Position numbers and translations under genes: made by a program
The notes under the pieces: model-generated
Database searches by the model: none
What the model saw: only the letters and a program-made list of their open reading frames with translations
Told to the model about the DNA's origin: nothing
Shown: positions 1 through 43,026 of the stretch, one piece after another
How the letters are laid out: the number at the start of each line of letters is the position of its first letter
Numbering within the stretch: the first letter of the stretch is position 1
DNA from: a virus
IMG/VR virus record: IMGVR_UViG_3300030328_005397
Coordinates: 1 to 43,026 of that record
Reading direction: 5' to 3' (one strand)
Length of the DNA stretch: 43,026 nt

Positions 1-638
1 AATAATGTAGGAGTGGATGGAGTGTAAAGCAGATTGCTAAACAGGTTGTAAAATTCAATTGCTCGTTCTTCTTTATTTTCTTCATTTAAAGCTAATCCCA
101 TCGCGATCCTCATCCAGAACGCTTGGGGCGATTCGATTATCTTATTATTTACGCGAATAAAATATCTATCTATTAAAATTTGTAATCCTAGGTATTTAAA
201 TTTTTCATCTCTAGATGGGTCAATGGCGTCAGATAGCTTTTTTAAGTCATATTCTAAAAGCTTCTCGTTTAAAATTTCATTCTTTACTAGCTTTTTTACG
301 CCTTGGACAAAAGACTTTTTATATTGTAAATCAAAAGTGTCTGAGTCTACGCTCTCTCTAAAAACTTCTTTATAGAGCGCGTTAACAGCTAAAGCGGCGG
401 CAACATTGCTGTAATTTGGCTCTTTTTCTATCTTAGCTCGAGCTGACAAAATTAAAGCTTCGTCAATTTCTTTCGTAGTAATCTTATCGTAAAGTTGTAA
501 TTGAGCATCTAGGATAACTTCGCTTGCTGATACGTTGTTGCCGTCGATACCTGCGCAAGCTCGATAAACACACTTGTTTATCTTCTCTACGTCAAATTCT
601 TCCAGTTTACCGTTTCTTTTTTTTACTTTTATTTCCAT
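1..638 (-). CDS. nrdA: Ribonucleotide reductase large (alpha) subunit, N-terminal part, cut by window edge
   Basis: This gene reads leftwards from an ATG at 638 and is still open at base 1, giving the first 212 residues. They begin with an ATP-cone regulatory domain (KKRNGKLEEFDVEKI near residue 6), followed by the helical start of the catalytic barrel. Near residues 168-178 is ESPQAFWMRIAMGLA, and the fragment ends at LLYTPSTPTL, the family's substrate-site entry motif. In class I enzymes this subunit reduces NDPs to dNDPs, with allosteric control through the cone. The 639-709 gap before it holds a weak terminator-like hairpin, so it may have its own transcript. The missing C-terminal part lies outside the window, so the radical-transfer tyrosines and C-terminal cysteines cannot be checked. 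A class II enzyme is less likely because an N-terminal ATP cone with this spacing is typical of NrdA. Confidence 0.93.
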   Translation of the reverse strand, partial: MEIKVKKRNGKLEEFDVEKINKCVYRACAGIDGNNVSASEVILDAQLQLYDKITTKEIDEALILSARAKIEKEPNYSNVAAALAVNALYKEVFRESVDSDTFDLQYKKSFVQGVKKLVKNEILNEKLLEYDLKKLSDAIDPSRDEKFKYLGLQILIDRYFIRVNNKIIESPQAFWMRIAMGLALNEENKEERAIEFYNLFSNLLYTPSTPTL

Positions 639-646
639 CTTGGTAG

Positions 647-672
647 AAAAAAATACACCCTTAAGCAGGTGT
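647..672 (-). terminator. Possible weak intrinsic terminator between the 55-aa gene and nrdA
   Basis: Read on the minus strand, ACACCT and GGGTGT can pair into a six-base stem (one G-U pair) around a six-base loop. After one A comes a run of seven T (653-647). A second six-base hairpin, TGACGG/CCGTCA at 690-707, directly follows the stop codon of the 55-aa gene. The stem is short and ends only 17 bases before the nrdA start, so it may be an attenuator or processing site instead. Confidence 0.42.
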
Positions 673-709
673 GTGATTTACTTTAGTTCTGACGGGGTTG
701 TCCGTCAAG

Positions 710-877
710 TTATTTTTCAACTATTTCTAGTTTCTCTTTCGTTTTTTTTTGAAGGGCTCCCATATATTTTTTTGCTTGCTGTAAACCTTCTTCAGTATGA
801 GGGAAGGCCCCGTAAGACCATTTTCGAGCTTCCGACTCTATCAAATAATATTTTTTATTTTTTTTGTTTTTTGGCAT
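710..877 (-). CDS. Small lysine-rich orphan protein, 55 aa
   Basis: An ATG at 877 opens 55 codons ending at 710. The protein starts with a run of Lys/Asn (MPKNKKNKK). A compact segment follows, 'WSYGAFPHTEEGLQQAKKYM' (about residues 20-39), which resembles the short phage proteins that keep an aromatic patch followed by an amphipathic helix, and then a Lys/Glu-rich tail. The gene overlaps the end of the upstream coiled-coil gene by 23 nt, which suggests translational coupling. I do not recognise a named family. The coding call rests on the overlap pattern, the fully filled spacing and the protein-like composition. Confidence 0.6.
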   Translation of the reverse strand: MPKNKKNKKYYLIESEARKWSYGAFPHTEEGLQQAKKYMGALQKKTKEKLEIVEK

Positions 878-1184
878 ATTTCGATAGAGCTTGTATGATT
901 GTTTCCTCTAGGTCTAAAATTTTTGCTTCTAATATGTCTAATTGATTGTTCTCGAAATTAACGCGATTCATTATTTTGTTGGATTCGTTCATTAATTTTC
1001 GGTAATGTTCTTCGTTCTGTTCTTCCGTCCCTAGAAAACTTTCTTCTTCGAATTTGTCCATACGGGTAAAGACTTCATTAGCCCTTTCTTCCCAAAATTC
1101 AATACTTTTGCAGCATACTTCAATCGACTCTAGTAATTCATTTTTTGAAGCTAGAAGTTTTTCTAAAGTTTTATTTAATGTCAT
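855..1184 (-). CDS. Coiled-coil orphan protein, 109 aa
   Basis: The translation is almost entirely charged and helical, with heptad-like spacing of Leu/Ile through residues 1-35 (KTLEKLLASKNELLESIEV) and again from about 70 to 102 (NNQLDILEAKILDLEETII). This suggests two long helices forming a coiled coil. There is no signal peptide or membrane segment. Its start overlaps the end of the 63-aa gene upstream by 14 nt and its end overlaps the 55-aa gene, so it sits in a tight minus-strand operon running towards nrdA. No function can be assigned; a scaffold or small adaptor would fit a coiled coil of this size. Confidence 0.75.
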   Translation of the reverse strand: MTLNKTLEKLLASKNELLESIEVCCKSIEFWEERANEVFTRMDKFEEESFLGTEEQNEEHYRKLMNESNKIMNRVNFENNQLDILEAKILDLEETIIQALSKYAKKQKK

Positions 1185-1362
1185 TTTTTAAAGTCTCCCG
1201 AATAATTTTTAATTTATTTGTTATGAAACTATCCCCTTGGTTGTTGACTGGGTCTTTAGATTTGGCTTCAGCGTCTTGCCATATCGAAACTTCGATGACC
1301 TGATCAAGCAGGCTTGTTATCTGGTCATGCGTTTTTTGAGTCAAAATGAATTCGTTAACCAT
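1171..1362 (-). CDS. Small orphan protein, 63 aa
   Basis: This short acidic/basic mixed protein (MVNEFILTQKTHDQITSLLDQ at the start) is predicted to be helical, with no cysteines, signal peptide or membrane segment. It overlaps the following coiled-coil gene by 14 nt and lies 10 nt after the 64-aa gene, so it is the second gene of the minus-strand operon that starts at 1567. I do not recognise the family. The coding call is supported by operon packing and a normal amino-acid composition. Confidence 0.65.
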   Translation of the reverse strand: MVNEFILTQKTHDQITSLLDQVIEVSIWQDAEAKSKDPVNNQGDSFITNKLKIIRETLKNDIK

Positions 1363-1372
1363 TTGAAAAATT

Positions 1373-1567
1373 CTATTTAAAAATTAAAAATTTGTCAAAT
1401 TCAATTTCGTCCCAAGTAGCTGAGGCTGAGGACTTTCGGTGCTGGGAATAACATACAGCTAATCTTTGTTTAGGGTCTTTATACTCGTCGTTCATTACCG
1501 AGCTAGCCATACATGCGTCAATAAAGTCTTTTTTGTTTTGACCTTTCTTAGGAGAGGGAAGCGGCAT
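1373..1567 (-). CDS. Conserved-looking small phage protein (MPLPxPKKG type), 64 aa
   Basis: The protein starts MPLPSPKKGQNKKDF and continues with FIDACMASSVM and 'DPKQRLAVCYSQHRK'. From memory, short proteins or domains with this pattern (MPLPxPKxxE...F...CM...D..QR.AVC...W/R) are widespread in large tailed phages, often near capsid or portal genes, without an agreed function. The two cysteines, in ACM and AVCY, are part of that pattern. It is the first gene after the intrinsic terminator at 1582-1606, and a GTGTAATAA motif lies five bases before its ATG, suggesting it begins its own transcript. Confidence 0.75.
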   Translation of the reverse strand: MPLPSPKKGQNKKDFIDACMASSVMNDEYKDPKQRLAVCYSQHRKSSASATWDEIEFDKFLIFK

Positions 1568-1572
1568 ACCTA

Positions 1573-1581
1573 TTATTACAC
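1573..1581 (-). promoter_or_regulatory. GTGTAATAA motif before the 64-aa gene (copy 1 of 3)
   Basis: On the minus strand GTGTAATAA ends five bases before the ATG at 1567. Identical nonamers sit 5-6 bases before the ATGs at 22653 and 41082. The central TAATAA resembles a -10 box. Here it directly follows the T-run of the upstream terminator, consistent with stop-then-restart of transcription. Confidence 0.45.
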
Positions 1582-1606
1582 AAAAAAACCGGGCTCAAGC
1601 CCGGTT
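1582..1606 (-). terminator. Strong intrinsic terminator after hsp20
   Basis: AACCGGGC and GCCCGGTT form an eight-base, GC-rich stem around a four-base loop, followed on the minus strand by an uninterrupted run of seven T. It lies 13 bases beyond the hsp20 stop codon and fits the end of the dut-KOW-hsp20 transcript. The hairpin is symmetrical, but the plus side has only a short cttt run, so it should work mainly on the minus strand. Confidence 0.85.
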
Positions 1607-1618
1607 CTTTATACCCTT

Positions 1619-1984
1619 TTATTTAATTTTGATTTCTTTAGGTTTATGTTTGTTTTTCTTTTTGAATATTAGCCTAAAAATCCCATCTTTCAGGGATGCG
1701 TCCGCGGTGGACGGATCGGCTTTGTCGGGAATATGATAAGTTTGTCCAAACTTTAACTCTTTTCCTCTTCTTGTGGTTTTTCCTTGAACGTTGAGGTGCC
1801 CTGCCGCATCTACATTAACTTTTACGTCATCTTTCGTAAAGCCGGGCATTTCTACCTCAAAAATATAATCTCCGTTTTCCTCAGTAAACGCAGGATTGTA
1901 CGTGCGTTCAATTTCATCTAGTAACGGCGTTGCAAAATCAAGCAGGCCCCTGCTGAAAGTATTATGTGAATACATAGCATTCAT
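1619..1984 (-). CDS. Small heat-shock protein, Hsp20/alpha-crystallin family
   Basis: This 121-aa protein carries an alpha-crystallin domain from about residue 32 to the end. The domain starts with NGDYIFEVEMPGFTKDDVKVNVD, the usual first beta strands and PGF/kddV pattern, and later has ASLKDGIFRLIF, matching the family's A-x-x-x-n-G-v-L signature near residues 97-106. Such proteins are ATP-independent holdases; many large aquatic phages, including T4-like cyanophages, carry one, probably to protect virion assembly. The C-terminal tail is Lys-rich and lacks a clear I-x-I/V motif beyond EIKIK at the end. Two hairpins lie in its leader (1997-2034) and a strong terminator follows. The ATG at 1984 was chosen; an ATG three codons later is an alternative. 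Confidence 0.93.
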   Translation of the reverse strand: MNAMYSHNTFSRGLLDFATPLLDEIERTYNPAFTEENGDYIFEVEMPGFTKDDVKVNVDAAGHLNVQGKTTRRGKELKFGQTYHIPDKADPSTADASLKDGIFRLIFKKKNKHKPKEIKIK

Positions 1985-1996
1985 TTAGCAGTGGCC

Positions 1997-2034
1997 GTGC
2001 CAAGATGGCACACACCATTTTTTCTTAAGAAAAA
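1997..2034 (-). promoter_or_regulatory. Two inverted repeats in the hsp20 leader
   Basis: On the minus strand the 85-base gap before hsp20 has TTTTTCTTAAGAAAAA (2034-2019), then GTGCCA-TCT-TGGCAC (2011-1997), a perfect six-base hairpin ending 12 bases before the ATG. A run of six C comes just upstream. Neither is followed by a T-run on this strand, so they are not ordinary terminators. A leader structure affecting hsp20 expression is possible, but no Shine-Dalgarno sequence is visibly sequestered. Confidence 0.4.
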
Positions 2035-2069
2035 GGGGGGTTTACGCTAATATCGGTGAGACTCAAGGG

Positions 2070-2273
2070 TCACAAAGTCTCGTAAGAGGTAGAGCGGATA
2101 TCGTACATTGACACAACTTCAGAAATTAAAGGGTTGTCTAGCTTTGAGACTTCAAAGTATTCTTCGTCAATTACTCTTTCGACTTTCCCTTTCCAGCCGC
2201 CTTTTACGACATGAACTTCGGTGCCTACCATTTTCAGATTATAAGAAAGGGCTTCTTTATTTGATTTTTGCAT
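2070..2273 (-). CDS. Small KOW/SH3-like protein, 67 aa
   Basis: The central segment, about residues 16-42 (VGTEVHVVKGGWKGKVERVIDEEYFEV), has the shape of a KOW motif: an invariant-type Gly in KGGWKG between two beta strands, as in ribosomal L24/L26 and NusG. KOW modules bind RNA or protein partners. The gene starts two bases after the dut stop and is followed by the hairpin-rich gap before hsp20. The family is too small and divergent to name; a nucleic-acid-binding or transcription-related role is only an inference from the fold. Confidence 0.68.
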   Translation of the reverse strand: MQKSNKEALSYNLKMVGTEVHVVKGGWKGKVERVIDEEYFEVSKLDNPLISEVVSMYDIRSTSYETL

Positions 2274-2275
2274 GT

Positions 2276-2749
2276 TTATTCCCCTGAACTACCAAAGCCG
2301 CCGTGGCCCCTGTGAGAAGTATCTAGTGTTTTCATTTTTTTCCACTCAATAGGATGACATTTTTCAATTATTAATTGAGCTATCCTGTCGCCGGGTTTAA
2401 TATCTAGTTTATTCATTGATCCAAACATTGCTTCAAAAGCACTTGGTTTAAAATTATACCCTTCTAAATTAAAATTTATCAATAAAACTTTTATTTCTCC
2501 CCTGTAACCAGAATCTATCACTCCAGCCAAGACATCTATACCTTTTTTACACGCTAAACCGCTCCTTGGGGCGATTCTGCCGTAAAAACCGTCCGGTATC
2601 TCTATGTTTATACCGGTTGAAATTAATTTTCTTTGAAACGGCTCCAACGTTTCGTATTGGGTCGAAAACAAATCGTAACCTGCGTCCGAGGGATTAGCCC
2701 GAAAAGGTTCTTTTGCTTCTGAGTTTAGTTTGCTGTATTTAATCTCCAT
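2276..2749 (-). CDS. dut: dUTP diphosphatase (trimeric dUTPase)
   Basis: This 157-aa protein hydrolyses dUTP to dUMP and pyrophosphate, keeping uracil out of phage DNA and feeding dTMP synthesis. All five motifs are visible: I SDAGYDLFS (21-29), II PRSGLA (61-66), III VLAGVIDSGYRGEI (73-86, with the catalytic Asp in the VIDSGYRG part), IV PGDRIAQLI (119-127) and V RGHGGFGSSG (147-156). Residues 92-112 are a short insertion between III and IV. The length is normal for the trimeric family. It heads the minus-strand dut-KOW-hsp20 unit and diverges from the dNMP kinase gene across the 487-bp gap, so two dNTP-pool genes flank the candidate RNA. Confidence 0.96.
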   Translation of the reverse strand: MEIKYSKLNSEAKEPFRANPSDAGYDLFSTQYETLEPFQRKLISTGINIEIPDGFYGRIAPRSGLACKKGIDVLAGVIDSGYRGEIKVLLINFNLEGYNFKPSAFEAMFGSMNKLDIKPGDRIAQLIIEKCHPIEWKKMKTLDTSHRGHGGFGSSGE

Positions 2750-2866
2750 AGATCAAAAAAAATAATTTTTCACCTAAACAAAATAAGGTCAAGAAAAAAA
2801 CGAATTTTTCCCGAAAAAGGTATCTGGATTATTTTTTTCAAAAATCTATTAGAAAACAGTTGACAA

Positions 2867-3167
2867 TGCCCACCAATAAACCTACAAGGTCCCCATGTAG
2901 TATTGTTGCCCTACTGCATTACTAAGGTGGGCAGCCCCGTAATCTAACGTCCGGCTCTGCTGTGAAGACTTGCAACCGGAGATAACCAATTGGCGTGAAA
3001 GGGCGCTTCATTGGGACAGTAGGTAAGGTGATGTCATATAGAGTGGATATGTTCTACCGTGTATCCCATAAAGGCTAGCCGGGGAGTATTCTCAGGGAAA
3101 AGAAAGATTACCGGTGTTTTGGAATAGCCGCCAATACGGGGAAAGTCTTCGTTTCACTCCGACTTTC
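2867..3167 (+). ncRNA. Candidate structured non-coding RNA, about 300 nt (class unknown)
   Basis: This is the core of the only long gap in the window (2750-3236). No convincing reading frame crosses it. By hand count it is 48% GC over 2881-3180, against 27% in the 60 bases at 2761-2820 and 8% at 3181-3240. Perfect or near-perfect stems read in order: 2867-2874/2926-2933 (TGCCCACC/GGTGGGCA) enclosing 2882-2886/2896-2900; 2950-2954/2976-2980 with inner 2958-2960/2972-2974; 2986-2990/3010-3014 with inner 2993-2995/3004-3006 (loop TGAAAGGG); 3022-3025/3055-3058 enclosing 3035-3039/3047-3051; 3073-3077/3125-3129 enclosing 3079-3082/3111-3114 and 3084-3086/3091-3093; 3141-3147/3161-3167. Unpaired stretches are purine-rich on the plus strand, favouring that orientation. 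TTGACA at 2860 followed 17 bases later by TACAAG is a possible promoter, but it would start the transcript inside the first stem. I could match it to no RNA class I know (tmRNA, RNase P, 6S, group I/II intron); an origin-associated element remains possible. Confidence 0.55.
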
Positions 3168-3185
3168 TAGGGAAAAGTTTATATA

Positions 3186-3193
3186 TATTTATA
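3186..3193 (-). promoter_or_regulatory. T4-late-promoter-like octamer TATAAATA on the minus strand
   Basis: The 8%-GC strip just before the dNMP kinase gene contains TATAAATA when read on the minus strand, identical to the T4 late-promoter box. It would send a transcript through the structured block towards dut. In DNA this AT-rich such a match may be chance, and no T4-type late sigma factor is seen in the window. On the plus strand the same strip has TATTATAAGTATAAG-like stretches that could be the promoter for the gene at 3237. Confidence 0.25.
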
Positions 3194-3236
3194 TTATATT
3201 ATAAGTATAAGTTTAATTGTAATATTTTTAGTTTAA

Positions 3237-3830
3237 ATGAAATTCAAATATAAAAACATAGGTTTAAGTGGAGTAGCTGGATGTGGAAAGAATACTGTTT
3301 GTGATATTATAAAGAAATTCTTAAACAGATTAGATTTGCCATGTAATGAGTTATCTATAGCGAGAAATTTAAAAGAAGAAGTAAACGAAACTTGCAAAAA
3401 ATTATACGGCATAGATTCAATAAACTGTTCAAGAGAGGAAAAGGGGGTGATTAGGCCTTTTTTAGTGTCACACGGGCAAATAAGAAGAAATTTAAGTTCT
3501 GGTAGGCATTGGATAGACCGGTTGGAAAAAGAATTAGATCCAGAAAAAATAAATATTATAACAGATATAAGGTTCAATGAGTACGATAAGGATGAGTGCT
3601 ATTGGATAAAAAACGAAATAAACGGAGTTTTAGTTCATATTTCTAGATTTAATAACATAAATGGTAAAAGAGTTTTTATACCTCCTGCAAATGAGGCGGA
3701 AAGAGAAAATGACCCAAAAGTAAAGGCGGAATCTGATTTTATTTTAAACTGGCCCACCGAACATGACAATAATTTAAAAATATTTAATTGTAAAAAGTTA
3801 TTGAATTGGATTAAGAATATATATGCTTGA
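3237..3830 (+). CDS. Deoxynucleoside monophosphate kinase-like P-loop kinase
   Basis: The 197-aa protein opens with a P-loop, GVAGCGKNT (residues 12-20), in the context IGLSGVAGCGKNTVCDII that is usual for phage dNMP kinases of the T4 gp1 type. Downstream, RPFLVSHGQIRR (about 82-93) and INIITDIRFNEYD (about 114-126, a Walker B-like strand with an Asp-Ile-Arg) match the rest of that fold. It would phosphorylate dNMPs to dNDPs to feed phage DNA synthesis, complementing dut and nrdA on the other side of the gap. It is the first gene of the long plus-strand run. The following gene overlaps by 8 nt. Substrate preference cannot be read from the sequence. Confidence 0.82.
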   Translation: MKFKYKNIGLSGVAGCGKNTVCDIIKKFLNRLDLPCNELSIARNLKEEVNETCKKLYGIDSINCSREEKGVIRPFLVSHGQIRRNLSSGRHWIDRLEKELDPEKINIITDIRFNEYDKDECYWIKNEINGVLVHISRFNNINGKRVFIPPANEAERENDPKVKAESDFILNWPTEHDNNLKIFNCKKLLNWIKNIYA

Positions 3831-4266
3831 AGCAAGTTCTCTTTCACAACAAAAATGCCAACCTATAATGGCATATTGTGGGAAAAACGCTTTAATAAAC
3901 CTTAAATCTAATAACTTAAATTATTTCTCTCATTTAAATTTTAAAAATTTATACTCTTTTTTTTCTTATGAAATAAAAATTTGTAAATTTCCTTCTGAAA
4001 TATTTTCTACTGATAAAGATAATTATTTTGCTTATTTAGTCCAAGTTTACATCGAATCTGAAGATTCTTTCGAAAGTCCATTCTCTGACGCCAATGTTTT
4101 TTTAGAAAAAGATTTTGAAGATTTGATTGAATACAGTATAATCTTACCGCGTTTGTTTAAGAAACATCATCGCTATGTTATTGATCTTCAGTTAGATAGC
4201 GTTTGTTCTTTTATGCAATTCGGGGAAAAGGTTAACTTATGGAAAAAATCCAATGGTCTTTTTTAA
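3823..4266 (+). CDS. Orphan protein, 147 aa
   Basis: No family is recognised. The protein is rich in Phe, Tyr, Ser and Asn with several acidic stretches (for example ESEDSFESPFSD), has four cysteines in no obvious metal-binding pattern, and no signal peptide or membrane segment. Its start overlaps the dNMP kinase end by 8 nt, and its end overlaps the sigma-factor gene by 28 nt, so it is translated as part of that run. Given its position just before the sigma factor, a partner of that protein is conceivable, but nothing in the sequence shows it. Confidence 0.7.
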   Translation: MLEASSLSQQKCQPIMAYCGKNALINLKSNNLNYFSHLNFKNLYSFFSYEIKICKFPSEIFSTDKDNYFAYLVQVYIESEDSFESPFSDANVFLEKDFEDLIEYSIILPRLFKKHHRYVIDLQLDSVCSFMQFGEKVNLWKKSNGLF

Positions 4267-4841
4267 GTGATAATCACTTAGTGGAAAGGGTTAAAAAGAG
4301 AAATTGTGAGAAAAGTCTCTTAGAATTGTCGGAAAGACATAGCGGCCTTTATTTCAAAATTCTAAAAAAATATACTAAAAGCTTCTTCGCAAACAATATA
4401 GATATTAATGAAACAGCCGCCGATAAAAATTTAATTATTTGGAATTCTGTTAAGAGTTTTAGCACAGATAAAAATGTTAAGTTTTCTACTTGGTTAGCTA
4501 ATCAGACAAAATACCACTGTCTAAATACTTTAAATAAAAAAAGCAAAGATAGATTGATAACTACAGGAGACGATATTTTAGATTACCTAAACGAAGAAGA
4601 AGAGTCAAGCGGAGGACCAGTGCTTTTTGAATTTATTGAAAACATATTGAGCCAACTTAAAGACCAAAGAATAAAAAAAATATTTTCAATGAGATACTCT
4701 AAAGAAGAGAAAAAACCTTCTTGGTGCGTTGTAGCTTCAAATTTAAAAATAAGCACTCAAACAGCGATAAATTTACATAATAAAGGAATATCAATCTTGC
4801 GCAAAAAGATAACAAGTGAAAAATTATTGGATAATATTTGA
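4239..4841 (+). CDS. Phage RNA polymerase sigma factor, sigma70 family (region 2 and region 4)
   Basis: The 200-aa protein has the two-domain layout of small, group IV-like sigma factors. Residues about 57-100 form region 2: ADKNLIIWNSVKSFSTDKN followed by VKFSTWLANQTKYHCLN, where the FSTW pattern lies in the promoter-melting helix. Residues about 160-192 form a region 4 helix-turn-helix: WCVVASNLKISTQTAINLHNK, then a basic end. An acidic linker (LNEEEESSG) joins them. It should bind host core RNA polymerase and redirect it to phage promoters, perhaps those bearing the GTGTAATAA motif. It is followed at once by an embedded sigma70-type promoter, whose -35 and -10 lie 10-30 bases past its stop. 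Confidence 0.85.
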   Translation: MEKIQWSFLSDNHLVERVKKRNCEKSLLELSERHSGLYFKILKKYTKSFFANNIDINETAADKNLIIWNSVKSFSTDKNVKFSTWLANQTKYHCLNTLNKKSKDRLITTGDDILDYLNEEEESSGGPVLFEFIENILSQLKDQRIKKIFSMRYSKEEKKPSWCVVASNLKISTQTAINLHNKGISILRKKITSEKLLDNI

Positions 4842-4850
4842 AAAAAAATG

Positions 4851-4876
4851 TTGACATTCCTTTTTCTTGCTATAAT
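4851..4876 (+). promoter_or_regulatory. Promoter for the 4889 gene (TTGACA, extended -10 TGCTATAAT)
   Basis: TTGACA at 4851-4856 and TATAAT at 4871-4876 are both perfect sigma70 hexamers. The 14-base spacer is short, but TG at 4868-4869 makes an extended -10. The predicted start of transcription, about seven bases downstream, leaves a leader of only about six bases before the ATG at 4889. The hexamers lie inside any longer reading of the downstream frame, which fixes 4889 as the real start. Confidence 0.75.
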
Positions 4877-4888
4877 CTAAAGACTCTT

Positions 4889-5203
4889 ATGTCAAACACT
4901 GACAAAACTAACGACTGGCAAGAGCGCGAACTTGGCGCTCTTTGGGCAAAGAAGAGCAATAACGGCTCTCAATACATGACTGGACACATTGAATTAAAGG
5001 ATGCAAGCGGTAAAGTGCAGCTTGTAGTATTCAAAAATAAATCCAAATACAACGAAGACGGAACTGTAAAGAACGAAAAGTCTCCAGACCTCCGTATTTA
5101 CCTAAGTGAAACTAAAGAGGAAAGAGAAAGCAAAGCTCAAGCTACGCCTGCCGCAGCCCCAGCAGCTTCCAATGATTCCTCAGATGACGGCGCATTGTTT
5201 TAA
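4889..5203 (+). CDS. Small OB/DUF736-like protein with SSB-type acidic C-terminal tail
   Basis: The 104-aa protein has a compact N-terminal part: ERELGALWAKKSNNGSQYMTG at about residues 11-31, strands around GKVQLVVFKNK, then EKSPDLRIYLSE. These are in the style of DUF736 and related small phage proteins (G.lW.k...g..y.sG.i......v.VFkN..k....PDyri). A Lys/Ala/Pro-rich linker follows, and the end is SSDDGALF. That tip resembles the DDDIPF tip by which single-strand-binding proteins recruit partners, although the core is not a standard SSB domain. The start at 4889 follows from the embedded promoter; an upstream in-frame TTG at 4838 would lie before the promoter. The stop codon overlaps the next start (TAATG). 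I infer an abundant accessory DNA-binding or replication protein; the function is unproven. Confidence 0.75.
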   Translation: MSNTDKTNDWQERELGALWAKKSNNGSQYMTGHIELKDASGKVQLVVFKNKSKYNEDGTVKNEKSPDLRIYLSETKEERESKAQATPAAAPAASNDSSDDGALF

Positions 5204-6288
5204 TGGACTTTGCGTTACATCTACCCCTTAACGGGGTAAGCTTTGGTCAGGTTAGCACTGCCCTTCTTCGTGAATTTCACGAGAGGGGCGTGCAGCCTTC
5301 TTTATTTACTGTAGGCCAAATTGATTTAAGTAGCCAAGAAACAACCCCTGAGTTCAACCAATGGATACAGGAAGGAATTAAGCGGGCTTTCGAGGAATAT
5401 AAAAGAGATACTCCTGTTTTCAAGCTGTGGCATCTTAATCAGGACAGCCTCAACTCTTATGCAAAAGACCAAACATTATTCACTTTTTATGAACTCGACC
5501 ATCCAACTTCTTTTGAGGTAAATATAGCTAATAACCAAAAAAATATTATAGTTAGCTCTAATTACGCTAAAAAAATATTAGAAGATCACGGCGTAAACAA
5601 TTGTCACTATATCCCCCTCGGTTTTGACAAACACAACTTTCATGTAAAGGATAACGATTACCTAAAAGGTAAAATCGTATTTAATTTAGGAGGCAAGCTA
5701 GAAAAAAGAAAACACCATAAAGAAGTCATTCAATCTTGGTTAAAAAAGTACGGAAACAACAAGGACTATGTACTTCAGTGCGCTATAGCTAACCCATTTT
5801 TAAAAGAAGAAGATTTCAAGAATCATATATCCCAAATATTAGAAGGTAAACAATATTTTAATATTAACTTTTTGGGAATGATGCAAAAAAACAGTCTTTA
5901 CAACGACTTTTTAAATTCTGGAAACATATCCATAGGAATGTCGGGTGCTGAAGGATGGGGCCTTCCTGAATTTCAGTCTGTTGCCCTCGGGAAACATGCA
6001 GTTATACTTAATGCTAGTTCTTATAAGGATTGGGCTAATAATGATAATTGTGTTTTAGTAGAACCAAACGGTAAAACTGATTCTGCTGATGGAGTTTTCT
6101 TTAAAAAAGGAGGAGCTTTCAACCAAGGTCAAATATTCACGTTTGATCCAGATGAATTCATTGACGGCTGCGAGAAAGCTGTTCAGAGATATAAAGATTC
6201 CCCGATTAATAAAGAAGGGTTAAAGCTTCAAGAAGATTTTAGCTACGCAAAAACCGTTGATAAAATAGTGGAGGTAATGAGTGCCTGA
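5203..6288 (+). CDS. Glycosyltransferase, GT-B fold (GT4-like)
   Basis: This 361-aa protein has the two-lobed GT-B layout. The N-terminal half has the acceptor-side loop NGVSFGQVS (10-18). The second Rossmann lobe begins near 157 (KIVFNLGGKLEKRKHH, the usual 'g.l..rKg...li' strand) and carries the nucleotide-sugar site GAEGWGLPEFQSVALGK (about 248-264), the E-x7-E-type motif of GT4. It should transfer a sugar from an activated donor onto an acceptor; neither can be told from sequence. It is the first gene of the glycan island and starts on the stop codon of the SSB-tail gene, so the island may be read partly from the promoter at 4851. Confidence 0.88.
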   Translation: MDFALHLPLNGVSFGQVSTALLREFHERGVQPSLFTVGQIDLSSQETTPEFNQWIQEGIKRAFEEYKRDTPVFKLWHLNQDSLNSYAKDQTLFTFYELDHPTSFEVNIANNQKNIIVSSNYAKKILEDHGVNNCHYIPLGFDKHNFHVKDNDYLKGKIVFNLGGKLEKRKHHKEVIQSWLKKYGNNKDYVLQCAIANPFLKEEDFKNHISQILEGKQYFNINFLGMMQKNSLYNDFLNSGNISIGMSGAEGWGLPEFQSVALGKHAVILNASSYKDWANNDNCVLVEPNGKTDSADGVFFKKGGAFNQGQIFTFDPDEFIDGCEKAVQRYKDSPINKEGLKLQEDFSYAKTVDKIVEVMSA

Positions 6289-6646
6289 ATACATTTACGA
6301 ACACCCTGAAACCGGCGAGCAAGTTACTGTTTTGCAGAGCGTACACGAAGAACACGTGTACAATATTGATGGCGTAGATTACGATAGGGTTTACACAATC
6401 CCTAACGCCTCTATCGACACCAAAATAAATCCTCATTCAGCGAAAGATTTTCGCGAAAAAGCCAAAGGGTCTATCGGCGATTTATGGGATCAATCTGCCG
6501 AAGCCTCGGCCAAAAGAGAAGAACGTCATGGCCACGACCCAGTAAAGAAAAAGTTCTTCGAAGATTACTCTAAAAGCCGAAAAGGTGCGAAACACCCAAA
6601 AGACCCTAGCAGAAACACAGGCTCCAAAAATTTTACCATTGAATGA
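6281..6646 (+). CDS. FmdB-like small protein lacking the zinc cysteines
   Basis: The 121-aa protein starts MPEYIYEHPETGEQVTVLQSV, the layout of the FmdB/Zn-ribbon family (MPxYeYrC..CG..fe..qs), but the cysteine pairs are absent and it would not bind zinc in that way. Similar cysteine-free versions are known to me from large phages, function unknown. The second half is very basic and polar (RKGAKHPKDPSRNTGSKN). It uses a GTG start at 6281 behind a good GGAGGT ribosome-binding site at 6271, overlapping the glycosyltransferase end by 8 nt. It sits in the glycan run but need not act on sugars. Confidence 0.72.
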   Translation: MPEYIYEHPETGEQVTVLQSVHEEHVYNIDGVDYDRVYTIPNASIDTKINPHSAKDFREKAKGSIGDLWDQSAEASAKREERHGHDPVKKKFFEDYSKSRKGAKHPKDPSRNTGSKNFTIE

Positions 6647-7484
6647 TAAAATTATATTAATTAGTGACTTCTTTATTGATGACTTTGTAGGTGGAGCAGC
6701 TTTAAATGATGAAGAGATTTTTATTACTTTAAACAAACACTACGACGTACAAAAAATCAAAAGTCGCTACTTGTATCCGGGGTTCATTCAAGAGAACCTC
6801 GATTCTTTTTTTATAATATCCAACTTTTTTGGAATTAACCCCTCTATCCGCCAATCAATAGAGGACAATTGCAAATATATTCTTTACTGCCATGACTATA
6901 AGTTTGTGCAACACACCAACCCAGCTATATATCCTAATTTCATAGTTCCTCATAACGAACTTATAAACGTTTCATTTCATCAGAGAGCCAAAGCCATAAT
7001 TTGCCAAACGGCTTTTCAAAAAAATATTTACGATAAGAATTTAAACCTCCCCGAAAAAACAATCAATTTTTCTGGAAATTTGTGGTCGGATGCCCACTTA
7101 GAATTTATACAAGCGCTTTCTCATAACAAAAAAAATAATAAATACGCTGTTGTAGATTCTCCATACCCTCAAAAAGGAACTGCTCAGTCAATAAAGTTTT
7201 GCCAAGATAATAATTTAGATCTTGATGTGATAAAGAATCCGGATTACGAATGTTTTCTACAAACTCTCTCTGAATATTCTGGTTTAGCATTTCATCCATC
7301 GACCCCTGAAACATGTTGTCGCTTAGTTCTAGAGGCTAAAATGTTAGGCTTAGAAGTAGAAACTAATCAGTTAATCGGAGCTTCTTACGAGCCTTGGTAT
7401 GAAAAAAATGGTTTAGAACTGATAAATACTATGAGAAGCAAAAAAGAAGACCTAATAGAATTAATAAGAAATGTCAGACGGTAA
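6639..7484 (+). CDS. Glycosyltransferase-like protein (GT4-type C-terminal lobe)
   Basis: About 281 aa. After the first strand (KIILISDFF) there is FVGGAALNDEEI, the usual N-terminal acceptor loop of GT-B enzymes. The donor-side lobe ends with AFHPSTPETCCRLVLEAKMLGLEVETNQLIGA (cited in part: PETCCRLVLEAKMLG), the E-x7-E-like nucleotide-sugar-binding helix. The protein is shorter than most GT4 members (about 350 aa), so the first lobe is small. The start is uncertain: no in-frame ATG lies at the 5' end. The TTG at 6639 overlaps the previous stop by 8 nt and gives the cleanest N terminus; a GTG at 6585 would add 18 unlikely residues. Confidence 0.8.
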   Translation: MNDKIILISDFFIDDFVGGAALNDEEIFITLNKHYDVQKIKSRYLYPGFIQENLDSFFIISNFFGINPSIRQSIEDNCKYILYCHDYKFVQHTNPAIYPNFIVPHNELINVSFHQRAKAIICQTAFQKNIYDKNLNLPEKTINFSGNLWSDAHLEFIQALSHNKKNNKYAVVDSPYPQKGTAQSIKFCQDNNLDLDVIKNPDYECFLQTLSEYSGLAFHPSTPETCCRLVLEAKMLGLEVETNQLIGASYEPWYEKNGLELINTMRSKKEDLIELIRNVRR

Positions 7485-8202
7485 AATAACAGTAATTTTA
7501 AATGGATACAAACGCCCCCATGCTTTAACGCCTCAAATGGAGGCGCTAAAGAGACAAACCATTAAGCCAGATATGGTTATGTTTTGGCAGAATAAAGACA
7601 GTGATGTACGTTTTGATTACTCAGTCTTATCCAACTGTGTAGTAACTACCAATAATGCAAACTTTGGCGTTTGGGCTCGGTTTGCATATGCACTCAACGC
7701 GACTACTGAGTATGTTTGCGTTTTTGACGACGACACAATCCCCGGACCTAAGTGGTTAGAGAATTGCTTAGAAACCATTAAAACTAATGAAGGTTTGTTG
7801 GGTACTATTGGAGTTATATTTAATGATGAAAATTATATTAGTTACGATAGGTGGGGATGGTCTAACCCTAACGAAGTCACAACTAGAGTAGATATAGTAG
7901 GCCATAGCTGGTTCTTCAAAAGGGAATGGTTGGGAGCTTTCTGGAGGGAGGCTCCAATACCTGAAAGTAGAATATGCGGTGAAGATATGTATTTTTCGTA
8001 CGCCATTCAAAAACATTTAGGTCTCAATACCTACGTGCCACCTCATCCTGAAAAAGATAGAGATATGTGGGGCTCTAATCCTACTTTAGCTTATCAATAC
8101 GGCGTAGACAAAAACGCGATATCTGTTAATTACCACGGATCGCATTTTGGAGACGCTTTAAAATCAACCATTAAGAAAGGATTTAAGTTAATAAAGTCGT
8201 GA
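7471..8202 (+). CDS. Glycosyltransferase, GT-A fold (GT2-like)
   Basis: This 243-aa protein has the GT-A pattern: ITVILNGYKRPHALTPQ at the N terminus (the first beta strand and nucleotide-binding loop), then YVCVFDDDTIPGPKWL at about 80-95, where the Asp triplet is the metal-binding DxD motif. GHSWFFKREWL and 'RICGEDMYFSYAIQKHLGL' (about 160-180) supply the usual second acidic motif (ED), the likely catalytic base. It transfers a sugar from a nucleotide donor; donor and acceptor are unknown. It overlaps the genes on both sides by 14 and 4 nt. Confidence 0.87.
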   Translation: MSDGKITVILNGYKRPHALTPQMEALKRQTIKPDMVMFWQNKDSDVRFDYSVLSNCVVTTNNANFGVWARFAYALNATTEYVCVFDDDTIPGPKWLENCLETIKTNEGLLGTIGVIFNDENYISYDRWGWSNPNEVTTRVDIVGHSWFFKREWLGAFWREAPIPESRICGEDMYFSYAIQKHLGLNTYVPPHPEKDRDMWGSNPTLAYQYGVDKNAISVNYHGSHFGDALKSTIKKGFKLIKS

Positions 8203-9203
8203 AAAAAATATTGATATGTTATGGCACTAGGCCAGAGTATATTAAAATAGAACCTATAATTCTTCACGAGTTATCACAATGGCATAATATACGAACTTTA
8301 TTTACTGGTCAGCATAAAGATATAGGTAAAGGGACTGTCAAGCCGGATTACGCATTTGAGATGCACGACAGCGCTCCTAACCGTCTTAATTCTATTATTT
8401 CCAGTATAACCGGGTCTTATTCCTTAGATCAAGTCCTAGAGGACGGTTTTACTCACGTGTTAGTCCAAGGAGACACAGCCTCGGCTTTTACTTGTGCTCT
8501 ATCCGCTTTCAACAAAGGCTTAAAAGTCATACATTTAGAGGCAGGTTTACGCACTTACGATAAAAACCACCCTTACCCTGAAGAAGTTTATAGGCAATGT
8601 ATATCAAGGATTGCAGATATACATCTTTGTGCCACTAAATCAAATAAAACGAACTTGCTAAAAGAAATAACTCAAGGTGAAATACATATTGTAGGCAACA
8701 CAGTGCTAGACCATCTTCAAGATATTCCCACAAGCTACAACAACGATGTTCTTATTACCTTACATCGCAGAGAAAATCATAAGTCAATTCCTTTTTGGTA
8801 TTCTCAAATAGAGGACATTGCTCAAGATAATCCGGATTTAAATTTTATTTTTGTGTCTCACCCAAATCCAAACTCGAGATGCGTTCTTAAAAAAGGCTTA
8901 ACCAATGTCTCAACGGTTGACCCTATGAGCCATGCATATTTTATAAAAAGAGTTTCTGCATGTAGGTTTTTAATTAGTGACAGCGGCGGAGTTCAAGAGG
9001 AAGCTTCCTTTCTTAAAAAGAGGGTCATTGTATGCAGGGAAACAACAGAAAGACCTGAAGCTCTCGACTCATTCAATCACCTTTGCAAAAAGGTAGGAGA
9101 CTTACCTGAAATTTTTAATAAAGTAAAAGAAAACTACATCCCTACTTCAGAATGTCCATTTGGAGATGGTAAATCTGCCGAAAAGATCTTACAGGTTATA
9201 TGA
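8199..9203 (+). CDS. wecB: UDP-N-acetylglucosamine 2-epimerase (non-hydrolysing)
   Basis: The 334-aa protein converts UDP-GlcNAc to UDP-ManNAc, the precursor of ManNAcA-containing glycans. It shows the GT-B-like epimerase signature: CYGTRPEYIKIEPI at the start (the usual G-T-R-P-E-x-I-K), FTGQHKD (about 45), LVQGDTASA (about 93), HLEAGLRTYDKNHPYPEE (about 114-131), TLHRRENH (about 188), and SDSGGVQEEASFLKKRV (about 260-276). All motifs carrying catalytic Asp/Glu/His residues are present. It is slightly shorter than bacterial WecB (about 370 aa). The GTG start at 8199 overlaps the previous stop (GTGA). The UDP-sugar dehydrogenase at 15738 could oxidise its product. Confidence 0.94.
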   Translation: MKKILICYGTRPEYIKIEPIILHELSQWHNIRTLFTGQHKDIGKGTVKPDYAFEMHDSAPNRLNSIISSITGSYSLDQVLEDGFTHVLVQGDTASAFTCALSAFNKGLKVIHLEAGLRTYDKNHPYPEEVYRQCISRIADIHLCATKSNKTNLLKEITQGEIHIVGNTVLDHLQDIPTSYNNDVLITLHRRENHKSIPFWYSQIEDIAQDNPDLNFIFVSHPNPNSRCVLKKGLTNVSTVDPMSHAYFIKRVSACRFLISDSGGVQEEASFLKKRVIVCRETTERPEALDSFNHLCKKVGDLPEIFNKVKENYIPTSECPFGDGKSAEKILQVI

Positions 9204-10108
9204 AGGTAACTGTCACAGGAGGAAGAGGTTTTATAGGGAGTCATTTTGTTGAAGCTGCACTCGAGCGAGGCTGGAAGGTGCATGATATAGACAAAATGGG
9301 TTACGCTTCTCATAGAACTCTACCTTGGGATAAGAATCCTAACTACTCATTAACACACGCTAATATAGCAAATGTTAGGCATATACCCACATGTAATATA
9401 TTGATAAATTTTGCCGCTGAAAGTCATGTAGATAACTCTATAACTAATTGTGCCCCTTTTATTGAGTCGAATGTCAACGGAGTCCACAATTTATTAGAAC
9501 TAGTAAGAGTGACCCCTAAATACAAAAGGCCATTATTTTTTCATATTAGTACGGATGAAGTATATGGAGATATAGAAGAAGGCTCTTTTAAAGAAACAGA
9601 TAAGCTTAATCCTAGTAACCCTTACTCAGCGACAAAAGCTTGCTCTGAGATGTTAATAAATTCTTATCATAGAACTTACGGAGTTGACTACGTAATGACT
9701 AGGAGTGGTAATAATTATGGAGCTCGTCAATACGAGGAGAAGTTGATTGCTAAATGTATATCTTGCTTAAGAGATGGTGAAAAAATACCTGTTCACGGAG
9801 ACGGTTCCTACGTAAGGGATTGGACATATGTTAAGGATAATGTGGATGGGATCATGAGTATTATTGATAAAAAGATAAAAAATCAATGCTTCAATATAGC
9901 CGCTAATAATTACATACAAAATATAGATGTAGTTCGGGCTATTATAAAAACTTTTAATAAAACGGACGAAGAGATACAATTTGTTGAAGATAGATGGGGC
10001 CAAGATATTCGATACTCGGTAGATACATCGAAGATAACAAAAGCTACAGGATGGAAACCTAAATATTTTTACGGCTTAAATTTAGATTTTATAAATGAAA
10101 AGTTATAA
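9200..10108 (+). CDS. rmlB: dTDP-glucose 4,6-dehydratase-like NAD-dependent enzyme
   Basis: The 302-aa short-chain dehydrogenase has a Rossmann motif, TGGRGFIGSHF (5-15), then NFAAESHVDNSI (about 70-81) and HISTDEVYGD (about 114-123). STDEVYGD is the diagnostic active site of dTDP-glucose 4,6-dehydratases (Thr, Asp, Glu). NPYSATKACSE provides the Tyr-x3-Lys pair, and RDWTYVKDNVDGI is the usual substrate-binding strand. It would make a nucleotide-linked 4-keto-6-deoxy sugar, the substrate for the aminotransferase (11275) and acetyltransferase (10895) close by. UDP-GlcNAc-type substrates are possible. It overlaps the next gene by 14 nt. Confidence 0.88.
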   Translation: MKVTVTGGRGFIGSHFVEAALERGWKVHDIDKMGYASHRTLPWDKNPNYSLTHANIANVRHIPTCNILINFAAESHVDNSITNCAPFIESNVNGVHNLLELVRVTPKYKRPLFFHISTDEVYGDIEEGSFKETDKLNPSNPYSATKACSEMLINSYHRTYGVDYVMTRSGNNYGARQYEEKLIAKCISCLRDGEKIPVHGDGSYVRDWTYVKDNVDGIMSIIDKKIKNQCFNIAANNYIQNIDVVRAIIKTFNKTDEEIQFVEDRWGQDIRYSVDTSKITKATGWKPKYFYGLNLDFINEKL

Positions 10109-10904
10109 AAAAGAATTCGATAAACTTTTAAATTTAGTAAAGAGCGAAACTCCTTTTGCTTTTTCTAGATTTTCGGATGGAGAAGTTACCGTACTTAGAA
10201 ACAAAACTGTAGTTTTAGCGGAAGATCATTTTATTCAAGGCGATATTCATGGGTCTAGTAAGATTTATGCAAATAGCTACATGCCCGAAGAGCAAAAAAG
10301 TTTTATACCTGAGAAAAATAAAAAACAACACTGCAAATTGATAGACGCTTTTCTCTTCCGAAAAGAAAATTACATAAAAGGTATACCCGGCCAAAATAGT
10401 TTAGACGGCGGAGAGTCGTGGAAATTTTGTACTGAACTATACGGCACAGAAGACTGGGAAAATTTATCTTTTTCTAATGTCATGATAAACGGTAATTATA
10501 GCAGGTTTATTAACGAAATGCTACCGCTGTTTACTCAACGTGACATTGTTTTAGTAGCTAACGAGAACTCAAAGTTAGATAAATTACCATTTGACGTTAA
10601 AAAGTTTTTTCCAATTGGGACCAATTGCATGGTTAATAATTTTGATCTGCCTGAAAAAATTAGTGAGTGGATAAAAGAAAATAATATATCCAATCATTTA
10701 TTTCTTTTTTCTGCCGCTTCGCTTAGTAATTTTTTATGTTATGATCTTTTTAAGAATCATGACAATAATCAATATATGGATATAGGTTCTTCGCTTGGCC
10801 CGTTGCTCCAGCTCGAAGGCTGGAAGTCCAGTAGGACTTATTTATTAGCTTATTGGGGAAATGTTGACCACCCAGTACTTCATGAGGAAGACGTATGGAA
10901 TTAG
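10095..10904 (+). CDS. Probable GT-D-fold glycosyltransferase (DUF1792-like)
   Basis: In this 269-aa protein, FAFSRFSDGEVTVLRNKT near residues 21-38 has the R-x-x-D-G-E core of the GT-D family (seen in streptococcal serine-rich-repeat glycosylation), where the Asp and Glu bind metal and nucleotide sugar. MDIGSSLGPLL near 228-238 matches that family's C-terminal 'iDiGs.lg' strand. In between are NVMINGNYSRFINEM and IVLVANENSK (about 150-160), a Rossmann-like strand. I infer sugar transfer, with lower certainty than for the neighbouring enzymes, since I compare from memory only. It overlaps both neighbours by 14 and 10 nt. Confidence 0.65.
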   Translation: MKSYKKEFDKLLNLVKSETPFAFSRFSDGEVTVLRNKTVVLAEDHFIQGDIHGSSKIYANSYMPEEQKSFIPEKNKKQHCKLIDAFLFRKENYIKGIPGQNSLDGGESWKFCTELYGTEDWENLSFSNVMINGNYSRFINEMLPLFTQRDIVLVANENSKLDKLPFDVKKFFPIGTNCMVNNFDLPEKISEWIKENNISNHLFLFSAASLSNFLCYDLFKNHDNNQYMDIGSSLGPLLQLEGWKSSRTYLLAYWGNVDHPVLHEEDVWN

Positions 10905-11278
10905 TAGAATGTAGTAATTTACCCGGAGACCACTGGTACGGTATTCTTGATATTAGGAATGATAACAGAGAAGGCTTTGGAGACCCTAGTATAATACCAA
11001 CAGCAACTCATCATGCCTATATGTTTAAAAACTTTTCCAATTACTTAGTGTGCGTTGATAGCGGCGAAGTGATAGGCTTTATAGGTCATGTTGAAAATGA
11101 TATAAGACTAGCTACAAAGAAAACACATCAAAATAAAGGTGTCGGTAAGTTTATGGTCGAGGCTTTCATGGAAAAATTTCCAAATTCTTTCGCTAAGGTT
11201 AAAATTGACAACGAAGCAAGTAGGAGACTGTTTGAAAGCTGCGGGTTCCGTAAGAAATATTATATATTAGAGAAGTGA
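10895..11278 (+). CDS. GNAT-family N-acetyltransferase
   Basis: The 127-aa protein has the acetyl-CoA motif A in the form QNKGVGKFMVEAFMEK (about 90-105; the Q/R-x-x-G-x-G/A pattern) and motif B in NEASRRLFESCGFRKK (about 107-122), where the Asn and the final Gly-Phe are typical. The central strands VIGFIGHVEND precede motif A. Small GNAT proteins in sugar loci often acetylate an amino group made by a DegT-type aminotransferase. Such a gene starts 4 nt inside its end (11275), and an RmlB-like dehydratase is two genes upstream, so a dehydrate-aminate-acetylate route is a reasonable inference. Confidence 0.85.
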   Translation: MELVECSNLPGDHWYGILDIRNDNREGFGDPSIIPTATHHAYMFKNFSNYLVCVDSGEVIGFIGHVENDIRLATKKTHQNKGVGKFMVEAFMEKFPNSFAKVKIDNEASRRLFESCGFRKKYYILEK

Positions 11279-11880
11279 GAAATCCTTTTGAGATAGTTGA
11301 GTGGTTTGAGGAAGCTATAGCAGAATACACGGGAGCTCCGTACGCTATTGCTTGCGATAGCTGCACTGACGCTATTTTTCTTTGTTGCAAGTATTGCGAA
11401 GTTCAAGGCTCTACTGTAACAATACCTTCTCGTACATATGTATCACCGCCTCAATCTATATTACAAGCTGGTGCTAGAGTTGAATTCGAAGATATTGAAT
11501 GGAGCGGTATTTACCAATTAAAACCACACCCAATTTATGATGCGGCGAAAAGGCTAACGTCAAACATGTATATACCGGGTTCTTATATGTGTTTATCCTT
11601 TCACCACAAGAAGCCGCTTAAAATAGGAAAGGGTGGTATGATACTTACAGATGATGAAAAAGCTGTAGAAACCATAAGAAGACTAAGGTACGAAGGAAGA
11701 ACAATAGGTGTACCTTTTCAAGATGATGATTTGGGAGATGGCGGATGGAATATGTATATGACTCCTGAGCAAGCGGCCAGAGGGCTAACCCTGTTGATGG
11801 CTTACCCCCAACATGCAGAAGACCAAATAGAAGACCCTCCCTACAGAGACTTGCGGACTTTTAATTTGTTTAAAAAATAA
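11275..11880 (+). CDS. Short DegT/DnrJ/EryC1-family aminotransferase
   Basis: PLP-dependent sugar aminotransferase family. The 201-aa protein covers the core fold only: AIACDSCTDAIFLCCK (the cofactor-phosphate loop), IPSRTYVSPPQSILQAGARVEF (cited in part: YVSPPQSILQAGA), IYDAAKRL with the Asp (89) that pairs with the pyridine nitrogen, and SFHHKKPLKIGKGGMILTDD with the Schiff-base Lys at 112 or 113. Usual family members are about 370 aa, so the C-terminal domain is missing or very short; the end is a clean stop followed by the next gene in TAATG overlap, not a visible frameshift. Similar short forms may be a phage subfamily. The start is GTG at 11275, overlapping the acetyltransferase. Confidence 0.82.
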   Translation: MRNPFEIVEWFEEAIAEYTGAPYAIACDSCTDAIFLCCKYCEVQGSTVTIPSRTYVSPPQSILQAGARVEFEDIEWSGIYQLKPHPIYDAAKRLTSNMYIPGSYMCLSFHHKKPLKIGKGGMILTDDEKAVETIRRLRYEGRTIGVPFQDDDLGDGGWNMYMTPEQAARGLTLLMAYPQHAEDQIEDPPYRDLRTFNLFKK

Positions 11881-12776
11881 TGATAACTTTTTTAGAATTG
11901 GGCTCTTTCGGGAGATTAGGAAACCAGCTGTTTCAATACGCTGCCCTGAAGGCCTTAGGTCTGGCAAATGGATATGAAGTAAAAATACCTCACCCTTCTG
12001 CAAAAGAATGGCACGGTCAAAAATGTTTCTTAGATCAATTTAATATCAATTCACCCTACATCGAAAAGAATGACCTTGAGTCTCTTAAATATTTATATAT
12101 TGAGAAAAACCCTGATAAATTAGATGAAAATTTTTTCTCTACCCCCAACCATACTAATATACAGGGATATTTTCAAAATTTATTTTATTTTGAAAAATTT
12201 AACAATCAAATCAAAAAGGAACTTACCCCAAAAGATTACTTATTATTAGAAGCCCAAGAGAATATTAAAAAAATTAAAAAAGAATATCCTCACTACGAAA
12301 TAGTTTCAGTTCACATGAGGAGAGGAGATCTCGTGGACATGGAGCATAGAAAATCTGCCGAAAACTTATTTGGCAGTAATAATGGAGATTTAAAAAAAGA
12401 TTCATATTGGGCAAAATATTTTTTACAAGCCTCTAAATCTTTTAAAAACAAAAAAGTAAAATTTTTAGTTTTTTCTGGAGGTCAAAGAGGTAATGAAGAT
12501 AACACTAAAGATATCTCTTGGTGCAAAGACAATCTTAAGGATGATCACTTTATTTTTTCTGAGGGAAATAGCCCCATGCAAGATTTTTCTTTGATTATGT
12601 CTTGCGATCATAATATATTATCTCCGGGAAGCTCTTTCGGCTGGTGGGCGGCTTACCTTAACAAAAATGATTTTAAAACCGTTATAGCGCCCTTTGAATA
12701 TCATCCAGATGAAATAGACAAGCCTCATAAAGCAGGTTTTTATCCTAAAAATTGGAAAATTTTATCTCAAATATGA
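11880..12776 (+). CDS. Alpha-1,2-fucosyltransferase-like glycosyltransferase (GT11)
   Basis: The 298-aa protein has the GT11 signature set: GRLGNQLFQYAALKALGL (11-28), HMRRGDLV (145-152, the conserved HxRRGD that binds GDP-fucose) and the C-terminal SPGSSFGWWAAYL (about 250-262). The length matches bacterial members such as WbsJ and FutC. These enzymes transfer fucose from GDP-fucose, usually in alpha-1,2 linkage. The island also contains Gmd (19625), and a phosphomannomutase lies at 42236, so part of the donor pathway is in the same genome. The next gene overlaps by 4 nt (ATGA). Confidence 0.92.
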   Translation: MITFLELGSFGRLGNQLFQYAALKALGLANGYEVKIPHPSAKEWHGQKCFLDQFNINSPYIEKNDLESLKYLYIEKNPDKLDENFFSTPNHTNIQGYFQNLFYFEKFNNQIKKELTPKDYLLLEAQENIKKIKKEYPHYEIVSVHMRRGDLVDMEHRKSAENLFGSNNGDLKKDSYWAKYFLQASKSFKNKKVKFLVFSGGQRGNEDNTKDISWCKDNLKDDHFIFSEGNSPMQDFSLIMSCDHNILSPGSSFGWWAAYLNKNDFKTVIAPFEYHPDEIDKPHKAGFYPKNWKILSQI

Positions 12777-13585
12777 ATTATTTAGTTTTAGGTTCATCAG
12801 GACAAGTAGGAGCAGCTTTAACTAGTTTTCTAAAAGCTGAAGGAGAAAATGTTATAGAGTTTGATTTGGTTAACGGGTTTCATCAAGACCTACGCACAGA
12901 AGGTATGGTAAACCACGCTATAGAAATGGCGGATTTTGTTTTCTTTTTAGCTTTTGACGTGGGAGGATCACGTTATCTAAGTAAATATCAGCATGACTTC
13001 AAATTTATAGATAACAACACATCTCTACAGCTTTATACTTTTAGACAGCTTAAAAAATATAATAAACCTTTTATTTATGCATCTTCTCAAATGTCTAGCA
13101 TGGGGTTTTCTCCTTATGGATCTTGCAAGGCTATAGGTGAAGCTTTTACAAAAAGTTTAAATGGCTTAATAGTCAAATTTTGGAACGTATATGGCCTAGA
13201 GCATAATAAAGAGAAATTTCACGTCATAACCGACTTTATAAACAAAGCGCGAAATGAAAATGAAATAAATATGCTCACTTCTGGGGAAGAAGAAAGGCAG
13301 TTCCTCTACTCCAAAGACTGTAGTGAATGTTTATACAATTTATCAAAGTTATACGACGAAATATCGAGAAGCGAAGACCTTCATGTGACAAGCTTCAAGT
13401 GGACTAAAATCTTAGATATAGCAAATTTTATTTCATCTCATTTTGAAAACTGTCCTGTTAATGTCTCTAAAAATTCAGACTCAGTTCAAATGGGAGTGAG
13501 GAATGAACCAAATGAAACTATACTTAAATACTGGCAACCTAAAACAGATATAAACACAGGGATAAAAAATATAATAAACTCATGA
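12773..13585 (+). CDS. NAD-dependent sugar epimerase/dehydratase (extended SDR)
   Basis: This 270-aa protein has a Rossmann loop GSSGQVGAAL (residues 7-16), then YASSQMSSMGFSPYGSCKAIGEAF (in part: SPYGSCKAIGE), which provides the catalytic Ser and the Tyr-x3-Lys pair, and FWNVYGLEHNKEKFH, like the R-x-N-V-Y-G-p segment of extended SDRs. ERQFLYSKDCSECL corresponds to the usual 'R.f.yv.D...a' strand. The acidic residues that distinguish dehydratase from epimerase are not clear, so the substrate is unknown. As Gmd is present without an obvious GDP-fucose synthase, this is one candidate for that step. The ATG at 12773 overlaps the previous stop; a TTG 21 bases upstream is less likely. Confidence 0.83.
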   Translation: MNYLVLGSSGQVGAALTSFLKAEGENVIEFDLVNGFHQDLRTEGMVNHAIEMADFVFFLAFDVGGSRYLSKYQHDFKFIDNNTSLQLYTFRQLKKYNKPFIYASSQMSSMGFSPYGSCKAIGEAFTKSLNGLIVKFWNVYGLEHNKEKFHVITDFINKARNENEINMLTSGEEERQFLYSKDCSECLYNLSKLYDEISRSEDLHVTSFKWTKILDIANFISSHFENCPVNVSKNSDSVQMGVRNEPNETILKYWQPKTDINTGIKNIINS

Positions 13586-14703
13586 AGAAAGTTCTTGTAG
13601 CTGGTTTTTTTGATTTATTCCACAGTGGTCATGCCCGCTTTTTAGAAGAAGCATCGTCTTATGGCGAGGTAAGCGCTGTTGTTGGCTCTGATGAAAATTC
13701 ATTGATAAATAAAGGTAAACGGCCAGTATACACCCAAAAAGAAAGATGCTATATACTATCTTCCTTAAAGTTTGTATCAAAGGTTTTTTCACCCGAAGAC
13801 TGCACTCCATTAAACTTTGCTAGCCTTCTAGAATCCCATAACATATTCATAGTTAACGAAGACGGACACACAGAAGAAAAACAAAATTTATGTGAATCGA
13901 AAGGGGTGGAATACATAGTCTTGAAAAGAGAGCCTTTAAACGGCCTCAAACGAAACTCAAGCACTTCCATAAAAGAACAGATAAATCTTATACCTCAAAG
14001 ACTCGATATAGTAGGGTTTTTTGACCAAAAACTATTAAACTCAGTTTATCCGGGGTCAGTAATATTAGCCAATATAAAACCCATTCACGCAGAAGAACGT
14101 TCGGGGCTTTCTTCTTCTACTACAAAAATTATAAATAAGATTTTTGGGCCGTGCTTGCCAAAGCATTTAGCGCCAATAGAATTAGCTAAAATTGTTTTTG
14201 CTATAGAAAACCCACCCGACAGAAAATACATTTCGGGAGTAGTTGATCAGTTAGGTATTTGTTTACCGGGTATAAACCGCCTACATTTTAAAAATGAATA
14301 TTTTCCAAGCGTCGTTGAAGAGTCTTTAATAGAGACGAGAAGATGGCTAAGTAAATACACCTATCTAAAACAAACAAAACCTCGACCCAAAAACTATGAG
14401 GTTTTTGACGGTAGAGAGAATTTAAACAACCTTAATGTTAGAAATCTCGCTGAGTTAGGGGAGAAAGTTTGGTTATCAATACAAGATAAAGATATATTTT
14501 CTTTAGGAAAGTTTTTGAACGAAACGCATCAAGCTCAAAAGACAATGATCCCGGGTTATGAGAGTGATTACGCTCGTGATATTTTAAAAGATTTAGAGTC
14601 CAATCATTTCGGAGTAAAGCTCATGGGCGCAGGGGGATACGGATACGCTTTAGTATTAAGCGATAATCCTGACGAAGATTTTATAAAAGTAGAAATCACT
14701 TAA
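13582..14703 (+). CDS. Fused cytidylyltransferase-like and GHMP sugar kinase
   Basis: This 373-aa protein joins two activities. Residues 1-131 are a TagD/RfaE-type nucleotidyltransferase: GFFDLFHSGHARFLEEA with the HxGH signature at 14-17, then KRNSSTSIKEQ, the usual R-x-x-S-T-S/T-x-I motif. Residues about 137-373 resemble D-glycero-D-manno-heptose 7-phosphate kinases (HddA type): RLDIVGFFDQ, a phosphate-binding SGLSSSTTKI (174-183), YISGVVDQLGICLPGINRL (216-234, compare GGKQDQ..A..GGlN), and KLMGAGGYGYALVL (346-359), the C-terminal GHMP glycine motif. The kinase part is compact, with little sequence between its first strand and motif 2. It probably phosphorylates a sugar at C1 and then attaches a nucleotide. 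Which sugar is unknown; a heptose is suggested only by the family. Confidence 0.8.
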   Translation: MKKVLVAGFFDLFHSGHARFLEEASSYGEVSAVVGSDENSLINKGKRPVYTQKERCYILSSLKFVSKVFSPEDCTPLNFASLLESHNIFIVNEDGHTEEKQNLCESKGVEYIVLKREPLNGLKRNSSTSIKEQINLIPQRLDIVGFFDQKLLNSVYPGSVILANIKPIHAEERSGLSSSTTKIINKIFGPCLPKHLAPIELAKIVFAIENPPDRKYISGVVDQLGICLPGINRLHFKNEYFPSVVEESLIETRRWLSKYTYLKQTKPRPKNYEVFDGRENLNNLNVRNLAELGEKVWLSIQDKDIFSLGKFLNETHQAQKTMIPGYESDYARDILKDLESNHFGVKLMGAGGYGYALVLSDNPDEDFIKVEIT

Positions 14704-14969
14704 TGAAAAAATGGGAACCGCCAACTGATACCTCTGATTCCTTAAATCATTTAAGAGACATGCTGCTGTTTCATGCGAATGGGAAAGCAGACATGATGAA
14801 ATACTTGAAAGAAGTCATATTGATATGCAAAGAATTCAAGTTTGATAAAGATGTTTACGGGCACGGCGGAAGCGCTGCCACATTTGACGCCCTCGATGTT
14901 ATTAAAAAAATAGAGAATACGTGCACTAAAGCATACAAGATAGGAGCGCATAAACCAATAAAGCAATGA
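14703..14969 (+). CDS. Orphan protein, 88 aa
   Basis: This short mixed-charge protein is mostly helical in character ([21 protein letters not shown], then [11 protein letters not shown] and [15 protein letters not shown]). It contains a Gly-rich loop GHGGSA near residue 54, three cysteines and no signal peptide. The TAATG overlap with the fused kinase upstream and ATGA overlap with the methyltransferase downstream place it inside the sugar operon. I do not recognise it. The GHGGSA loop raises the idea of a small partner or regulator of the sugar enzyme before it, but this is speculation. Confidence 0.68.
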
Positions 14970-15745
14970 ATCAAGATATAAATAAAGTTTCAGAATTTTG
15001 GAATACAAGGCCTTGTAATATTCGCCATTCAAAACTAAAATTGGGGACTATTGATTATTTTAACGAGGTAGAGAAGAGAAAGTATACAGTAGAACCGCAT
15101 ATTCCTAAATTTGCAGAGTTTGATTTGTGGAAAGGTAAGAAAGTTTTAGAGGTGGGGTGTGGTATAGGGACTGATGCGATTAACTTTGCCCGAGCAGGAG
15201 CAGAATACACAGGGCTAGAACTGTCTGAAAAAAGTTTAAACATAACAAAAAAACGTTTTGAGGTATTTGAACTAAAAGGAAGACTCCTTTTAGGTAATGC
15301 TGAAAAACTTGAAGACCTACTTAAAGGTGAAAAATTTGATCTAGTTTATTCTTTCGGCGTAATTCATCACACCCCTAACCCAAGTATAGTTTTTAAAAAA
15401 ATAGAATCGCTTTTAAATTTTTATTCTGAGTTTCGTTTTATGGTATATGCTAAAAACTCTTGGAAAAACTTCATGATACAAGAAGGCCTCGACCAACCAG
15501 AAGCTCAAAGTGGATGCCCTGTAGCGTATACCTATACAAGAAAGGATTTAACTACTATATTAAAAAATTATGAAATAACACAAATGACCCAAGAGCATAT
15601 ATTTCCTTACAATATTGAAAAGTATATAAATTACGAATACGAAGTGGAGCCTTGGTTTAAAGAAATGCCCCCAGAATTATTTAAAATGTTAGAAAAAAAA
15701 CTTGGATGGCACATGCTTGTAAAATGTAAAATTAAACATGATTAA
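14966..15745 (+). CDS. SAM-dependent methyltransferase (class I)
   Basis: The 259-aa protein has the Rossmann-type SAM site: [22 protein letters not shown] (motif I, part; about residues 54-75), GLELSEKSL (acidic residue for ribose, about 78-86), [11 protein letters not shown] (motif II region) and [12 protein letters not shown] (about 130-141, post-II loop). [12 protein letters not shown] near the N terminus is a feature of small methyltransferases found in glycan and lipid loci. It probably methylates a sugar or carries out another surface-glycan modification; the target cannot be read. It overlaps both neighbours. Confidence 0.87.
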
Positions 15746-17108
15746 AAACATTAGCATTTTTGGATTAGGGAAACTAGGTGCGAGCATGGCTGCATGCTTA
15801 GCTAGTAGAGGCTTTAATATAATAGGGGTTGATGTTTTATCTAAATCAGTAGCTCTACTAAATAACGGACATGCCCCTGTTCAAGAAACCGGTCTTAACA
15901 AATTAATTGAAGATAACAAAAAATCAATTAGGGCAACTGAAGATGTTCAAAACGCCATAGACTCTTCTGACGTGAGTTTTGTAATAGTTCCAACCCCAAG
16001 CGATTCTCGGGGGGCTTTTGAAATTCAGTATGTGGCTCATGCTTTTAAAAATATAGGGAAAGCTTTAAAAAATAAACAAGGTTACCATCTGATAGTATTA
16101 ACCAGCACGGTTCTTCCCGGCTCTATGAGGCACGGATTAATACCTGTCCTCGAAAAAGAGTCTGGAAAAAAATGTGGCGAAGATTTTGGGGTATGTTATA
16201 GTCCTGCGTTAATAGCTATCGGAAGTATTATAAAAGATTTTTTAAATCCAGACTTTAATTTTATTGGAGAGTTTGACGAAAAATCAGGAGCAATCCTCGA
16301 AGATATTTATACTCGCATGACATTACAAAAACCTGTGATGCGAAGAATGTCTATAGAAAACACCGAGATAGCAAAAATAGCATTAAATAGTTACATTACC
16401 ATGAAAATATCTTTCGCAAATATCATCTCCGAACTTTGCGAAAAAGTTCCAACTGGCGATGTAGACGCAGTTACTGAAGCAATAGGAAGCGACTCAAGAA
16501 TAGGGCCAAAATACCTAAAGGGAGGATTAGGTTTCGGAGGCACTTGTTTCCCAAGAGATAATATCGCTCTTTCTTTCATTTGTAATGAGCTAAACTCTAG
16601 CCATTCTTTATTAGATGTTACAGACGAATATAATGACACCTTGTCTGAAAGATTTGTTAGAAAAATAATAACTCATGTAAAAAAAGGAGAAACCGCAGCA
16701 GTTTTAGGGTTAGCTTACAAACCCCTTTCTCACATAGTTGAAGAGTCGCAGTCTATATTATTAGCGAAAGCTTTATCTGATGCTGGGCTTAGGGTTATAG
16801 GTTATGATCCACTAGCTGCCGACGAGGCTAGGCCAGTGCTTCAATACCATACCTTAGTAGAAGACAGTCTAGAAAACACCCTCAAGGATGCTTCCATAGT
16901 GCTTGTCGCCAACAATGACGATATTTTTAAATCCCTGACTCCCGAGCAGGTTCTTTCGGGTAAAAAAGAAGTCAAGGTAGTGGATTTTTGGAGGTGTCTG
17001 GGAGAGGATTTTAAAAATCACCCACAGATAGACTATATACCTATAGGTAAATGCAATGATCCCAATTTAAATTATAATAAACTTAAAAGCTTGTGGGGGC
17101 AATTATAA
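15738..17108 (+). CDS. UDP-sugar/GDP-sugar 6-dehydrogenase (UDPGDH family, WecC-like)
   Basis: The 456-aa protein is an NAD-dependent four-electron dehydrogenase that oxidises the C6 hydroxyl of a nucleotide sugar to a carboxylate. It has [17 protein letters not shown] (6-22, Rossmann), VIVPTPSD (about 83-90), LTSTVLPGS (about 122-130), [15 protein letters not shown] (about 213-227, with the active-site Lys/Asn region) and [14 protein letters not shown] (about 255-268) carrying the catalytic Cys. The C-terminal domain with [10 protein letters not shown] follows (about 315). WecB (8199) supplies UDP-ManNAc, so UDP-ManNAcA is a natural product, but UDP-glucose or GDP-mannose are equally possible from sequence. 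A 6-bp gap precedes the next gene. Confidence 0.9.
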
Positions 17109-17114
17109 AAAAAT

Positions 17115-17852
17115 ATGAAAGCTGCACTTTGCTTACATGGACTGTTTGACTCTTTAGAAGACAACACCTCTAAAGGTCTTAATGGGTATAATTATATAAA
17201 AAAACATATACTCGATTACCCGGGCCTGAAAACTGACGTTTATATTCATAGTTGGCAGCCCGAATTAAAAAAACAAATAGTAGATTTGTATAATCCAAAA
17301 GATCACCTTTTTGAAAAACAAATTAATTTTTTACCTACGGCCCGTAAATTAAACCTAGACCTACCGCTTAGTTACCCACGTCCTCCTGCTCGTGTTCTAT
17401 CTCATTTTTATTCTATAGGTGAATGTTTTAAACTATTAAAAAAACAAAAAGAAATCAATTACGACATAGTTATAAAATCTCGTTTTGATCTTGGCCAAAT
17501 AAACGCTAAAGCTGCTTGGAAGCCTGATATTACTCACATGGGGTGTATAAATTTTAACCCTTGTAATGATCTAAGCAGAATTAATATGGCCTATTGGATG
17601 GATGAATTTATGCTTAAAGAAGGCCCACCTGACTCTTGGTTTTACGGAAACAGTAAAGTTATGGAATGCTTTAGCCACATCTACGAAAGTATAGTTGGTT
17701 ATATTGAAAACGATAAAGAATGGAAAAACAAAATAATTTACCAACTAGGAGAGAACAACATCAGCAACGCGAGCGTTCTATATAAAAAATTTTTTGAGGA
17801 TAATAGGCTTTGGGATAATAGATTAGCCTTAAAAGTATCGCCTGATATTTAG
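17115..17852 (+). CDS. Glycosyltransferase-like protein, 245 aa
   Basis: The N terminus, MKAALCLHGLFDSLEDN, and the following YIHSWQPELKKQI resemble proteins in surface-polysaccharide loci (WavE-like and similar) that begin with 'alcl.G..R' and 'diYiHtW'. YDIVIKSRFDLG near residues 115-126 has the D-x-V-x-x-x-R-x-D pattern of these proteins, and PPDSWFYGNSKVMECFSHIYE matches their 'DwfwfGs...m..f...y' segment. This suggests a GT-A-like fold, but the DxD motif is not clear-cut. I infer a glycosyltransferase-related role from motif and context. It is six bases after the dehydrogenase and one base before the HAD-transferase fusion. Confidence 0.66.
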   Translation: MKAALCLHGLFDSLEDNTSKGLNGYNYIKKHILDYPGLKTDVYIHSWQPELKKQIVDLYNPKDHLFEKQINFLPTARKLNLDLPLSYPRPPARVLSHFYSIGECFKLLKKQKEINYDIVIKSRFDLGQINAKAAWKPDITHMGCINFNPCNDLSRINMAYWMDEFMLKEGPPDSWFYGNSKVMECFSHIYESIVGYIENDKEWKNKIIYQLGENNISNASVLYKKFFEDNRLWDNRLALKVSPDI

Positions 17853-17853
17853 C

Positions 17854-19212
17854 ATGAACTTAATTATTTTTGATTTAGATGGAGTGTTAATAGACACAAA
17901 AGACACACATTACATAACTCTAAACAAAGCGCTTAAAGAGATTGGAAAAGAATATGTAATTACCGAACCAGAACATATTTCAATCTACGACGGACTAAGT
18001 ACAAATGAAAAATTAATAATGTTGTCAGACAGGAAATCTTTACCTTTGTCTATGCATGAAAAAATTTGGGCGAAAAAGCAAGAATTGACAAACAGTCAAC
18101 TTGAAAAAATCCAACCAAGCGAAAAATTAATAGAGATATTTAAATATCTTGAATCCAACAACTACTTAATTGCTTGCTGTTCTAACTCCATAAGAAAAAC
18201 TGTTTATAAAATTTTATCTCAATTAGGTATTGTTAAATACTTCGATTACCTTGTCTCAAACGAAGATGTCAAAAACCCTAAACCACACCCAGAAATGTAT
18301 TGGAAGACTATGTCTTCTTTGAAAGTAGCCCCGGAAGACACTATAATTATAGAAGATTCGCCGACAGGCCTACTTGCTGCGGAAAGAAGCGGGGCAAAAG
18401 TCTGTAGAGTAAAAGACTCAAAAGATTTAAGTTTAAATAAAATAATCAATTTTATGTCAACTGAAGAAAAAGCAAATCCAAAATGGGAAGATGAGGATCT
18501 TAACGTATTGATACCCATGGCAGGCGCAGGTAGTCGTTTTGAGAAAGCTGGATACGCTTTCCCCAAACCCTTGATCGAAGTTAACGGGAAACCCATGATA
18601 CAAGTAGTTGTAGATAACCTTAACATCACCGCTAACTACATTTTCATCGTTCAGAAGAGCCATAAGGAAAAATACAATTTAGATTCTGTTTTAAACTTAA
18701 TTGCGCCTAAATGCAAAATAGTCGAAGTAGAAGGTCTTACCGAAGGAGCTGCATGTACTACATTATTAGCAAAGGAATATATAGATAACGACAAGCCTTT
18801 AATAATGGCTAATTCAGACCAGTTTATTGAATGGTCTTCTAGCAAGTTTATGTACAAAATGCAAGAACAAGACCTCGATGGCGGCATATTATCTTTTAAA
18901 TCAACTCACCCTAAATGGTCTTACGCCAAAACCGATGAAAACAATTACGTAACTCAGGTAGCTGAAAAAAAACCTATTTCTGATTGCGCTACTGTTGGAG
19001 TCTACTATTGGAAAAAAGGAAGCGACTACGTCAAATATGCAGAGCAAATGATTGATAAAAATATAAGAACGAATAATGAATTCTATGTTTGCCCAGTTTT
19101 TAACGAAGCCGTTCAAGACTGTAAAAGAGTTTCTACTTTTAATATTGACAAGATGTGGGGGCTAGGAACACCTGAAGATTTACGACATTATATCGACAAC
19201 TACAATAAGTGA
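17854..19212 (+). CDS. Fused HAD phosphatase and sugar nucleotidyltransferase
   Basis: This 452-aa protein joins a HAD-superfamily phosphatase (residues 1 to about 205) to a sugar-phosphate nucleotidyltransferase (about 213-452). HAD motifs: FDLDGVLIDT (6-15, nucleophile Asp7 and general acid Asp9), CCSNS (about 110), the Lys in NPKPHPEMYW (about 145) and IIEDSPTGLLAAERSG (about 160-175). Transferase motifs: IPMAGAGSRFEKAGYAFPKP (about 224-243, the G-x-G-x-R...PK signature), then GKPMIQVVVDNL and MANSDQFIEW (about 320, the metal-binding Asp region). This type of NTase is common in capsule loci. The fusion suggests that one sugar phosphate is dephosphorylated and another activated in one pathway; the sugar is unknown. 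Confidence 0.87.
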   Translation: MNLIIFDLDGVLIDTKDTHYITLNKALKEIGKEYVITEPEHISIYDGLSTNEKLIMLSDRKSLPLSMHEKIWAKKQELTNSQLEKIQPSEKLIEIFKYLESNNYLIACCSNSIRKTVYKILSQLGIVKYFDYLVSNEDVKNPKPHPEMYWKTMSSLKVAPEDTIIIEDSPTGLLAAERSGAKVCRVKDSKDLSLNKIINFMSTEEKANPKWEDEDLNVLIPMAGAGSRFEKAGYAFPKPLIEVNGKPMIQVVVDNLNITANYIFIVQKSHKEKYNLDSVLNLIAPKCKIVEVEGLTEGAACTTLLAKEYIDNDKPLIMANSDQFIEWSSSKFMYKMQEQDLDGGILSFKSTHPKWSYAKTDENNYVTQVAEKKPISDCATVGVYYWKKGSDYVKYAEQMIDKNIRTNNEFYVCPVFNEAVQDCKRVSTFNIDKMWGLGTPEDLRHYIDNYNK

Positions 19213-19628
19213 TAATTATCTCTCACAGAGGAAATACAAAGGGGGATAGTGATTTAACATCTAATTATCCAGAATCTGTCTCTTCTTTACTGGAGAAAGG
19301 CATTCATTGTGAGGTGGATGTCTGGAGAGTGTTTGATAAATATTTCCTAGGGCATGATGAAGCTAAATATAAAGTAAGCAAGAAATTTTTAAAAAATAAT
19401 AAATTATGGTGTCACGCAAAAAATTTAGCCGCCCTAGAAGGTATGCTTTATAATAATATTCACTGCTTTTGGCACGAAACGGATAAGTTTACCGTAACAT
19501 CCAAGGGTTATATTTGGACTTTCCCCGGGAGAGAGACTGGCGACAGATCAGTAATAGTGCATAAAGAAAAGGACTGGAAAGATAAATATGACTGTTTTGC
19601 AGTTTGTACAGATTATATAAATATATGA
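19209..19628 (+). CDS. GDPD-like (glycerophosphodiester phosphodiesterase-type) short protein
   Basis: The 139-aa protein starts IIISHRGNTKG (the His-Arg-Gly of GDPD barrels) and has CEVDVWRVFDKYFLGHDEA (about residues 34-52), matching the family's E-x-D metal site followed by a His-Asp strand. Standard members are about 240-300 aa, so only half a TIM barrel is present, and it may be a shortened relative with another activity. It uses a GTG start at 19209 overlapping the HAD-transferase, and is in ATGA overlap with Gmd. Short GDPD-like proteins next to HAD-NTase fusions may cooperate in making a phosphodiester-linked decoration, an inference from context. Confidence 0.62.
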   Translation: MIIISHRGNTKGDSDLTSNYPESVSSLLEKGIHCEVDVWRVFDKYFLGHDEAKYKVSKKFLKNNKLWCHAKNLAALEGMLYNNIHCFWHETDKFTVTSKGYIWTFPGRETGDRSVIVHKEKDWKDKYDCFAVCTDYINI

Positions 19629-20653
19629 AGAAAGTAATCATAACAGGGATTTTAGGCCAAGACGGAGCAAATATGGCAGAGTATCTTTTGTCACTTGACG
19701 AAGAAATAAAAGTTTACGGAATGATGAGGAGAAGCGCAAACGCTAACTTCGAAAACATAAATGATTTTAAAGATCACCCCAATTTTGAAATTTGTTGCGG
19801 AGATTTGACTGACGAAATATCTATCAACAAATTAGTAGAAAGTACCGAGCCTGATTATTTTATTAATTTTGGAGCCAATTCCTTTGTAGGGTGCAGCTGG
19901 GACATGCCGCTTCAAGTTTTTGATGTTAACGCTCTCGGCGTTATTCGTTGCCTAGAAGCCATCCGCAAACTCAAACCAGACTGTCGGTTCTACAGCGCCG
20001 GAAGCTCAGAAGAGCTTGGAAACGTTGATTACAGCCCCCAAGACATTAATCACCCTATCAAGCCAAGAAGCCCTTACGGCGCATCAAAAGCGGCTGCAAG
20101 ACATCTAGTCAAAGTTTACAGAGAGTCCTATAACCTTTTTGCCATTCACTCTATCCTGTTTAATCACGAAGGGCTTAGGAGGGGAGAGGAGTTTGTTACA
20201 AGGAAGATTACTAAAGGTGTAGCAAAAATAGCAAAAGCTTTAAATAAAGGCGAGTCTTTTTCGCCACTAGAGCTTGGAAATATGGAAGCTAAGCGGGATT
20301 GGTCTGATTCAGAAGATTTTGTTAAAGCTGTATGGCTTATGCTTAATCAACCGGAGCCTAAAGAGTATGTCTTATCAAGTAATGAGACCCATACGGTAAA
20401 AGAGTTTGTAGAATTAGCTTTTGAAGAAGCAGGTATAGAAGGAAAATGGGAAGGGCAAGGAGTAGACGAGAAGTTTGTATCTGAAGATGGCGTTTTGGTA
20501 CAAGTTAATGAGAATTTTTACCGCCCTGCAGAAATAGCTCTTCTTTATGGAGATTCTAATCCCGCTAGACAAGAACTAGGGTGGAAGCCGGAGATATCAT
20601 TTAAAGAGTTAGTTTCTCGAATGGTAAGGAAAGACTTAAACAATACTCCTTGA
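19625..20653 (+). CDS. gmd: GDP-mannose 4,6-dehydratase
   Basis: The 342-aa protein converts GDP-mannose to GDP-4-keto-6-deoxymannose, the branch point to GDP-fucose, GDP-rhamnose or GDP-perosamine. It starts VIITGILGQDGANMAEYLL, the Gmd-specific form of the Rossmann loop. It continues with SAGSSEELGN (Ser and Glu of the active site), RSPYGASKAAARHL (Tyr-x3-Lys), FNHEGLRRGEEFVTRKI and LGNMEAKRDWSDSEDFVKAVWLML (in part: AKRDWSDSEDFVKA), all diagnostic of Gmd rather than other SDRs. The ATG at 19625 overlaps the previous stop. It is the last gene of the island; its end overlaps a promoter for the next gene. Confidence 0.95.
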   Translation: MKKVIITGILGQDGANMAEYLLSLDEEIKVYGMMRRSANANFENINDFKDHPNFEICCGDLTDEISINKLVESTEPDYFINFGANSFVGCSWDMPLQVFDVNALGVIRCLEAIRKLKPDCRFYSAGSSEELGNVDYSPQDINHPIKPRSPYGASKAAARHLVKVYRESYNLFAIHSILFNHEGLRRGEEFVTRKITKGVAKIAKALNKGESFSPLELGNMEAKRDWSDSEDFVKAVWLMLNQPEPKEYVLSSNETHTVKEFVELAFEEAGIEGKWEGQGVDEKFVSEDGVLVQVNENFYRPAEIALLYGDSNPARQELGWKPEISFKELVSRMVRKDLNNTP

Positions 20654-20681
20654 CATCAATCCCCGCTGCCCATAATATACT
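20650..20681 (+). promoter_or_regulatory. Promoter for the 20685 gene, leading to a leaderless mRNA
   Basis: TTGACA at 20650-20655 overlaps the gmd stop codon. A TAATAT box lies 17 bases later (20673-20678), overlapping an alternative TATACT at 20676-20681. The ATG follows at 20685, so the RNA would begin at or within a few bases of the start codon. It marks the change from glycan genes to replication genes. Confidence 0.65.
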
Positions 20682-20684
20682 GTC

Positions 20685-21155
20685 ATGGCGGCGAAAAATA
20701 AAACCTATTCTTGTTCTCATTGCGAGAAAGAGTTTCTGTCGCCGCATAAAAAAAAGTTTTGCTCTCCGAAGTGTCGCCGAGATGCAGCAAAGAATAAGCC
20801 TCACAGCCTAAATCAATTCATAATTGATAAGTTTATAGGAGAAGAAATCTGGAAAGATAAAATTGCCGTATTTAGGGAGATGAAATTTGCCAAAGATTTG
20901 ACAAAAAAATACCCTTTAAAAGCTTTTTGGAAAGCTATTCCTTTAAAATTCGACATGGATAGCTTGTGTTTTTTTATTGGAGCCCAAGGTAAAGCCTACC
21001 TAAAAATAGAGTATGCTAAATTTTGTCTTGATTTAAAAGCCCCAAAGAAATATGATTTGTCGAACACCAAGTACGGTGAAGAAAAAATTCTAACAAAAAA
21101 TATTCGAACCGTCAAAGATTTTATTCAACATGGCCGCAAAAAAGAAAATAACTGA
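20685..21155 (+). CDS. Zinc-ribbon orphan protein, 156 aa
   Basis: The N terminus carries YSCSHCEKEFLSPHKKKFCSP and then KCRRDA: Cys-x2-Cys and Cys-x3-Cys pairs at about residues 9-29, the arrangement of a small zinc finger like those in C2C2 DNA-binding proteins. The rest is basic and aromatic (KAFWKAIPLKFDMDSLCFFIG), with no other motif I know. It has its own promoter and its last 26 nt overlap the recombinase gene, suggesting a companion role in recombination or a gene regulator. This is a context inference only. Confidence 0.75.
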   Translation: MAAKNKTYSCSHCEKEFLSPHKKKFCSPKCRRDAAKNKPHSLNQFIIDKFIGEEIWKDKIAVFREMKFAKDLTKKYPLKAFWKAIPLKFDMDSLCFFIGAQGKAYLKIEYAKFCLDLKAPKKYDLSNTKYGEEKILTKNIRTVKDFIQHGRKKENN

Positions 21156-22221
21156 GCACTTAACTCCTTTAGATCAGATAGAAAGCTATCTAAAAGACCA
21201 CAAAGACGAGCATTTAAACTTTGAGAAAGAACCCCAATACGTAGTTTCAAGCGGAAGTTTGCTATTGGACATCGAAATGTCGGGAGGTATTCGCCCCTCT
21301 ATAATCCGAGCCTCTGGAGTGTCAGAAGGAGGAAAAACATCATGTGCGCTTTCTTTTGCTAAAAACTTTCAGGAAACTGAAGAAAACGGTATGGTTGTTT
21401 ACATCAAGTCAGAAGGAAGGCTATCACCGGAGATGCTTGACCGCTCAGGGCTAGATACATCAGCAGAAAAATTATTTATTTATAAAAGTAATATTTTTGA
21501 AAGCGTCCTTCAGTTGATGAGAGAGTTAATTATGAATAATCCAACTGAATGTAAATACTTTTTTATTATTGATTCAATGGATGCGATGGTTCCTAAAAAA
21601 GATTTAGAAAAAGGTTTTGACGATGCAGATAAGGTTGCCGGAGGCTCCGTCTTAAGCTCTACATTCTTAAAAAAGATGGCGCTCAGCCTATCAACCAAAG
21701 GGCATATCTGTTTCATGATATCCCAAGTGCGAAGCAAAGTTAGCTTAAATCAGTACGAAAAAACTGATCCGAAATTAACTAATGCTTCCGGCGGAAATGC
21801 CCTACTCCATTATTCTGATTGGATTCTAGAATTTCAACCTAGGTACGGAGGCGACATGATACCGCCTAAAGACGACAAACCAGAAGGTCATTATTGTAAA
21901 ATAATTTTCCGCAAAACAGCTAACGAAAAAACTGGGACAATAGTTCGATACCCAATTAAATATGGACGTAGTGGAGGGAGAAGTATTTGGGTTGAATACG
22001 AAGTGTTGTTAATGCTTTTGCAGTGGAAAATGGCAGAAGCAAAAGGGGCATGGATTATTGTAGCTGACGAATTAATAAAAGAATTGAATGAGGCAGGTTT
22101 GGAAATGAACTCCAAGCACCAAGGCATGGACAACTTTAGGAAATACTTAGAGAACGAACCCGAGATTTGCCAATATCTATTTACAAAGTTTAAAAATACC
22201 CTACAGGGGATTGGTAAGTGA
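21130..22221 (+). CDS. RecA/UvsX-type recombinase
   Basis: The 363-aa protein is a strand-exchange ATPase of the RecA superfamily. SSGSLLLDIEMSGGIRPSII (40-59) is the usual 'tGs..LD..lggGi' lead-in. Walker A is GVSEGGKTS (63-71). YIKSEGRLSPE (about 90) contains the catalytic-type Glu, FFIIDSMDAM (about 137-146) is Walker B, and HICFMISQVRSKV followed by GGNALLHYSDWILEF matches the motif preceding and including DNA-binding loop 2. It is closest in style to phage UvsX/RecA-like recombinases. It may also help start replication by recombination, as UvsX does in T4. Its start lies in the overlap with the zinc-ribbon gene and its stop overlaps the GTG of the nuclease gene. Confidence 0.92.
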   Translation: MAAKKKITEHLTPLDQIESYLKDHKDEHLNFEKEPQYVVSSGSLLLDIEMSGGIRPSIIRASGVSEGGKTSCALSFAKNFQETEENGMVVYIKSEGRLSPEMLDRSGLDTSAEKLFIYKSNIFESVLQLMRELIMNNPTECKYFFIIDSMDAMVPKKDLEKGFDDADKVAGGSVLSSTFLKKMALSLSTKGHICFMISQVRSKVSLNQYEKTDPKLTNASGGNALLHYSDWILEFQPRYGGDMIPPKDDKPEGHYCKIIFRKTANEKTGTIVRYPIKYGRSGGRSIWVEYEVLLMLLQWKMAEAKGAWIIVADELIKELNEAGLEMNSKHQGMDNFRKYLENEPEICQYLFTKFKNTLQGIGK

Positions 22222-22634
22222 AACTTTACGACATAAAAGGAAGATTAGTAAATAAGAGCGTCACAAAATATAGGATTAAATGGGATGCTGAATGTCGGTC
22301 TAACTTTCAATATGAAGTCAAACAGTTTTTTAAAACTTATTGGTATGGTCAAATATGTTACGAAGAGTTCCCAGTTTACGGTACGCGTATGAAAGTTGAT
22401 TTAATAAATATGACCAAAAGAATAGCCGTAGAAGTCCAAGGCGCTCAGCACGAAGAGTTTAACAAATTTTTTCATAATAATTCTAGAGCCAATTATTTGA
22501 AATCAATCACTAGAGATCATGATAAAATAGTGTGGCTAGAAAACAATAATTTTAAAATTTTAGAGATATTTGAAGCTGATTTAGCTTCCTTATCTAAAGA
22601 GTACATTTTTGATAAATTCGAAATATCCATATAA
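22218..22634 (+). CDS. PD-(D/E)XK nuclease-like protein (Vsr/DUF559-type)
   Basis: In this 138-aa protein, YEEFPVYGTRMKVDLINMTKRIAVEVQGAQH (parts) shows the order expected for a PD-(D/E)XK nuclease of the very-short-patch type: an Asp in VDLIN (about 75), then a Glu-x-Gln/Gly strand, AVEVQG, followed by His (about 84-93). KIVWLENNNFKILEI near the end resembles the 'D..r...L...G..vl.i' strand of DUF559 proteins. It should cut DNA, perhaps repair intermediates or host DNA. The GTG start at 22218 overlaps the recombinase stop, a context that favours recombination or repair. Confidence 0.75.
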   Translation: MKLYDIKGRLVNKSVTKYRIKWDAECRSNFQYEVKQFFKTYWYGQICYEEFPVYGTRMKVDLINMTKRIAVEVQGAQHEEFNKFFHNNSRANYLKSITRDHDKIVWLENNNFKILEIFEADLASLSKEYIFDKFEISI

Positions 22635-22638
22635 AATA

Positions 22639-22647
22639 GTGTAATAA
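22639..22647 (+). promoter_or_regulatory. GTGTAATAA motif before the 22653 gene (copy 2 of 3)
   Basis: The nonamer ends five bases before the ATG at 22653, within the 18-base gap after the nuclease gene. It is the same sequence and spacing as at 1573-1581 on the minus strand and 41067-41075. It is preceded by an AT-rich segment (ATAAAATA) and could drive the FtsZ-like gene's mini-operon. Confidence 0.5.
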
Positions 22648-22652
22648 ATAAT

Positions 22653-22925
22653 ATGATTATTAAAGAGACCCAAAGAATACCCGACAATATATTAGACCAG
22701 TTGAGCGAATGGTCGTGCGGAGGATTCATGCTTTTTAATTTTGACGAGGATGGAAATCCTCAAGTTTACTCCAAAGCCGAGGACGAACGCAACGCAATGT
22801 CATTGCAGTACCTTGTCAGCCATTGGTCGGACGCGATGGAGAATATGAATTCAGAAAGTTTTTCTAAGAATTTAAATCAGGCTTTTTCGCCAGAAGAAGA
22901 GGAAGGTTTTGAAGAAGATGAGTGA
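22653..22925 (+). CDS. Small acidic orphan protein, 90 aa
   Basis: The protein is acidic, ending in SPEEEEGFEEDE, with MLFNFDEDGNPQVYSKAEDE in the centre and LVSHWSDAMENMN further on. No motif is recognised and there is no signal peptide. Its last 8 nt overlap the ATG of the FtsZ-like gene (ATGAG...TGA), so the two are translated together. The GTGTAATAA motif lies directly upstream. Because of this coupling I regard it as a candidate partner of the GTPase, for example an acidic filament-binding or anchoring factor; no residue pattern proves it. Confidence 0.75.
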   Translation: MIIKETQRIPDNILDQLSEWSCGGFMLFNFDEDGNPQVYSKAEDERNAMSLQYLVSHWSDAMENMNSESFSKNLNQAFSPEEEEGFEEDE

Positions 22926-24177
22926 TACAAGTATAAACGATTATTATCCACAGGGAGAAGGAACTCCTCCCTCCCTTACGGCAGGAGAAGCGCCAGAGAC
23001 GACCTCCGAAACTTCAGCGGAAACGCATACAGACGCAAGCGAACCGACTCATGAAGTGGAGGATTTAGGTATTGATTTGCCCGATATTCCACTCCCTGAC
23101 GATGAACCAATAGAAGACGGAGTAAAAGATGAATTCGATGATGCAGCTTTTAATTTTGCAGTAGTTGGAGTAGGTCAAGGGGGGTCTCGGTTAGCAGAAT
23201 CATTTTGGAACTTGGGCTATCGCAGGGTAGGCGTTATAAATACAGCTCAGCAAGATTTGTCTCTTATAAAAATTCCAGAAGAAAATAAACTTTTGATCGG
23301 AGATGGAGGGGCAGGTAAAAACCCCGACGCAGCTGACGAAGTTTTTCGGACGCGTTACGAAGATATTCTCGATTTTCTAAAAAAAGCCTTTGGCGCGGGC
23401 TATGAAAGAGTTTTAGTTTGTGCTGGGGCTGGCGGCGGAACAGGCGCTGGAGGCGTTGCTAGAGTATTAGAGATATGTCATGACCTTAACCAATCTCTCG
23501 GCAAAGAAACTAAGGATACAGATGCCAAAGTGGGCTGTATTTTAGCTTTACCTACTCGTGGGGAAGGTATCAAGGTTCAAGAAAACTCTAAAAAAACTGT
23601 TACCAAAGTTGTAGACTTGCAGAAGGCTGGAGTAGTATCGCCATTAGTTATATTGGATAATGAGAAAATTAAACAGCTTTATCCAAAACTAACTGTTAAT
23701 CAATTTTGGGGAACGGCCAATAATAGCATTTGCTCTATCTTTCATCTTTTCAATAAGATATCTGCGAAAGAGTCAGCATATACTACTTTTGATAAAGCGG
23801 ATTTAGATACAATATTTTCTTCCGGTATAATAATGTTTGGCGCTACGCCAATCAAAGATACAACGGAGACTGGAATTTCTTATGCCGTCAGGGATAACCT
23901 ACGGAAGAATATTCTCGCTGGTGTTGATGCGGCGACAGGGAACGTTGCGGCTTGTGTTATCATAGGTGATAAAGATTCCTTGGATAACATACCTCAATCC
24001 AGCCTTGAGCACGGTTTCGAGCAACTTAGCCGTATGATGGGGTCTAACTCTACCGTTCATCGAGGAATTTATGCTGGCGCCAAGAAAGGCTTAGCTGTAT
24101 ATACAGCGATTGGGGGCTTGCAAGCTCCAGATAATCTTTTTGATTATTTCTTTAAAGTAGACCGTTTTTACAAATAG
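22918..24177 (+). CDS. FtsZ/tubulin-family GTPase
   Basis: This 419-aa protein begins with about 75 disordered, acidic, Thr/Glu/Pro-rich residues; a tubulin-type GTPase domain follows. FAVVGVGQGGSRLAESFWNLG (80-100, part) is the first GTP loop. CAGAGGGTGAGGV (168-180) is the tubulin signature G-G-G-T-G-[S/A/T]-G. LPTRGEG (211-217) matches FtsZ's PFxxEG, and TTFDKADLDTIF (289-300) is the T7 loop: both catalytic-side Asp residues (292, 295) are kept, but FtsZ's Asn is Thr. No FtsZ C-terminal peptide is seen, so it probably does not bind host FtsA/ZipA. The fold is nearer to FtsZ than to the known jumbo-phage PhuZ pattern, as judged by eye. It may form a cytoskeletal filament to centre or organise phage DNA, or interfere with host division. 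ATG 22918 has GGAAGG upstream. Confidence 0.9.
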   Translation: MSDTSINDYYPQGEGTPPSLTAGEAPETTSETSAETHTDASEPTHEVEDLGIDLPDIPLPDDEPIEDGVKDEFDDAAFNFAVVGVGQGGSRLAESFWNLGYRRVGVINTAQQDLSLIKIPEENKLLIGDGGAGKNPDAADEVFRTRYEDILDFLKKAFGAGYERVLVCAGAGGGTGAGGVARVLEICHDLNQSLGKETKDTDAKVGCILALPTRGEGIKVQENSKKTVTKVVDLQKAGVVSPLVILDNEKIKQLYPKLTVNQFWGTANNSICSIFHLFNKISAKESAYTTFDKADLDTIFSSGIIMFGATPIKDTTETGISYAVRDNLRKNILAGVDAATGNVAACVIIGDKDSLDNIPQSSLEHGFEQLSRMMGSNSTVHRGIYAGAKKGLAVYTAIGGLQAPDNLFDYFFKVDRFYK

Positions 24178-24181
24178 ATAA

Positions 24182-25687
24182 ATGCCCATATTTTCTAATC
24201 AGGTGGAGAGGCATGTCCTCTCCGGACTCCTGAGGCATCCCGACGTTATATCAGAGATTGATTCTTTTATAAGCGCAGGAGATTTTTATCATGACGTTCA
24301 TCAGACTATATTTTGCGTTATACGCGAATCAGTTTTAGCTAATGAGAAAGTTGATAATGTCTTAGTTGCTACTAAAATATTAAACTTAGGAATTTCCGCT
24401 AAAGATGATATTGATATTCACGAATATATTAAAACGCTTGCTTATACTCCTATAAACAGGGAGGCCGTTGTAGAGGCCTGTAAACAGCTTGTTAAATTTA
24501 GAATACGTCGCGAAATAAATGAAACTGCTTTAAGAATTAGGGATCATACAGAAACTTGTTCTAGCGAAGACTTAGAAGAGATAATATCTACATGCGACTC
24601 TATATACTCAGAAAAAGTATCTAGTTATAGTTTTGATGATAACCCAGAAAATGTTTTTGATGACCTTGAATTCAAAGTAGAGGAGAGGGGAGAAAACCCT
24701 CAAGAAGACACCGGCCTTGCAACAACCTACAATGAATTTAATCGCCTTTTTGGCGGCTTAAGGGATGGCAACGTTTATGCGATAGTTTCTCGGCCCGCCC
24801 AAGGTAAAACCACCTTTATAAATGATTTATGCTTAGGTACAGCAATTAAGAATAATGTTCCTGTGTTAGTTTTAGACACAGAGATGACCACAGAAGAAAT
24901 ACAATTCCGAATGGCTGCGGCTAATACGGGAGTCCCTCTTTGGTATTTAGAAACGGGTAAATGGAGGAATAACGAAGAGATGACTAATAAAGTTAGAAAT
25001 TACTTTAAAGAAATAAAAAAGCACCAATACTTTCATTACCATGTTAGAAACAAAAATGTAGATGAAATATGCGCTCTAATAAGAAGATGGCATATGAAGC
25101 ATGTAGGCAGAGGGAACAGATGTGTTATAGCTTACGATTACGTGAAGCTAACGGGCGAAAAAGTTAGTCAAAATTGGGCGGAGCATCAAGCCATAGGAGA
25201 GAAAATAGATAAGTTAAAAAGGGTAGCAGAGGAAATAAAAGCCCCACTTATAACAGCGATGCAAATGAATCGCTCTGGAGAAACCCATAACAGAAACTCT
25301 GGTAGCCTAGTTGATGATAGTTCTGCAATATCATTATCCGACAGACTTCAATGGTTCGCAACTTTCGTCGCTATATTTAGACGAAAGACTACAGATGAAA
25401 TAGCTTTAGACGGCGAAAGGTTTGGCACTCATAAACTGATACCTCTTAAAACACGCTTTCAAGGAAGAGACGCTGCTGGCCATCAAGACTTAATAAGAAG
25501 AACGGTTGTCGAGACTATCAACGGAAGGGAAGTAGAAAGCGAAAGGCTTGTAAATAACTTTTTGAATTTCCGTGTAGAAAACTTTAAAGTGAGCGAAGAA
25601 GGCTCTTTAGAAGCTGTCATAGCGCACCAAGAACAGTCATTCGATGTACAAAGAGACAACCCTAGTGATGATGACTTTTTATTATGA
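24182..25687 (+). CDS. dnaB: Replicative DNA helicase, DnaB family
   Basis: This 501-aa hexameric 5'-3' helicase unwinds DNA at the fork. Residues about 4-110 are the helical N-terminal domain (FSNQVERHVLSGLLRHPDV, typical of DnaB/gp41). The RecA-like domain starts near 180 with GLATTYNEFNRLFGGLRDGN. Its Walker A is SRPAQGKTT (203-211; the first Gly is Ser here), followed by VLVLDTEMTTEEIQFRMA (H1a, about 229-246), CVIAYDYVKLTG (Walker B, about 318-329) and TAMQMNRSGE (H3, about 358-367). It ends in an acidic tip, PSDDDFLL, reminiscent of partner-binding tails. The stop overlaps the primase start by 4 nt, matching a helicase-primase pair. Confidence 0.94.
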   Translation: MPIFSNQVERHVLSGLLRHPDVISEIDSFISAGDFYHDVHQTIFCVIRESVLANEKVDNVLVATKILNLGISAKDDIDIHEYIKTLAYTPINREAVVEACKQLVKFRIRREINETALRIRDHTETCSSEDLEEIISTCDSIYSEKVSSYSFDDNPENVFDDLEFKVEERGENPQEDTGLATTYNEFNRLFGGLRDGNVYAIVSRPAQGKTTFINDLCLGTAIKNNVPVLVLDTEMTTEEIQFRMAAANTGVPLWYLETGKWRNNEEMTNKVRNYFKEIKKHQYFHYHVRNKNVDEICALIRRWHMKHVGRGNRCVIAYDYVKLTGEKVSQNWAEHQAIGEKIDKLKRVAEEIKAPLITAMQMNRSGETHNRNSGSLVDDSSAISLSDRLQWFATFVAIFRRKTTDEIALDGERFGTHKLIPLKTRFQGRDAAGHQDLIRRTVVETINGREVESERLVNNFLNFRVENFKVSEEGSLEAVIAHQEQSFDVQRDNPSDDDFLL

Positions 25688-26586
25688 GCGATGAAATAAA
25701 AGATGTTTTAACTGAGATAGGATACAAACTGAGAGATTGCGGGAAAGAGTACAGGGCTAAACCCTTGTATAGAGAATCTGATAACCCTAATGTCTTATGT
25801 ATAAAAAAGAGCAATGGTGTATGGTTCGACTTTAAGACTAATAAATTCGGTAACTTAGAGGAACTTGTTCAAATAACTTTAAAATTAAAAGACATAAATG
25901 AAGCAAAAGATTTCATAAAAAATAAATTTAACTTTACTACAACTAAAGTTGAAAAAGAAAAAATTAAATCTCAGCAAATTTTTAGTAAAGAAAATTTAAA
26001 TCAAATTATCCCCGATTACAAATACTGGAATCGAAGAGGAGTAAACTCAGACACTTTAAAACTTCTTGAGAGTGGAGTGATGACAGATGGGAAAATGAAG
26101 AACAGATATGTTTTCCCTATATTTGATAAAATGAATCGGTTGATAGGCGCAGCGGGGAGAGATGTGACTAATTTTAGCTCAATAAAATGGAAATTAATCG
26201 GAGAAAAAAGCCTGTGGGTCTATCCCTTTAAGCATAATAATCAATTTATTCGTGAAAAAAAATCAGTTTTTCTTGTTGAGAGCATAGGCGACATGTTAGC
26301 TTTGTGGGAGGCGGGCATAAAAAATACTTTAGTCCTTTTTGGGCTTACTGCATCCTCTAAAATAAAACAAGTTTTAATGTATTTAAGTTTAGAAAATATT
26401 TACATTAGCCTTAATAATGATGAAAATCAGACAGGAGCAGGAAATAAAGCTGCAAAAAAAATAAAGAGAGACCTTTTAAACTACTTTGACGAAGAGCAAC
26501 TTCATATACACCTTCCCTCTTTAAATGACTTTGGGTGTATGAAAACTTCCGAAATACTTGAATGGAAAAAACAAATAAAGATGTAA
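25684..26586 (+). CDS. DNA primase, TOPRIM type
   Basis: The 300-aa protein is a compact DnaG-like primase that makes RNA primers, coupled to DnaB upstream by a 4-nt overlap. The N-terminal region resembles a DnaG zinc-binding domain in layout (YRAKPLYRESDNPNVLCIKKS, then WFDFKTNKFGN, like '.h.ChC...g..fdfv') but lacks the zinc cysteines/histidine. Residues about 130-160 have YVFPIFDKMNRLIGAAGRDV. The TOPRIM domain follows: VFLVESIGDMLALWEAGIKN (about 196-215, with the catalytic Glu) and YISLNNDENQTGAGNKAA (about 238-255, with the DxD-like Asn-Asp-Glu). No C-terminal helicase-binding domain of DnaG length is present. Confidence 0.85.
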   Translation: MSDEIKDVLTEIGYKLRDCGKEYRAKPLYRESDNPNVLCIKKSNGVWFDFKTNKFGNLEELVQITLKLKDINEAKDFIKNKFNFTTTKVEKEKIKSQQIFSKENLNQIIPDYKYWNRRGVNSDTLKLLESGVMTDGKMKNRYVFPIFDKMNRLIGAAGRDVTNFSSIKWKLIGEKSLWVYPFKHNNQFIREKKSVFLVESIGDMLALWEAGIKNTLVLFGLTASSKIKQVLMYLSLENIYISLNNDENQTGAGNKAAKKIKRDLLNYFDEEQLHIHLPSLNDFGCMKTSEILEWKKQIKM

Positions 26587-27557
26587 AGGAGAAGATACTT
26601 TCAGCATCTCGCTTAAAGACGTTAGAAACATGTTCTTGGTCTTACTGGTGCAACTATCACTTAAAACTGCCTCAAAAACAAAATGAGGGAGCGTTACGTG
26701 GAACTGTTTGCCATTTAGTGTTCGAGATGCTTGTCAAAAAGAAGCATAAAAAACATTTCAATAAAATTTTCAAAGGCGGAACTATCAAGGCCAGCCCGGC
26801 TATTCATAGAATGGTCATGAAGCATTTGACGCAAATGGAGAACAGTTTTGACCTTCCGATGACCAACGAGGAGAATACAGAATTAGTAGATGATATGATA
26901 GTAGTTGGTTTAAATTGTGATTTTTTTGGATGGGGAGGGAGAGTTGATAAACCGGAGCATGAGTTCTTACTAGAAAGTAAAGACCCTGAATATAAAATAA
27001 GAGGTTTTATTGATAAACCTATAGTTTATAAAAAGGGTAAAAAAATTAAAATTGTAGATTATAAAAGTAGTAAATATAAATTCCGTGGAGAAGAGCTTCA
27101 CTCTAATGTTCAAGCGATGGTTTATACCTTGGCCGCTAAAAAAGAGTGGAAAGGATACACTCCTACAGTAGAGTTTCAATTCTTGAGACATCCTCGGAGC
27201 CCCTTACAACAATTGCAATTCAATGAAGAACAGCTTCGAGGCTTAGAGTATTATTTAGCGCATAGCTTTCATATAATTAATAATTTTACAGAAGAGACGG
27301 CAGTCACTAATTACGCTTTTGACACTAAGAAAAGTGCATGGTTATGTAAAATAGGCAAGTGGAGATGCCCCTACATTGATCCTTATGAGTATTTTGTTAT
27401 TGTAAATAAAGATAAAGAAGAGATAAAAAAATCTTTTAAGAAAAAAGAGCTTCAAAACGTCTTAGAAAAAGGCCACAAGATTGAAAAAAGGAAATACGAA
27501 GGATGTCCGCGTCATAAAATGACAGCGTCAGACAATATCCTTGACATGTTCGCCTAA
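26562..27557 (+). CDS. RecB/Cas4-like PD-(D/E)XK exonuclease
   Basis: The 331-aa protein has the RecB-nuclease layout. LSASRLKTLETCSWSYWCNY (about 13-32) is the N-terminal 'S.s.l..y..CP..y' helix with a cysteine. RGTVCHLVFEML (about 45-56) carries the conserved His, and IRGFIDKPIV (about 146-155) the Asp. IKIVDYKSSKYKF (about 163-175) supplies the D-x-K motif, and NVQAMVYTLAA (about 184-194) is the usual QxxxY helix. Cysteines at WLCKIGKWRCP (about 266-276) and GCPRH near the end could complete an iron-sulfur cluster with the first one, as in Cas4/AddB. It probably processes DNA ends for recombination. It overlaps the primase by 25 nt. Confidence 0.85.
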   Translation: MEKTNKDVKEKILSASRLKTLETCSWSYWCNYHLKLPQKQNEGALRGTVCHLVFEMLVKKKHKKHFNKIFKGGTIKASPAIHRMVMKHLTQMENSFDLPMTNEENTELVDDMIVVGLNCDFFGWGGRVDKPEHEFLLESKDPEYKIRGFIDKPIVYKKGKKIKIVDYKSSKYKFRGEELHSNVQAMVYTLAAKKEWKGYTPTVEFQFLRHPRSPLQQLQFNEEQLRGLEYYLAHSFHIINNFTEETAVTNYAFDTKKSAWLCKIGKWRCPYIDPYEYFVIVNKDKEEIKKSFKKKELQNVLEKGHKIEKRKYEGCPRHKMTASDNILDMFA

Positions 27558-27567
27558 AGCTCATACT
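27541..27567 (+). promoter_or_regulatory. Promoter-like element before the PHP-domain gene
   Basis: TTGACA at 27541-27546 is a perfect -35 box inside the end of the nuclease gene. CATACT (27562-27567) follows after 15 bases, with TACTCT an alternative at 17 bases. The ATG at 27577 is 9 bases later, so a near-leaderless transcript is expected. The -10 match is weaker than in the other promoters of the window. It fixes ATG 27577 over a TTG at 27541, which overlaps the -35 itself. Confidence 0.5.
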
Positions 27568-27576
27568 CTTATCCCC

Positions 27577-28377
27577 ATGGAAGAAGTAATTCCGCTTTTC
27601 AAAAGCCATTACAGTCTAGGAAGGTCTATCCTTACCCTAGATATGCCAAAAGAATTTTCAGATGATAGAAGCGATACTATATTTGACATCGTTGACGACA
27701 TAACGCCAGAGCTTAAAGATGTTTTCTTGGTTGAGGACAGTATGGCAGGTTTTCTAGAAGCATATAGCAACGCTAAAGAATTAAAGAAGAAGTTAATTTT
27801 TGGCCTTCGCCTTACCTTTTGTCCTGACTGCTTAGAAAAAAGCGAAGAAGGTAGAAAAAATTCTTATAAAAATATTATTTTTATCAAAAACGAAGCAGGA
27901 TATAAGCAATTAATTAAGATTTATACCTACGCAGCTCAGGATGGATTTTATTACGAGCCGCGTTTAGATTTTAAAACTTTGAAAAAGTTTTGGACTGGGG
28001 ATTTAGTTTTAGCGATTCCATTTTACGATTCGTTTCTTTATAATAATAAATATACCGATTCGCAATGCGTTCCCGACTTTTCATTTAATGAACCTCTGTT
28101 TTTCATTGAAGATAATGATACATTACTTGACAAAGACATGAGCGAAGCTGTTGAGACTTTTTGCGAAGGAAAATACGAAACAATTAAAACCCAATCTATT
28201 TATTATAGAAAAGAGGAAGATTTTCTCTCATACTTAACTGCCCGCTGCATTAACAAAAGAACAACCACCGAAAAACCTAATTTCGATGGCATGTGCTCCG
28301 ATCAATTCAGTATAGAATCTTGGTGCAGAAAAACAGGCGCAACAATAAAACAAAAAGCCACTGAACCTATAGAATAA
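27577..28377 (+). CDS. DNA polymerase III alpha, PHP domain encoded as a separate protein
   Basis: This 266-aa protein corresponds to the N-terminal PHP domain of bacterial DnaE and stops where that domain ends. PLFKSHYSLGRSILTLD (6-22) is the equivalent of 'F..LHvHSeYSlldG'; FGLRLTFCPDCLE (about 74-86) is equivalent to 'Ga...'; LIKIYTYAAQDGFYYEPRLD (about 108-127) matches 'L..l.s.a...g.y..prid'; SIYYRKEEDFLSYLTARCI (about 210-228) is the final part. The His-x-His metal site is degenerate (Lys-Ser-His), so a proofreading-type metal function is unlikely. The catalytic polymerase is encoded separately at 29271, with an exonuclease gene between. The stop overlaps the next ATG (TAATGG). Confidence 0.75.
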   Translation: MEEVIPLFKSHYSLGRSILTLDMPKEFSDDRSDTIFDIVDDITPELKDVFLVEDSMAGFLEAYSNAKELKKKLIFGLRLTFCPDCLEKSEEGRKNSYKNIIFIKNEAGYKQLIKIYTYAAQDGFYYEPRLDFKTLKKFWTGDLVLAIPFYDSFLYNNKYTDSQCVPDFSFNEPLFFIEDNDTLLDKDMSEAVETFCEGKYETIKTQSIYYRKEEDFLSYLTARCINKRTTTEKPNFDGMCSDQFSIESWCRKTGATIKQKATEPIE

Positions 28378-29042
28378 TGGACGAGCATTTAATTAGATTC
28401 CAGAAGAAAAAGTTTCTTTTTTTAGATTTCGAGACCTTTAATTTAGCTCTCCACGATTCTGTTAATTTGCCGTGGCAAGTAGCTACTATACTAATTAAAA
28501 CAGTAGAGGATGAATATGGCAATATCCGTAATGATGAAATATCACGTGATGATATATACCTTAAATGGGACACTGACCTTAAAATAGGTGAAGGAGCGCG
28601 ACAAATAACGGGCTATACAGAGGAAAAATTTCGCAATAAATGCATTCCAGAAGAAGAAGGTTTTAAAACCATTTACAAACAGGTAGAAGAATGCGACTAT
28701 TTAGTAGGACATAATGTTTTAGGTTTTGATATATTTTTGTTAAGGAATTGGTACAGAAAACATGGCAAAAAGTATGATCATCTTCCTTATAAAGTTATAG
28801 ACACGCTCTCAATAGCTAGGTCTATAAATTTGGAATATCCATATAAATCAAATGAAATGTCTTTATTAGACTTTCAGATGAAAATGTTAAGTATACGAAA
28901 AAAGGGCATGAAGACCTCACTAGGGGCGTTAGGAAAATCTAATAACATAGAACATAATTATGCTAAATTGCATGACGCTTTAGTAGATTTAGAGCTAAAT
29001 TTAAAAGTTTGGGATAAACTAAAGCTTCAAATAGATTTTTAA
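28377..29042 (+). CDS. DnaQ-family 3'-5' exonuclease (DEDDh)
   Basis: The 221-aa protein carries the three exonuclease motifs. Exo I is FLFLDFETFNLAL (13-25, Asp17 and Glu19). Exo II is LVGHNVLGFDIFLLRN (about 109-124, with the Asp). Exo III is KLHDALVDLELN (about 198-209, His-x4-Asp, the DEDDh form). It should be the proofreading subunit of the polymerase whose two other parts are encoded by the flanking genes (PHP upstream, palm downstream). This order matches the domain order of PolC-type polymerases, where the exonuclease sits inside the PHP domain. It is close in length to DnaQ (about 240 aa). Confidence 0.87.
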   Translation: MDEHLIRFQKKKFLFLDFETFNLALHDSVNLPWQVATILIKTVEDEYGNIRNDEISRDDIYLKWDTDLKIGEGARQITGYTEEKFRNKCIPEEEGFKTIYKQVEECDYLVGHNVLGFDIFLLRNWYRKHGKKYDHLPYKVIDTLSIARSINLEYPYKSNEMSLLDFQMKMLSIRKKGMKTSLGALGKSNNIEHNYAKLHDALVDLELNLKVWDKLKLQIDF

Positions 29043-29059
29043 TTAACATTGCTACTTCC

Positions 29060-29065
29060 TATAAT
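29060..29065 (+). promoter_or_regulatory. -10 box TATAAT directly before the 29072 gene
   Basis: A perfect TATAAT followed by six bases (aaatgg) and the ATG at 29072 would give a leaderless RNA starting at the initiation codon. No good -35 sits 16-18 bases upstream (29037-29042 reads TTTTAA); TTAACA at 29043-29048 is too near (11 bases). The 29-base gap after the exonuclease gene fits a regulatory site. Confidence 0.42.
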
Positions 29066-29071
29066 AAATGG

Positions 29072-29320
29072 ATGCCAAGTTTAGATTATGTTTACGATTT
29101 AGTAGAAAAATTTGACGATGAAAATCTCGATTACCTTGTTTTGTCAATGCGTGAAGGTAAAGTCGAAAATAAGGTCGATGTTTTCTTCAACATAAATCCT
29201 GAAGCAGAAGATACGTTTTATGCTTCACTAGATGAAATAAAGAGTATATTAAAAAAGAGGACAGGCAAGAATGCCATCAACAAAAAACCCAAAAGAAAAA
29301 GAAGAAAAAAAAGCGACTAG
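29072..29320 (+). CDS. Orphan protein between exonuclease and polymerase, 82 aa
   Basis: The N-terminal half is acidic (DYVYDLVEKFDDENLDYLV) and the end is a basic string rich in Lys and Arg (INKKPKRKRRKKSD), which suggests contact with nucleic acid or polymerase. No motif is recognised. Its last 50 nt overlap the polymerase start in another frame, an overlap much longer than usual in this genome. A TATAAT box lies 6 bases before its ATG. I infer an accessory factor of the polymerase by position only. Confidence 0.65.
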   Translation: MPSLDYVYDLVEKFDDENLDYLVLSMREGKVENKVDVFFNINPEAEDTFYASLDEIKSILKKRTGKNAINKKPKRKRRKKSD

Positions 29321-31898
29321 CTTTTCTTCTAGATTTAAAAAATTAAACCTGCCGCTTCACGGAGTAAGGCTGCCTAAATTTCATATTGAAGAAAGGTACA
29401 TAAAGCAGTTTGACTTAAAGGCAGATATAAATACTTATGATTTTCTGAGGGAGATTTGTCTAAAAAGATTTGCGGAACTTGGCTTGAGCAAGTCTAAAGA
29501 TAAAAAAACTTACATAGATAGAATAAAGTATGAACTTGAGATTTTAAAAGATCTTGATTTTACGGAATATATTTTATTAGTTTGGAAAGTAGTTTCTTAT
29601 TGTCGCGAAAACGATATTCCTCTCGGGTTAGGTAGAGGATCGGCTGCTGGTAGTATGGTTCTATACCTATTGCAGATTACTCAAGTAGACCCTGTAAAAT
29701 ATGATTTGTTTTTTGAGAGATTCGTTTCTAAAGCCCGAGCTAAAAAAACTATAGTAGACGGTGTCACCTACCTTGACGGGTCATTAATGTGTGACGTTGA
29801 CGTTGATGTATGCTATTACAGAAGACAAGAAGTGCTTAAATATTTAAAGGAGGAATTCAGCGGGAATACCTCTAAAATCTTAACCTTAAACACTCTTAGC
29901 GGTAAATTGGTTATGAAGGAGTGTGGAAAAGTTGCAGGTAGTAAAGAAGAGGCTGAGATGAGTTCTGTAACTAAGCTAATACCTAAAGTTTTTGGCCAAG
30001 TTAAGGATATAGGTGAAGCTTACGAAGAGGTGCCTAAGTTCGCAGAATGGTGCGATAAAAATCCTAAAGTTTATAAAATTGCGCTCAAGCTCAGAGGCTT
30101 AGTAAAAAATAAAGGCGTACATCCATCGGCTATCTTACTCTCTCACAACAAGTTAGTGGAAAGTTGCCCCTGCGAACTAGACTCAAGTAAGGAGCCGGTA
30201 TCATCTTTTGATATGGATTGGTCCCAAATGTTTAATGTAAAGCTTGATGTCTTGGGATTGAGAACCACATCAGTAGTTGATGCTTGTTGCAAAATTTTAA
30301 AAAAGAATAAAGGCATCGATATAAAAGCGGATGAAGTCGACTTAGACGATCCTTTTATCTATCAAAATCTTTTCGATTTAAAACAACGTCATGGTCTTTT
30401 TCAGATTGAGGCAGACGCAAACTACGAGGTATGCCGGAAGGTCAAACCAAAAAATTTAGAAGAGCTGAGTGCTGTCCTTGCTTTAGCGAGACCGGGAGCT
30501 ATGCAGTTTGTAGATCAATTTGCTTCATATACCAATAACGATGTTTATGAGGTTATTCACCCTTTCTTTGACGACATTTTAAAAAGCACCGGAGGCGTTT
30601 GTCTTTATCAAGAGCAGATGATGAAGATGGCTAATAAAATTGGCTTTAGTTTAGATGAGGCAGAGTTATTGCGTCGTATTGTAGGCAAAAAGAAGGTAAA
30701 CGAAGTCAAGAAGTGGAAGAAAAAAATTAAAGATAAAGTCAAAGAAAATAATCTCGAAAAAGAAATTGGAGATATTTTATGGGAAGTATTGGAGGATTCG
30801 GCGAATTATTCTTTTAATAAATCCCACTCTATATGTTACGCGTCTTTGGCCGCTATAACAGCTTTTCTTAAATTTAAATACCCTCAAGAGTTCTTTTTAG
30901 CGCTATTACAAATGACTCGTTACGAGCCTGACCCAATGGCTGAGATATCCAAGATAGCTAGAGAGCTCCCTAAATTTAACATAAAGCTTTTGGGGCCTCA
31001 CTTGATGAAGTCGGATATGGATTTTTGTATAGAAGGTAAGGATATAAGATTTGGGCTTACTTCCATAAAAGGTATTGCTGAAAAATCTATAAAAAAACTT
31101 CGATCATTCCAAGGCAAGTATTCAAATAAGTTCGAAGTGTTTCAAGCGGCAAATGAGGCGGGTATCGGAGTAGGAATATTATCAGCCTTAATACAAGCAG
31201 GGGCATTAGATGGTGTCTTCAATAAGCCCCGAAGCTATATGGTCGCCGAGGCTCAACTGTGGAATTTGTTAACCCCGAGAGAAAAGACTTTAGCTTTTGA
31301 AGTAGGAGACCAGAAGGAATTTGACTTAAGTAAAGTAGTTCAAGCAATGAACCGAGAACTTAAGGATGAGAAAGGCAGGCCTATCATAAAAGAGTCACGG
31401 ATGGATACAATTAAAAAACATTTCGGCCCCTACCGAGAAATCTTACAAAAGAATAAAGCTAATGAAGATTTTGCTAATTGGTATTATGAGAACGCTCTGC
31501 TAGGCTACACCCACGGTAAAAACCTAAAGCAAGTGCATGAAGACTACTCTCATTTAGACAGTGTTGAAGAAAGTTTAAATAAGGAACAAGGCTCTAAAGT
31601 AATTTTTATTGGGACGATTGAAGAGGCTTTCAATCCCACTAAAAGCAAGAAAGGTACTCCATATTTTAAAATACAAGTAAAAGACGAAACAAGTCTATGT
31701 ACTATACTAATGTTCTCTAATAAACGTAAAGATCACATTAAAACGTGCCGTGATTCAAACGGTGGCTCCTTACCGTCAAAAGGCAATATCGTGATTGTTA
31801 AAGGGACCCGAATGGACGGAGACACTATCTTTGCAGATTTAATAAAAGTCCAAGATCAAAAAATTTACATGAAGTTAAGTCAATTAAAAAAGGCTTGA
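29271..31898 (+). CDS. dnaE: DNA polymerase III alpha subunit, catalytic part without PHP domain
   Basis: 875 aa. After a basic tail of about 30 residues the protein begins at the spot where DnaE continues past its PHP domain (VRLPKFHIEE, DFLREICLKRF). Palm: GLGRGSAAGSMVLYLL (119-134, compare GPGRGSGAGSLVAYAL), CDVDVDVC (174-181) with the catalytic Asp177 and Asp179, and KLDVLGLRT (324-332) with the third Asp, 326. Thumb and fingers follow: NLFDLKQRHGLFQIE, LALARPGAM (about 400-408), YQEQMMKMA and NYSFNKSHSICYA (the 'FNkSHa.aYa' motif). A C-terminal OB fold (VIFIGTIEEA, YFKIQVKDET) ends the protein; no tau-binding domain is visible. It is the replicative polymerase of the phage, meant to work with the separate PHP and exonuclease subunits. 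DnaE is about 1,160 aa; this plus the 266-aa PHP protein gives 1,141. Confidence 0.95.
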   Translation: MPSTKNPKEKEEKKATSFSSRFKKLNLPLHGVRLPKFHIEERYIKQFDLKADINTYDFLREICLKRFAELGLSKSKDKKTYIDRIKYELEILKDLDFTEYILLVWKVVSYCRENDIPLGLGRGSAAGSMVLYLLQITQVDPVKYDLFFERFVSKARAKKTIVDGVTYLDGSLMCDVDVDVCYYRRQEVLKYLKEEFSGNTSKILTLNTLSGKLVMKECGKVAGSKEEAEMSSVTKLIPKVFGQVKDIGEAYEEVPKFAEWCDKNPKVYKIALKLRGLVKNKGVHPSAILLSHNKLVESCPCELDSSKEPVSSFDMDWSQMFNVKLDVLGLRTTSVVDACCKILKKNKGIDIKADEVDLDDPFIYQNLFDLKQRHGLFQIEADANYEVCRKVKPKNLEELSAVLALARPGAMQFVDQFASYTNNDVYEVIHPFFDDILKSTGGVCLYQEQMMKMANKIGFSLDEAELLRRIVGKKKVNEVKKWKKKIKDKVKENNLEKEIGDILWEVLEDSANYSFNKSHSICYASLAAITAFLKFKYPQEFFLALLQMTRYEPDPMAEISKIARELPKFNIKLLGPHLMKSDMDFCIEGKDIRFGLTSIKGIAEKSIKKLRSFQGKYSNKFEVFQAANEAGIGVGILSALIQAGALDGVFNKPRSYMVAEAQLWNLLTPREKTLAFEVGDQKEFDLSKVVQAMNRELKDEKGRPIIKESRMDTIKKHFGPYREILQKNKANEDFANWYYENALLGYTHGKNLKQVHEDYSHLDSVEESLNKEQGSKVIFIGTIEEAFNPTKSKKGTPYFKIQVKDETSLCTILMFSNKRKDHIKTCRDSNGGSLPSKGNIVIVKGTRMDGDTIFADLIKVQDQKIYMKLSQLKKA

Positions 31899-31923
31899 CT
31901 CCATTAACCATAACACATAAAAT
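31895..31923 (+). promoter_or_regulatory. Promoter for the 31936 SSB-tail gene
   Basis: TTGACT at 31895-31900 and TAAAAT at 31918-31923 are separated by exactly 17 bases. The ATG at 31936 is 12 bases further on, giving a leader of only about five bases. It begins on the polymerase stop codon. Confidence 0.72.
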
Positions 31924-31935
31924 AAATCGACTGAC

Positions 31936-32511
31936 ATGATTCAGTTCTACAAACCCAATTCGAAGAACACCGGCTCCGCCTGTTCTTTTTCATACAATAA
32001 GAAGGAGAAAGCCTTATGGGTAAACTTCATTCGACAGGTCTCTTGGAATCCAGAAACTAAAAATGGAACCTTCAAGGGTGCAGCGCCAGACAAAAAGGCG
32101 TACTCGAAGTTCAGTGTTACTGAGCTTGCAGGGTTAGTTCATGCTATTGAAACTAACGGAGAATTTGGCAACTTCCATGGAACTAAGGAGAGAAATACTA
32201 CGTTTAAGTTTTCTCCATACATGCGTGATGGTAGCCAAGTAGGATTCAGTTTCTCGCTTAATCAAAACAATTCCGCGGAAAATGTTAAAAAATCTTTTAT
32301 TATTGGATTTACTTTCGCAGAAGGTCGGATGCTAAAAGAGTATGCCCTAACTGTATTAAAAAATTATTTTACAGATAGTATAGAATCCAACCAGTTTGAT
32401 AATTCCAAGCAGAACAATTCAACAAAACCTCAGCAAAAAGCCGAGAAAAAAGTTGAAAATGTGCCATCTACCCAAGATAATACTCCAGAAGATGACGGTA
32501 TTCCTTGGTAA
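31936..32511 (+). CDS. Probable single-stranded DNA-binding protein with SSB-type tail
   Basis: The 191-aa protein has a beta-rich core: IQFYKPNSKNTGSACSFSYN, LWVNFIRQVSWNPETKNGTF, KFSVTELAGLVHAIE, and then FSPYMRDGSQVGFSFSLNQN. This layout is like PC4/Whirly-type or T4 gp32-like small phage SSBs in which long antiparallel strands carry aromatic residues. A Gln/Asn/Lys-rich linker (residues about 150-175) leads to PEDDGIPW, a near copy of the SSB tip DDDIPF. That C-terminal tip in bacterial SSBs recruits helicase, primase and nucleases. It has its own promoter and sits right after the polymerase, as expected for an SSB. The family assignment is from layout only. The stop is a TAATG overlap with the next gene. 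Confidence 0.75.
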   Translation: MIQFYKPNSKNTGSACSFSYNKKEKALWVNFIRQVSWNPETKNGTFKGAAPDKKAYSKFSVTELAGLVHAIETNGEFGNFHGTKERNTTFKFSPYMRDGSQVGFSFSLNQNNSAENVKKSFIIGFTFAEGRMLKEYALTVLKNYFTDSIESNQFDNSKQNNSTKPQQKAEKKVENVPSTQDNTPEDDGIPW

Positions 32512-34436
32512 TGAAGAAGCTTTTATTTCAAACTGACTCAAGTTTAGCTAAGACGGGCTTTGGCAGAAATGCTAAAGCCCTCTTATCTTATCTATATAAA
32601 ACAAAAAAATACGAAATAGTTCAGTACTGTTGCGGAACTTCCTACTCCGACCCAAATCTTCAACGTACTCCATGGAAGTCTATTGGTACTTTACCTGACG
32701 ATCCCAACGAGAGGCATCGCATTAGCCAAGATGCAGGACAGGCCCGTTTAGCAAGTTATGGTGGATATCTAATAGATAAAGTTATAAAAAAAGAGAAGCC
32801 TGACTGCTATTTCGGGGTTCAAGATATATGGGGGACTGAATTCGCCATAGATAAACCTTGGTTTAGTAAAATAAATTCTGTTATTTGGACAACTTTAGAC
32901 TCCCTTCCGATTCTCCCTACCGCTATAAATAATGCGCCTAAGATAAAAAATTATTGGATATGGAGTAATTTTGCCACCAAAGCCTTAAATGAAATGGGGC
33001 ATAATCACGTTAAGACTATGCATGGATGCATTGAGACGAAAGACTTTTACAAGCTTAACGATGAAGAACGGCTGGAGCTAAGGCGGAAAAATAATATAGA
33101 AGAAGATGCTTTTGTAATAGGTTTTGTTTTTAGGAATCAACTTAGAAAGTCTGTACCCAACTTGCTAGAAGGCTACGCAAAATGGAAAGAACAGGAGAAA
33201 CCAAAAAAGAAAACATATTTATTATTTCATACATTTTGGAAAGAGGGCTGGAATATCCATTCATTAGCCAAAGAGTACGGTATAGATAAATCAGAAATAC
33301 TGACTACTTATGTTTGTAAAAAATGCAGTAACTACCAAATTAAATCTTACGAAGGAGAGGACAAAGACTGCCCTATATGCAATTCTAAAAAATCTCAAGT
33401 TACTACTAATGTAGGTTTTGGAGTCACGGAAAAACAGTTAAATGAAGTATACAATCTTATGGATATGTATTGCCACCCCTTCACTAGCGGTGGCCAAGAA
33501 ATACCTATTCAAGAAGCTAAACTTACCGAGCTAATAACGGCGGTCACCAATTACAGTTGCGGCGAAGAACAATGTGAAGAAGGCTCCGGCTCTTTACCTT
33601 TAGATTGGTCAGAATACAGGGAACACCAGACAGAATTCAAAAAAGCTTCCACTTGCCCTTTTTCCATAGCTACTAACATAGACGTTGTTTACAATATGTC
33701 TGCGGAAGAAAGGGAAAAGGAAGGTAGGCTTTCTAGGCAGTGGGTTATAGATAACTTTTCAGTTGAAGTAATTGGTAAGAAGTTTGAAGAGTTTATAGAC
33801 TCTTGTCCTCCAGCAGATTACAAATTCGAGGAGGAGCAAGAAGCAGCAAGTCAAAAAAGGAACTTCCCAGACGCCTACGTGCCTCATATAGAAAGCGACT
33901 CAGAATGGGTTTTGTCTCTGTATAAAAATATTTTAAATACAGATAATCATGTAAATGACGATGGCTACAAAAACTGGATGAATTCCCTAAGCAGTAATGT
34001 CCCCCGTTCTCAGGTTGAAGAGTATTTTCGAAAAGTAGCTAGAGATCATAATGCTAAATTTTTTCCAGTTAAAATTGAAGATCTTTTGGATAAAGATGAC
34101 GAAGGTAGTAGGATATTGTACGTAATACCAGAGTCAGGGGTTGATGTTTTTATTTCAACATCCCTATTTAAATCAATTAAAAATAAATACCCTAACTATA
34201 ACTTATACGTAGCAACCAAGCCTGACCATTATCACATTCTAGACGGCAATGAATATGTCCATAAAATCATACCCTACAACCCTCAATTTGATAACACTCT
34301 GTTTTTAGAGGGTGTGGGAGCGAATAAAGGTTTTTTTGAAATAGCTTTTACTCCTTACTTGACAAGTCAACGCTCAAGTAATTACATTCACAATGGCAAA
34401 GATATAATAGACACACAATCATTATGCACATTTTAG
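32511..34436 (+). CDS. Multidomain glycosyltransferase: GT4 lobe with zinc ribbon, DUF4214-like and GT9-like parts
   Basis: 641 aa. The first 440 residues look like a GT-B glycosyltransferase: LAKTGFGRNAKALL (13-26), FVIGFVFRNQLRKSVPNLLEG (201-221, part) and the donor-site region SGGQEIPIQEAKLTE (327-341). Between them is a four-cysteine zinc ribbon, CKKC (269-272) and CPIC (287-290), an unusual insertion. Residues about 464-510 (EWVLSLYKNILNTD, then DDGYKNWMNSL, PRSQVEEYFR) match DUF4214, a module of surface-associated proteins. Residues 534-641 (ILYVIPESGVDVFISTSLFKS, then YLYVATKPDHYHIL-like strands) resemble the N-terminal half of a GT9 heptosyltransferase and stop abruptly. The C half may be the next gene, so this protein may be truncated. 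The ATG 32511 overlaps the previous stop; a TTG 6 bases upstream is less likely. Confidence 0.78.
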   Translation: MKKLLFQTDSSLAKTGFGRNAKALLSYLYKTKKYEIVQYCCGTSYSDPNLQRTPWKSIGTLPDDPNERHRISQDAGQARLASYGGYLIDKVIKKEKPDCYFGVQDIWGTEFAIDKPWFSKINSVIWTTLDSLPILPTAINNAPKIKNYWIWSNFATKALNEMGHNHVKTMHGCIETKDFYKLNDEERLELRRKNNIEEDAFVIGFVFRNQLRKSVPNLLEGYAKWKEQEKPKKKTYLLFHTFWKEGWNIHSLAKEYGIDKSEILTTYVCKKCSNYQIKSYEGEDKDCPICNSKKSQVTTNVGFGVTEKQLNEVYNLMDMYCHPFTSGGQEIPIQEAKLTELITAVTNYSCGEEQCEEGSGSLPLDWSEYREHQTEFKKASTCPFSIATNIDVVYNMSAEEREKEGRLSRQWVIDNFSVEVIGKKFEEFIDSCPPADYKFEEEQEAASQKRNFPDAYVPHIESDSEWVLSLYKNILNTDNHVNDDGYKNWMNSLSSNVPRSQVEEYFRKVARDHNAKFFPVKIEDLLDKDDEGSRILYVIPESGVDVFISTSLFKSIKNKYPNYNLYVATKPDHYHILDGNEYVHKIIPYNPQFDNTLFLEGVGANKGFFEIAFTPYLTSQRSSNYIHNGKDIIDTQSLCTF

Positions 34437-35611
34437 AATCTTACGCTTTACAAAATGATCTAAAAATAGATAAAGCTTTATTGTACGAAAAGTTTTTCCC
34501 TCTTGCTGTAGATAAGTATATTACGATAGACACTTCCAGTATGAACACCTCTGCGATGAGTTACGATCACTGGCAACTTGTCGTTGATATAATTAAGCCC
34601 TTCGTGGAAGCTGAAGGCATACAGATAGTTCAACTAGGTGAAAAGAATTGTATTCCTTTAACGGGATGCTACATGGCGATAGGTCAATGCAATTTCAATC
34701 AAAAAGCTTATGTCGTAAAAAATTCATTACTTCACTTAAGCTCCAATAATGAATCTTCACATATCGCTTCTCACTTTGATAAAAAATCAGTTACCTTGTT
34801 CCCGTATAACTGTTATATATCTCAATTTAAACCTTACTGGAGTACTCCCAAAAATTTAGAAATATTACAAGGCGCAAGTTCTACGGAGAGACCATCCTAT
34901 AACCCCAGCGAAAACCCTAAATCAATTAACACTGTCAGACCGGAAGAAGTAGCTGAAAAAGCTTTACGTTTTTTAAATATTGATACTTTTAAAGCCCAGT
35001 ATAGAACCTTGAGGATTGGCTCGTCTTTTCACAGACCTAGAATAGAATCTAATCTTTCTCATTTGTTAGACGCAAAAAAACTAGGGATGTCATCCTTGAT
35101 AATGAGGATGGATTTAAACTTTAATGAAGAAGTTTTAGTAAAGCAATTACAAAGCTGCCCTTGTTCAATTATTACGACTCGACCATTAAATGATTTTATA
35201 ATTAATAATTATCATAAACAAATAGTAGAGCTAGTCTACTACATAACTGACGATCACGATCCTGAATTTATAAAAAAAGTAAAATCTAAATCAATAACTT
35301 TTCTCCTAAGAACTAGAAAGGATCAACAATCCATACCGGATTTAAAGCTTGATTACTTTGACCTCGGCATGATTCAACCTGTTCCGGAAAAAAGTAAAAA
35401 TAATTTTATTGAATTAAAAGATAAAAATAATCTTTATTATAAATCTAAGCATTTTATTATACATGACAATCAATTTTATCCTTGCACGGCAGCTTTAAAC
35501 AGGCTGAAACAAGGCAGCCCAACTATGGATCACGAACCTCAAGAAGTAATAGATGATCCTATTTTCTGGGAAGAGGAAGAACATTTTCATTTCTTTGAAA
35601 AAATTGGTTGA
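34424..35611 (+). CDS. GT9-like C-terminal half, possibly split from the gene upstream
   Basis: The 395-aa protein starts in the -1 frame relative to the gene before, with a 13-nt overlap. Residues about 25-140 fit the second half of a GT9-type glycosyltransferase: KYITIDTSSMNTSAMSYDHW, IIKPFVEAEGIQIVQLGEKN and SSHIASHFDKKSVTLFPYNC (each part), where the 's..Has.f.kk.v.Lf' strand is typical. Residues 185-395 are a second region with no recognised motif; cysteines are scattered. The end is very acidic (DPIFWEEEEHFHFFEK). It may be a normal, translationally coupled separate protein, or the tail of a single enzyme broken by a shift. It is followed by an embedded promoter. Confidence 0.7.
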   Translation: MHILESYALQNDLKIDKALLYEKFFPLAVDKYITIDTSSMNTSAMSYDHWQLVVDIIKPFVEAEGIQIVQLGEKNCIPLTGCYMAIGQCNFNQKAYVVKNSLLHLSSNNESSHIASHFDKKSVTLFPYNCYISQFKPYWSTPKNLEILQGASSTERPSYNPSENPKSINTVRPEEVAEKALRFLNIDTFKAQYRTLRIGSSFHRPRIESNLSHLLDAKKLGMSSLIMRMDLNFNEEVLVKQLQSCPCSIITTRPLNDFIINNYHKQIVELVYYITDDHDPEFIKKVKSKSITFLLRTRKDQQSIPDLKLDYFDLGMIQPVPEKSKNNFIELKDKNNLYYKSKHFIIHDNQFYPCTAALNRLKQGSPTMDHEPQEVIDDPIFWEEEEHFHFFEKIG

Positions 35612-35636
35612 CGAGCGTCCCCGAGTCTCGTAACAT
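35608..35636 (+). promoter_or_regulatory. Promoter for the 35648 gene
   Basis: TTGACG at 35608-35613 (overlapping the stop of the previous gene) and TAACAT at 35631-35636 are separated by 17 bases. The ATG at 35648 is 11 bases on. The gap between the two genes is only 36 bases, so the promoter fills nearly all of it. Confidence 0.65.
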
Positions 35637-35647
35637 TCATTGGACAT

Positions 35648-36376
35648 ATGGCAGCTAAAGAGATAAACAAACCTCCTCACATATTCATTCGCAACAAGTA
35701 CGGGCTTATCGAGGATGAAACCGTAAAATATCATTTCAATGAAGATGGCACTGTAAATTGGCGTAAAATGATAAAGCCAGAATTTTTAGTAGCCAATAGG
35801 GAGCGTACCGATGAAACAGATATAAATAAATTAGAAGATAATGAGTTAATTATCTTACTCGGCGGCTTAAAAGATTTAGCTTCCGTAAGAGGTTTTAATT
35901 CAGTGACTTACAAAGTCCATGAGGCATCTCCCGAGTATGTATGCGCTTCATGCTCGATTACTTGGATAGCTAATTATGAAACCCAAGCAGCAGGGGAAGA
36001 TGCTGTGACTTTTGAGGCTATTGCTGACGCAGGGATAAAAAATACTGAAAGCTTCGGCCAAATGTACCTTGCCGCCATAGCTGAGAACAGAGCTTTTTGT
36101 CGTGCCGTTAGGAACTTTTTACGTATAAATATCGTAGCTAAGGAAGAATGTAAAACCGTTAGGATTTCTAAACCTAGCTCCAACGTTAATTCAGCTTCTC
36201 CAGACATTTTCTTGAAAAATTTAATGAAGGAAAAGAAAATTGAATTTTCCTCAATAAAAGAAAAAATGGTCAAGGAATCAGTTGACGGAGCGGAAAGCTG
36301 GTCCTCTATAAGAGATATCCCTCGCCTTAAAATGTTTGAGATTATTGAGAGAATGCAGAAGAAGTCAGCTAAATGA
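35648..36376 (+). CDS. Possible single-strand annealing/ssDNA-binding protein, 242 aa
   Basis: The N-terminal half (WRKMIKPEFLVANRERTDE, LIILLGGLKDLASVRGFNS) is followed by a beta-hairpin segment with CASCSITWIANYET, and then AIADAGIKNTESFGQMYLAA and IAENRAFCRAVRNFLRINI (about residues 140-158). The 'A-x-x-x-N-R-A-x-x-R-x-x-R' helix is of a kind I know from phage Rad52-like/Erf/RecT-type annealing proteins and from several unnamed phage ssDNA-associated proteins. The Cys-x2-Cys is a possible metal site. It is followed, with overlap, by a nuclease gene, the usual exonuclease-annealing pairing. I am not sure of the family. Confidence 0.55.
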   Translation: MAAKEINKPPHIFIRNKYGLIEDETVKYHFNEDGTVNWRKMIKPEFLVANRERTDETDINKLEDNELIILLGGLKDLASVRGFNSVTYKVHEASPEYVCASCSITWIANYETQAAGEDAVTFEAIADAGIKNTESFGQMYLAAIAENRAFCRAVRNFLRINIVAKEECKTVRISKPSSNVNSASPDIFLKNLMKEKKIEFSSIKEKMVKESVDGAESWSSIRDIPRLKMFEIIERMQKKSAK

Positions 36377-36891
36377 AGCTAGACAGATACACAACTGAGG
36401 GCAAAAAGTTTATAGGTGAGGAAAGAGCCACGGGTAAACTTATTGAAAAACATTATGGAGTAAGGGTTGTTTTCGCTCAGAACGATGCTGAAAAATTTGA
36501 CGCTTTCATCCATAAAGGCAATGAGTTAGTAGGAGTAGCGGAAATGAAGACTCGGGTTTTTTGGAATCGTGACGCTGGTACTTTTTTCACTTTGGATAAG
36601 CTTAGAGACAAAGGTTATTTAATAACGGCGGAAAAGCTTGATATCTTAAAAAAACAAAGCCGAATATATAACGTTTATGGTTATGTTTTTGTCTATTTAC
36701 CTAAAGATAAAAAAGTTGTATCTTTTAAAGTTTCAGATAAAGAAGGTAATTTTTTATTTAATTTTAAAAGGTTTAGAACTAAAACTAAATATAGCTGCAA
36801 CGATTACAAAGGCGACACAGAAAGAGTCAATGCTTTTTTGCCGATAAAGAATAACGCTCACTTTACATACTTTAACGTACCTAATTACTAA
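36373..36891 (+). CDS. PD-(D/E)XK endonuclease-like protein, 172 aa
   Basis: KFDAFIHKGNELVGVAEMKTR (about 42-62) has the nuclease core in order: Asp in FDAF, then Glu-x-Lys in the strand GVAEMKTR. This is the D...ExK arrangement of Holliday-junction resolvase-type and restriction-type nucleases. Downstream are aromatic and basic residues (FFTLDKLRDKGYL, FKRFRTKTKYSC). The gene overlaps the end of the possible annealing protein (4 nt) and is in TAATG overlap with a cupin gene. I infer a recombination or repair nuclease. Confidence 0.75.
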   Translation: MKLDRYTTEGKKFIGEERATGKLIEKHYGVRVVFAQNDAEKFDAFIHKGNELVGVAEMKTRVFWNRDAGTFFTLDKLRDKGYLITAEKLDILKKQSRIYNVYGYVFVYLPKDKKVVSFKVSDKEGNFLFNFKRFRTKTKYSCNDYKGDTERVNAFLPIKNNAHFTYFNVPNY

Positions 36892-37235
36892 TGATTAAGA
36901 GAGTAGAGAAACGATGGGGCCATGAATTATGGCTTGCAAACAATAAAGAAGAAAACTATTGCGGTAAAATTCTTCACATAAAAGAAGGTCAATCGACTTC
37001 TATGCATTTTCACGTAAATAAACATGAGACTTTTTATGTGTTAAAAGGCACTCTTTGTGTCAACGTTCTCGACACAGAGACTACCGAAGCTACCCCAGTG
37101 TACGTTAAAGCTGGTGAGAGTTTCGAGGTTAGTAGGATTGTCCCTCATAAGCTTTCGCCGCTGGATGAAGCAGTTGAATTTATTGAAATAAGCACCTTCC
37201 ACGAAGATAGTGATAGTTATAGAGTGAGTAAGTAA
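36891..37235 (+). CDS. Cupin-domain protein, mannose-6-phosphate isomerase/epimerase type
   Basis: The 114-aa protein is a single cupin barrel. The first part, KRWGHELWLANNKEENYCGK, matches the start of cupin-2 sugar isomerase tails ('kpWG.e.w......y..k.l.i..g'). Then comes SMHFHVNKHETFYVLKGTL (about 37-55) with the metal ligands His-x-His...Glu. IVPHKLSPLDEAVEFIEIS (about 84-102) supplies the second cupin motif with a His. Such domains bind metal and nucleotide sugars or sugar phosphates; this one likely works as a mannose-6-phosphate isomerase-like enzyme feeding GDP-mannose, with phosphomannomutase at 42236. Confidence 0.83.
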   Translation: MIKRVEKRWGHELWLANNKEENYCGKILHIKEGQSTSMHFHVNKHETFYVLKGTLCVNVLDTETTEATPVYVKAGESFEVSRIVPHKLSPLDEAVEFIEISTFHEDSDSYRVSK

Positions 37236-37237
37236 AG

Positions 37238-37486
37238 ATGGTTACTATCCAACAAAGAGATGTCAAATATGGGTCAAGAGAATATTGGTTCTCTTATGCA
37301 GAGGATATTATTAGCCGGACTAAAGTTAATCGCCCTTGGTTTTCTGAAATAAAATGCGCGGAAATAGCTCTTCGTAGAGCGGTAGAAGAAGGAGATCCCA
37401 AGGCTATAAAACTTAGCCACTTGCTTTGGCAGAAAAAAATGAAAAACGATCATAAGATACATAAAGATGAAGTTAGCAATAGTTAG
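37238..37486 (+). CDS. Orphan protein, 82 aa
   Basis: This basic, helical protein (SREYWFSYAEDIISRTK, KCAEIALRRAVEEGD, SHLLWQKKMKND) has no motif I recognise and no cysteine pair. The helix pair 'EIALRRAVEEGDPKAIKLS' looks like a helical hairpin. It begins 2 bases after the cupin stop and overlaps the following cytidylyltransferase by 20 nt, so translation is coupled in this run. Confidence 0.68.
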   Translation: MVTIQQRDVKYGSREYWFSYAEDIISRTKVNRPWFSEIKCAEIALRRAVEEGDPKAIKLSHLLWQKKMKNDHKIHKDEVSNS

Positions 37487-37889
37487 CGGCGGCTTTGACC
37501 CCGTTCATGTAGGCCATATTGAACTTTTTGAAAGAGCTAAGGATATGGCAGATGATTTATGCGTAATTGTCAATGACGATGCTTTCCTAGAACGCAAAAA
37601 AGGCAAACCCTTCATGCCTCTTAATGAGAGATTAAAGATCATAGAATCTTTGAAACCTGTAGATATGGTAGTAGAATCTGCCGATCAAGACGATACCGTC
37701 TGCAACACCCTTGAATGGATCAGAGCGCTTTACAAGAATAAATACAAGCATATAATGTTCTGTAATGGCGGGGATCGGACAGGTAAAGGAGAGACTCCAG
37801 AGCATAAAACATGCGAGCAGATAGGTATTAAACCAGTTTACGGACTGGGGGAAAAGATCCAGAGTAGTAGCTGCCTTTTAAAAAAGTGA
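37467..37889 (+). CDS. Cytidylyltransferase-like nucleotidyltransferase (TagD/RfaE type)
   Basis: The 140-aa protein has the diagnostic start AIVSGGFDPVHVGHIELFERA (part; residues 4-24), including HxGH at 14-17 in the 'GxFDpvHxGH' loop, and later KKGKPFMPLNERLKIIESLKP, where the Arg/Lys residues bind nucleotide. KPVYGLGEKIQSSSCLLKK fits the C-terminal R/K...S-S-S motif. It should attach CMP (or AMP) to a phosphorylated alcohol or sugar, for example glycerol-3-phosphate or a heptose phosphate. It is a second copy of the domain fused in the 13582 gene. A GTG-start gene overlaps its end by 4 nt. Confidence 0.87.
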   Translation: MKLAIVSGGFDPVHVGHIELFERAKDMADDLCVIVNDDAFLERKKGKPFMPLNERLKIIESLKPVDMVVESADQDDTVCNTLEWIRALYKNKYKHIMFCNGGDRTGKGETPEHKTCEQIGIKPVYGLGEKIQSSSCLLKK

Positions 37890-38383
37890 AGATAAAATTC
37901 TTTGATCAAAGCGAGCAAGCTTTTCTTGATGCGGTTGCTAGATCACGAGCCGAAGGGAAGACCCACCTAAAAACTAAGTCTCTCATGTGCTCTGGGCGTA
38001 AAGACGGAAGCGCTTACGATAAAAGTTTAGAAGGGCATTACATGGGGGTAGCTGGAGAATATGCTGTTGCAGAAGAAGTAAGAGGGTTCATGGATTTCAT
38101 TCCTCGCTCACAAGGGGATAAGCACTCGGCAGATATTTTATGTAGGAATAAAGAAGGAAAAAATTGTAAAATTTCAGTCAAGACTACTAAATATAAAGAC
38201 CCAATACTTAAAGTTAACTCTCTAGTTGAAATAAAAGACGCTACCCACGTTGCGCTGTGCCGTTATTTTAAAGAGCCCAAGCAGGAAGGGGTAGAAATAT
38301 ACTGGGTCAAGCCAGTGGAAGAATTTAGAAATAATCACTACATACGAGATTTTGGTTACGGCCCTAAAATGTGCTTGAAATAA
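37886..38383 (+). CDS. PD-(D/E)XK endonuclease-like protein, 165 aa
   Basis: The central part has GVAGEYAVAEEVRGF (about 52-66), the 'g..gE..v...L' helix. Then HSADILCRNKEGKNCKISVKTTKY (about 79-102, part) gives an Asp in SADILC followed by the Ser-Val-Lys-Thr strand, a nuclease-type D...(D/E)xK site with the usual acidic residue possibly replaced by Ser. Other features: ALCRYFKEPK and EIYWVKPVEEF. This may be a restriction-like or Holliday-junction nuclease, or an inactive relative. It uses the GTG at 37886. Confidence 0.62.
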   Translation: MKIKFFDQSEQAFLDAVARSRAEGKTHLKTKSLMCSGRKDGSAYDKSLEGHYMGVAGEYAVAEEVRGFMDFIPRSQGDKHSADILCRNKEGKNCKISVKTTKYKDPILKVNSLVEIKDATHVALCRYFKEPKQEGVEIYWVKPVEEFRNNHYIRDFGYGPKMCLK

Positions 38384-38385
38384 AA

Positions 38386-39138
38386 ATGAAGTATATAACA
38401 TTATTACTGTTGGTTTCCGTTTCTGCATTTGCTCAGACTCCGGAGAATAGATCATTCGTTTCTTTTGCGACTCAGTATATTCCCGAGCTGGATGAGAGAG
38501 TGCTGACCCGTGAAGAAATATGGGAAGAGAAAGAAGTAAAAGAGTATTACCCGATAAATGATATTATTACCAAAAAGACCTTATTCGTTCCCACTACAGG
38601 GGCGAATAAAGCTTTTTACCAGTCTTTAAATTATTATAATAGAAATCTCTTCATGACCCTAAAAGAAGCGGCTAAAAAATCCCGCGAAGAGAACAAGACT
38701 ATTTATGTAAATATAGTAGCTGGAGAAAATGTTCCCGCTCACGCTTTCAAAGGGAGAAATAATGTGTACAAAGCTTCTGAATACACCGAGGGTCAATGGA
38801 CGATCTTTGGGATAGATCCAAAAGGAGAGCTTACGCAAGACCATTACCAACATGGAGAATATGGCAAACAGGGGAGGGATGGTATTTCTTATGAGCATGC
38901 GGTTAAAACCTTCAAGGCTACCGCTTTACGCAAGGCTGCAATGAGAGCGGAAAAGAGCGACAAAGAAAACGATTGGCATGTAGTATTTGATTTAGGGGAT
39001 GGAGTCAGTCAGACATATACTTTCGACACTTTCGTTGAATACGAAGAATTTTACAATTTAACTAGACTGTACGAGCAAGATAAGAGTAAGTACGAGGTGA
39101 AAAAAGTAAAAGCACCTAAACCTTTAGTTAAAAAATAA
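38386..39138 (+). CDS. Secreted/periplasmic orphan protein, 250 aa
   Basis: A clear signal peptide starts at ATG 38386: MKYITLLLLVSVSAFAQ, with a Lys, a hydrophobic core and an Ala-x-Ala cleavage site before Gln17. The mature part is hydrophilic and charged (PELDERVLTREEIWEEKEV, then SREENKTIYVNIVAGENVP), with a 'GDGVSQTYTFDTFVEYEEF' segment near residues 208-226. It ends in Lys/Pro (KVKAPKPLVKK). It shows no cysteines and no known motif. It begins the envelope block that continues with two membrane proteins. A start 15 bases upstream would spoil the signal peptide. Confidence 0.78.
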   Translation: MKYITLLLLVSVSAFAQTPENRSFVSFATQYIPELDERVLTREEIWEEKEVKEYYPINDIITKKTLFVPTTGANKAFYQSLNYYNRNLFMTLKEAAKKSREENKTIYVNIVAGENVPAHAFKGRNNVYKASEYTEGQWTIFGIDPKGELTQDHYQHGEYGKQGRDGISYEHAVKTFKATALRKAAMRAEKSDKENDWHVVFDLGDGVSQTYTFDTFVEYEEFYNLTRLYEQDKSKYEVKKVKAPKPLVKK

Positions 39139-39141
39139 ATT

Positions 39142-39384
39142 ATGAAATCATTCATTAACTTTGAGTACATGATTACTCCGGGAATCTTAAAGATTCTTTG
39201 TTATATTGGGGCAGTAGTTACTGTCGTTATGGGAATTTTAGCTCTTTTTTCGGGAGCTTCCGATGCGGTGACAGCCGGAATTAGTCTGATGGTTTTGGGG
39301 CCAATAGCTTGCCGTATTTACACAGAGCTGTTGTTGGTCATCTTTGAAATTCACAAGACGTTAAAAGAAATCCGAGATAAATAA
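39142..39384 (+). CDS. DUF4282-like membrane protein, 80 aa
   Basis: Two hydrophobic segments are seen: about residues 14-38 (ILKILCYIGAVVTVVMGILAL) and 43-70 (AVTAGISLMVLGPIACRIYTELLLVIF). The N terminus MKSFINFEYMITPGILKILC matches the start of DUF4282 proteins ('..fl.F...ITp.iikilYwi'), small bacterial membrane proteins of unknown function. The gene starts 3 bases after the secreted-protein gene and is followed by another membrane protein after 1 base. It presumably acts at the inner membrane. Confidence 0.8.
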   Translation: MKSFINFEYMITPGILKILCYIGAVVTVVMGILALFSGASDAVTAGISLMVLGPIACRIYTELLLVIFEIHKTLKEIRDK

Positions 39385-39385
39385 T

Positions 39386-39640
39386 ATGGAAACAGAAATT
39401 AGTCCTATTCAGTTGGTGCTGGCGCTCCCTTCGCTAGTGTGTCTTATTATAATTATCAAAAATATGTTTGATAATGGAAGCTCAGGCTTAGGTATCGCCA
39501 CAATAATTCTTACTCTTGTTTGCGGTATAGGCAGCCTAATTGCTTTTGTTTGGGGGTGGATGAATGTAGGAGGTAAAGTTATGATTACTTGGACAATCTT
39601 GACCATAGCTGGTGTCATAGCTGCTGCGGGAGGTTTTTAG
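39386..39640 (+). CDS. Small membrane protein with three hydrophobic stretches, 84 aa
   Basis: Hydrophobic stretches at about residues 8-27 (IQLVLALPSLVCLIIIIKNM, part), 33-58 (SGLGIATIILTLVCGIGSLIAF, part) and 64-84 (MITWTILTIAGVIAAAGGF) suggest three membrane helices or two plus a reentrant one. There are few charged residues. No family is recognised. It ends the run 38386-39640, and a strong intrinsic terminator follows 20 bases later, so this is the last gene of that transcript. Confidence 0.75.
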   Translation: METEISPIQLVLALPSLVCLIIIIKNMFDNGSSGLGIATIILTLVCGIGSLIAFVWGWMNVGGKVMITWTILTIAGVIAAAGGF

Positions 39641-39660
39641 TATATTTGGGTAATGTGGGC

Positions 39661-39698
39661 GCCTCGTCGTGAGTTGAACATCGCGGCGGGGCTTTTTT
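39661..39698 (+). terminator. Strong intrinsic terminator after the membrane-protein run
   Basis: GCCTCGTCG (39661-39669) pairs with CGGCGGGGC (39684-39692) into a nine-base stem, with two G-U pairs, around a 14-base loop. It is followed by six T (39693-39698). It is the clearest plus-strand terminator in the window and ends the long rightward transcription unit before the block of tiny genes. Confidence 0.88.
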
Positions 39699-39702
39699 AT
39701 AG

Positions 39703-39837
39703 ATGAATTTATTCACTCAATTGGCGATAAATAGTTTTAAAAACTTCTTTAAATTGCGTTTTATGGCTGAGAAGTGTAATTGTAAGGTGTGTAGGTCGAA
39801 ATATGAAAGAGAAAAAACAAGCAGGAAAAGGGGATAA
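39703..39837 (+). CDS. Possible tiny cysteine-rich protein, 44 aa
   Basis: After the terminator an ATG at 39703 opens 44 codons. The second half has MAEKCNCKVCRSKY, a Cys-x-Cys-x2-Cys zinc-knuckle pattern, then a very basic tail. A start at the internal ATG 39763 would give just this part. It overlaps the next gene by 35 nt in another frame. The evidence is thin (no clear ribosome-binding site), so it may be a non-coding stretch. Confidence 0.35.
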   Translation: MNLFTQLAINSFKNFFKLRFMAEKCNCKVCRSKYEREKTSRKRG

Positions 39838-39952
39838 GCCAAGAAATTGTTTTTCTAGCGGATATAAAGATAATTACGAAGCGATCAATTGGGGGGAGAA
39901 AAAATGTGTCAGTGCTTCAAATGTAAAAAAGAATTCGCCGAAACAGAATTAA
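39803..39952 (+). CDS. Small phage protein of the GKGDKPR type, 49 aa
   Basis: The short protein contains AGKGDKPRNCFSSGYKDNYE and then INWGEKK. I know the string 'GKGDKPR......f..nyd.I.wg' from many small phage proteins of unknown role, so this is probably genuine although only 49 aa long. It starts at ATG 39803. Its second half is read in a different frame by the 38-aa zinc-ribbon gene at 39904 (49-nt overlap). Confidence 0.7.
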   Translation: MKEKKQAGKGDKPRNCFSSGYKDNYEAINWGEKKCVSASNVKKNSPKQN

Positions 39953-40020
39953 CATGGGTTATTATAAATAACTCCTTAAAATTAATATGTGATGAATGTA
40001 AAAAAGAAAAAGAATTATGA
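39904..40020 (+). CDS. Tiny zinc-ribbon protein, 38 aa
   Basis: The 38-aa reading has two Cys pairs: CFKCKKEF at residues 4-11 and CDECKKEKEL at the end, separated by hydrophobic strands (TWVIINNSLKLI). This is a textbook minimal zinc ribbon. A strong ribosome-binding site, GGGGGGAG, lies 6 bases upstream of the ATG at 39904, which supports translation. It overlaps the GKGDKPR gene (out of frame) on its left and a tiny possible frame on its right. Confidence 0.72.
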   Translation: MCQCFKCKKEFAETELTWVIINNSLKLICDECKKEKEL

Positions 40021-40072
40021 TATACTTCCGGAGGATTTTGAGGGAGAGGATTATACAGTATGGTTTTGGTAA
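39992..40072 (+). CDS. Possible tiny acidic protein, 26 aa
   Basis: ATG 39992 opens 26 codons: a basic start (MNVKKKKN), then acidic-aromatic residues (DILPEDFEGEDYTVWFW), with the stop one base before the ATG of the 40073 gene. The composition looks protein-like, but the reading is very short and overlaps the zinc-ribbon gene by 29 nt. There is no clear ribosome-binding site. Confidence 0.25.
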   Translation: MNVKKKKNYDILPEDFEGEDYTVWFW

Positions 40073-40288
40073 ATGAAAATATACTGTGTATCATGGAAAG
40101 ACGAAAGGTGGAGCGCTGATAAAGAAACCATAAAGGGTATAAATGACCTAATCAGTAAAAGCTCAATTAAAAACAAAAGTATTTTTGACAGAATTAATCC
40201 TGAAGCTATGTTATTGTTTTTTTTGTGTATATTAGGATGTATTTATCATGGCCTCACTTTTTGCTTCAAATGGTTAAAAAGAAAATAA
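40073..40288 (+). CDS. Small single-span membrane protein, 71 aa
   Basis: The first half is polar (MKIYCVSWKDERWSADKETIK, then SSIKNKSIFDRINPE). It is followed by one hydrophobic helix, about residues 46-66 (MLLFFLCILGCIYHGLTFCF), and a short basic end (KWLKRK). This is a small C-tail-anchored type of layout, with the N terminus probably in the cytoplasm because of the positive tail. The function is unknown; small membrane proteins here could belong to lysis or host-envelope control. The last 19 nt overlap the lipoprotein gene. A purine-rich GGAGG occurs about 40 bases upstream, too far for a site. Confidence 0.62.
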   Translation: MKIYCVSWKDERWSADKETIKGINDLISKSSIKNKSIFDRINPEAMLLFFLCILGCIYHGLTFCFKWLKRK

Positions 40289-40482
40289 TTATTATGTTTT
40301 TATTTTTAAACTCCGGCTGCACCGGAAGTTGGGTGTGGCAGGAAGATTATCCTAAGCACCGAACCATGTCTTTTAAATGTCCACGATGGAATTATAACGA
40401 AGCCTACAACGAGCTTCATCATATTTATGCAACCAGACAACACGAACCAATCAAGGTTAATGACAAGAAGCGAGGTAACTGA
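40270..40482 (+). CDS. Small lipoprotein, 70 aa
   Basis: ATG 40270 begins MVKKKIIIMFLFLNSGCTG, a lipoprotein signal with basic start, hydrophobic core and lipobox L-N-S-G-C (about 13-17), so Cys17 would be lipidated. The mature part is polar and aromatic (SWVWQEDYPKHRTMSFKCP, then NYNEAYNELHHIYATRQHE). Its size and position after a small membrane protein suggest an outer-membrane spanin-like or entry-exclusion role, but no family is recognised. A start 45 bases upstream would ruin the signal. It overlaps the next gene by 23 nt. Confidence 0.72.
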   Translation: MVKKKIIIMFLFLNSGCTGSWVWQEDYPKHRTMSFKCPRWNYNEAYNELHHIYATRQHEPIKVNDKKRGN

Positions 40483-40675
40483 AGAGCTTTTAAAAAGAGG
40501 GTATACTGAAGATGAATATCCCGGTATTTGGAAAACGCCAGATGGGAAAGATAAGATAGTATGGTTTCTAGCTACCAAACGGGAAGGCTTAAGTTTTGAT
40601 AGCAAAAGCTGGGGGCCAGAAATAACTGCCTGCAAGGAACGTTGGAAAAATAGGAAAAAAATGTGTAAGAAGTAG
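40460..40675 (+). CDS. Orphan protein, 71 aa
   Basis: From ATG 40460 (AAGG five bases upstream; another ATG at 40427 is possible) the protein is MTRSEVTEELLKRGYTEDEYPG, a helix in the style of short DNA-binding or nuclease-associated domains, then IWKTPDGKDKIVWFLATK and a basic tail rich in Lys (KNRKKMCKK). Two cysteines are at the end. I do not recognise it. It overlaps the lipoprotein gene by 23 nt and is 5 bases before the next ATG. Confidence 0.62.
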   Translation: MTRSEVTEELLKRGYTEDEYPGIWKTPDGKDKIVWFLATKREGLSFDSKSWGPEITACKERWKNRKKMCKK

Positions 40676-40680
40676 GTATT

Positions 40681-41061
40681 ATGGAGCCTAAAATAGATGA
40701 TCAGGCCAGTTTAGGTATTAATTTAAAGTGGCTAATTCAAATTATAGTAGTAGCGGGAATGGCGGTTTGGGGTTATTTTGGCATTACTTCAAAGATTTCG
40801 CAATTAGAAATAGACGTTATGAGAATGAAAGATGCCGTAGAAATGAATTCTAACTTTCGAGTCAAATGGCCTCTCGGTCAGCTCGGAGCTTTGCCTGATG
40901 ATGCCGAACAAAATATGCGTTTGAAGTTTATAGAAAAAGATATAGAGGTAATGGAGACGCATGTTGACACTTTAAGGATCAGGTCTATAAAACAAGAAGA
41001 GCTGCATAACCCACCTCACCCATTTGTCCCTATGTTAAAAAGCGATAAACATAGCGATTAA
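40681..41061 (+). CDS. Membrane-anchored coiled-coil protein (possible i-spanin-like), 126 aa
   Basis: After a short N-terminal tail (MEPKIDDQASLGINL) is a single membrane helix, residues about 16-38 (KWLIQIIVVAGMAVWGYFGIT, part). A periplasm-facing coiled-coil follows, with heptads in ISQLEIDVMRMKDAVEMN and NMRLKFIEKDIEVMETHVDTL (part). It ends with PHPFVPMLKSDKHSD. An N-terminal anchor followed by a periplasmic coiled coil is the layout of inner-membrane spanins. I recall similar proteins in other large phages without a firm name. Candidate outer partners are the lipoproteins at 40270 and 42049. Confidence 0.68.
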   Translation: MEPKIDDQASLGINLKWLIQIIVVAGMAVWGYFGITSKISQLEIDVMRMKDAVEMNSNFRVKWPLGQLGALPDDAEQNMRLKFIEKDIEVMETHVDTLRIRSIKQEELHNPPHPFVPMLKSDKHSD

Positions 41062-41066
41062 AAGAA

Positions 41067-41075
41067 GTGTAATAA
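41067..41075 (+). promoter_or_regulatory. GTGTAATAA motif before the 41082 gene (copy 3 of 3)
   Basis: The nonamer ends six bases before the ATG at 41082, in the 20-base gap after the preceding stop. It is identical to the motifs at 1573-1581 (minus strand) and 22639-22647. Confidence 0.5.
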
Positions 41076-41081
41076 AATAAA

Positions 41082-41525
41082 ATGATCGTTGATTTTACTG
41101 AACAAATTATAGCGGAAAAAGAAAAGAAGACTTTAAATAAGCCTTTTAGAACTCCTAAAGGGCCAAAGAAGTTTTCAGTTTACGTTAAAAATGATAAAGG
41201 AAATGTGGTAAAAGTTAACTTTGGTGATCCAAATATGGAAATCAAAAGAGACGATCCAGATAGGCGTAAGAATTTTCGCGCCCGTCATCAATGTGATAGC
41301 GATCCCGGCCCAAAATGGAAAGCGCGATATTGGTCTTGTAAAATGTGGGAGTCGGGAAAGTCAGTTACAGACTATACTAAAGGGGCTGATCTAAATACTT
41401 TACTCACAATTAATCCTTCTTTGGCTTTTGCGGATGATGCAGAAAATGAGGGCTGTGATTGCGGGGGAGAATGCAACTGTCAAGACGATTGCTGTTGCCA
41501 GCCAGTGACTAATGGAGATATTTAA
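41082..41525 (+). CDS. Phage protein with FRARHxC/KARYWSCKMW domain and Cys-rich tail, 147 aa
   Basis: Residues about 32-88 (SVYVKNDKGNVVKVNFGDPN, then RRKNFRARHQCDSDPGPKWK and ARYWSCKMW) form a compact domain I know from many large phages, often near capsid-maturation genes, of unknown function. The Cys pair in HQC and WSCK may bind metal. The tail has CDCGGECNCQDDCCCQP (about 126-142), an unusual cysteine cluster with seven Cys in 17 residues. It has no signal peptide. A GTGTAATAA motif precedes it, so it may belong to a separate regulatory class, perhaps late genes. Confidence 0.78.
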   Translation: MIVDFTEQIIAEKEKKTLNKPFRTPKGPKKFSVYVKNDKGNVVKVNFGDPNMEIKRDDPDRRKNFRARHQCDSDPGPKWKARYWSCKMWESGKSVTDYTKGADLNTLLTINPSLAFADDAENEGCDCGGECNCQDDCCCQPVTNGDI

Positions 41526-41526
41526 T

Positions 41527-41673
41527 ATGTCCACTAAAGAGCAACTCCAAGACATGATTGAAATCCTTTCAGCCCTCGACGTAAGAAATTTGGACGAGGA
41601 AGGTCGGGATGAAGCCGTGTATATAGTCAATGATATTATTATATCTATTGAAGAATTAATGGATTTATTGTAG
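41527..41673 (+). CDS. Small acidic helical protein, 48 aa
   Basis: ATG 41527 opens 48 codons: MSTKEQLQDMIEILSALDVR, then acidic helix DEEGRDEAVYIVNDIIISIEELMDLL. It begins one base after the previous stop. The regular spacing of Ile/Leu gives an amphipathic helix pair. No motif is recognised. Short acidic proteins of this type are common among phage early genes and some inhibit host proteins, but nothing here proves that. Confidence 0.66.
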   Translation: MSTKEQLQDMIEILSALDVRNLDEEGRDEAVYIVNDIIISIEELMDLL

Positions 41674-41695
41674 TTTTAGGGCGAAAATACTCTGT

Positions 41696-42052
41696 ATGTA
41701 TGAGTATAACGCCCAAGTCCTCAGAGTTGTCGATGGCGACACGGTAGACGTGTTAATTGACTGCGGATTTTCCACTTTCCGAAAGGAAAGGGTTCGTCTT
41801 TACGGGATAAACGCCCCCGAATCCAGAACCCGCGATAAAGAAGAGAAGAAAAAAGGGCTCGCGGCGAAAGAAAGGTTAGATCAGCTTATTACAAATACTG
41901 AAGGTAAAATTGTAGTTAAAACCGAACTAGATAAAAAAGGTAAGTATGGCAGAATACTCGGTGTAATTTGGGACGAAAGTAAAAAGAAAAACTTTAACAA
42001 CATGTTAGTAGCTGAAGGCCACGCGATTAAATATGAAGGAGGTAAAAGATGA
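41696..42052 (+). CDS. Thermonuclease (SNase) family nuclease
   Basis: The 118-aa protein is a staphylococcal-nuclease-fold enzyme: VLRVVDGDTVDVLID (8-22) carries the metal-binding Asp residues. VRLYGINAPESR (33-44) supplies catalytic Arg34 and Glu42, and GKYGRILGVIW (82-92) has the second Arg, 86. The ending NNMLVAEGHAIKYEGG matches the family's 'n..lv..G.a..y'. It lacks a signal peptide, so it is probably intracellular and may degrade host nucleic acid or process phage DNA. It overlaps the lipoprotein gene start by 4 nt (ATGA). Confidence 0.92.
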   Translation: MYEYNAQVLRVVDGDTVDVLIDCGFSTFRKERVRLYGINAPESRTRDKEEKKKGLAAKERLDQLITNTEGKIVVKTELDKKGKYGRILGVIWDESKKKNFNNMLVAEGHAIKYEGGKR

Positions 42053-42234
42053 AGCTGGAAACAAGAGTATTTATTTGTTTTGTTCTTACCTTGATTCTTA
42101 TGTTTTTGACAGGATGCCATTCCGTTAAATGGGAGACATTTCCAGATGATGAAAGGTTGCCTCAAAATAAACGTCCCGCAGCCTTGAATCCCCCGACACC
42201 ACAAGGGGTAACTGTAATAAAAGGCAGTTTTTAA
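42049..42234 (+). CDS. Small proline-rich lipoprotein (possible o-spanin-like), 61 aa
   Basis: A signal MKLETRVFICFVLTLILMFLTGC ends in the lipobox L-T-G-C (part; Cys23). The mature chain of 38 residues is polar and proline-rich (DDERLPQNKRPAALNPPTPQ), the character of Rz1-type outer-membrane spanins, which are short, proline-rich lipoproteins. An inner-membrane coiled-coil protein lies at 40681. Rz/Rz1 genes are usually adjacent or nested; here five genes' distance weakens that reading. It overlaps the thermonuclease gene by 4 nt. Confidence 0.75.
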   Translation: MKLETRVFICFVLTLILMFLTGCHSVKWETFPDDERLPQNKRPAALNPPTPQGVTVIKGSF

Positions 42235-42235
42235 A

Positions 42236-42940
42236 ATGGGTAATATATGTTTCTTGTTTGATGTCGATGGAACACTAACAGAACCGTGCAAAAGAATAGA
42301 CGAGACCTTCGCTAAATTTTTTGAAAGATGGGCAACTTTTCACCCTACTTATCTTGTTTCTGGCAGTAAATTTTCTCAAATTCAAACTCAAGTAGGAGGA
42401 GATATAATTGATGCATGTAAAGGGATTTTTAGTTGCATGGGTAATGAATATTGGGTAGGAGACACTATTATGTATAAAAATAAACTGGATTTAAAATCTG
42501 AGGTTTATGATTTTCTTCTTTCTAAATTAAAAAATAGCCCTTGGGAAGAAAGAGCCGAGCCTCATTTCGAAGAGAGAAGCGGTATGTTAAACTTCTCGGT
42601 AGTAGGCAGGGGAGCGAGCTTTGAGCTAAGGAATCAATATAAGAAGTGGGATGGCACAAATAAAGAGAGGGGATCTATCGCTGAGGAATTTAATTTTAAA
42701 TTTTCTGAAAAGTATAACCTAGAAGCATTGGTTGGTGGCGAAATATCCTTAGATATCCAACAAAAAGGAATGGATAAGGGCCAAATAATAAAATACTTAG
42801 ACTATGAAACGGTGATTTTTTTCGGAGATAAGTGTCACGAAGGGGGAAATGATTATGCTCTTTTTTCCAAAGCAGATGAAGGCTGGAGTGTAAAAGGATG
42901 GGAAGAAACTGAAAAAATATTAATTTCTAATTACTCATAA
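42236..42940 (+). CDS. Phosphomannomutase, eukaryote-type (HAD superfamily)
   Basis: This 234-aa protein interconverts mannose-6-phosphate and mannose-1-phosphate in the HAD-IIB fold. FLFDVDGTLTEPCKRIDE (6-23) holds nucleophile Asp9 and acid/base Asp11. LVSGSKFSQIQTQVG (about 40-54) matches 'GG.....eqlg', and ERSGMLNFSVVGRGAS (about 112-127) the PMM cap motif. DIQQKGMDKGQIIKYL and FFGDKCHEGGNDYALF (about 177-212, the Mg-binding G-D...N-D) are specific for the PMM1/2 family. Bacteria usually use an unrelated ManB/AlgC enzyme, so this type is unusual here. It could feed GDP-mannose to Gmd (19625). Confidence 0.93.
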   Translation: MGNICFLFDVDGTLTEPCKRIDETFAKFFERWATFHPTYLVSGSKFSQIQTQVGGDIIDACKGIFSCMGNEYWVGDTIMYKNKLDLKSEVYDFLLSKLKNSPWEERAEPHFEERSGMLNFSVVGRGASFELRNQYKKWDGTNKERGSIAEEFNFKFSEKYNLEALVGGEISLDIQQKGMDKGQIIKYLDYETVIFFGDKCHEGGNDYALFSKADEGWSVKGWEETEKILISNYS

Positions 42941-42944
42941 AATT

Positions 42945-43026
42945 ATGAATCCAAAATCAATAAAACTATGTTGCGGCGGCCGAGGTTGCCCCGAACTAAC
43001 TATAGAGGGAAATAAAGTCAAAATTA
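42945..43026 (+). CDS. Small cysteine-containing phage protein, N-terminal part (cut by window edge)
   Basis: ATG 42945 opens a frame still running at the window end, giving 27 residues: MNPKSIKLCCGGRGCPELTI and then EGNKVKI. I recall short T4-like-phage proteins starting 'iKLCCk.kGCP...i..d.v.i.DD', so this looks like the first part of that kind of protein. The Cys pair followed by Gly-Cys-Pro suggests metal binding. It lies 4 bases after the phosphomannomutase stop. Confidence 0.62.
   Translation, partial: MNPKSIKLCCGGRGCPELTIEGNKVKI

Follow-up and report, generated by a model that had tools for sequence, protein, structure and literature searches.

In the window—the whole stretch of 43,026 nucleotides of viral DNA analysed here—a dut gene (2276-2749, minus strand) and a dNMP kinase gene (3237-3830, plus strand) border a gap at 2750-3236. 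In line with the non-coding call of the sequence-only reading, this gap, which lies where the coding strands diverge, holds no plausible open reading frame, with none of more than 35 amino acids inside it. That reading's count of G+C at 2881-3180 was exact (144/300), and the A+T-rich flanks recompute to 26% and 7% GC. Comparison across phages indicates that positions 2895-3183 (plus strand) are a conserved, structured non-coding RNA of ~290 nt, which we call the type-1 RNA. Its ends are estimates: +1 would fall at ~2895, rather than at the 5' limit of 2867 given earlier, and the 3' end is placed where conservation stops, at ~3183. The features of the locus are as follows.

2860-2888, plus strand: sigma70-type promoter (TTGACA at 2860-2865, 17-bp spacer, TACAAG at 2883-2888)
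2895-3183, plus strand: predicted structured non-coding RNA (cross-phage conservation, 98% paired structure model)
2895-2902/2912-2919, plus strand: helix A, at the 5' end of the RNA (4 doubly changed pairs, 91.8% of cells paired)
2905-2911/2929-2935, plus strand: helix B (6/7 pairs doubly changed, 100% of cells paired)
2936-2938/3138-3140, plus strand: helix C, CCC with GGG, outside H1 (100% paired, one-sided changes only; weak)
2939-2945/3105-3111, plus strand: long-range helix H1, which closes the core (GUAAUCU/AGAUUAC, GCAAUCU/AGAUUGC, GUGUUCU/AGAACAC, GAUCUCU/AGAGAUC)
2950-2954/2976-2980 plus 2958-2960/2972-2974, plus strand: hairpin D (UCCGG/CCGGA, UCCAG/CUGGA, CCCAG/CUGGG, CACGG/CCGUG)
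2962-2971/3143-3152, plus strand: alternative long-range helix Q, pairing the loop of D with the 5' arm of T
2986-2990/3010-3014, plus strand: hairpin E (3 doubly changed pairs, 100% of cells paired)
3019-3066, plus strand: second pseudoknot, helix P (3019-3023/3053-3057) crossing helix F (3045-3049/3062-3066), with covariation
3027-3029/3078-3080, plus strand: short helix K, GGU with GCC, enclosing F (GGU/GCC, GGU/ACC and GGC/GCC in close relatives)
3093-3102, plus strand: purine motif copy 1, CAGGGAAAAG, a direct repeat with copy 2
3119-3122/3131-3134, plus strand: hairpin G (UUGG/CCAA, UCGG/CCGA, UUUUAG/CUAAAA, CGCUUAG/CUAAGCG)
3141-3147/3161-3167, plus strand: 3' hairpin T, invariant in close relatives except for one mismatch in L097
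3168-3177, plus strand: purine motif copy 2, TAGGGAAAAG, at the 3' end, a direct repeat with copy 1
3184-3236, plus strand: A+T-rich linker to the kinase start codon (53 nt, ~7% GC)
3237-3830, plus strand: dNMP kinase gene (phrog_139, E = 6e-13), which always adjoins the type-1 RNA

IMG/VR was scanned with kinase, dUTPase and DNA patterns, and the complete contigs of polymerase relatives were searched with a covariance model. The element occurs in 12 other contigs (L002, L003, L004, L005, L007, L097, L098, L118, L122, L128, L155 and L156); within the element L097 is identical to L098, as L155 is to L156, leaving 10 further distinct sequences, or 11 including the window. All 11 lie directly upstream of the dNMP kinase gene in the same orientation, and the conserved unit spans ~290-330 nt across all type-1 members. 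Among close members the element has 76-94% nucleotide identity, compared with 55-70% protein identity for the adjacent kinase. L122, L128 and L155 are very divergent, scoring 22.8-30.5 bits with covariance model R1, which was built on an RNAalifold structure in conflict with H1 and was used for searching only. In L002, L003 and L007/L073, a deaminase-like gene sits between dut and the promoter, with the RNA and kinase side intact; HAE and PCxxC motifs were recognized in it by eye, and it resembles dCMP deaminase. By DNA, no relative of the element was found among 50,697 phage records, and the kinase protein had no tblastn match in these records either, so that neither route led to a cultured relative. 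The element was not found in two scans of bacterial genomes: 20 pattern matches were due to chance, and the best covariance-model match, in L222, was a poor alignment away from the pattern. A first pattern scan had returned many freshwater matches that were unrelated to the element. A literature search limited to open-licence papers found no description of the type-1 RNA.

A fold no more stable than shuffled sequence had been named beforehand as evidence against a structured element, and folding energy was indeed no better than that of shuffled sequence (z = 0.27 on the plus strand and -0.84 on the minus strand), so the idea had to be tested by comparison; the null result probably arises because nested folding cannot score pseudoknots. 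Covariation in homologous junctions, a check that had been proposed with the original idea, bore it out. Our model consists of 11 helices with two pseudoknots and was scored on an eight-sequence alignment (A4), in which 98.0% of cells are paired. Twenty-one pairs are changed on both sides, compared with 12.1 in shuffles (0/500 shuffles reach 21), several of the paired changes being single evolutionary events common to a clade, and the covariation score is 0.328 compared with 0.172 when shuffled. Controls in which the partners were slid had 31-48% of cells paired and 1-3 doubly changed pairs, a comparison that favours the model, as it was drawn from the same eight sequences. In three divergent sequences that were read by hand, A, H1, D, E, P, F, G, Q and T form with different letters; helix B was not identified in these three.

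The 5' end of the RNA is predicted to be an H-type pseudoknot, as the loop of helix A is the 5' arm of helix B; in divergent members helix A reads, for example, GGCGAGC/GCUCGCC. The 11-nt loop of hairpin D likewise serves as the 5' arm of helix Q. Elsewhere hairpin E is formed by CUUGAAA/UUUCAAG or GUUAUC/GAUAAC. The variants of helix P are GUAGG/UCUAC, GUAGU/ACUAC and GAGGC/GCCUC, and those of helix F are GGAUA/UAUCC and GGGUG/CACCC. Helix K has 3 bp in the window and, by eye, 7 bp in L155 and L128 (ACGGAUC/GAUCCGU and ACAGAAC/GUUCUGU). These covarying helices, with their two pseudoknots and long-range pairings, replace the stems, at least ten and several of them nested, of the sequence-only reading. 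Its closing stem (2867-2874/2926-2933) is perfect in this window only, with 2-6/8 pairs in relatives, because its 5' arm coincides with the spacer between the two boxes of a conserved promoter; its GGCTA/TAGCC stem (3073-3129) holds in the nearest relatives only and is lost in the others, with 2/5 pairs. The 7-bp terminal hairpin (3141-3147/3161-3167) is kept in relatives. What survives is a structured RNA of ~290 nt in no known class, on the strength of covariation, a conserved promoter and zero Rfam matches, with shifted boundaries and a different fold.

Two pairings compete for the 3' end. Hairpin T, which reads AAAAGUC/GACUUUU in L128/L155 with G-C to A-U changes, and helix Q are mutually exclusive over their shared strand. 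The variants of Q are GUGAAGACUU/AAGUCUUCGU, CGGAGACUU/AAGUCUCCG and AGAGAGACUU/AAGUCUCUCU, and it covaries at three positions (A-U to G-C, G-C to A-U, and U-G/C-G/G-C); the version of the model that contains Q has 22 doubly changed pairs. The Q and T energies are close (-9.9/-7.1, -13.9/-7.1, -14.8/-17.9 and -12.3/-15.4 kcal/mol). Because Q excludes the conserved hairpin T yet also covaries, our model suggests that the 3' end of the RNA probably has two states, with T and Q alternating.

The loops and purine motifs of the type-1 RNA are kept nearly letter for letter. Both motif copies change together in L097 (AGGAAAAAG) and in L122/L128/L155 (AAGGGAAGU), and the pair is the best direct repeat in each of the seven type-1 RNAs tested, at a spacing of 75-100. 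A 9-letter repeat is not significant in a single RNA (shuffles reach 8-9 and, once, 11), and we count the repeat as evidence owing to its consistency across members.

TTGAC-N18-TA occurs at the same place in 11/11 distinct type-1 sequences, with spacers that are unrelated in sequence. In the close group, helix A begins ~6-7 nt past the -10 box, where transcription should start. Promoter-like sites of this kind number 3 in the window compared with 0.57 expected; the other two TTGACA-N16-18-TANAA sites are at 1371-1398 (minus strand) and 40964-40992 (plus strand). So strong a consensus promoter would fit an abundant RNA. A phage sigma factor gene (Sigma70_r2) is located at 4239-4841, two genes past the RNA, and is kept in relatives. 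This sigma factor may account for the host-type, early promoter of the RNA, as later genes could rely on a different one.

The type-1 RNA matches no known class. At the gathering score Rfam has no family for the window element; at E<=10 there are two matches only, both on the other strand and attributable to chance, and type-1 relatives have no Rfam match. ARAGORN predicts no tRNA or tmRNA in the window and no tmRNA in 25 related loci. These results agree with the absence of tmRNA, RNase P, 6S and group I/II intron hallmarks that had been noted by inspection. A relic or far-diverged representative of an established class (group I/II intron, RNase P, tmRNA, 6S, GOLLD or ROOL) would also be a large, pseudoknotted phage RNA; however, we consider this descent very improbable, given that neither the plus strand of the window (E<=10) nor the relatives match Rfam and that no tmRNA was predicted.

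GOLLD and ROOL are large, ornate, multi-pseudoknot phage non-coding RNAs to which no function has been assigned (PMC12286853). The type-1 RNA resembles them as a large, covariation-supported phage RNA with several pseudoknots; GOLLD itself has a 3' half that is strongly conserved. It differs in its length (~290 nt rather than 600-800 nt), in its place beside a dNMP kinase gene with its own sigma70 promoter rather than in a tRNA island, in its possible two-state 3' end and in its lack of an Rfam match. Because it fails the GOLLD and ROOL features tested—the Rfam covariance models are unmatched (plus strand, E<=10) and it is shorter than at least 600 nt—it is a new family of the loosely defined large structured phage RNAs and not a GOLLD or ROOL member. 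Phage ICP1 makes non-coding RNAs of ~800 nt and ~300 nt, the longer of which is the most abundant ICP1 transcript (PMC7567579). Both cases involve long gaps without open reading frames in a large lytic phage genome, but the locus is different and no sequence relation was found (no match in the phage collection).

Regulatory leaders offer other parallels. In cobalamin-type riboswitch leaders, a loop pairs to a regulatory hairpin, much as the loop of core hairpin D pairs with a strand of 3' hairpin T beside a gene; unlike those leaders, the type-1 RNA lacks an Rfam match and a platform of the terminator or ribosome-site kind, and its core is unusually long. The HK022 put and EAR antitermination leaders are hairpins of ~65-120 nt. 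They too are structured RNAs right after an early promoter, ahead of a long phage operon, but the type-1 RNA is longer; this comparison was made through Rfam only.

At this junction, relatives that have the kinase often carry long non-coding stretches of other kinds. A type 2 RNA of ~430 nt (L123, L124, L125, L129, L135, L139, L145, L134, L136 and, in part, L152) lies, for example, at 3529-3970 (plus strand) of L123, and the family occurs at or near the kinase junction. It has its own covarying helices, such as UUAGCC/GGCUAA changing to CUAAUC/GAUUAG, and, in the members tested, a direct repeat of 14-18 letters (of the GGATAAGCAGTCA type), one copy internal and the other at the 3' end. A type 3 RNA (L127, L132, L137, L148, L149, L196 and L197; on the opposite strand in L191/L192) has a strong terminator-like hairpin and a U-rich stretch near its 3' end, and the repeat test singled out its repeat only in L127, L132, L148 and L196. 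In L191/L192 its transcription points away from the kinase, towards a DUF1360-like gene and tRNAs. The genes that follow these other families differ (dNMP kinase, glycosyltransferase-like and IMPDH-like), and the members of types 2 and 3 that were sampled had no Rfam match. In L193, L194, L195, L199, L200 and L140, there is no gap of such size at the junction.

Two readings of the type-1 RNA fit the evidence. The one that we favour, at a probability of about 0.48, is that of a ~290-nt phage non-coding RNA that would be transcribed early and independently and act in trans. Host sigma70 RNA polymerase would make it early from its own promoter, and its two pseudoknots and the long-range helix would keep the folded core compact, with the 3' end in either pairing: local hairpin T, or Q, in which the D loop takes the 5' arm of T. 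The stable RNA, accumulating separately, may then associate with a protein, with a ribonucleoprotein machine of the host or with further copies of itself, and the paired purine motifs could be contact sites. Its own promoter, its conserved loops and the lack of a terminator or a conserved linker argue for action in trans: a scan of 3141-3236 found no intrinsic terminator, and the linker (3184-3236) is present in relatives, its letters not conserved. So too do the downstream genes of types 2 and 3, which vary or are reversed, and a promoter-like TTGACT-17-TATCAT between the type-3 RNA and the kinase in L127 (in the last 60 bases), although these arguments draw on families that are set beside type 1 by position and not by homology. 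Antisense matches of the RNA to the rest of the window show no excess over shuffles, which counts against this reading.

Against action in trans stand the leader-like placement of 11/11 distinct type-1 copies, between promoter and kinase on the same strand, and the lack of a terminator or processing site that would give type 1 a discrete 3' end. This placement is that of a leader acting in cis on the rightward replication operon (kinase, sigma factor and DNA-binding protein). In such a leader the core would sense a ligand, a protein or RNA polymerase, and the exchange of Q and T, which are mutually exclusive, both conserved and near-equal in energy, would set read-through or translation in the manner of a riboswitch or of put-type antitermination; the absence of a terminator between the RNA and the operon is also in keeping with this. 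As an expression platform, however, type 1 offers the Q/T exchange without an intrinsic terminator in the scan or an obvious sequestration of the ribosome site, and the 53-nt linker is not conserved. The constancy of gene and strand seen in all 11 distinct type-1 copies does not extend to types 2 and 3, in which another gene lies downstream and the strand can be reversed, a pattern that would also fit a generic operon leader. We regard the cis-acting leader as a possible but tentative explanation and place the trans-acting RNA above it.

A replication origin of the RNA-primed kind, with priming or DNA unwinding by the transcript or by the A+T-rich strip that follows it, was suggested by the divergent junction, where a promoter and purine-rich tracts are followed by a strip of 7% GC and where cumulative GC skew turns in the window. 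In the 144-kb and 170-kb relatives, however, the skew follows gene strand at every switch rather than the element, the letters of the strip are not conserved, and covariation demands a fold of the RNA, not of DNA alone; the origin association that the sequence-only reading had offered gained no specific support, and we judge it improbable. In size and pseudoknots the RNA also resembles those that guide, or serve as cofactors for, phage RNA-guided nucleases and reverse-transcriptase systems; such a partner would be encoded at another locus of the genome, and TnpB/Cas12f-like zinc-ribbon genes are present in the RNA-bearing phages L176 (G021) and L177 (G040). However, the zinc-ribbon domain is absent from the window and from RNA-bearing contigs of 144 kb, 170 kb and 57 kb (PF07282 is absent from the window, G001, G006 and G031 and present in G021 and G040, in records that may be incomplete). 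The reverse transcriptase domain PF00078 is absent from six RNA-bearing records, which may likewise be incomplete, with positive controls, and the RNA has no variable guide segment. A partnership with TnpB or reverse transcriptase is largely refuted, and a guide role is very unlikely.

More speculatively, and with the odds against it, types 1-3 could be far-diverged branches of one RNA system, with at least three types in all, at the same divergent junction of a large uncultivated phage group. Each would combine a promoter of its own with pseudoknots and with a repeated purine motif, one copy internal and one at or close to the 3' end; the repeats would exchange strands with a shared partner, making a phage RNA switch or machine without a described counterpart.

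The carriers are tailed double-stranded DNA phages, to judge from the terminase large subunit, RIIA-like protein, ribonucleotide reductase and minor tail protein encoded by the 170-kb contig. The replication operon of the window encodes a tubulin/FtsZ-family protein (22909-24177; PF00091, E = 1e-11) that is possibly a phage cytoskeleton protein. At 5203-20653, a long run of genes that appear from their translations to be glycosyltransferase- and sugar-nucleotide-enzyme-like lies inside the phage operon.

Phage genomes are tight and the core of the RNA is near-identical despite 55-70% identity of the neighbouring proteins; the RNA must therefore do something important. Work on isolates would not meet it, as there is no relative in ~50,000 phage records. 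At ~290 nt it is small enough for synthesis and probing in vitro, and the two-state 3' end is a testable handle. The type-1 RNA adds a new family to the small group of large, structured RNAs described from phages, GOLLD and ROOL.
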